From a virus: a stretch of DNA of 22,099 nt. Location of the stretch: positions 1-22,099 of IMG/VR virus record IMGVR_UViG_3300028283_000038; one strand, written 5' to 3'. This document shows positions 1 to 22,099 of this stretch, piece by piece. The position numbers were made by a program, and so were the translations under genes. The notes under the pieces are model-generated. The model was not told the origin of the DNA. It saw only the letters and a program-made list of their open reading frames with translations, and did no database searches. Each line of letters opens with the position of its first letter. Position 1 is the first letter of the stretch.

Positions 1-328
1 AGAAAAAGAAAAAGAAAAAGAAAAAGAAAAAGAAAAAGAAAAAGAAAAATCCCAACCAGAAAAAAAAGGTCCAGATAATGCACCAGTAGGAATTTTTGAT
101 TCTTTTAATTCTACTATGAAAGAAGAAAAGGAATACATTCCAAACAGAGATATAGAATTAAATAACTATTTCAATTTAGATGCTAAAATGAAAATGAAAT
201 GTAACAAAGAATATTTCAAATTACCAAAGGATGAAAGAACAACACCAGAACATTTTTATTTTACTTTTTGGAAACATCAACCAGAAAATATTAATCAAAT
301 GAAAGAATTAGGTATAAAGATTATTTAA
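1..328 (+). CDS. Replication-initiator-like protein, C-terminal part (5' end off the window)
   Basis: The frame is open from base 2. It reads eight Glu-Lys pairs encoded by (GAAAAA)8 at 2-49, then SQPEKKGPDNAP, and ends KELGIKII at TAA 326-328. An ATG at 116 exists, but the open frame upstream continues the Glu/Lys repeat seen in the gene that begins at 21351. That gene runs off the right end in the same (GAAAAA)n followed by the same kind of CCAACC sequence. I therefore read this as the C-terminus of that gene on a circular or permuted molecule. The GPDNAP segment is a degenerate copy of the AGPDKAPDSRELFNF unit near the right end. The last 70 residues are charged and rich in Phe, Tyr and Lys, with no motif I recognise. 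The initiator role comes only from the N-terminal part; this half alone gives no function. Confidence 0.75.
   Translation, partial: EKEKEKEKEKEKEKEKSQPEKKGPDNAPVGIFDSFNSTMKEEKEYIPNRDIELNNYFNLDAKMKMKCNKEYFKLPKDERTTPEHFYFTFWKHQPENINQMKELGIKII
2..49 (+). repeat. (GAAAAA)8 hexanucleotide microsatellite encoding (Glu-Lys)8
   Basis: Eight perfect GAAAAA units, in frame as Glu-Lys. Further arrays of the same unit lie at 21966-22013 (eight) and 22062-22091 (five). Because the unit is six bases, slippage changes the length of the charged linker without breaking the reading frame. Confidence 0.95.
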
Positions 329-439
329 TGGATAACATCAATCAGAGATTTAAATTCAACCAGACCACTTAAAAATGATTGTTTAATGGATAACATCAAT
401 CAGAGATTTAAATTCAACCAGACCACTTAAAAATGATTG
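324..439 (+). repeat. Two tandem copies of a 58-bp direct repeat
   Basis: Bases 324-381 and 382-439 appear identical. The first copy starts inside the stop codon of the preceding gene. Each copy contains TTTAATGG, and the ATG of the first copy overlaps the TAA stop (326-328). Each copy encodes the same 14-codon reading frame (328-372 and 386-430, product MDNINQRFKFNQTT). I do not claim these are genes. A partial third copy may begin at ATAACATCAA near 450. The stretch 440-526 holds nothing else I can support. Confidence 0.9.
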
Positions 440-526
440 TGGCGAGGAAATAACATCAAAGGGATTATCTCCGATGGTGCACTGGTCCGAAAAAAATATT
501 TTCATAAAATAAATCTTTTCCCAAAT

Positions 527-997
527 ATGAAACTATTTATATCTATAACCAATATAGATATGAATTTAAATGAAGAACCAAGTCGCGATAAAATAAGACA
601 TAGAGAACGAGCACAACAAATAAACAGTTTTGAAAACATGAATTTTTCCAGACGAGCGATACCAACAGATATAGACGGTTTTTTAGAATTTGATGGAAAA
701 CTTTTTATAAATTTTGAAGGAAAGTATAAAGGTAAAGAAATGATGTATGGACAAAGATTATCATTTGAACATCTGGTTCAATCACATAAAAGAGGCGGGG
801 ACGCCGCCTTTGTCATCCTGTACGAACATACAACACCCTGTAACGAAGATGTAGTTGTGGGCGAACAACTGGTAACCAAAGTATATGATAGTCGATTCTG
901 CGAGTGGAGAACACCAACCAGACCGATTAGAGTACAGGAAGCAATTGATATGATAATTAAATACGCTGTGAAGCATAACATAATTAAACTAAACTAA
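527..997 (+). CDS. Putative PD-(D/E)XK-type nuclease
   Basis: A 156-aa product from ATG 527. A longer frame would need a TTG at 437, and a shorter start is the ATG at 560. The central part reads AIPTDIDGFLEF, a short turn, then FINFEGKYKGKEMMYGQR. An Asp on one strand followed about a dozen residues later by hydrophobic-E-x-K is the layout of the PD-(D/E)XK nuclease core (VRR-NUC and Holliday-resolvase-like phage enzymes). The following helix with QRLSFEHLV and the AAFVILYEH strand also fit that fold. Phage enzymes of this superfamily act in recombination, end processing or resolution of DNA before packaging. The gene is the first of a tight cluster (1 nt to the next gene). An early-promoter-like pair, CTTTTC (515-520) and ACTATTTAT (532-540), would favour the 560 start. 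The family assignment is by pattern only. Confidence 0.55.
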   Translation: MKLFISITNIDMNLNEEPSRDKIRHRERAQQINSFENMNFSRRAIPTDIDGFLEFDGKLFINFEGKYKGKEMMYGQRLSFEHLVQSHKRGGDAAFVILYEHTTPCNEDVVVGEQLVTKVYDSRFCEWRTPTRPIRVQEAIDMIIKYAVKHNIIKLN

Positions 998-998
998 C

Positions 999-1238
999 AT
1001 GATGAAATTGGAAGAACTAGAACAGGTAATGCAAGTTTATCTTAAAATAAAGGATGACCAAGCAACCACAACAGAAATAAATGACGCTTATTTCTTGATA
1101 AATAAAGACCCAGCATCTGAAGAAGAAAGAAAACAATATATATATGACTGGATTGGATTAAGATATAATGATGTATATACTGCCACAGTAAAAACACAAT
1201 TTGATATAAATAAAATAATGAAAAGAAGAAAGATTTAA
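999..1238 (+). CDS. Small hypothetical protein (79 aa)
   Basis: Starts one base after the previous stop with two ATG codons in a row (999 and 1002). Its TAA is followed directly by the ATG of the next gene at 1239, so the three genes look like one transcription unit. The product is acidic in the first two thirds (LEELEQVMQVYLKIKDDQ, DPASEEERKQYIYDW) and basic at the end (KIMKRRKI), and is probably helical. I recognise no domain. Its position between a nuclease candidate and a sigma-like regulator suggests an early or middle accessory role, which is inference. Confidence 0.7.
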   Translation: MMKLEELEQVMQVYLKIKDDQATTTEINDAYFLINKDPASEEERKQYIYDWIGLRYNDVYTATVKTQFDINKIMKRRKI

Positions 1239-1895
1239 ATGGTAAATAACTACTGGAGTTCTCAAGATAATAAATTGATAAATGAATTCTATTATTGTTA
1301 TACTGGTATTACATCAGGTAAAACAAGAAATAGAATATTCAAACAATTGCAACCCAAACTGAATTTACTTATTGGTAATGCAATTCAAATAAGAATATCT
1401 TCTTGGAGTGACGAAGATAAAGAAGAAGCCAGACAGGATTGTTTATTACGTATATGGAATGCACTATCTAATAAATTAGATGAAAGAAAAATTCAAGGCG
1501 TTCTTAAATATCTATGGGTAATCACCAACAATATGTTGTTAACCATTGGCAGACGCCACAGTTTAATAACAGTGCCAGATATTATATATGATAGTGAACA
1601 TTTATCAATAGTTACTTTCCCTGAAGTAGAAGAATATAATGAAGATGATATACAGGAATACAGAAAAGCAATCATCAAAGAATTGGATAGAAAGATAATT
1701 GAGCAAGAGAAACTGAATAGAGTTAATACTATTTACTTAACACTACTTCGTGAGTATCTTATAGCAAATGATTATGATGGTAAAGGCTTTCAAGATTATA
1801 TATGTCAAACATTAAACATCAATCGCAAGAACTTCTATCAGATAAATTTTAAATTAAATATACGTTCATCAGTATTTAATAATAAACAAAAATAG
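1239..1895 (+). CDS. Sigma-factor-like late transcription regulator candidate (218 aa)
   Basis: Residues about 32-106 resemble sigma-70 region 2. A hydrophobic helix (LNLLIGNAIQIRI) is followed by the acidic SWSDEDKEEARQDCLLRIWNAL, which matches the usual 'D-EDL-QE-FLRLWKAL' pattern. Then come LKYLWVITNNMLLTIGRR, in the position of 'YLYRIARN...D-RR'. The C-terminus (about 183-208, FQDYICQTLNINRKNFYQ) could be a region-4-like helix-turn-helix. The length of 218 aa fits an ECF-sized factor. The gene lies just before the packaging genes, the place where ArpU/RinA-type late activators with sigma-like folds sit in other phages. I infer that it helps host RNA polymerase read the GCGTATTTAAA sites before the structural genes. 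It ends with TAG, rare in this genome. The alternative is a non-sigma DNA-binding protein. Confidence 0.5.
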   Translation: MVNNYWSSQDNKLINEFYYCYTGITSGKTRNRIFKQLQPKLNLLIGNAIQIRISSWSDEDKEEARQDCLLRIWNALSNKLDERKIQGVLKYLWVITNNMLLTIGRRHSLITVPDIIYDSEHLSIVTFPEVEEYNEDDIQEYRKAIIKELDRKIIEQEKLNRVNTIYLTLLREYLIANDYDGKGFQDYICQTLNINRKNFYQINFKLNIRSSVFNNKQK

Positions 1896-2005
1896 CACAT
1901 AAGCCCGCCACTAGTTGAAGTTTTTGTAACTCATTGGATACCACACCCCCAAGAGACGCTTAAAATATATGGTCAGCAGGTAGTACCCATAAATCAGGAA
2001 CAGAT
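1896..2005 (+). other. Non-coding gap before the packaging genes, possible cos/pac region
   Basis: About 110 bases with no convincing gene, richer in G and C than the surroundings (AGCCCGCCACTAG, CCACACCCCCAAGAG). It carries small symmetric elements such as GGTAGTACC inside ATGG...CCAT. A GTATTTAATAATAAAC sequence at 1872-1887, inside the end of the sigma-like gene, resembles the late promoter motif. Phage packaging sites often lie next to the small terminase gene, so a cos or pac site here is plausible but not shown. Confidence 0.3.
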
Positions 2006-2158
2006 ATGAAGAAGCCAGTAACAATAACACTAAGGATTGAAGAAGTAATAAATGATAATTATATAATACCAAAACATTTATTACAATCAACGATAAATCA
2101 TTTTATTCTGTATAAAATAAATGGTAAGATAGTTAAGAAGAAATATGAAAAAAGTTAA
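2006..2158 (+). CDS. Small hypothetical protein (50 aa)
   Basis: ATG at 2006 to TAA at 2156-2158. The product begins MKKPVTITLRIEEV and ends KKKYEKS. Its last 14 bases overlap the start of the presumed small terminase (2145), an arrangement typical of translationally coupled genes in this phage. No domain is recognised. The alternating hydrophobic start (VTITLRIEEV) suggests a short beta strand followed by a helix. It could be an accessory packaging or DNA-binding peptide. The evidence that it is a gene is the overlap and the clean frame, not homology. Confidence 0.5.
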   Translation: MKKPVTITLRIEEVINDNYIIPKHLLQSTINHFILYKINGKIVKKKYEKS

Positions 2159-2474
2159 TATAAAACTCGCATCAAAAGAACTGGATAGACTCAATGCCAG
2201 TGATTCAAAGAAAACGATTATCCTAAATAATATTGAGTTGTACAACGATTTGATTACAGCATACAAACAAGACAAAGAACAACGCAACCTGTATATCATC
2301 TATCAATTGAATGGTATGATTATAAAACAAATGAATGAACTTGAAAAACTTTCAAAGCAGAATGAAGAACTATCTGATGATACATTTACCGCAATGGTTG
2401 ATGCGATTAAAGATAGAAAAGTAAAACCTGTAAATGGTTTTAACAATAAAGCGAAAGATGTTGAAACAAGGTAA
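2145..2474 (+). CDS. terS: Presumed terminase small subunit (109 aa)
   Basis: The function is inferred from position. The gene lies directly before the large terminase, and the TAA (2472-2474) shares its last base with the ATG of that gene. The product is mostly helical and charged. It starts with a basic segment (MKKVNIKLASKELDRL), has a central helical stretch (LYNDLITAYKQDKEQRNLYIIYQLNGMIIKQMNELEKLSKQ) that looks like a coiled coil, and ends with a basic tail (KDRKVKPVNGFNNKAK). P27-type small terminases of similar length have a helical oligomerisation core of this kind and recognise the packaging site. I cannot see a clear helix-turn-helix, so a packaging accessory protein remains possible. 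Confidence 0.55.
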   Translation: MKKVNIKLASKELDRLNASDSKKTIILNNIELYNDLITAYKQDKEQRNLYIIYQLNGMIIKQMNELEKLSKQNEELSDDTFTAMVDAIKDRKVKPVNGFNNKAKDVETR

Positions 2475-4099
2475 TGACAAATAAAGAAATCGCTGTACAA
2501 TACGCCAATGATATCATCAATGAAATAATTCCAGCTTGTATCTATGTTAAACAATCCTGTAAGCGGTTCTTATCTGATTTAGAAAATCCGCTGTACTATT
2601 ACAATGATGAAGAAGTAAACGCGGTGGTGGCGTTTATCAATTCCTTATATCTGACAGAACAAACAACCAAACAACATTTTCTATTAGAAAACTGGCAAAC
2701 CTTTATTGTTGTTAACATCTATGGATTGTTTAAAGTAAGTACCAACACAAGAAAGATAAAGTATTCATATATCGAATGTTCAAGGAAGCAAGGAAAATCA
2801 CAATTCGTTAATGCTCTTGCCCTGTATCACCTGATTTTTGATACAGATAGTCAGGTTATTATATCCGCCAATTCAAAAGACCAAGCAAAAAATGTTGACT
2901 TTAAGAAGTGTAAACAGTACGCCAGCCAGTTAGACAGGAGCAAGAAACACATCAAACATTATTATAACTCATTAAGGTATAGAGATAGTGAATTAATTGT
3001 GACAGCATCCGACGCCAGTAAATTGGACGGCCTGAACACGAGTTTCGCAATCATTGATGAACTTCATGAAGCACCGAACAACCTGATGTACAATGTAATA
3101 AAGTCATCAATGGGGTCCAGAGAACAACCATTATTTATTGTAATCACCACCGCAGGTTTTGATACAAGTTCATTCTGTTATCAGTTAAGAAGTTATTGTA
3201 CAGATGTACTTAATGGTATTGCTGAAGATGAAAGCCAGTTTGTAATCATATATACATTAGATGAAACTGATGATTACACTAATCAGAATTGCTGGATTAA
3301 AGCTAATCCAAACTTGAATATATCAGTAAGGAAAGATTTTCTTGAAAGTGAAGTTAACAAGGCGGTGAATTTTGAAGCTGAAAGAAATGGTGTATTGGTT
3401 AAGAACTTCAACAAGTGGTTAAAATCTAATAGTGAAGATGACTGGATAAATGAAAAGTATGTGGTGGAAGCGATGGCTGATATATCAATCAATGATGACA
3501 GGTTTAAAGAACTTGATGTATATGTTGGTGTTGACCTATCAAGTATATCTGATATCACCGCCATTACATATATGATACCTGATAATAATATCATATACTT
3601 CTTCAATCAATATTATGTACCTGAAGATAGTATTAATTCCAATGTCAATAAAGATATGTTCAGGAACGCCGCCGCTAATGGTCACTTGAATATTACCAGC
3701 GGTAATGTGGTTGACTATGATAGAATATTAGAAGATATCCTGAAGGTTAATAACAGCCACGCCATTCAATTGGTATCATATGATAAATGGAATAGTACAC
3801 AATTCGCCATTGACGCCACGCAATCAGGATTGAAGTTAATACCATATAGTCAAACAGCAGGTAGTTTAAATAAGCCCATCAAAGAATTTCAGAAGCTTAT
3901 AATGTCAGGTGGTATTGTTTTAGAGAAAAATATATTAACAAAGTGGATGATATCAAATGTGGTTGTTAAACAAAATCACATGGGCAATCTTTCAATTGAT
4001 AAATCAAGTAGAAGTAAGAAGATAGATGGTTTAGCAAGTATTTTGAATTCGTTAGGCTCGTTCCTAGATAGTCCAAGATACTCATATGAAGTTCATTAA
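2474..4099 (+). CDS. terL: Terminase large subunit (ATPase and nuclease of DNA packaging)
   Basis: 541 aa, the normal length for Terminase_1 (HK97/YmfN-like) proteins. The N-terminal ATPase shows a Walker A variant ECSRKQGKS at residues 101-109, Walker B FAIIDELHE at 191-199 (D195, E196), and the coupling motif FIVITTAGFD at 221-230. The C-terminal RNase H-like nuclease has VGVDLSS with D354, SYDKWN with D437 and KKIDGL with D518, the expected three metal-binding acidic residues. The enzyme cuts concatemeric DNA and pumps it through the portal into proheads. The start shares one base with the stop of the gene before it. No truncation is seen. The Lys in Walker A lies in K105-Q-G-K-S, the spacing usual for terminases. 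Confidence 0.95.
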   Translation: MTNKEIAVQYANDIINEIIPACIYVKQSCKRFLSDLENPLYYYNDEEVNAVVAFINSLYLTEQTTKQHFLLENWQTFIVVNIYGLFKVSTNTRKIKYSYIECSRKQGKSQFVNALALYHLIFDTDSQVIISANSKDQAKNVDFKKCKQYASQLDRSKKHIKHYYNSLRYRDSELIVTASDASKLDGLNTSFAIIDELHEAPNNLMYNVIKSSMGSREQPLFIVITTAGFDTSSFCYQLRSYCTDVLNGIAEDESQFVIIYTLDETDDYTNQNCWIKANPNLNISVRKDFLESEVNKAVNFEAERNGVLVKNFNKWLKSNSEDDWINEKYVVEAMADISINDDRFKELDVYVGVDLSSISDITAITYMIPDNNIIYFFNQYYVPEDSINSNVNKDMFRNAAANGHLNITSGNVVDYDRILEDILKVNNSHAIQLVSYDKWNSTQFAIDATQSGLKLIPYSQTAGSLNKPIKEFQKLIMSGGIVLEKNILTKWMISNVVVKQNHMGNLSIDKSSRSKKIDGLASILNSLGSFLDSPRYSYEVH

Positions 4100-4116
4100 A
4101 AATAAATATTTAAGTA

Positions 4117-4148
4117 TTTACACTTTTCATCAATTTCAATATATTTAT
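4117..4148 (+). promoter_or_regulatory. Early-class promoter (TTTACACTTTTC-N11-TATATTTAT)
   Basis: TTTACA at 4117-4122, CTTTTC at 4123-4128, an 11-base spacer, then TATATTTAT at 4140-4148. The same boxes and the same spacer length occur at 21218-21249 (+) and 19147-19178 (-), and without TTTACA at 21073-21098 (-). The last T is 19 nt before the ATG at 4167. Confidence 0.6.
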
Positions 4149-4166
4149 AATAAACACGATAAACAA

Positions 4167-4460
4167 ATGAAAAACTATTTTAAAAGGAATGAATTTCTAT
4201 TATCTGAAGAAGGAATTAGAAAGTTTAATACATCATCACAACTGAAAGTTGAATATAAGGAAGAACAACCATTTGAAGATGATTATAAAGAAGAAATTAT
4301 TATTGTCACTTCTGAAAGAGAAATGTCACATAATGAAATAATGTATTTTACAGGTAAATATAGAAATTGTAGAATAGTAAATAACCTATCAAAAAATTCT
4401 ATTATATCAATGCCATTAAATTATACACTAGACACAATGACTGTGATAAAGGTAATTTAA
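4167..4460 (+). CDS. Small hypothetical protein behind an early-type promoter (97 aa)
   Basis: I choose ATG 4167 although an in-frame ATG at 4086 would give 124 aa overlapping the terminase end by 14 nt. The early-class promoter at 4117-4148 lies inside that extension, and 4167 is 19 nt after its -10 box. The product starts MKNYFKRNEFLLSEEGIRKF and has an acidic middle (KVEYKEEQPFEDDYKEE), a strand-like EIIIVTSERE and a hydrophobic end. No family is recognised. It sits between terminase and portal, where structural operons rarely have an independent early gene. A moron-like or regulatory role, for example acting on the palindromic sites at 4546-4585, is conceivable but unproven. Confidence 0.6.
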   Translation: MKNYFKRNEFLLSEEGIRKFNTSSQLKVEYKEEQPFEDDYKEEIIIVTSEREMSHNEIMYFTGKYRNCRIVNNLSKNSIISMPLNYTLDTMTVIKVI

Positions 4461-4538
4461 AATCCACTGGAGTAATATATAGTATTATTTTACAGATATT
4501 TACTAATTAAGGAAATTTAGTGATAATTAAAAATTATT

Positions 4539-4553
4539 AGCGTATTTAAAAAT
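4539..4553 (+). promoter_or_regulatory. Late-class promoter motif AGCGTATTTAAAAAT before portal
   Basis: A copy of the GCGTATTTAAA motif (core 4540-4550). The distance to the portal ATG (4601) is longer than at most other sites because the tandem palindromes at 4546-4585 lie between. ATACGCT at 4594-4600 forms an inverted repeat with AGCGTAT at 4539-4545. Confidence 0.55.
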
Positions 4554-4585
4554 GTGTGTACATTATTAAAAATGTATATACATTT
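4546..4585 (+). promoter_or_regulatory. Two tandem 20-bp palindromic sites, candidate operator
   Basis: TTAAAAATGTGTGTACATTA (4546-4565) is followed directly by TTAAAAATGTATATACATTT (4566-4585). The second contains the perfect palindrome AAAATGTATATACATTTT (4568-4585). The first differs by two central bases. The 20-bp period is about two helical turns, so two dimers would bind on one face. They overlap and follow the late-type promoter motif, as expected for a repressor or activator site controlling the head genes. Confidence 0.5.
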
Positions 4586-4600
4586 TAAAACATATACGCT

Positions 4601-5878
4601 ATGAACTTTATTCAAAAGATATTCAACAAGCCAGAAACAAGAAGTACAATAGAAGATTTTCAAAATCCAATATTAGGTACACTTTCATTTGGTACTTATG
4701 GTGCATACAATCAAAGCAAAGCTTTAAAACTATCAACAGTATATAGATGTGTAAATCTTATATCAGATAGTATTGCTTCACTTCCATTATATCCATACAT
4801 CTGGAAAGGTGATTGGAAATACATAGATGAAAGTAATACACTATACAACATATTGAATGTTCAACCAAATTCATTTATGGGGTCCTATCTATTCAAGAAA
4901 CAAATCTTGGTTAATATGTTGCTCAAGGGCAACGCATACATTCTGATTGATAGAGCGAATTCTGGAACAGTACTTTCTTTAACATTATTGAATTCTGATT
5001 ATGTTCAGATATATATCAACGGTGCATTGATATCAACAATATCAGATTTTACAGCACTTGGCCCTGATGTAAAAATTACATATTACAATCAGTTAACAGG
5101 TAAAGAATATGATAAATCACAGATAATACACATACCAAATTATGTACGTGATAATGGAATTGAAGGTGTTTCAACCTTAACATACGCCGCTGATACTCTT
5201 GGACTAGCCTCATATACTAATGAACATTCATCAAACTTCTTTAAAAGTGGTTCAAACCTGGCTGGTATTCTTAGACCTGTAGCAGGTGGAACATTATTAA
5301 AAGGTCAGGCGATTAAAGCAAAACAGGACTTTATCAATTCATTATCACCTGCCGTTGGCGGTATCAGCGGTGGAATAGTGGCCCTAGATGCAGGCTTGGA
5401 GTATCAGAGTATCACAGTAAATCCAAAAGATAGTCAAATGATTGAAAACAAGGCGTTCAGCGTTCTTGAAATTTGTAGGTACTTTGGCGTTCCGCCATCA
5501 CTGGCATTCTCTGAAACTGGAAAATATTCAACCGCAGAACAGCAAAGTTTGGACTTTTTGAATAATGGTTTACTACCATTGATTGAGAAGCTCGAGAACG
5601 AGCTATTTCGCAAGCTATATCTTCCAAGTGAATGGCCAACATCAGATTTAAAATTCGCCGTAGATAATTTAATCAGATTGGATGCAGTAACTAAAGCAAG
5701 TGTATTAACACAATTAATAAATGTTGGTGTTAAGACTGTAAATGAAGGCCGTGAAATGTACGATGCTAAATTTCCAGTTGCAGGTGGTAATAAAGCATTC
5801 ATCAGTACAAACCTTCAACCATTGGATAATCCTGTAGTAACAGGGCCAACACCAGTTGATAATAAACTTAAACAATAA
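4601..5878 (+). CDS. Portal protein (HK97 family)
   Basis: 425 aa, typical for Phage_portal proteins of the HK97 type. Recognisable blocks are LSTVYRCVNLISDSIASLPLYPY near residue 45-67, LFKKQILVNMLLKGNAYILI near 97-116, and ICRYFGVPPSLAF followed by YSTAEQQSLDFLNNGLLPLIEKLENEL in the last third. In the folded dodecamer these form the wing, the stem and the clip that contacts terminase. The portal is the unique vertex through which DNA enters and leaves the capsid, and it nucleates head assembly. The gene starts directly after the ATACGCT half of an inverted repeat, with a late promoter motif and palindromes upstream. The C-terminal 35 residues (NPVVTGPTPVDNKLKQ) are Pro/Asn-rich and probably disordered. 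Confidence 0.95.
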   Translation: MNFIQKIFNKPETRSTIEDFQNPILGTLSFGTYGAYNQSKALKLSTVYRCVNLISDSIASLPLYPYIWKGDWKYIDESNTLYNILNVQPNSFMGSYLFKKQILVNMLLKGNAYILIDRANSGTVLSLTLLNSDYVQIYINGALISTISDFTALGPDVKITYYNQLTGKEYDKSQIIHIPNYVRDNGIEGVSTLTYAADTLGLASYTNEHSSNFFKSGSNLAGILRPVAGGTLLKGQAIKAKQDFINSLSPAVGGISGGIVALDAGLEYQSITVNPKDSQMIENKAFSVLEICRYFGVPPSLAFSETGKYSTAEQQSLDFLNNGLLPLIEKLENELFRKLYLPSEWPTSDLKFAVDNLIRLDAVTKASVLTQLINVGVKTVNEGREMYDAKFPVAGGNKAFISTNLQPLDNPVVTGPTPVDNKLKQ

Positions 5879-5887
5879 TAGAATAAT

Positions 5888-6559
5888 ATGGAAAATATAT
5901 TTGAAACAAGAACAGCAACCGAAATAAGAGCGAATACAGAAACAGGTATCATTAGTGGTACTGCCATAGTATTCAACCAAGAAAGTAATTTGCTTGGTGG
6001 ACAATTCCGAGAAATAATAAAACCTGAAGCCGCAACTGAAGAATTTTTAAGAAGTCAGGATATTGTAATGAAGTTCAATCATCAGCCAGATTCTATACTT
6101 GCAAGATATAGAAGTGATGGCCAAAGAAATTCATTATCATTTAATGTTGATGAACGTGGTGTTAACTTCAGTTTCAAAGCAAAAACTAAAGATGCTGGTT
6201 TACTTGAAAGTATAAACGCTGGCGATATCAACGCCGCTTCTTTCGCCTTCAGAGTATCGCCCGAACCAAAAAGTGAAAACTGGGAAAAAAGAAATGATGG
6301 AACATATCTAAGAACAATTTCAAAGTTTGATGTGGTTAAAGATTTTTCATTGGTTATTGACCCAGCATATTCAGCAACATCTATATCAATGCGTGGACTT
6401 GATGAACTTAAAGCCAAAGAAGAAGCTGATAAGTTGATTAAAGAAGAAGAAGAAAGAAAAGCACAAGAACAACTTAAAAGAAATGAAGAAGAACAAAAAA
6501 ATAGATTGGCTGATTATTACAAAAAATATGAAGATAAAATCAATCAATTAAAAAAATAA
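5888..6559 (+). CDS. Prohead maturation protease (HK97 S78/U35 family)
   Basis: 223 aa. The protease domain covers about residues 1-170. VMKFNHQPDSILAR holds the catalytic His65, and GDINAASFAFRV holds the catalytic Ser118. FSLVIDPAYSATSISMRG ends the fold, as in the HK97 gp4 family. After that comes a long, highly charged helical tail (about 171-223, rich in KEEEERK and KRNEEEQKN) that looks like a coiled coil and may serve as an internal scaffold, since no separate scaffold gene is present. The enzyme cuts the N-terminal delta domain from the capsid protein inside the prohead and then degrades itself. It lies 9 nt after portal and before the capsid gene, the standard HK97 order. Confidence 0.93.
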   Translation: MENIFETRTATEIRANTETGIISGTAIVFNQESNLLGGQFREIIKPEAATEEFLRSQDIVMKFNHQPDSILARYRSDGQRNSLSFNVDERGVNFSFKAKTKDAGLLESINAGDINAASFAFRVSPEPKSENWEKRNDGTYLRTISKFDVVKDFSLVIDPAYSATSISMRGLDELKAKEEADKLIKEEEERKAQEQLKRNEEEQKNRLADYYKKYEDKINQLKK

Positions 6560-6568
6560 AAATAAACA

Positions 6569-6580
6569 GCGTATTTAAAT
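6569..6580 (+). promoter_or_regulatory. Late-class promoter motif GCGTATTTAAAT before major capsid gene
   Basis: Core match to the repeated motif. TATTTA begins 20 nt before the capsid ATG at 6592. It gives the capsid gene its own transcript, which the terminator at 7811-7843 would end. Confidence 0.6.
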
Positions 6581-6591
6581 AAAAATATTCA

Positions 6592-7788
6592 ATGGATTTA
6601 AATCAACTTATTGAACAGCGTAAAGTTAAACTTTCAGAAATTGAAGGAATACTTAGTAAAGCGAAACTTGAAAGCCGTGAAATGTTTACAAGTGAAAATG
6701 AAAAATTCAACACTATTAATGTAGAAATTGAAAACATTGATAAACAGATTATAGGAAAACAAAAAGTAGTAATAACAAATAATAAAATAAATATAAAAGA
6801 AAATAGAACAATGGAAAAAAATAAATTTAGTTTGCTTTCAAGTATAAGAGATTATGTTGAAGGTCGCGGAACTTCTGAAGCAACACTTGAAATGTTGGAA
6901 GCAGGTAAACAAGATATGGTGAAAGCTGGGCTCTCAAGCCGTGGTCAAATTATATTACCTTTTGAAAACAGAGCAATTGTAAACGCTACAACCGCTGGAC
7001 AAGGTGAATACGCAATCGCAGAACAGAAACTTGATATGATTGGTGCTTTACGTGGTAATCTTGTGGCCGTTAAAGCAGGTGCAACTTTGTTATCAGGATT
7101 AAAAGGAACTGTGTCAATTCCTGTATACGCTGGGACATCCTCAGCATGGAAGGGTGAAAACGTTACCGCAGTTGATGGTGCTGGTGCTTTCACTGAAGTT
7201 ACTTTGGCCCCAAAGCGAATTACAACTATTCTCGATATATCTAAAATGTTCTTGAATCAAGATACAACTGGTGCTGAATCATTGTTAATGTCAGATTTAA
7301 CATCAAGTATTCTTTCAACATTGGAAAGCGCAATTTTCAGTACATTCACAGGTGACACAGCACAGCCAGCAGGTATATTAAATGGTATGTCAAATACATT
7401 TTCAGGAAAAACATCATTTGCTGGAATCGTATCTTTAGAATCTGCTGTTGATACATCAAACGCATTAACTGGAAATCTTGCTTATATTACTACACCTTCA
7501 TTACGTGGTGTTGGAAAAACAACTGCAAAAGCATCTAATGGTGGTACATTCGTTGTCGAAGGAAATACCGCAAATGGGTATCCGATTTATAGTACTTCAC
7601 ATATGGCTGATGGAAAAGCAATCTTTGCTAACTGGGCTGATTTGATTATTGGTAACTGGGGTTCTATTGACATCACTGTTGACCCTTATACACAGGCTCA
7701 TCTTGGAGTTGTAAGATTAGTAGTTAATACTTATTTCAACTTCGCAAAAAGACGTGATGTTTCTTTTGCACTCGCAACCGCTTACTAA
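6592..7788 (+). CDS. Major capsid protein (HK97 fold)
   Basis: 398 aa. Residues 1-70 form a charged coiled-coil delta domain (MDLNQLIEQRKVKLSEIEGIL ... IENIDKQIIGKQK), which acts as scaffold and is removed by the protease. The Phage_capsid domain follows, with LPFENRAIVNATTAGQGEYAIAEQKL, the SIPVYAGTSSAWKGENVTA segment typical of HK97-type proteins, LTSSILSTLESAIFSTFTGDTAQPAGIL, and a C-terminal IGNWGSIDITVDPYTQAHLGVVRLVVNTYFNFAKRRDVSFA. An in-frame ATG near codon 73 (MEKNKFSLLSSIRDYVEG) lies close to the probable delta-domain cleavage point; I regard it as internal, not as the start. The gene is flanked by its own promoter motif and an intrinsic terminator, consistent with very high expression. 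Confidence 0.96.
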   Translation: MDLNQLIEQRKVKLSEIEGILSKAKLESREMFTSENEKFNTINVEIENIDKQIIGKQKVVITNNKINIKENRTMEKNKFSLLSSIRDYVEGRGTSEATLEMLEAGKQDMVKAGLSSRGQIILPFENRAIVNATTAGQGEYAIAEQKLDMIGALRGNLVAVKAGATLLSGLKGTVSIPVYAGTSSAWKGENVTAVDGAGAFTEVTLAPKRITTILDISKMFLNQDTTGAESLLMSDLTSSILSTLESAIFSTFTGDTAQPAGILNGMSNTFSGKTSFAGIVSLESAVDTSNALTGNLAYITTPSLRGVGKTTAKASNGGTFVVEGNTANGYPIYSTSHMADGKAIFANWADLIIGNWGSIDITVDPYTQAHLGVVRLVVNTYFNFAKRRDVSFALATAY

Positions 7789-7810
7789 TCTTAACTGATA
7801 AATAATATTG

Positions 7811-7843
7811 AACCATCGAGAATTAAATCTTGGTGGTTTTTTT
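7811..7843 (+). terminator. Intrinsic terminator after major capsid gene
   Basis: AACCATCGAG (7811-7820), loop AATTAAAT, CTTGGTGGTT (7829-7838) and then a T run to 7843. The stem is 10 bp with two G-U pairs. It lies 23 nt after the capsid stop and just before a new promoter motif. Confidence 0.8.
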
Positions 7844-7855
7844 ATTTCAAATAAG

Positions 7856-7867
7856 GCGTATTTAAAA
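7856..7867 (+). promoter_or_regulatory. Late-class promoter motif GCGTATTTAAAA before connector genes
   Basis: Located 13 nt after the capsid terminator. TATTTA begins 19 nt before the ATG at 7878. It would restart transcription for the head-tail connector cluster. Confidence 0.6.
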
Positions 7868-7877
7868 GAAAGCAAAT

Positions 7878-8183
7878 ATGAATACTATATTGGATTTAAA
7901 GCGACAACTGAACATTGAAAGTACATATACAGATGAAGACACTTCATTACAATTATATCTTGATGTTGCTGAAGCATCTGTATTATCAGAATTGAATTTA
8001 TATACAGGTACTACATCAGGATATACAGGAACATATCAACCTGTAATGTTGAAACAAGCGGTATTGTTATTCGCTGCACATCTGTACACAACCAGACAAA
8101 TAGTTTCATTTGGTCAGGCTTACAAAATTCCATACACATATCAATATTTAATAAACCCTTATAAAGATTATACTATTGCATAA
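7878..8183 (+). CDS. Head-tail connector (HK97 gp6-like adaptor)
   Basis: 101 aa. MNTILDLKRQLNIESTYTDEDTSLQLYLDVAEASVLSEL followed by a helix with MLKQAVLLFAAHLYTTRQ is the helical pattern of the gp6-like head-tail connector family (DLKxxLrI...tDeD..l..yl..A). The final segment, QAYKIPYTYQYLINPYKDY, matches the usual end of these proteins. The protein forms a ring under the portal and joins head to tail. It is the first gene after the capsid terminator. Its TAA (8181-8183) overlaps the next ATG by one base. Confidence 0.85.
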   Translation: MNTILDLKRQLNIESTYTDEDTSLQLYLDVAEASVLSELNLYTGTTSGYTGTYQPVMLKQAVLLFAAHLYTTRQIVSFGQAYKIPYTYQYLINPYKDYTIA

Positions 8184-8500
8184 TGATTTGGGGTAATTTG
8201 AGATATAATATCATAGTAAAAAGTTTATCATCAACCAGAGATACAAACAATGGTTCTGCTGTTGATGTGTATGTACCTAAGTACAATTTGAAGGCTGGTA
8301 TAAAATCAAGTACAGGTTCAAGAGTTATAAACAACAGCGAAATTTTCAACACTAACACAATCACTTTTACAACTCATTACAGGAGTGTAATTGATACCGA
8401 TAGAATAGAATTCAATGGTTATGATTATAAGATAATGATGGTTGGTGAAATTGGCTGGCGTGAAGGTCTGGAAATAATTTGTGAAAAGATAAACGAGTAA
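8183..8500 (+). CDS. Head closure / head-tail joining protein
   Basis: 105 aa. MIWGNLRYNIIVKSLSSTRDTNNG, then WREGLEIICEKINE at the end with RSVIDTDRIEFNGYDYKIMMVGEIGWREG before it. This matches the Phage_H_T_join / SPP1 gp16-like pattern, in which a small beta barrel carries '...I...DRI.ywG..Y.I..v...g.re.lei.a'. Such proteins plug the connector after packaging and dock the tail. Start and stop are coupled to the neighbours (1-nt overlap upstream, 7-nt gap downstream). The family call rests on order in the cluster and this sequence pattern. Confidence 0.75.
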   Translation: MIWGNLRYNIIVKSLSSTRDTNNGSAVDVYVPKYNLKAGIKSSTGSRVINNSEIFNTNTITFTTHYRSVIDTDRIEFNGYDYKIMMVGEIGWREGLEIICEKINE

Positions 8501-8507
8501 TCGAGTA

Positions 8508-8987
8508 ATGGAAACTGATTCAAAAATAAGATTAATCAATGATAAGGAACTGATGGCGTTGTTTGATGAACTTATTCCAAGTGTTCAAAATAAGATAATT
8601 GTTAATGGTTTAAAATCTGCGGCTAGTATAATAACCAAACAAGCCAAACAGAATTTCAAAGGAACAAAGAAGAACAAAAGTAAAACAGGGTACAAAGATT
8701 TAAATAGTAGTTTCAAAATTAAACCAATGAACAAAGAACTTGGTGTAATTGCAGGTATGCAACACCGCGAAGGTTATAAATACAGATTCTTGAACTATGG
8801 TACTGAACAAAGAAGTTATAAAACAAAGAAGGGTAAACAACATGATATAGGTAAAATTGTTGGTAGTAATTTCTTCACTGATGCGGTGAATAGTAAGAAA
8901 GAAGAAGCAAACAAGAATATCCAAGATGAAATTGTAAAATCAATGAATAAGACGGTGAATAAGTGGAACAAGAAATATAAGATGTAA
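8508..8987 (+). CDS. HK97 gp10-like tail component / neck protein
   Basis: 159 aa. The order in the cluster (connector, closure, gp10-like, tail terminator) and the sequence both fit the HK97-gp10 family. An N-terminal helical region (LMALFDELIPSVQNKIIVNGLKSAASIITKQAKQNF) is followed by a central GVIAGMQHREGYKYRFLNYGTEQRSYK, where 'FLNYGT' corresponds to the family's 'fleyGT' motif. A final amphipathic helix contains FFTDAVNSKKEEANKNIQDEIVKSMNK. The protein is very basic. It is thought to act at the neck during tail attachment. Its stop overlaps the HNH gene start by one base. Confidence 0.8.
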   Translation: METDSKIRLINDKELMALFDELIPSVQNKIIVNGLKSAASIITKQAKQNFKGTKKNKSKTGYKDLNSSFKIKPMNKELGVIAGMQHREGYKYRFLNYGTEQRSYKTKKGKQHDIGKIVGSNFFTDAVNSKKEEANKNIQDEIVKSMNKTVNKWNKKYKM

Positions 8988-9319
8988 TGTGCCCGACTAT
9001 CCAACTAAGATTTTCAGATAAGAAAAAAATAATAACACCAAAGATAAATAACCTGAATCATTCAGCGGTTTACAACACAACTACATGGCGAGAATTACGA
9101 TTATATTATTTATCAAAAAATCCATTGTGTGAAATTTGTAAAGAGAATGATAAAATAACACTGTCTCAAGAGGTACATCATAAGATTCAGATTAGTACAG
9201 GAAAAACAAAAGAAGAAAAGCAAGAAATCGGATTCGATATAAACAACTTACAGGCATTATGTACAGAATGTCATAAAAAGATAGATAAAATTAGAACATA
9301 TGGCAATACAACTAAATAA
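8987..9319 (+). CDS. HNH endonuclease
   Basis: 110 aa. The motif order is W34RELRLYYLSKNPLCEIC with zinc ligands C48 and C51, then QEVHHKI with the catalytic His pair H64-H65, then N87 in INNLQ, then LCTECH with C92, C95 and H96. This is a complete HNH nuclease core with its structural zinc site. Phage HNH proteins of this size often assist terminase in cutting packaged DNA, or are free-standing homing enzymes. Most packaging HNH genes sit beside terminase; this one lies inside the connector cluster. It overlaps the gene before by one base and the tail terminator gene by 20 bases. The tight overlap suggests an integrated part of the operon, not a recent insertion. Confidence 0.9.
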   Translation: MCPTIQLRFSDKKKIITPKINNLNHSAVYNTTTWRELRLYYLSKNPLCEICKENDKITLSQEVHHKIQISTGKTKEEKQEIGFDINNLQALCTECHKKIDKIRTYGNTTK

Positions 9320-9680
9320 CGCAGTATATACGCTTTTAGCATCATATACAGGACTTACAGCCATAGTTGGTACAAATGTATTTCCGATAATCGCACCGAA
9401 TGAAACACCATTACCATTCATTGTAATTGAAAGGGATTTTACAACCAACTATACAAAAGATTATGTAAGTATGAATGATAGTAATGTTGAAATAACAATA
9501 CTTAGTACTAATTATAATCAGGGTGTACAAATATCAGCACTTGTTGATAATATATTAAATAATTATAAAGGTTCAACCAGTGGAATCAACATTAGAGATT
9601 GCCGTTTAATTAATTGTACAGAAACATATCAAGATGATGCGTTCATTCAAAAATTGATTTACGCCGTGAAAAACAATTAA
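9300..9680 (+). CDS. Tail terminator / tail completion protein (DUF3168-like)
   Basis: 126 aa. MAIQLNNAVYTLLASYTGLTAIVGTNVFPIIAPNETPLPFIVIERD is the classic beginning of gp17-like tail completion proteins (l..l..l..lt..vg.rvyp..ap...plPyvv). TTNYTKDYVSMNDSNVEITILSTNYNQGVQISALVDNIL and a final YQDDAFIQKLIYAVK complete the pattern. The protein caps the tail tube at its head-proximal end and fixes its length with the tape measure. It begins inside the HNH gene (20-nt overlap) and ends before a late promoter motif. Confidence 0.85.
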   Translation: MAIQLNNAVYTLLASYTGLTAIVGTNVFPIIAPNETPLPFIVIERDFTTNYTKDYVSMNDSNVEITILSTNYNQGVQISALVDNILNNYKGSTSGINIRDCRLINCTETYQDDAFIQKLIYAVKNN

Positions 9681-9687
9681 TAAAGAA

Positions 9688-9700
9688 GCGTATTTAAATG
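9688..9700 (+). promoter_or_regulatory. Late-class promoter motif GCGTATTTAAATG before major tail gene
   Basis: A full GCGTATTTAAA match, with a longer A/T-rich leader (44 nt from TATTTA to the ATG at 9735). It is paired with the terminator at 10241-10269. Confidence 0.6.
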
Positions 9701-9734
9701 AAATAATAATAACAGAAATAAATAATATAACAAC

Positions 9735-10205
9735 ATGGGTGCAAATTCAAATCAAATCGTATATGGTGGTGAAATAATGATTTTCCTTAATCCTACTGGA
9801 ACAACTTCAAATGGTTCATATCCAGCCGCATTTAGTACATCAGCAAAATTAACGGTTAATCTTGGTACAAGGGAAATAAGTTCAAAGGATAGTGGCGATT
9901 GGAAAGAATTCGCAGGAGCAAAATTTGAATGGGATGCAAATTCTGAACACTTAATGAGTTTAGCAGGTTTAACTGGAAATACGCTTTCAACTAAACAGGT
10001 GTATACAGCATTTTTAACAAAAACACCTATATTTTTAGCAATGGCAAGTACAACTGGAACTTCACCATCTTGGACAATGGCCAGTTCAAAAATTAATCTT
10101 AGTGGTGCGGCGTTGATAACATCAATGGATTTAAACGCGTCAGATAATGATAATGCAACATACAGTATCAGTTTAAAAGGTTCTGGAACACTTTCAATAT
10201 CTTAA
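9735..10205 (+). CDS. Major tail tube protein
   Basis: 156 aa, a TP901-1-like tail tube subunit. Features are an N-terminal GEIMIFLNPTGTTSNGSYPAAFSTSAKLTVNLGTREISSKDSGDWKEFAGAKFEWDANSEHLMSL, where the 'STSAKL...TREISSKDSGDW' block is typical of the family. The C-terminus, INLSGAALITSMDLNASDNDNATYSISLKGSGTLSIS, matches the usual 'a..tsl..sa..ge.atys.sf.g.G.L'. Subunits stack as hexameric rings around the tape measure. The gene is a monocistronic unit with its own promoter motif and a strong terminator, as expected for one of the two most abundant virion proteins. Confidence 0.92.
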   Translation: MGANSNQIVYGGEIMIFLNPTGTTSNGSYPAAFSTSAKLTVNLGTREISSKDSGDWKEFAGAKFEWDANSEHLMSLAGLTGNTLSTKQVYTAFLTKTPIFLAMASTTGTSPSWTMASSKINLSGAALITSMDLNASDNDNATYSISLKGSGTLSIS

Positions 10206-10240
10206 AGAATTTCTTCTTTTGTTTATCAGGTTTTAGTTTT

Positions 10241-10269
10241 GGGTGTGAATTGTTCACACCCTTTTTTTT
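10241..10269 (+). terminator. Intrinsic terminator after major tail gene
   Basis: GGGTGTGAA (10241-10249), loop TTG, TTCACACCC (10253-10261), then eight T to 10269. A perfect 9-bp stem. Confidence 0.92.
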
Positions 10270-10286
10270 AACTTCTATTTTATATA

Positions 10287-10304
10287 TCGTATTTAGAATA
10301 AACT
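10287..10304 (+). promoter_or_regulatory. Late-class promoter motif variant TCGTATTTAGAATAAACT
   Basis: It follows the major tail terminator, and TATTTA begins 21 nt before the ATG at 10311. Its ATTTAGAATAAACTAT (10291-10306) also occurs at 19797-19812, in the gap before the leftward 183-aa gene's end. Confidence 0.5.
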
Positions 10305-10310
10305 ATTATA

Positions 10311-10625
10311 ATGATAAAAGAAACAACAATTACAATTGGCGATAAAGAATATCTAATTAAAAAATCTTATCGCTCACTATTAGAATTTGAAGAACAAACT
10401 GGAAAAGCAATAACTAGCATGCAAGAGACGCTGAAAGATTTACTGATGTTTTTCTATTGTATAGTAATATCCAACAACAAAACACAATTTAATTTTTATG
10501 AGTTTGTAAATCTTATTGATGAAAATCAAGAAGTGATGGAAAAATTCAATAAATATTTAGTTGATAGTGCAACAACAAATGAAGATTTACCAGTAAAAAA
10601 AAAGAAGGTAAACCAGTCAAAATAA
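10311..10625 (+). CDS. Tail assembly chaperone, short form (gpG-like)
   Basis: 104 aa. ITIGDKEYLIKKSYRSLLEFEEQTGKAI is the usual start of tail assembly chaperones (beta strands, then r.l..feeltGk), followed by DLLMFFYCIVISNNKTQFNFYEFVNLIDENQEVMEKFNKYL. It lies between major tail and tape measure genes, the fixed position of lambda G/GT-type proteins that coat the tape measure during tail assembly. The end of the frame carries nine A residues (10595-10603). A -1 slip there continues into the downstream frame, giving the longer GT-type product. Without the slip the protein ends KKKKVNQSK at TAA 10623-10625. Confidence 0.85.
   Translation: MIKETTITIGDKEYLIKKSYRSLLEFEEQTGKAITSMQETLKDLLMFFYCIVISNNKTQFNFYEFVNLIDENQEVMEKFNKYLVDSATTNEDLPVKKKKVNQSK
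10595..10604 (+). other. Slippery A9-G sequence for -1 ribosomal frameshift
   Basis: GTAAAAAAAAAGAAGG. In frame 0 this reads GTA AAA AAA AAG. A -1 slip on A AAA AAA gives AAA GAA GGT AAA CCA and enters an open frame with no stop until 10946-10948. TGTTGG and CCAACA about 40 nt downstream could form a weak hairpin. Confidence 0.75.
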
Positions 10626-10948
10626 TAGATATATATAAACAGGTTGTTGGCAGGGGTAAGATATCACCAACATATTTTCTTGATGAAATGTCATTACCTG
10701 AAGTTGAAGCAATACTTAAATCAGTATTTGAAGAATATAAAGATAATTGGGAACAAACAAGGTTTATAACTTTTGTTAATGCGGCTTCATCAGGTGCAAA
10801 AGTGAAATCACCAACCGACATAATGAAATTCAGTTGGGAAACTTCAGAGGAAGAAACACAAGAACCAACCGAACAACAGCGATTACAATCTCAATACGAT
10901 TTAATTAATGCGTTTAATTCGCCTGATAAACAGGTGTTCAAACCCTAA
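10604..10948 (+). CDS. Tail assembly chaperone, frameshift extension (T part of gpGT-like)
   Basis: This frame is open from the slippery site to TAA 10946-10948. It begins EGKPVKIIDIYKQVVGRGKISPTYFLDEMSLPEVEAILKSVFEEYKDNWEQTRFITFVNAASS. The pattern 'DEMSLPEVEAIL...W..TRFIT' is typical of the T domain of lambda-like GT proteins, which binds tail tube subunits. An internal ATG at 10688 has no clear ribosome site, and using it would drop the conserved beginning, so I prefer translation by frameshift from 10311. The fusion would be 212 aa. The end is Gln/Glu-rich and probably disordered. Confidence 0.8.
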   Translation, partial: EGKPVKIIDIYKQVVGRGKISPTYFLDEMSLPEVEAILKSVFEEYKDNWEQTRFITFVNAASSGAKVKSPTDIMKFSWETSEEETQEPTEQQRLQSQYDLINAFNSPDKQVFKP

Positions 10949-10968
10949 TTTATTAATACTAATTCAAA

Positions 10969-10981
10969 GCGTATTTAAAAT
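10969..10981 (+). promoter_or_regulatory. Late-class promoter motif GCGTATTTAAAAT before tape measure
   Basis: A full match to GCGTATTTAAA. TATTTA begins 21 nt before the ATG at 10993. Confidence 0.6.
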
Positions 10982-10992
10982 AAAATATTAAC

Positions 10993-12642
10993 ATGGCTAA
11001 ATTTGACCTTCTCACAACGCTTTCATTAAATGCCGCAGGCTTCACACAAGGTATTGACCGAGCGAAAAAAAGTACGCAGGGTTTTCAATCAATGTTAAAA
11101 GGAATTGGTGGAATGGCCGCTGGGTTTTTAACTGTTGGGGCAGCTGTAGAATTCGCAAAGAAAGCAATTGATGCTTCACAAGGTTCAGCCGATAAGTTTG
11201 AAAGAATAATGGGCGGTGTGAATACCACAACTGACAGATTTTTTAACATGATATCAACTGGAGATTTTTCAAACCTTATTGATAATCTAACTAAAGCGGC
11301 AGAAGCAGGAACGGATTACGCCGATGCAATAGATGAAATCAATGAAAGAAAATTAGGTTTAGATTTAGAAGCATCAGTTGTATCGCCATATCAAAAAGAA
11401 CTTGAAGCAACATTCAGAGATAAAGAAAATGACCCAGAAAAAAGACAAGAAGCATTAAATGTATTCAGAAACATTGGAAATGATATTGCAACCAAGGGTA
11501 TTTCTATTGCTAATGCGGCTGTTATTGCACAAGAAAATTTATTAAAAGGTAAAGGTGTGGAAGCGTCAAAATTGAAAGAACTTTTTATGTCTTACAATAC
11601 CAATATTACAACAATTCAAAGTGCTAATGAAAAAACTGCTAAACTAAATGAACTATGGATATTAAGAGAAAGGCTTTTAAAAAATACTAATAGTGTTACA
11701 TATACTGAAGACCTTAAAAGGAATAGGAAAGCATTAGATGATTTTTACGCATCAATGACTGAAGATGAAAAGTATTTTGCTGATTTAATAAGAACAAATG
11801 ATAAGACTAAAGAAACTGATTTAACTAAATATCTAGAAGTTTTAAAACTTCAGGGTAAAGCAGAAGAAGACCTTGCATCAGTTAAAGTTGAAACACTTAA
11901 AATTGGTAACCAAATAACAAAAGCAGTTGAAGAAGAACTTGCCGCAGAACTTGCCGCAACAGAAAAAATAAGTATTTTAAAAGGTCTTAAAAAAACAGAC
12001 ATTAAACAACCTTTTGTAAATGGTGGAAATACTGGACAATTTACGCTTGATGGTTCAACTGTAAAAACAAATGTATCCAATGAATTGGTTAAAATGAATA
12101 CAGATAAAACAATGTCGCAAATAATATATAATAACTCACTTCAAGATGCAATTGTTAAAAATGAAGAACTAGCCGCTGTAGAAGAACGAAAAAATAAAAT
12201 TCTTTTAGATGGTGTATATGCACTTGGTGGAGGTGCTAGTTCGATAAAAGAATATGGTAAACAGGTAATGAATACAATCAGGAGTGTAATTAGTGCATTA
12301 TTGGCTGAAACTATCGCAACAGCAATCGCAAAATCAATGAGGTTCGCAAAAAATCCTTTTATTGGTTTGGCGTTGGGTGCTATTACAGGTGGTTTGGCTG
12401 CTTCTCTATTCAATACAATTGTTCCAGCGTTCGCCAATGGTGGTATATCTTCTGGGGGTATGGCGTTGGTAGGTGAACGAGGCCCAGAATTGGTTAATCT
12501 TCCAAGCGGTTCACAAGTGTTTTCAAATAGTCAATCATCGAGAATGTTTGGTGGCGGTGGTGAAGTGCTGATAAAATTTCAGAATGGTTCATTGGAAGCG
12601 TACATGGATTACAATAATAGAAAATCAAATTCATTTAGATAA
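10993..12642 (+). CDS. Tape measure protein
   Basis: 549 aa. The N-terminus, LLTTLSLNAAGFTQGIDRAKKSTQGFQSMLKGIGGMAAGFLTVGAAVEFAKKAIDAS, is the classic tape measure start, with a hydrophobic Gly/Ala helix at about 36-55. A long helical coiled-coil middle follows (KAEEDLASVKVETLKIGNQITKAVEEELAAELAATEK). A hydrophobic segment, NPFIGLALGAITGGLAASLF, comes near residue 455, then FANGGISSGGMALVGERGPELVNLPSGSQVFSN, the 'GGi...g...vGE.GPE.v.lP.Gs.V' signature of phage tape measures. It sets tail length and leaves the tail during DNA ejection. At about 0.15 nm per residue the tail should be near 80 nm, which is short for a siphovirus. Its stop overlaps the next start by one base. Confidence 0.93.
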   Translation: MAKFDLLTTLSLNAAGFTQGIDRAKKSTQGFQSMLKGIGGMAAGFLTVGAAVEFAKKAIDASQGSADKFERIMGGVNTTTDRFFNMISTGDFSNLIDNLTKAAEAGTDYADAIDEINERKLGLDLEASVVSPYQKELEATFRDKENDPEKRQEALNVFRNIGNDIATKGISIANAAVIAQENLLKGKGVEASKLKELFMSYNTNITTIQSANEKTAKLNELWILRERLLKNTNSVTYTEDLKRNRKALDDFYASMTEDEKYFADLIRTNDKTKETDLTKYLEVLKLQGKAEEDLASVKVETLKIGNQITKAVEEELAAELAATEKISILKGLKKTDIKQPFVNGGNTGQFTLDGSTVKTNVSNELVKMNTDKTMSQIIYNNSLQDAIVKNEELAAVEERKNKILLDGVYALGGGASSIKEYGKQVMNTIRSVISALLAETIATAIAKSMRFAKNPFIGLALGAITGGLAASLFNTIVPAFANGGISSGGMALVGERGPELVNLPSGSQVFSNSQSSRMFGGGGEVLIKFQNGSLEAYMDYNNRKSNSFR

Positions 12643-14612
12643 TGGCGTACGGAATTAAATATAAAACGTCATATATAAGGCGTTCTGGAAATACAACTAC
12701 AATTACAATAAGTGAAAATGGTTATGGTGGTTCTGTTACAACTTTAATAGCAGATGCAAACCCATTGATAATTACAACATCAGGTAATATAAATAACATC
12801 TATGAACCAACTTTAGGTTCTGGGGCTGTTATTAATGTACTGGCTTCACCTTTATCAATGATAAATCTATTTACAACAGACCCACAGAAATATAAAGTAA
12901 TTGTTTACGATGGTACAACAGGTGGAACAATAACATGGCAGGGGTTTATTTCAACAGGTGTATATAATGAAGATTATTCAGTTGGTGGTACACAATTAGT
13001 ACCAATACAAATAACTTGTAATGATGGAATGAAAATTTTAGAATCTATTCATTATAAAAATAATGGTGTTTTATATAGCGGAAATACTCAAATTGGTTCA
13101 CTCATAAATACGATAGTAGGAAAACTTGGAATTACTTTTTCAAATGTATATACATCAATTAATTATACACTGGATGGTACTAATACAAATTTATTTACAG
13201 GACTATCAGTAAACAATGAAAATTATATTGATGAATCAGGTGTTGCAATGAGTTGTAGGGAAGTGTTAAATTCAGTTCTTGGCGGTTTGGGGTTAGTAAT
13301 GTGTTTTAATGGCTCAAATGTAAATGTTATAGACCCGATTAATTTACATACTGCTTCAACTGGCAAAGTATATAGTTTACCATCATTTGTGGAATCATCA
13401 ACAACGCTTGGCGGTTATGTTGATATTTCAGGTACTACATTAGGCTGGTATGAAACAGGAACAAATTTAGATATAGTTGCACAAGTAAATGAAGTAGAAG
13501 TAAGTTATGACCCTTTTAATTATACTTCAATTATTTACGATTTTAATAAAAATATTAGTGGTGCAGGTAGTTGGAGTAATCCCACAGGTTATTTTTTTAA
13601 TAATGGTGTAATGTTTAAAAATTGGTCACAAGCTGAAAGCGGTCATTTTATTGGAGTAAAAGAAACAGCAAATGATACACCTATTTATGCACTTTATTTA
13701 AATAATAGTAATACATCAATAACATATACAAGTAATATTAATTTGAATTCAGATGATACTATAATAGTAAATCTAAGTTTCGATTCATTTTTACAAACAA
13801 AAGAAGTTAGTTCAAACATCTATAAAAGTTCTTCAAGTTTATTTCCTGTTAATGCTTACTTTTTACAATGTAGTATAATGGTTGGTAACCAATACTGGAA
13901 AGATGACCACTGGGAAGCAGGTACAACAGGTAACTATAAACAATTATTAACTGTTAGAGATTGGGAAATATCTGAAGCACAATATGTGGCAAATAAATCA
14001 TCCAGCATTGTTAATGATGTTTGGGAAACAGCAAAGAAATCAGTTCCACTTTCAGGTACAACAGGTGGAAGCTTAACATTTATTATTTATGATTATTGGA
14101 CTGGCACAATGGTTTTTCCTGTTACATATCTTCCAAAAGCATATTTATTAAAAAATTTTAATCTTCAATTTGTTAATCAATACGGTGTTATTATTGAAAA
14201 TACTGGTGTTCTAAAAACTGGTAATATAACAAATAATACAACATATAAAAGTAATAATACAAAAGTAGAATTAAAAAACGGAACGGGTATTTATGGTATT
14301 AGTAGAGGGTCATTTTTAAATACATCAAATAACTCAATTTTAGGTTTATATAGGTCAGGCGATGGAACTATACATAATACAGCCGATTTAATTTTACAAT
14401 CAATTGTTTCACAATATAAACAACCGAGGTTTAAACTTTCTGGTGTTTTAGATGTATCATCATTTTTATATAATATTCAAAATTACCTTATCACTGATAA
14501 TAAATATTTGGTTGGTAAAAGTTTTTATATAACCAGCGGTACTTATAATGATGGTGATGAAAGTATGAATGTTGAAATGTTGGAAATAACGAATACAAGA
14601 GAAACGATTTAA
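12642..14612 (+). CDS. Large tail-tip / baseplate protein (656 aa)
   Basis: It directly follows the tape measure (1-nt overlap), where siphophages encode distal-tail and tail-associated proteins. The N-terminal part, YGIKYKTSYIRRSGNTTTITISENGYGG, and the segment ITWQGFISTGVYNEDYSVGGTQLVPIQITCNDGMKILE resemble the hub-type proteins of Bacteroidota phages, in which a tail-tip ring domain is followed by 'W.Gfi...y.e......v.i.a.DGl..L'. The rest (about 230-656) is rich in Asn, Ser and Thr with many beta-strand-like stretches, suggesting carbohydrate-binding-like domains or receptor contacts. No lytic enzyme motif is seen. Distal tail protein and tail-associated fibre adaptor are both possible; the position is the strongest evidence. 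Confidence 0.65.
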   Translation: MAYGIKYKTSYIRRSGNTTTITISENGYGGSVTTLIADANPLIITTSGNINNIYEPTLGSGAVINVLASPLSMINLFTTDPQKYKVIVYDGTTGGTITWQGFISTGVYNEDYSVGGTQLVPIQITCNDGMKILESIHYKNNGVLYSGNTQIGSLINTIVGKLGITFSNVYTSINYTLDGTNTNLFTGLSVNNENYIDESGVAMSCREVLNSVLGGLGLVMCFNGSNVNVIDPINLHTASTGKVYSLPSFVESSTTLGGYVDISGTTLGWYETGTNLDIVAQVNEVEVSYDPFNYTSIIYDFNKNISGAGSWSNPTGYFFNNGVMFKNWSQAESGHFIGVKETANDTPIYALYLNNSNTSITYTSNINLNSDDTIIVNLSFDSFLQTKEVSSNIYKSSSSLFPVNAYFLQCSIMVGNQYWKDDHWEAGTTGNYKQLLTVRDWEISEAQYVANKSSSIVNDVWETAKKSVPLSGTTGGSLTFIIYDYWTGTMVFPVTYLPKAYLLKNFNLQFVNQYGVIIENTGVLKTGNITNNTTYKSNNTKVELKNGTGIYGISRGSFLNTSNNSILGLYRSGDGTIHNTADLILQSIVSQYKQPRFKLSGVLDVSSFLYNIQNYLITDNKYLVGKSFYITSGTYNDGDESMNVEMLEITNTRETI

Positions 14613-14614
14613 TT

Positions 14615-16369
14615 ATGGCTATTAATATAACAGAACAACCACTTTTACCTGTACGACGGGATAAACAAATAGCAACAGGGTTATCTAATAGTTCATCATC
14701 AAGTGTTGGTGTTGGTGGTGGTTCATCATTAGAAAATGTTTACTGGAGCGGTACAACCTTAGTTATCGCTGGTAATGTATTAGTTTCTGGTGATACAATG
14801 TCGCAGGGTGAAGTAATTGCGTTTTATGGAACTGCGGGAACAAGTGGAACTTCTGGTGCAAGTGGTTCTTCGGGAACAAGTGGTTCTTCTGGTACATCAG
14901 GTGAAACAGGTGTAAGTGGTTCTTCGGGAACAAGTGGTTCTTCGGGTGGCACTGGGTCAAGTGGTTCTTCAGGTTCAAGTGGTTCTTCAGGTTCAAGTGG
15001 TACATCTGGAACAAGCGGTTCTTCAGGTTCATCAGGTTCATCTGGTACATCAGGAACAAGGGGAACATCTGGAACAAGCGGTACTTCAGGAACATCAGGT
15101 TCAAGTGGTTCTTCAGGTTCAAGTGGTACATCAATTACAACTGATGGAATAGTAAACAGGATTGCTAAATTCAATAGCAGTACTAATGTAACTAATTCAA
15201 TTATGTCAGAAACTGGAACTACTATTTCAGTCGCTGGTGATTTTTATGTAAATGGAACTATCAGAGCAACTGGAGAAATAACCGCCTTTTTTGGTACTGC
15301 GGGAACAAGTGGAACTTCTGGTGCAAGTGGCTCTTCAGGAACAAGTGGCTCTTCAGGAACAAGTGGTTCTTCAGGCGGTACTGGCTCAAATGGCACATCA
15401 GGTTCAAGTGGTTCTTCAGGCGGTACTGGCTCAAATGGCACATCAGGTTCAAGCGGTTCTTCAGGCGGTACTGGCTCAAATGGCACATCAGGTTCAAGCG
15501 GTTCTTCAGGAACAAGGGGAACATCAGGAACATCAGGTTCAAGCGGTTCTTCAGGCGGTACTGGCTCAAATGGCACATCAGGTTCAAGCGGTTCTTCAGG
15601 AACAAGGGGAACATCAGGAACATCAGGTTCAAGCGGTTCTTCAGGTTCATCAGGAAGTTCGGGAACTGGGTTTAGTACTATTGCAACGCCTTCAAATAAT
15701 AGAGTGCTAACAAGTGACGGAACAACAAACGCCGCAGTTGCAGAAGAGAATGCAACATTTGATGGGTCATCATTACTTCTTAGAGGTAATCTATCAGTTA
15801 CAGGAAATACAACAGCAACAGGTGAAATAACAGCACATTCATTAACGGTTAACGGTTCTTCTGCATCAGTGGCAGCCAGTTTAATAAATAGTAATTCTAC
15901 TGGATATGGATTAAAAGTTCGAGGTGGAAATGGTGCACAATATTCATTAAATGTTGCTAGTTATAATGATACTAGACTTTTTACTGTTTATGGTGATGGT
16001 GTGGTTGATGGTATGTCTTTACGAATGTCTGGTGAAATAACAGCATATTATTCTTCAGATGAAAGATTGAAAACAAACATAAATTGCTTTTGTGCATCTG
16101 AACTAATAGCAAAAATACAGCCTGTTACATTTCAATGGAATGACACAGCCAAAGAATTAAATACTACTAAAACAGATGTAATAAATTATGGTGTTATAGC
16201 ACAAAATATTGAAAATGTTGCACCTGAATTAGTTCATAAAATCTATGAAAATTATAAAAGTGTTGATTATATCCAACTGATACCTATTTTAATTCAAGGA
16301 ATGAAAGAACAACAGAAACAAATTGATTTGTTAATGAAAGAAATAAACTATTATAAAAACAGTAAATAA
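14615..16369 (+). CDS. Gly-X-Y repeat tail fibre with C-terminal S74 chaperone
   Basis: 584 aa. After an N-terminal adaptor (1-71) come two collagen-like blocks with Gly at every third residue: residues 72-173 (34 triplets) and 227-352 (42 triplets). They consist almost wholly of GTS, GSS and GGT triplets and contain no Pro. A spacer (174-226) and a beta-rich region (353-480) carry the similar tags GEVIAFY, GEITAFF, GEITAHS and GEITAYY. From about residue 481, SDERLKTNI ... IQPVTFQWND ... YGVIAQNIENVAPELV ... DYIQLIPILIQGMKEQQKQIDLL is a Peptidase_S74 intramolecular chaperone. It trimerises the fibre and then cuts itself off at the Ser of SDERLK. The protein probably contacts the host surface. 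It lies 2 nt after the tail-tip gene. Confidence 0.9.
   Translation: MAINITEQPLLPVRRDKQIATGLSNSSSSSVGVGGGSSLENVYWSGTTLVIAGNVLVSGDTMSQGEVIAFYGTAGTSGTSGASGSSGTSGSSGTSGETGVSGSSGTSGSSGGTGSSGSSGSSGSSGSSGTSGTSGSSGSSGSSGTSGTRGTSGTSGTSGTSGSSGSSGSSGTSITTDGIVNRIAKFNSSTNVTNSIMSETGTTISVAGDFYVNGTIRATGEITAFFGTAGTSGTSGASGSSGTSGSSGTSGSSGGTGSNGTSGSSGSSGGTGSNGTSGSSGSSGGTGSNGTSGSSGSSGTRGTSGTSGSSGSSGGTGSNGTSGSSGSSGTRGTSGTSGSSGSSGSSGSSGTGFSTIATPSNNRVLTSDGTTNAAVAEENATFDGSSLLLRGNLSVTGNTTATGEITAHSLTVNGSSASVAASLINSNSTGYGLKVRGGNGAQYSLNVASYNDTRLFTVYGDGVVDGMSLRMSGEITAYYSSDERLKTNINCFCASELIAKIQPVTFQWNDTAKELNTTKTDVINYGVIAQNIENVAPELVHKIYENYKSVDYIQLIPILIQGMKEQQKQIDLLMKEINYYKNSK
14828..15133 (+). repeat. Gly-X-Y coding repeat block 1 in tail fibre
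   Basis: 34 nine-base units coding Gly-X-Y, mainly GGTTCTTCA, GGAACAAGT and GGTTCAAGT variants. The block is imperfect at DNA level but strict at protein level. Confidence 0.9.
15293..15670 (+). repeat. Gly-X-Y coding repeat block 2, with a 45-bp higher-order unit
   Basis: 42 Gly-X-Y units. A 45-bp unit coding GGTGSNGTSGSSGSS starts at 15374, 15419, 15464 and, after one 45-bp variant with GTRGTSGTS, at 15554. The near-identity of these units points to recent duplication and likely length variation. Confidence 0.9.
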
Positions 16370-16370
16370 A

Positions 16371-17408
16371 ATGGCATTACCACAAACAGATATAACAACC
16401 GCCGCAGTTGGAACATATATAGGATTAGCGTCTGGAAATGTTTCCACATTATGTGCAAAAACAGGATTGAACAAATATAGCTTTTATGCACCAGGTCAGC
16501 TTTCAGTTGACGCAAACAAAGATGTTGTATTAACACCGCCAAGCGGCGGTTATAAACTTGGTGATTTTCGTCTATATGATAAACTTGCATTAACACCTTC
16601 CGCACAAGCAAACTATCAGCAGAACTGGGGACCAGCCTTAACAAATTATACTTTTGCGGTTTCTTGGTTTCCTCAGAATATGAACATAAAAGATTTTAGT
16701 ATTTCTGGCGATTATGTCACAATGAATTTTTACTCTACAGCAACAGATAGAACAAATGAAGCTAACAGAAGATTTCAACAAATTAATTCAATTTCATATT
16801 CAGCGATAACGCCATTGGTTGGACATTCAAGAACAACTTCTTACAATGCAGGAAGCACACAAGCACCTGTTTATATAAATAATTTTCCTGTTAGTGGTTT
16901 AACAACACCTGACCAAATATTGTATTTGGAAACTTTCATTTCTGATATTGCAGGGAATAGAAAAATAAATCTTGGAGTAAGAGCAAACAATTATACAACC
17001 GTAACAATGCATCAAAGCCAAACGCCTTATATGGTTAGAAGTGGAAATATTACACCAGTTCCTACTGGTTATACTGCCTCTTGGATAGAAATTACACCAG
17101 CGTCAACACTTTGCGATACAGCAACTAACTTAAATCAAACTTTTGGTGGTACAACATATTCTTTCTATGCAAGAATAAGGGGTGTATATAGTGCAGCAAA
17201 TAGAATAATGCAACAATCCACTTGTTCAGTTACTTTAACTTTGCGTGGTGATGCTCAAGTTGTAAAATCTACCGTGCTTAATTATTCAGGTAGTGCAACA
17301 CTAATTTCTGGTACATTATCAAATGGTAAAACATGGGCGTATGATGATGTTGCAACAATAACCTGTTCAGCAACATTTCCAACAACGCCACTTTATACTA
17401 CTTGCTAG
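16371..17408 (+). CDS. Putative tail fibre / receptor-binding protein (345 aa)
   Basis: It follows the S74 fibre by 1 nt and precedes the lysis genes. The N-terminus, MALPQTDITTAAVGTYIGLASGNVSTLCAKTGLNKYSFYAPGQLSVDANKDVVLTPPSGGYKLGDFRLYD, is of the kind found in fibre proteins of Bacteroidota phages. A short polar start is followed by a block with 'YSFYAP' and 'W'-containing strands (LTNYTFAVSWFPQN). The remainder is beta-rich with many Thr, Ser and Asn and ends TTPLYTTC, with a Cys as last residue. I see no catalytic motif and no chaperone domain. Function is inferred from position and composition. An alternative is a virion decoration protein. It ends with TAG. Confidence 0.6.
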   Translation: MALPQTDITTAAVGTYIGLASGNVSTLCAKTGLNKYSFYAPGQLSVDANKDVVLTPPSGGYKLGDFRLYDKLALTPSAQANYQQNWGPALTNYTFAVSWFPQNMNIKDFSISGDYVTMNFYSTATDRTNEANRRFQQINSISYSAITPLVGHSRTTSYNAGSTQAPVYINNFPVSGLTTPDQILYLETFISDIAGNRKINLGVRANNYTTVTMHQSQTPYMVRSGNITPVPTGYTASWIEITPASTLCDTATNLNQTFGGTTYSFYARIRGVYSAANRIMQQSTCSVTLTLRGDAQVVKSTVLNYSGSATLISGTLSNGKTWAYDDVATITCSATFPTTPLYTTC

Positions 17409-17426
17409 GAATTTTTTCTATTATCG

Positions 17427-17443
17427 TTGTATTTATAATAAAA
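17427..17443 (+). promoter_or_regulatory. Late-class promoter motif variant TTGTATTTATAATAAAA before lysis genes
   Basis: TATTTATAATAAA begins 22 nt before the ATG at 17452. It lacks the GCG but keeps the core and the distance. It would drive the peptidase, holin and 130-aa gene up to the terminator at 18661. Confidence 0.5.
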
Positions 17444-17451
17444 TAGATTAT

Positions 17452-18024
17452 ATGAAAAATTCACTAAAATTAATAGGTTTATTCCTTCTTTTTATCATAA
17501 TCGGATGCACGAACAAAGAAGATAGAATAATGAATTCACTTGAAAATGTTGATAAAAAACTTGGTGCGATTACAAACCAGTTATCTGTTCTGACACATAA
17601 TGATTCAATAATGAATATACAATTGAGACATTTTCCAACCTCATCGCCTGTAAGTATTTCAGATATGCAAAGAATTACTTCAACATATTCAGAAAGAACT
17701 GACCCTATTACAGGAGAAAAAAAAATGCACTGGGGTATTGATTATGCAGCACCCCAAGGGACCGAAGTTTTTGCAAGTGCTGATGGTATAGTAAAAGAAG
17801 CTAATAGAAAAAATGGTTATGGTAATCGCATTAGTATAAATCATATGAACGGATATGAAACAAGTTATTCACATTTGAATAGTATGATTGTTAAACCGAA
17901 CCAGAAAATAAAAAAAGGTGATAGAATTGGAACAGTTGGTTCAACAGGTTATTCAACTGGCAACCATCTTCATTATGAAATAACTTTCTTATCAAAAAAA
18001 ATAAACCCTAATAATTTTATTTAA
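17452..18024 (+). CDS. M23 peptidase lipoprotein, probable lysis enzyme
   Basis: 190 aa. It has a signal sequence with a lipobox (LKLIGLFLLFIIIGC, lipidated Cys19), then a helical stalk at about 22-56 (RIMNSLENVDKKLGAITNQLSVL). The lysostaphin-type domain runs from about 68. Zinc ligands are H93 and D97 (HWGIDYAAP) and H174 (NHLHYE); H141 (YSHLNS) and H172 are the catalytic His residues. The GNRISINHMNGYETSYSHLN and GDRIGTVGSTGYSTGNHLHYE blocks are canonical. M23 enzymes cut peptide cross-links in peptidoglycan. Membrane tethering by a lipid anchor is unusual for an endolysin; it means export does not depend on the holin. It overlaps the holin-like gene by one base. Confidence 0.9.
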   Translation: MKNSLKLIGLFLLFIIIGCTNKEDRIMNSLENVDKKLGAITNQLSVLTHNDSIMNIQLRHFPTSSPVSISDMQRITSTYSERTDPITGEKKMHWGIDYAAPQGTEVFASADGIVKEANRKNGYGNRISINHMNGYETSYSHLNSMIVKPNQKIKKGDRIGTVGSTGYSTGNHLHYEITFLSKKINPNNFI

Positions 18025-18242
18025 TGATGAACTTCTTAAAAGAACTGGTGACAGATGGGTCTGGAGTATCATCAAAGAGGTTCATATCTCTTGCAGGAAT
18101 GATTATCTTCTTGGGTGTTATTATTGCTTCAATGTTGGGTAAAGTATTCCCAGATATCATTATTTTAAGCCTGGTAACCATAATACTGGGTAATGGAGCA
18201 ATGACGCTCTTTCCAGTGAAAAAAACAGATAATAATAGTTAA
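18024..18242 (+). CDS. Holin-like two-helix membrane protein (72 aa)
   Basis: The N-terminal MMNFLKELVTDGSGVSSKRF is followed by two hydrophobic segments, about 20-40 (FISLAGMIIFLGVIIASMLG) and 45-63 (IIILSLVTIILGNGAMTLF), with a short polar linker and a charged C-terminus (VKKTDNNS). The 'SGVSSKRFISLAG' entry to the first helix is common in small membrane proteins of Bacteroidota phages annotated as holins. Size, topology and its place directly after the M23 peptidase (start overlapping the stop) support a holin role. Two ATG codons in a row (18024 and 18027) make the exact start ambiguous by one residue. Confidence 0.75.
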   Translation: MMNFLKELVTDGSGVSSKRFISLAGMIIFLGVIIASMLGKVFPDIIILSLVTIILGNGAMTLFPVKKTDNNS

Positions 18243-18262
18243 TAATAGTTAATAAATCAAAT

Positions 18263-18655
18263 ATGGAAAAAGGAATTTTTACAACAGAACAAGAAAAGAA
18301 ACTGGCGGTGTTATTAGATGACGCCATCAAACTTAAAGGCGTACTTGAACTAATTGATGGCGTTGTTTTCAAAGCGTTGATTACGCTCTTGGATGATACC
18401 GCAATTGATAAACTACCTGAAAAGATTAAATCAAACCTTTCGGAACTTGCGAACGCAATAATGAATAATGATGTTGAAACATCTGAACAAATTGCAACCG
18501 ATTTGATAAATGAATTGGTTAACGTGCCAAAACTTGATGAAGAAAGCGAAGGTTTATTAATTGGTGCTTTGGTTAGATTAATTGTATCATCAGTTTTGAA
18601 ATGGATTGAAGGGAAAAAACAATTACCTGTAAAACTTAACTTGCACATATATTAA
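18263..18655 (+). CDS. Conserved-looking small phage protein after holin (130 aa)
   Basis: The start MEKGIFTTEQEKKLAVLLDDAIKLKGVLELIDGVVFKALITLLDDTAIDKL and the end LLIGALVRLIVSSVLKWIEGKK form a mainly helical, acidic protein with an amphipathic or hydrophobic C-terminal helix. I believe proteins of this type occur commonly behind holin genes in Bacteroidota phages, but I know of no established function. It could be a lysis accessory or antiholin-like factor. The 20-nt gap before it contains a short tandem AATAATAGTT repeat (18233-18252). It is the last gene before the bidirectional terminator. Confidence 0.75.
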   Translation: MEKGIFTTEQEKKLAVLLDDAIKLKGVLELIDGVVFKALITLLDDTAIDKLPEKIKSNLSELANAIMNNDVETSEQIATDLINELVNVPKLDEESEGLLIGALVRLIVSSVLKWIEGKKQLPVKLNLHIY

Positions 18656-18660
18656 AATAA

Positions 18661-18689
18661 AAAAGGGGTTATCAATTAACCCCTTTTTT
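18661..18689. terminator. Bidirectional intrinsic terminator between convergent genes
   Basis: AAAAGGGGTTA (18661-18671), loop TCAAT, TAACCCCTTTTTT (18677-18689). The stem is flanked by A on one side and T on the other, so it works for the rightward late transcript and for the leftward transcript ending at 18705. Confidence 0.92.
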
Positions 18690-18704
18690 CATAATCTTTA
18701 ATAA

Positions 18705-19013
18705 TTACTTTTTTCTTTTTAGTTCTTCCAACCGTTTTTGACGTTCTGCAATTTCATCTTCAAGTTTCTTTATCTCGCCATCCTTTAATTCATTTATTCT
18801 TGTGTCACAATCGTTGATTATCTGATAAAGTAATGTAACAGGTGTATCAAGATTTTTAATACAATGCTGAATAAAAAATGACGCGTGGTCTACCTTATTA
18901 ATGAATGAAGAAAAAACAATACCTTTGTTTGGCTTACTCATTAAATTTTCATTAACGATTTCAGCAACTTCGGTTGGCGTGAATGTACCTTCTTTTTTTT
19001 CCTTTGGTGACAT
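18705..19013 (-). CDS. Hypothetical early protein with C-terminal coiled coil (102 aa)
   Basis: The ATG at 19013-19011 is the first start codon on the minus strand after the early-class promoter at 19147-19178. The product has a charged start (MSPKEKKEGTFTPTEVAEIVNENLMSK), a middle with KVDHASFFIQHCIKNLDTPVTLLYQIINDCDTRINELKD, and a clear Glu/Lys coiled coil at the end (about 77-102, EIKKLEDEIAERQKRLEELKRKK). No family is recognised. It is monocistronic: promoter, a 130-nt leader with a stable hairpin, the gene, then the bidirectional terminator. Such an isolated early gene at the end of a phage genome is often a host-interaction or immunity factor, which here is inference only. Confidence 0.7.
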   Translation of the reverse strand: MSPKEKKEGTFTPTEVAEIVNENLMSKPNKGIVFSSFINKVDHASFFIQHCIKNLDTPVTLLYQIINDCDTRINELKDGEIKKLEDEIAERQKRLEELKRKK

Positions 19014-19075
19014 ATGATTATGTTTTAAGTTTATAATGCTTCAAATGTAAAGCGGATATTTGATACTACCAAATG

Positions 19076-19111
19076 AAAGACCCGCTGAAATGGGAGTAAC
19101 AGCGGGTCTTT
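19076..19111 (-). promoter_or_regulatory. 12-bp perfect hairpin in the leader of the 102-aa gene
   Basis: On the plus strand AAAGACCCGCTG (19076-19087) pairs perfectly with CAGCGGGTCTTT (19100-19111), with a 12-base loop. Read leftward it lies between the early promoter and the ATG at 19013 and is followed by TTTCATTTGG. The U tract is poor, so it could be an attenuator, an RNA stabiliser or a protein-binding site. Confidence 0.6.
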
Positions 19112-19146
19112 AAAAAACCAAAAATCTAAAACCAATCAGATATACT

Positions 19147-19178
19147 ATAAATATATCGAAAGTTTGGAAAAGTGTAAA
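19147..19178 (-). promoter_or_regulatory. Early-class promoter (TTTACACTTTTC-N11-TATATTTAT), leftward
   Basis: On the minus strand TTTACA is 19178-19173, CTTTTC is 19172-19167, and TATATTTAT is 19155-19147. Spacing is identical to the sites at 4117 and 21218. It drives the 102-aa gene. Confidence 0.65.
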
Positions 19179-19181
19179 TAG

Positions 19182-19662
19182 TTATGAAATATTTTTTTTA
19201 CTTGGTCTAAGAATCAAAAATTCTTTACCATTAATTAACCTAATAACTGCACCATCGTTATCAATGTTGATTGTTTCAATTATTTTCTGTACTGTTTGTT
19301 TCTCTATATTGGTATCATTGGGATAATCCAAGTTAAATATCTTTTCCATTTCTTCATCATTGATAGAATTAATAGAAGCAAGTGTTAGTTCAGTATTAAC
19401 AACAATCTTTGTATTTGATATCTTCACATTAAGAACATCAATTTGTTCTTGTAATGTATTTACATACTCTGTACTTGTATCAAATTTTTCATCAAATTTC
19501 TTTTGTCCAATCTTGGTGATGTTATTAATCAGATAATTCTGATGAACCTTTTCTTACATCTGTTATCTGGCGGTCGTTAGTCTGTTTATCTGTACTTACG
19601 CGATAGAACGCTACACAAACAGGTTGATTTTCAGTTGATTTGGTCGTTTTAATGGTTTTCAT
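19182..19662 (-). pseudogene. Internally deleted, frame-shifted serine recombinase (integrase) remnant
   Basis: From ATG 19662-19660 a 45-aa frame runs to TAA 19527-19525. Its middle reads PVCVAFYRVSTDKQTNDRQITDV. This is the N-terminus of the serine recombinase catalytic domain, with the nucleophile Ser in RVST (residue 23) and the following Asp/Gln/Arg-Gln pattern. After DVR the frame is lost. In another frame, from just after a TAA around 19545, about 120 residues continue without stop to 19182. They begin EKVHQNYLINNITKIGQKKFDEKF, pass through a coiled-coil-like VNTLQEQIDVLNVKISNTK, and end KIIETINIDNDGAVIRLINGKEFLI, which resembles the C-terminal end of large serine recombinases. The best reading is one gene with most of its catalytic and DNA-binding domains deleted. 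The GTG at 19427 could also start a separate 81-aa product. Confidence 0.65.
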
Positions 19663-19700
19663 TACCTTTGGTTTATTGGTTTGACACACCAAAGATAATA

Positions 19701-19750
19701 ATTACATCAAATAATCAAATACCCTCCCCTGATTGATTTATTGATGTAAT
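19701..19750. other. 50-bp imperfect palindrome, candidate attP
   Basis: ATTACATCAA (19701-19710) and TTGATGTAAT (19741-19750) are perfect inverted arms. AATCAA (19713-19718) continues the symmetry with TTGATT (19733-19738). The centre is ACCCTCCCCT (19721-19730), unusually GC-rich for this genome. Attachment sites of serine integrases are about this long, roughly palindromic, and usually lie next to the start of the integrase gene; this one ends 38 bp upstream of the remnant's ATG. Confidence 0.45.
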
Positions 19751-19873
19751 TTGTAAGGGGTTGAAAATATGATATATAATAATATAATTTAGAATGATTT
19801 AGAATAAACTATAATTTATTAATATCCCAAATTTTTAATTTAAAAATAACATAATCAGTATTTAGTGGGAATC

Positions 19874-20425
19874 TTACTTCTTGGAAATTATTCCACTAAT
19901 ATTCATATCGTGTATACTTCGTTTATTATTCTTTTCAACTATATCAAGAAAATTCTTGTGGTTGGTAATGTTAACACTTAAACCTTCTGGGTTATCGTGA
20001 ATGTTCATATACAGGAAAAAACCAGATAAATCAGTTAAATCAGATGGTTTCAAAAAAGTAGAAAGGTAATTCACATAAAATGTTCTTAACTCCATATTAT
20101 CTTTTATATTCCCTGCCTTCACAATCTTGATGATTTCACTGCGGTAGTAACTGCGGAGGGTTTCAACACTTTCTTTTACTGTTGATTGGTATTCAATAGT
20201 TGCAATCAATCGGTATAAATCCATATTGAATACTTCATCAAAGAACATCTTGGTGCCTGCAAACTTGAAAACATTCAACGGTTGGTTAATCACATTTGCG
20301 TCAAATTCAATTATGATACTGAAAACCTTTCCTTTATACTTCTTTTCAAGTTCCGCAACATTGGGTAATTCTGCCAGTGGCTTAAATCCAAATTTCTTAC
20401 CTTCAAATATTTCTTCAGGGTTCAT
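19874..20425 (-). CDS. Hypothetical protein (183 aa)
   Basis: ATG 20425-20423, stop TTA on the plus strand at 19874-19876. The product begins MNPEEIFEGKKFGFKPLAELPNVAELEKKYKGKVFSIIIEFDANVI. It then has a helical core with FDEVFNMDLYRLIATIEYQSTVKESVETLRSYYRSEIIKIVKAGNIKDNMELRTFYVNYLSTFLKPSDL and ends KRSIHDMNISGIISKK. No domain is recognised. A Bacteroidota-type promoter can be read upstream (TATATTTG, 20456-20449 minus). It is the last intact gene of the leftward early cluster before the attP-like palindrome. The role is unknown. Confidence 0.75.
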   Translation of the reverse strand: MNPEEIFEGKKFGFKPLAELPNVAELEKKYKGKVFSIIIEFDANVINQPLNVFKFAGTKMFFDEVFNMDLYRLIATIEYQSTVKESVETLRSYYRSEIIKIVKAGNIKDNMELRTFYVNYLSTFLKPSDLTDLSGFFLYMNIHDNPEGLSVNITNHKNFLDIVEKNNKRSIHDMNISGIISKK

Positions 20426-20448
20426 GACGCAATTTTTAAGTTAGGTTT

Positions 20449-20456
20449 CAAATATA
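20449..20456 (-). promoter_or_regulatory. Possible Bacteroidota-type -7 box TATATTTG
   Basis: On the minus strand TATATTTG fits TAnnTTTG, with a TTG 18 bases upstream. It lies about 24 nt before the ATG of the 183-aa gene. It is a single occurrence, so moderate to low confidence. Confidence 0.35.
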
Positions 20457-20462
20457 GTGATT

Positions 20463-20657
20463 TCAATCATTCCACAAGATGACCTTAACATAAGTTTTAC
20501 CCTGTTTTTCTTCGATTTCTCGAACAATAACATTTTCCACATGATAACCTGTCAACATTGACATAAAACCCTTTACAACGTCTGTATTTGACGTTCCAAA
20601 GGGTAATACATAAATCGGTTTTAGTTTTGGGTCTATTTGACGGTTTGAAAATTCCAT
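20463..20657 (-). CDS. Hypothetical protein (64 aa)
   Basis: ATG 20657-20655; its first 25 bases overlap the end of the zinc-ribbon gene, so it is probably translationally coupled. The sequence, MEFSNRQIDPKLKPIYVLPFGTSNTDVVKGFMSMLTGYHVENVIVREIEEKQGKTYVKVILWND, suggests a small alpha/beta fold with three strands (IYVLPF, VENVIVREIE, YVKVILW). No family is recognised. It belongs to the leftward early operon that starts at the promoter near 21073-21098. Confidence 0.65.
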   Translation of the reverse strand: MEFSNRQIDPKLKPIYVLPFGTSNTDVVKGFMSMLTGYHVENVIVREIEEKQGKTYVKVILWND

Positions 20658-20965
20658 AAACCATTTTTATCTTTCAGCGGTTCTTTATACCAGTTTTTAT
20701 TTTCTTCATTAAATAACCAACCCATCGCCTGAAGAAATAGAAATACATCCTGACGCTGTTCTTCATTCTCATATGTGTTCGGTTGGGGTAATACTCGTGG
20801 TTCATACATTTCCTTGTGTAATCTTAAACTATTACTTTGACGCTCCTTCTGACATTCTTTACATTCACATTGGTATCTATTTCTGGATGCATTCCAATAA
20901 AATGCAATGATGGGTAGCGTTTCAGTACATCTATTACATCTTCGCTTGGTTGGTTGTGTCTTCAT
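20633..20965 (-). CDS. Zinc-ribbon protein (110 aa)
   Basis: The N-terminus reads KRRCNRCTETLPIIAFYWNASRNRYQCECKECQKER. C10 and C13, then C35 and C38 (with C33 nearby), form a CxxC...CxxC zinc site. This is the pattern seen at the start of many phage HNH-type proteins ('krCskCke..p...F.......y...Ck.C'), but no HNH core follows. The rest (LPQPNTYENEEQRQDVFLFLQAMGWLFNEENKNWYKEPLKDKNGLWNF) is acidic and Trp-rich. It is probably a small DNA-, RNA- or protein-binding factor. Its ATG overlaps the TGA of a 29-aa leader ORF (ATGA), a coupling signal. Confidence 0.75.
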   Translation of the reverse strand: MKTQPTKRRCNRCTETLPIIAFYWNASRNRYQCECKECQKERQSNSLRLHKEMYEPRVLPQPNTYENEEQRQDVFLFLQAMGWLFNEENKNWYKEPLKDKNGLWNFQTVK

Positions 20966-21051
20966 TCGTTTACTATTATCATTTGATTTTTATTCTTGTG
21001 ATTCCATTTTACTATCTCCCCGCCAATGTAATATAATAGATGGTGCATCAT
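20962..21051 (-). CDS. 29-aa leader peptide coupled to the zinc-ribbon gene
   Basis: On the minus strand ATGATG starts at 21051, 22 nt after the -10 box of an early-class promoter, the same spacing as at the other early gene starts. The frame (MMHHLLYYIGGEIV ... MIIVNE) ends with TGA whose bases overlap the ATG of the zinc-ribbon gene (ATGA at 20965-20962). It has no recognisable function. Its likely role is translational coupling or attenuation of the downstream operon. Confidence 0.5.
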   Translation of the reverse strand: MMHHLLYYIGGEIVKWNHKNKNQMIIVNE

Positions 21052-21072
21052 CTTTCGTTCTTGTGTATACTA

Positions 21073-21098
21073 ATAAATATATAAAATATACCGAAAAG
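21073..21098 (-). promoter_or_regulatory. Early-class promoter (CTTTTC-N11-TATATTTAT), leftward
   Basis: On the minus strand CTTTTC is 21098-21093 and TATATTTAT is 21081-21073, with the same 11-base spacer. The upstream TTTACA box is replaced by GAAAAAT. It drives the leftward operon of leader peptide, zinc-ribbon and 64-aa genes, back to back with the rightward initiator promoter. Confidence 0.55.
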
Positions 21099-21217
21099 AT
21101 TTTTCAAAGAGAAATAAAATGTGTTAAAGTTTTATGATTGTTGTTAAAATAATAACTGTTGTTTTTTCGGGGACTGGTTGAAGTGATTGTTATATCTTAA
21201 AATATTTTTATTAACTA

Positions 21218-21249
21218 TTTACACTTTTCGCGTTTGGGGTTATATTTAT
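21218..21249 (+). promoter_or_regulatory. Early-class promoter (TTTACACTTTTC-N11-TATATTTAT), rightward
   Basis: TTTACA 21218-21223, CTTTTC 21224-21229, TATATTTAT 21241-21249. It drives the initiator-like gene at 21351 through a structured leader of about 95 nt. Between this and the leftward promoter (21099-21217) I see no gene or repeat. Confidence 0.65.
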
Positions 21250-21252
21250 GAT

Positions 21253-21335
21253 TGTGGCGTCTGACATAATACCACTAAAGATATTTTAGCCCCTTTGATG
21301 AATGTGAAGTCAGACGCACAGGATTCATCGGGGCT
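21253..21335 (+). promoter_or_regulatory. Structured leader with two interleaved stems (pseudoknot or attenuator)
   Basis: Stem 1: GCGTCTGAC (21257-21265) with GTCAGACGC (21309-21317), extended by TGT/ACA beyond a one-base bulge. Stem 2: AGCCCC (21288-21293) plus GATGAAT (21297-21303) with ATTCATC (21323-21329) plus GGGGCT (21330-21335). The arms alternate 1-2-1-2, so the stems form a pseudoknot or exclude each other. Stem 2 is followed by TAACTTTTT, like an intrinsic terminator, 15 nt before the ATG. Confidence 0.7.
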
Positions 21336-21350
21336 TAACTTTTTAATAAA

Positions 21351-22099
21351 ATGAAGAATAACACAATTTACAACAGAACAACAAAGAACAACAACTTTGC
21401 AAGAATTGATAATGGTATTTCTAAATTACCAATTATTGAATCGGGAATAATGTTTAAAATTTTATCTAACGCTGACAGTTGGGAATTTAATAAAGAAATC
21501 TTTCAAAAGAATTCAGGTATTGGTAAAGATAGATTTTATAAATCTTGGTCTAATCTTATCAATCTTGGTTATATCGTTCAGAAAAAAGTGTCAGATGGTA
21601 AAAGCTTCGGTTGGAGTTACATTATTAATGAAATCCCATCTTCGGAAACTGTTGATAATAACCCATCGGTTGAAAACACACTATCGGATGGAATAGTTGA
21701 TAATAACCCATCGGTTGAAAACACACTATCGGAAACTTTTACCAGTAACCGACAGGTTGATTTCCGACCGTCGGAAAACACACTATCGGATGGAATAGTT
21801 GATAATAACCCATCGGTTGAAAACACACTATCGGAAACTTTTACCAGTAACCGACAGGTTGATTTCCGACCGTCGGAAAACACCCTATTAACTACTACTA
21901 ATATAAACAACGAAAAAACCGCTGGTCCAGATAAAGCACCAGATTCTAGAGAACTTTTTAATTTTGAAAAAGAAAAAGAAAAAGAAAAAGAAAAAGAAAA
22001 AGAAAAAGAAAAAAACGCTGGTCCAGATAAAGCACCAGATTCTAGAGAACTTTTTAATTTTGAAAAAGAAAAAGAAAAAGAAAAAGAAAAATTCCAACC
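21351..22099 (+). CDS. Replication-initiator-like protein, N-terminal part (3' end off the window)
   Basis: At least 249 residues, with the remainder at 1-328 if the molecule is circular. Residues about 15-90 look like the winged-helix domain of phage replication initiators. FARIDNGISKLPIIESGIMFKILSNADSWEFNKEIFQ is followed by GIGKDRFYKSWSNLINLGYIVQKK and a GWSYIINE strand, matching 'l..a..ly..LlS..ddW.fn...l....g.gkd.i..al..L...GYi'. Next come two 34-residue repeats containing PSVENTLSETFTSNRQVDFR. They are followed by AGPDKAPDSRELFNF units separated by (Glu-Lys)8 and (Glu-Lys)5. The DNA of the 34-residue repeats looks like iterons, as in lambda O. It would bind its own gene as origin and recruit host helicase; no phage helicase or polymerase is present. 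Confidence 0.65.
   Translation, partial: MKNNTIYNRTTKNNNFARIDNGISKLPIIESGIMFKILSNADSWEFNKEIFQKNSGIGKDRFYKSWSNLINLGYIVQKKVSDGKSFGWSYIINEIPSSETVDNNPSVENTLSDGIVDNNPSVENTLSETFTSNRQVDFRPSENTLSDGIVDNNPSVENTLSETFTSNRQVDFRPSENTLLTTTNINNEKTAGPDKAPDSRELFNFEKEKEKEKEKEKEKEKNAGPDKAPDSRELFNFEKEKEKEKEKFQ
21664..21888 (+). repeat. Iteron-like repeats inside the initiator gene, candidate replication origin
   Basis: A 102-bp tandem duplication (21672-21773 and 21774-21875) is built of smaller units. CATCGGTTGAAAACACACTA then TCGGA occurs at 21664, 21709 and 21811. A shorter version beginning CGTCGGAAAACACACTATCG lies at 21769, and a partial one at 21871. The palindrome TTTCCGAC-C-GTCGGAAA lies at 21761-21777 and 21863-21879. 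Repeats of this type within an initiator gene are typical phage origins. Confidence 0.6.
21921..22091 (+). repeat. 96-bp unit coding AGPDKAPDSRELFNF plus (Glu-Lys)n
   Basis: GCTGGTCCAGATAAAGCACC starts at 21921 and again at 22017, each followed by the same coding sequence and then by (GAAAAA)8 (21966-22013) or (GAAAAA)5 (22062-22091). A degenerate copy, GGTCCAGATAATGCACC, is near the left end of the window at about 69-85. Confidence 0.9.

Follow-up and report, generated by a model that had tools for sequence, protein, structure and literature searches.

A putative sigma factor and a matching one-block late promoter motif in small phages of Bacteroidota

The small Bacteroidota virus analyzed here seems to carry its own sigma factor, along with a matching one-block signal set before virion and lysis genes. 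It is quite probable that a phage-encoded, ECF-type sigma factor of 218 aa, made early, directs the host core RNA polymerase to single-block late promoters; that the protein reads these sites we infer from sequence. The window, i.e. the whole stretch of DNA analyzed, corresponds to an IMG/VR virus record of 22,099 bases, and encodes terminase, portal, S78 protease and capsid proteins, a set of HK97-type head and packaging genes (features in Table 1). Both contig ends lie inside a single gene (21351-22099 plus 1-331) containing internal tandem repeats (EKEK and GPDKAPDSRELFNF units), the frame from 21351 ending with EKEK...FQ and the frame at base 2 beginning with EKEK...SQP. The record is therefore probably nearly complete and circularly permuted.

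Relatives L006, L083, L084 and L024 were found with protein, motif pattern and terminase searches. The terminase query retrieved 23 additional relatives, and later L126, a prophage in a Bacteroidales MAG; L134 was added last. The phage genes of L126 are bordered on one side by SpoU methylase, transaldolase, mechanosensitive channel and ClpS genes, which identifies Bacteroidota as hosts of the phage group.

Table 1. Positions and strands of the features of the window discussed in the text
Feature	Position	Strand	Remarks
Putative divergent sigma-70/ECF-type factor, 218 aa	1239..1895	+	region 2 ~8-111, low-confidence linker ~111-134, region-4-like helices ~135-213
Terminase large subunit	2474..4099	+	query for gathering relatives
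Candidate early promoter, second copy	4114..4148	+	upstream of small gene between terminase and portal
Late-promoter-like GCGTATTTA	4540..4548	+	before portal; without AAA tail; palindromes on flanks; weakest copy
Candidate late promoter GCGTATTTAAATAAAA	6569..6584	+	before major capsid protein; same site in L006, L083, L084, L024, L088, L092
Terminator-like hairpin	7810..7839	+	just 5' of 7856 motif
Candidate late promoter	7856..7871	+	behind terminator, before head-tail connector gene; same site in relatives
Candidate late promoter	9688..9703	+	before tail tube-like gene 9735-10205; same site in relatives
Terminator-like hairpin	10241..10261	+	just 5' of 10287 motif
Candidate late promoter	10287..10302	+	preceded by T, not G; behind terminator, before gene 10311-10625; same site in relatives
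Candidate late promoter	10969..10984	+	before tape-measure-like gene 10993-12642; same site in L024 and L126
Candidate variant late promoter TTGTATTTATAATAAAAT	17427..17444	+	before M23 peptidase (lysis) gene 17452-18024, Pfam M23; 13.0 bits
Candidate early promoter, third copy	19147..19181	-	TATTTACACTTTTC...TATATTTAT repeat
Candidate early promoter TATTTACACTTTTC...TATATTTAT	21215..21249	+	resembles host TTTG / TAnnTTTG; upstream of 21351 gene, which appears to run across contig ends toward sigma gene

The initial annotation had listed seven motif sites in the window (4540, 6569, 7856, 9688, 10287, 10969 and a T-variant at 17427). All seven are present, as six + strand copies of CGTATTTA and a TGTATTTA variant at 17427, and reside, as claimed, directly 5' of portal, capsid, connector, tail and lysis genes. 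The exact 11-mer GCGTATTTAAA occurs five times on the + strand and never on the - strand, and its reversed-pattern control was not found. The bare octamer is not enriched in the window when one mismatch is allowed (27 copies vs. 28.5 expected); the signal is therefore carried by position and by the extended motif, and plain octamer counting was dropped as a test. All six exact + strand octamers fall in gaps between genes, and these gaps account for some 4% of bases 1000-18660 (0.041^6 = 5e-9). The - strand copies at 965 and 13112 are intragenic and have low matrix scores. The scoring matrix was trained on relatives only, the window being never included. Its top five positions in the window are 6570, 9689, 10970, 7857 and 10288, and 17428 ranks eighth at 13.0 bits, a score reached or exceeded by a mean of 0.18 positions in shuffled windows. 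The two intervening matches (14140 on the + strand, 4158 on the - strand) are not closely followed by a gene start, and probably arose by chance. A motif-like AGTATTTAATAATAAA at 1871, at the 3' end of the sigma gene, was not called a promoter because the sequence may simply encode the conserved residues SVFNNK.

Further traits reported earlier for the sites were confirmed, with two refinements. Two motifs stand right behind terminators, the hairpins 7810-7839 and 10241-10261 being located directly 5' of 7856 and 10287. A conserved -35 box is absent from 34 near and 42 distant sites, in which only weak A/T-rich positions are seen about 12-19 nt upstream. The AATAAA-like tail holds in the form of a near-invariant AAA at +12 to +14 (C = 0), and fails at 4540, where the tail is missing. 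The 4540 copy scores only 6.3 with the matrix, and the region before the portal gene (4538-4602) features palindromes ATGTGTGTACAT and ATGTATATACAT within an outer inverted repeat GCGTAT/ATACGC. These palindromes, not seen at the portal promoters of L006, L083, L084 and L024, are possibly repressor sites over an altered portal promoter. Given the lack of the AAA tail, the low score and the palindromes, the portal gene may be controlled differently in the window phage.

A motif scan of the relatives, one of the checks proposed at the outset, showed that the motif is kept at the same sites, more than 15 related phages having GTATTTA followed by AAA at a fixed distance. Among 34 near sites in seven phages, picked by CGTATTTA, AAA is found at +12..+14 in 32-33, a feature independent of the picking rule. 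The 42 sites of distant phages, aligned separately, again gave GTATTTA and then AAA at +12 to +14. Gaps holding GTATTTA number 3-8 per record vs. 0.04-0.4 expected, these sites being partly orthologous in the relatives and their counts not independent events. CGTATTTA is located before both portal and capsid genes in L006, L083, L084, L024, L088 and L092, and, where the contig reaches, also before the connector, tail tube and next genes; TGTATTTA, AGTATTTA or GGTATTTA are found at equivalent places in more distant relatives. Most late-region terminators have the motif 4-50 nt downstream. One site, L006:10665, was left out of the count because the start codon is too near for the AAA spacing. 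A collection-wide search for CGTATTTAWAATAAAAT yielded 75 stretches; beyond L024 and the record of L006, large unrelated phages with one copy each made up nearly all of them, and these were not counted as evidence. In L017, L031, L044, L052 and other phage contigs, a conserved 289-aa gene has a single CGTATTTATAATAAAAT exactly 25 nt upstream, the result of either chance or a separate late-promoter use.

Sigma gene and motif are found together in ten phages, namely the window, L006, L083, L084, L095, L099, L100, L101, L103 and L126; in L103 the gene is broken into two frames near the 3' end. With the exception of L096, all motif-bearing relatives having enough sequence 5' of the terminase carry the sigma gene; the contigs of L024, L088, L092, L093, L094, L097, L098, L102 and L134 start too near the terminase for the gene to be judged. 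The sigma fragment of L091 is identical to that of L126, and was not counted as independent. Neither the sigma gene nor the repeated motif was found in the outgroups L085, L106 and L107. In L104 and L105 the corresponding sites are occupied by GTCTATATAATAAA, two substitutions away from GTATTTATAATAAA, with an unchanged AAA spacing. No close sigma homologue was found in these two relatives; the record of L104 contains a 121-aa ORF (L119:3654-4016) with a weak, collinear region-2-like match (11.9 bits). The main counter-evidence to the pairing is L096 (L118, record G006), in which the motif is kept and the gene was not detected, an outcome that the initial annotation had listed among those refuting its idea: this 21.5-kb sequence, apparently almost complete by gene content, has AAGTATTTAT at nine sites and no detectable sigma gene. 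A host ECF factor, a sigma too divergent to be seen, or an assembly gap may account for it. CGTATTTA, TGTATTTA, AGTATTTA and GTCTATATA reside at the same sites in phages with increasingly divergent sigmas. It is conceivable, albeit rather doubtful, that sigma and promoter changed together, and that at least one phage (L096) lost its sigma gene and now relies on a matching ECF sigma supplied by the host or by a co-resident phage.

Candidate promoters of a different kind are also present in the window. The three TATTTACACTTTTC...TATATTTAT sites feature TTTA, 19 nt, and then TATATTTA, and look like early promoters read by the host. Bacteroidota promoters have an upstream TTTG element. The host consensus is TAnnTTTG in Bacteroidota, and a CGT box occupies the -10 position in Flavobacterium ECF promoters (PMC9723704). 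The late block differs from TATATTTA in the first two bases, CG instead of TA, a change which could keep the host sigma off the late block.

Of the alternatives, the one which survives best is a genuine promoter function of the motif with a host sigma, either primary or ECF, as its reader, the phage protein serving other sites or modulating the host. L096 speaks for it, as does the presence in Bacteroidota hosts of several ECF factors with CGT -10 boxes (PMC9723704). Yet the late motif does not fit the host TAnnTTTG -7 box, no other repeated motif that the phage sigma might read was found, sites resembling host-read early promoters exist separately as TATATTTAT copies with a TTTA element 19 nt upstream, and gene and motif occur jointly in ten phages and are both missing in the outgroups. 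On balance, a host sigma as the reader is unlikely.

Judged by profile matches and modelled structure, the 218-aa protein is a divergent sigma-70/ECF factor. The sigma region 2 proposed from the sequence stands, with ECF profile matches, a confident region 2 model and sigma-led structure matches, T4 gp55 included. The assignment is made on the family: the window protein taken alone is near the detection limit, with no sigma match in Pfam, E 0.024 in NCBIfam and no family match of use. In NCBIfam, Sig70_bacteroi1 is matched by four of nine members (best E 1.4e-4) and sigma70-ECF by three of nine (best E 2.5e-4), and two members match PHROG 1740, annotated as RNA polymerase sigma factor (best 8e-6). 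The family profile matched a host ECF factor, itself carrying Pfam region 2 and region 4, at about 30 bits, and searched against the PDB it found ECF chains among the matches, in the expected register. The Pfam gathering score was not reached, one member only matching Sigma70_r2 (E 0.019), and the family is therefore described as divergent and ECF-like. Searches of nearly 400 genomes at the phylum level and nearly 400 at the order level revealed no other phage copy, and genome scans with a close sigma alignment found nothing.

Two structural models were built, one from four sequences (pLDDT 61), the other from nine (pLDDT 76, mostly about 85-93 at residues 8-111). In the PDB, the leading Foldseek rows for both models are sigma factors or transcription-initiation chains, and annotated phage sigma factors were matched in the viral library, the E-values being weak (0.0095 at best for the viral library, and 0.03-0.1 for the PDB). 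The comparison with solved structures matched region 2, sigma factors heading the list. The top VIA-align match is T4 gp55 in a promoter complex (7d7c_F; Z 11.0, 127 residues, rmsd 7.3), followed by SigB, AlgU and sigma-E (Z 9.9-10.5, rmsd 2.2-2.6, about 90 residues). The 29 chains found at Z >= 8 are to be read with caution, middling Z being common for helical proteins, and weight is therefore put on the agreement of sequence and structure rather than on Z alone. The model covers the whole of region 2, the core-binding and -10-recognition part, residues 8-111 matching ECF region 2. A region-4-like C-terminal domain is likely present according to the model, which has C-terminal helices at about 135-205; SigW and CnrH alignments span residues 7-209 at rmsd of about 7, and no Pfam region 4 match was obtained.

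The same data bear on the notion of a protein that has a sigma-like fold but helps the host polymerase at the motif as a late activator, similar to ArpU/RinA or to the co-activator gp33. In its favor, the similarity to region 2 is remote, and the gene directly precedes the packaging genes, like those of such activators. The likeness to ArpU and RinA suggested initially found no sequence support, no model of either kind being matched at E up to 10 (NCBIfam, Pfam, PHROGs); moreover, a full region 2 was modelled, with Z of about 9-11 to sigma factors, and a single block of the -10 type fits a sigma. An activator of this sort is quite improbable.

The distance of the motif from the genes had been reported as 19-22 nt from TATTTA to the ATG at five sites, and this is correct for the starts 6592, 7878, 10311, 10993 and 17452; it is 44 nt for 9735 and 58 nt for 4601. 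A translation signal (an upstream ribosome-binding or S1-binding element) in place of a promoter might be envisaged from this placement in 5/7 cases, and from the reliance of Bacteroidota translation on signals other than Shine-Dalgarno (PMC9723704), but it is hardly tenable, since the motif stands after terminators and is absent before internal genes of the same operons, and the motif-to-ATG distance varies over 17-60 nt while that from motif to AAA is fixed, which counts against a ribosome-binding role.

With a phage sigma as the preferred reader of the motif, the following course of events may be drawn. A host-sigma early promoter would give an early transcript from which the phage sigma is made; the candidate promoter at 21215 would read into the contig-end gene and, through it, in the direction of the sigma gene. 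The phage sigma would bind the host core RNA polymerase, and the sigma-loaded enzyme would move to late promoters made up by (G)CGTATTTA and AAA at +12 to +14, which would serve portal, capsid, connector, tail and lysis genes, in many cases directly behind the terminator of the preceding unit. In such a promoter, CGTA(TTTA) would act as the -10 element and transcription would start at AAA, leaving most genes with a 5' leader of some 5-15 nt. Core binding, motif recognition, start site and early/late timing are all predictions from the DNA and its encoded products. In the L126 prophage, a GTATTTATAATAAA site (L126:8026) is located upstream of the gene preceding the sigma gene, an arrangement which suggests positive feedback on the latter.

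The system would, by analogy, work like known phage late sigmas. T4 gp55, which has the highest Z among the solved-structure matches, acts at TATAAATA promoters together with gp33 and the gp45 clamp. Single-block late promoter logic is in common; the T4 late promoter TATAAATA differs from the element of the window group, and gp55 has no counterpart of the C-terminal domain of the 218-aa protein beyond model residue 153. The closest known system is that of phiEco32, a 77-kb E. coli podovirus, in contrast to the roughly 22-kb HK97-type Bacteroidota phage of the window. Its gp36 is a phage ECF-type sigma of similar size (214 aa), associated with one conserved element, tAATGTAtA, found before middle and late genes, transcripts starting 6-8 bp downstream (PMC8948821). 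In both phages a single conserved element precedes late genes and the sigma is encoded by the same genome; the element of the window is different (GTATTTA...AAA). The conserved AAA at +12..+14 would fit the 6-8 bp start spacing of phiEco32. By sequence, the phage sigma family is separate from gp36: hhalign of the nine-sequence profile with gp36 gave a weak match (25 columns, probability 3%), the best stretch being the same region 2 helix. The missing -35 element of phiEco32 has been explained by the absence of region 4 homology (PMC8948821), whereas in the 218-aa protein a region-4-like domain seems to be present. Phage 7-11 gp47 is a late sigma reading late promoters with the host core polymerase, like the role proposed here, and its relatives include a Winogradskyella (Bacteroidota) sigma-24; its consensus is bipartite, GTAAtg-(16)-aCTA (PMC8948821), while the window group shows a weak upstream A/T bias only. 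Bacteroidota ECF factors (NCBIfam TIGR02985, Sig70_bacteroi1) are matched by the family, and the family profile matched host ECF genes; the late motif resembles the CGT box at -10 of Flavobacterium SM6 ECF promoters (PMC9723704). Unlike Bacteroidota ECF factors, the present proteins are phage-borne and far more divergent, and no anti-sigma partner was identified.

The initial annotation knew of no description of the switch for this phage group. Likewise, no account of such a late sigma/promoter system in small Bacteroidota siphoviruses was found in the open-access literature, where little on the late transcription of small Bacteroidota phages was found at all. The principle is not new, late sigmas with single-element promoters being already described in phiEco32 (PMC8948821). 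The pairing is compact and testable: it takes a gene of some 650 nt plus a short promoter that recurs within genomes of about 20-24 kb, and it is conserved across sigma proteins only about 25% identical. Annotation of such phages would gain a marker for late genes, and Bacteroidota genetics a candidate orthogonal sigma/promoter pair; the joint change of sigma and promoter specificity could be followed along a natural series.

Two minor features were noted. The window encodes a long, tail-fibre-like protein with GTSGSSG repeats (14615-16369), the C-terminal part of which has DERLKTNI. In L088, L091 and L095, a C-run and a G-run able to pair are located just 5' of the small terminase gene, forming a possible attenuator or packaging signal.
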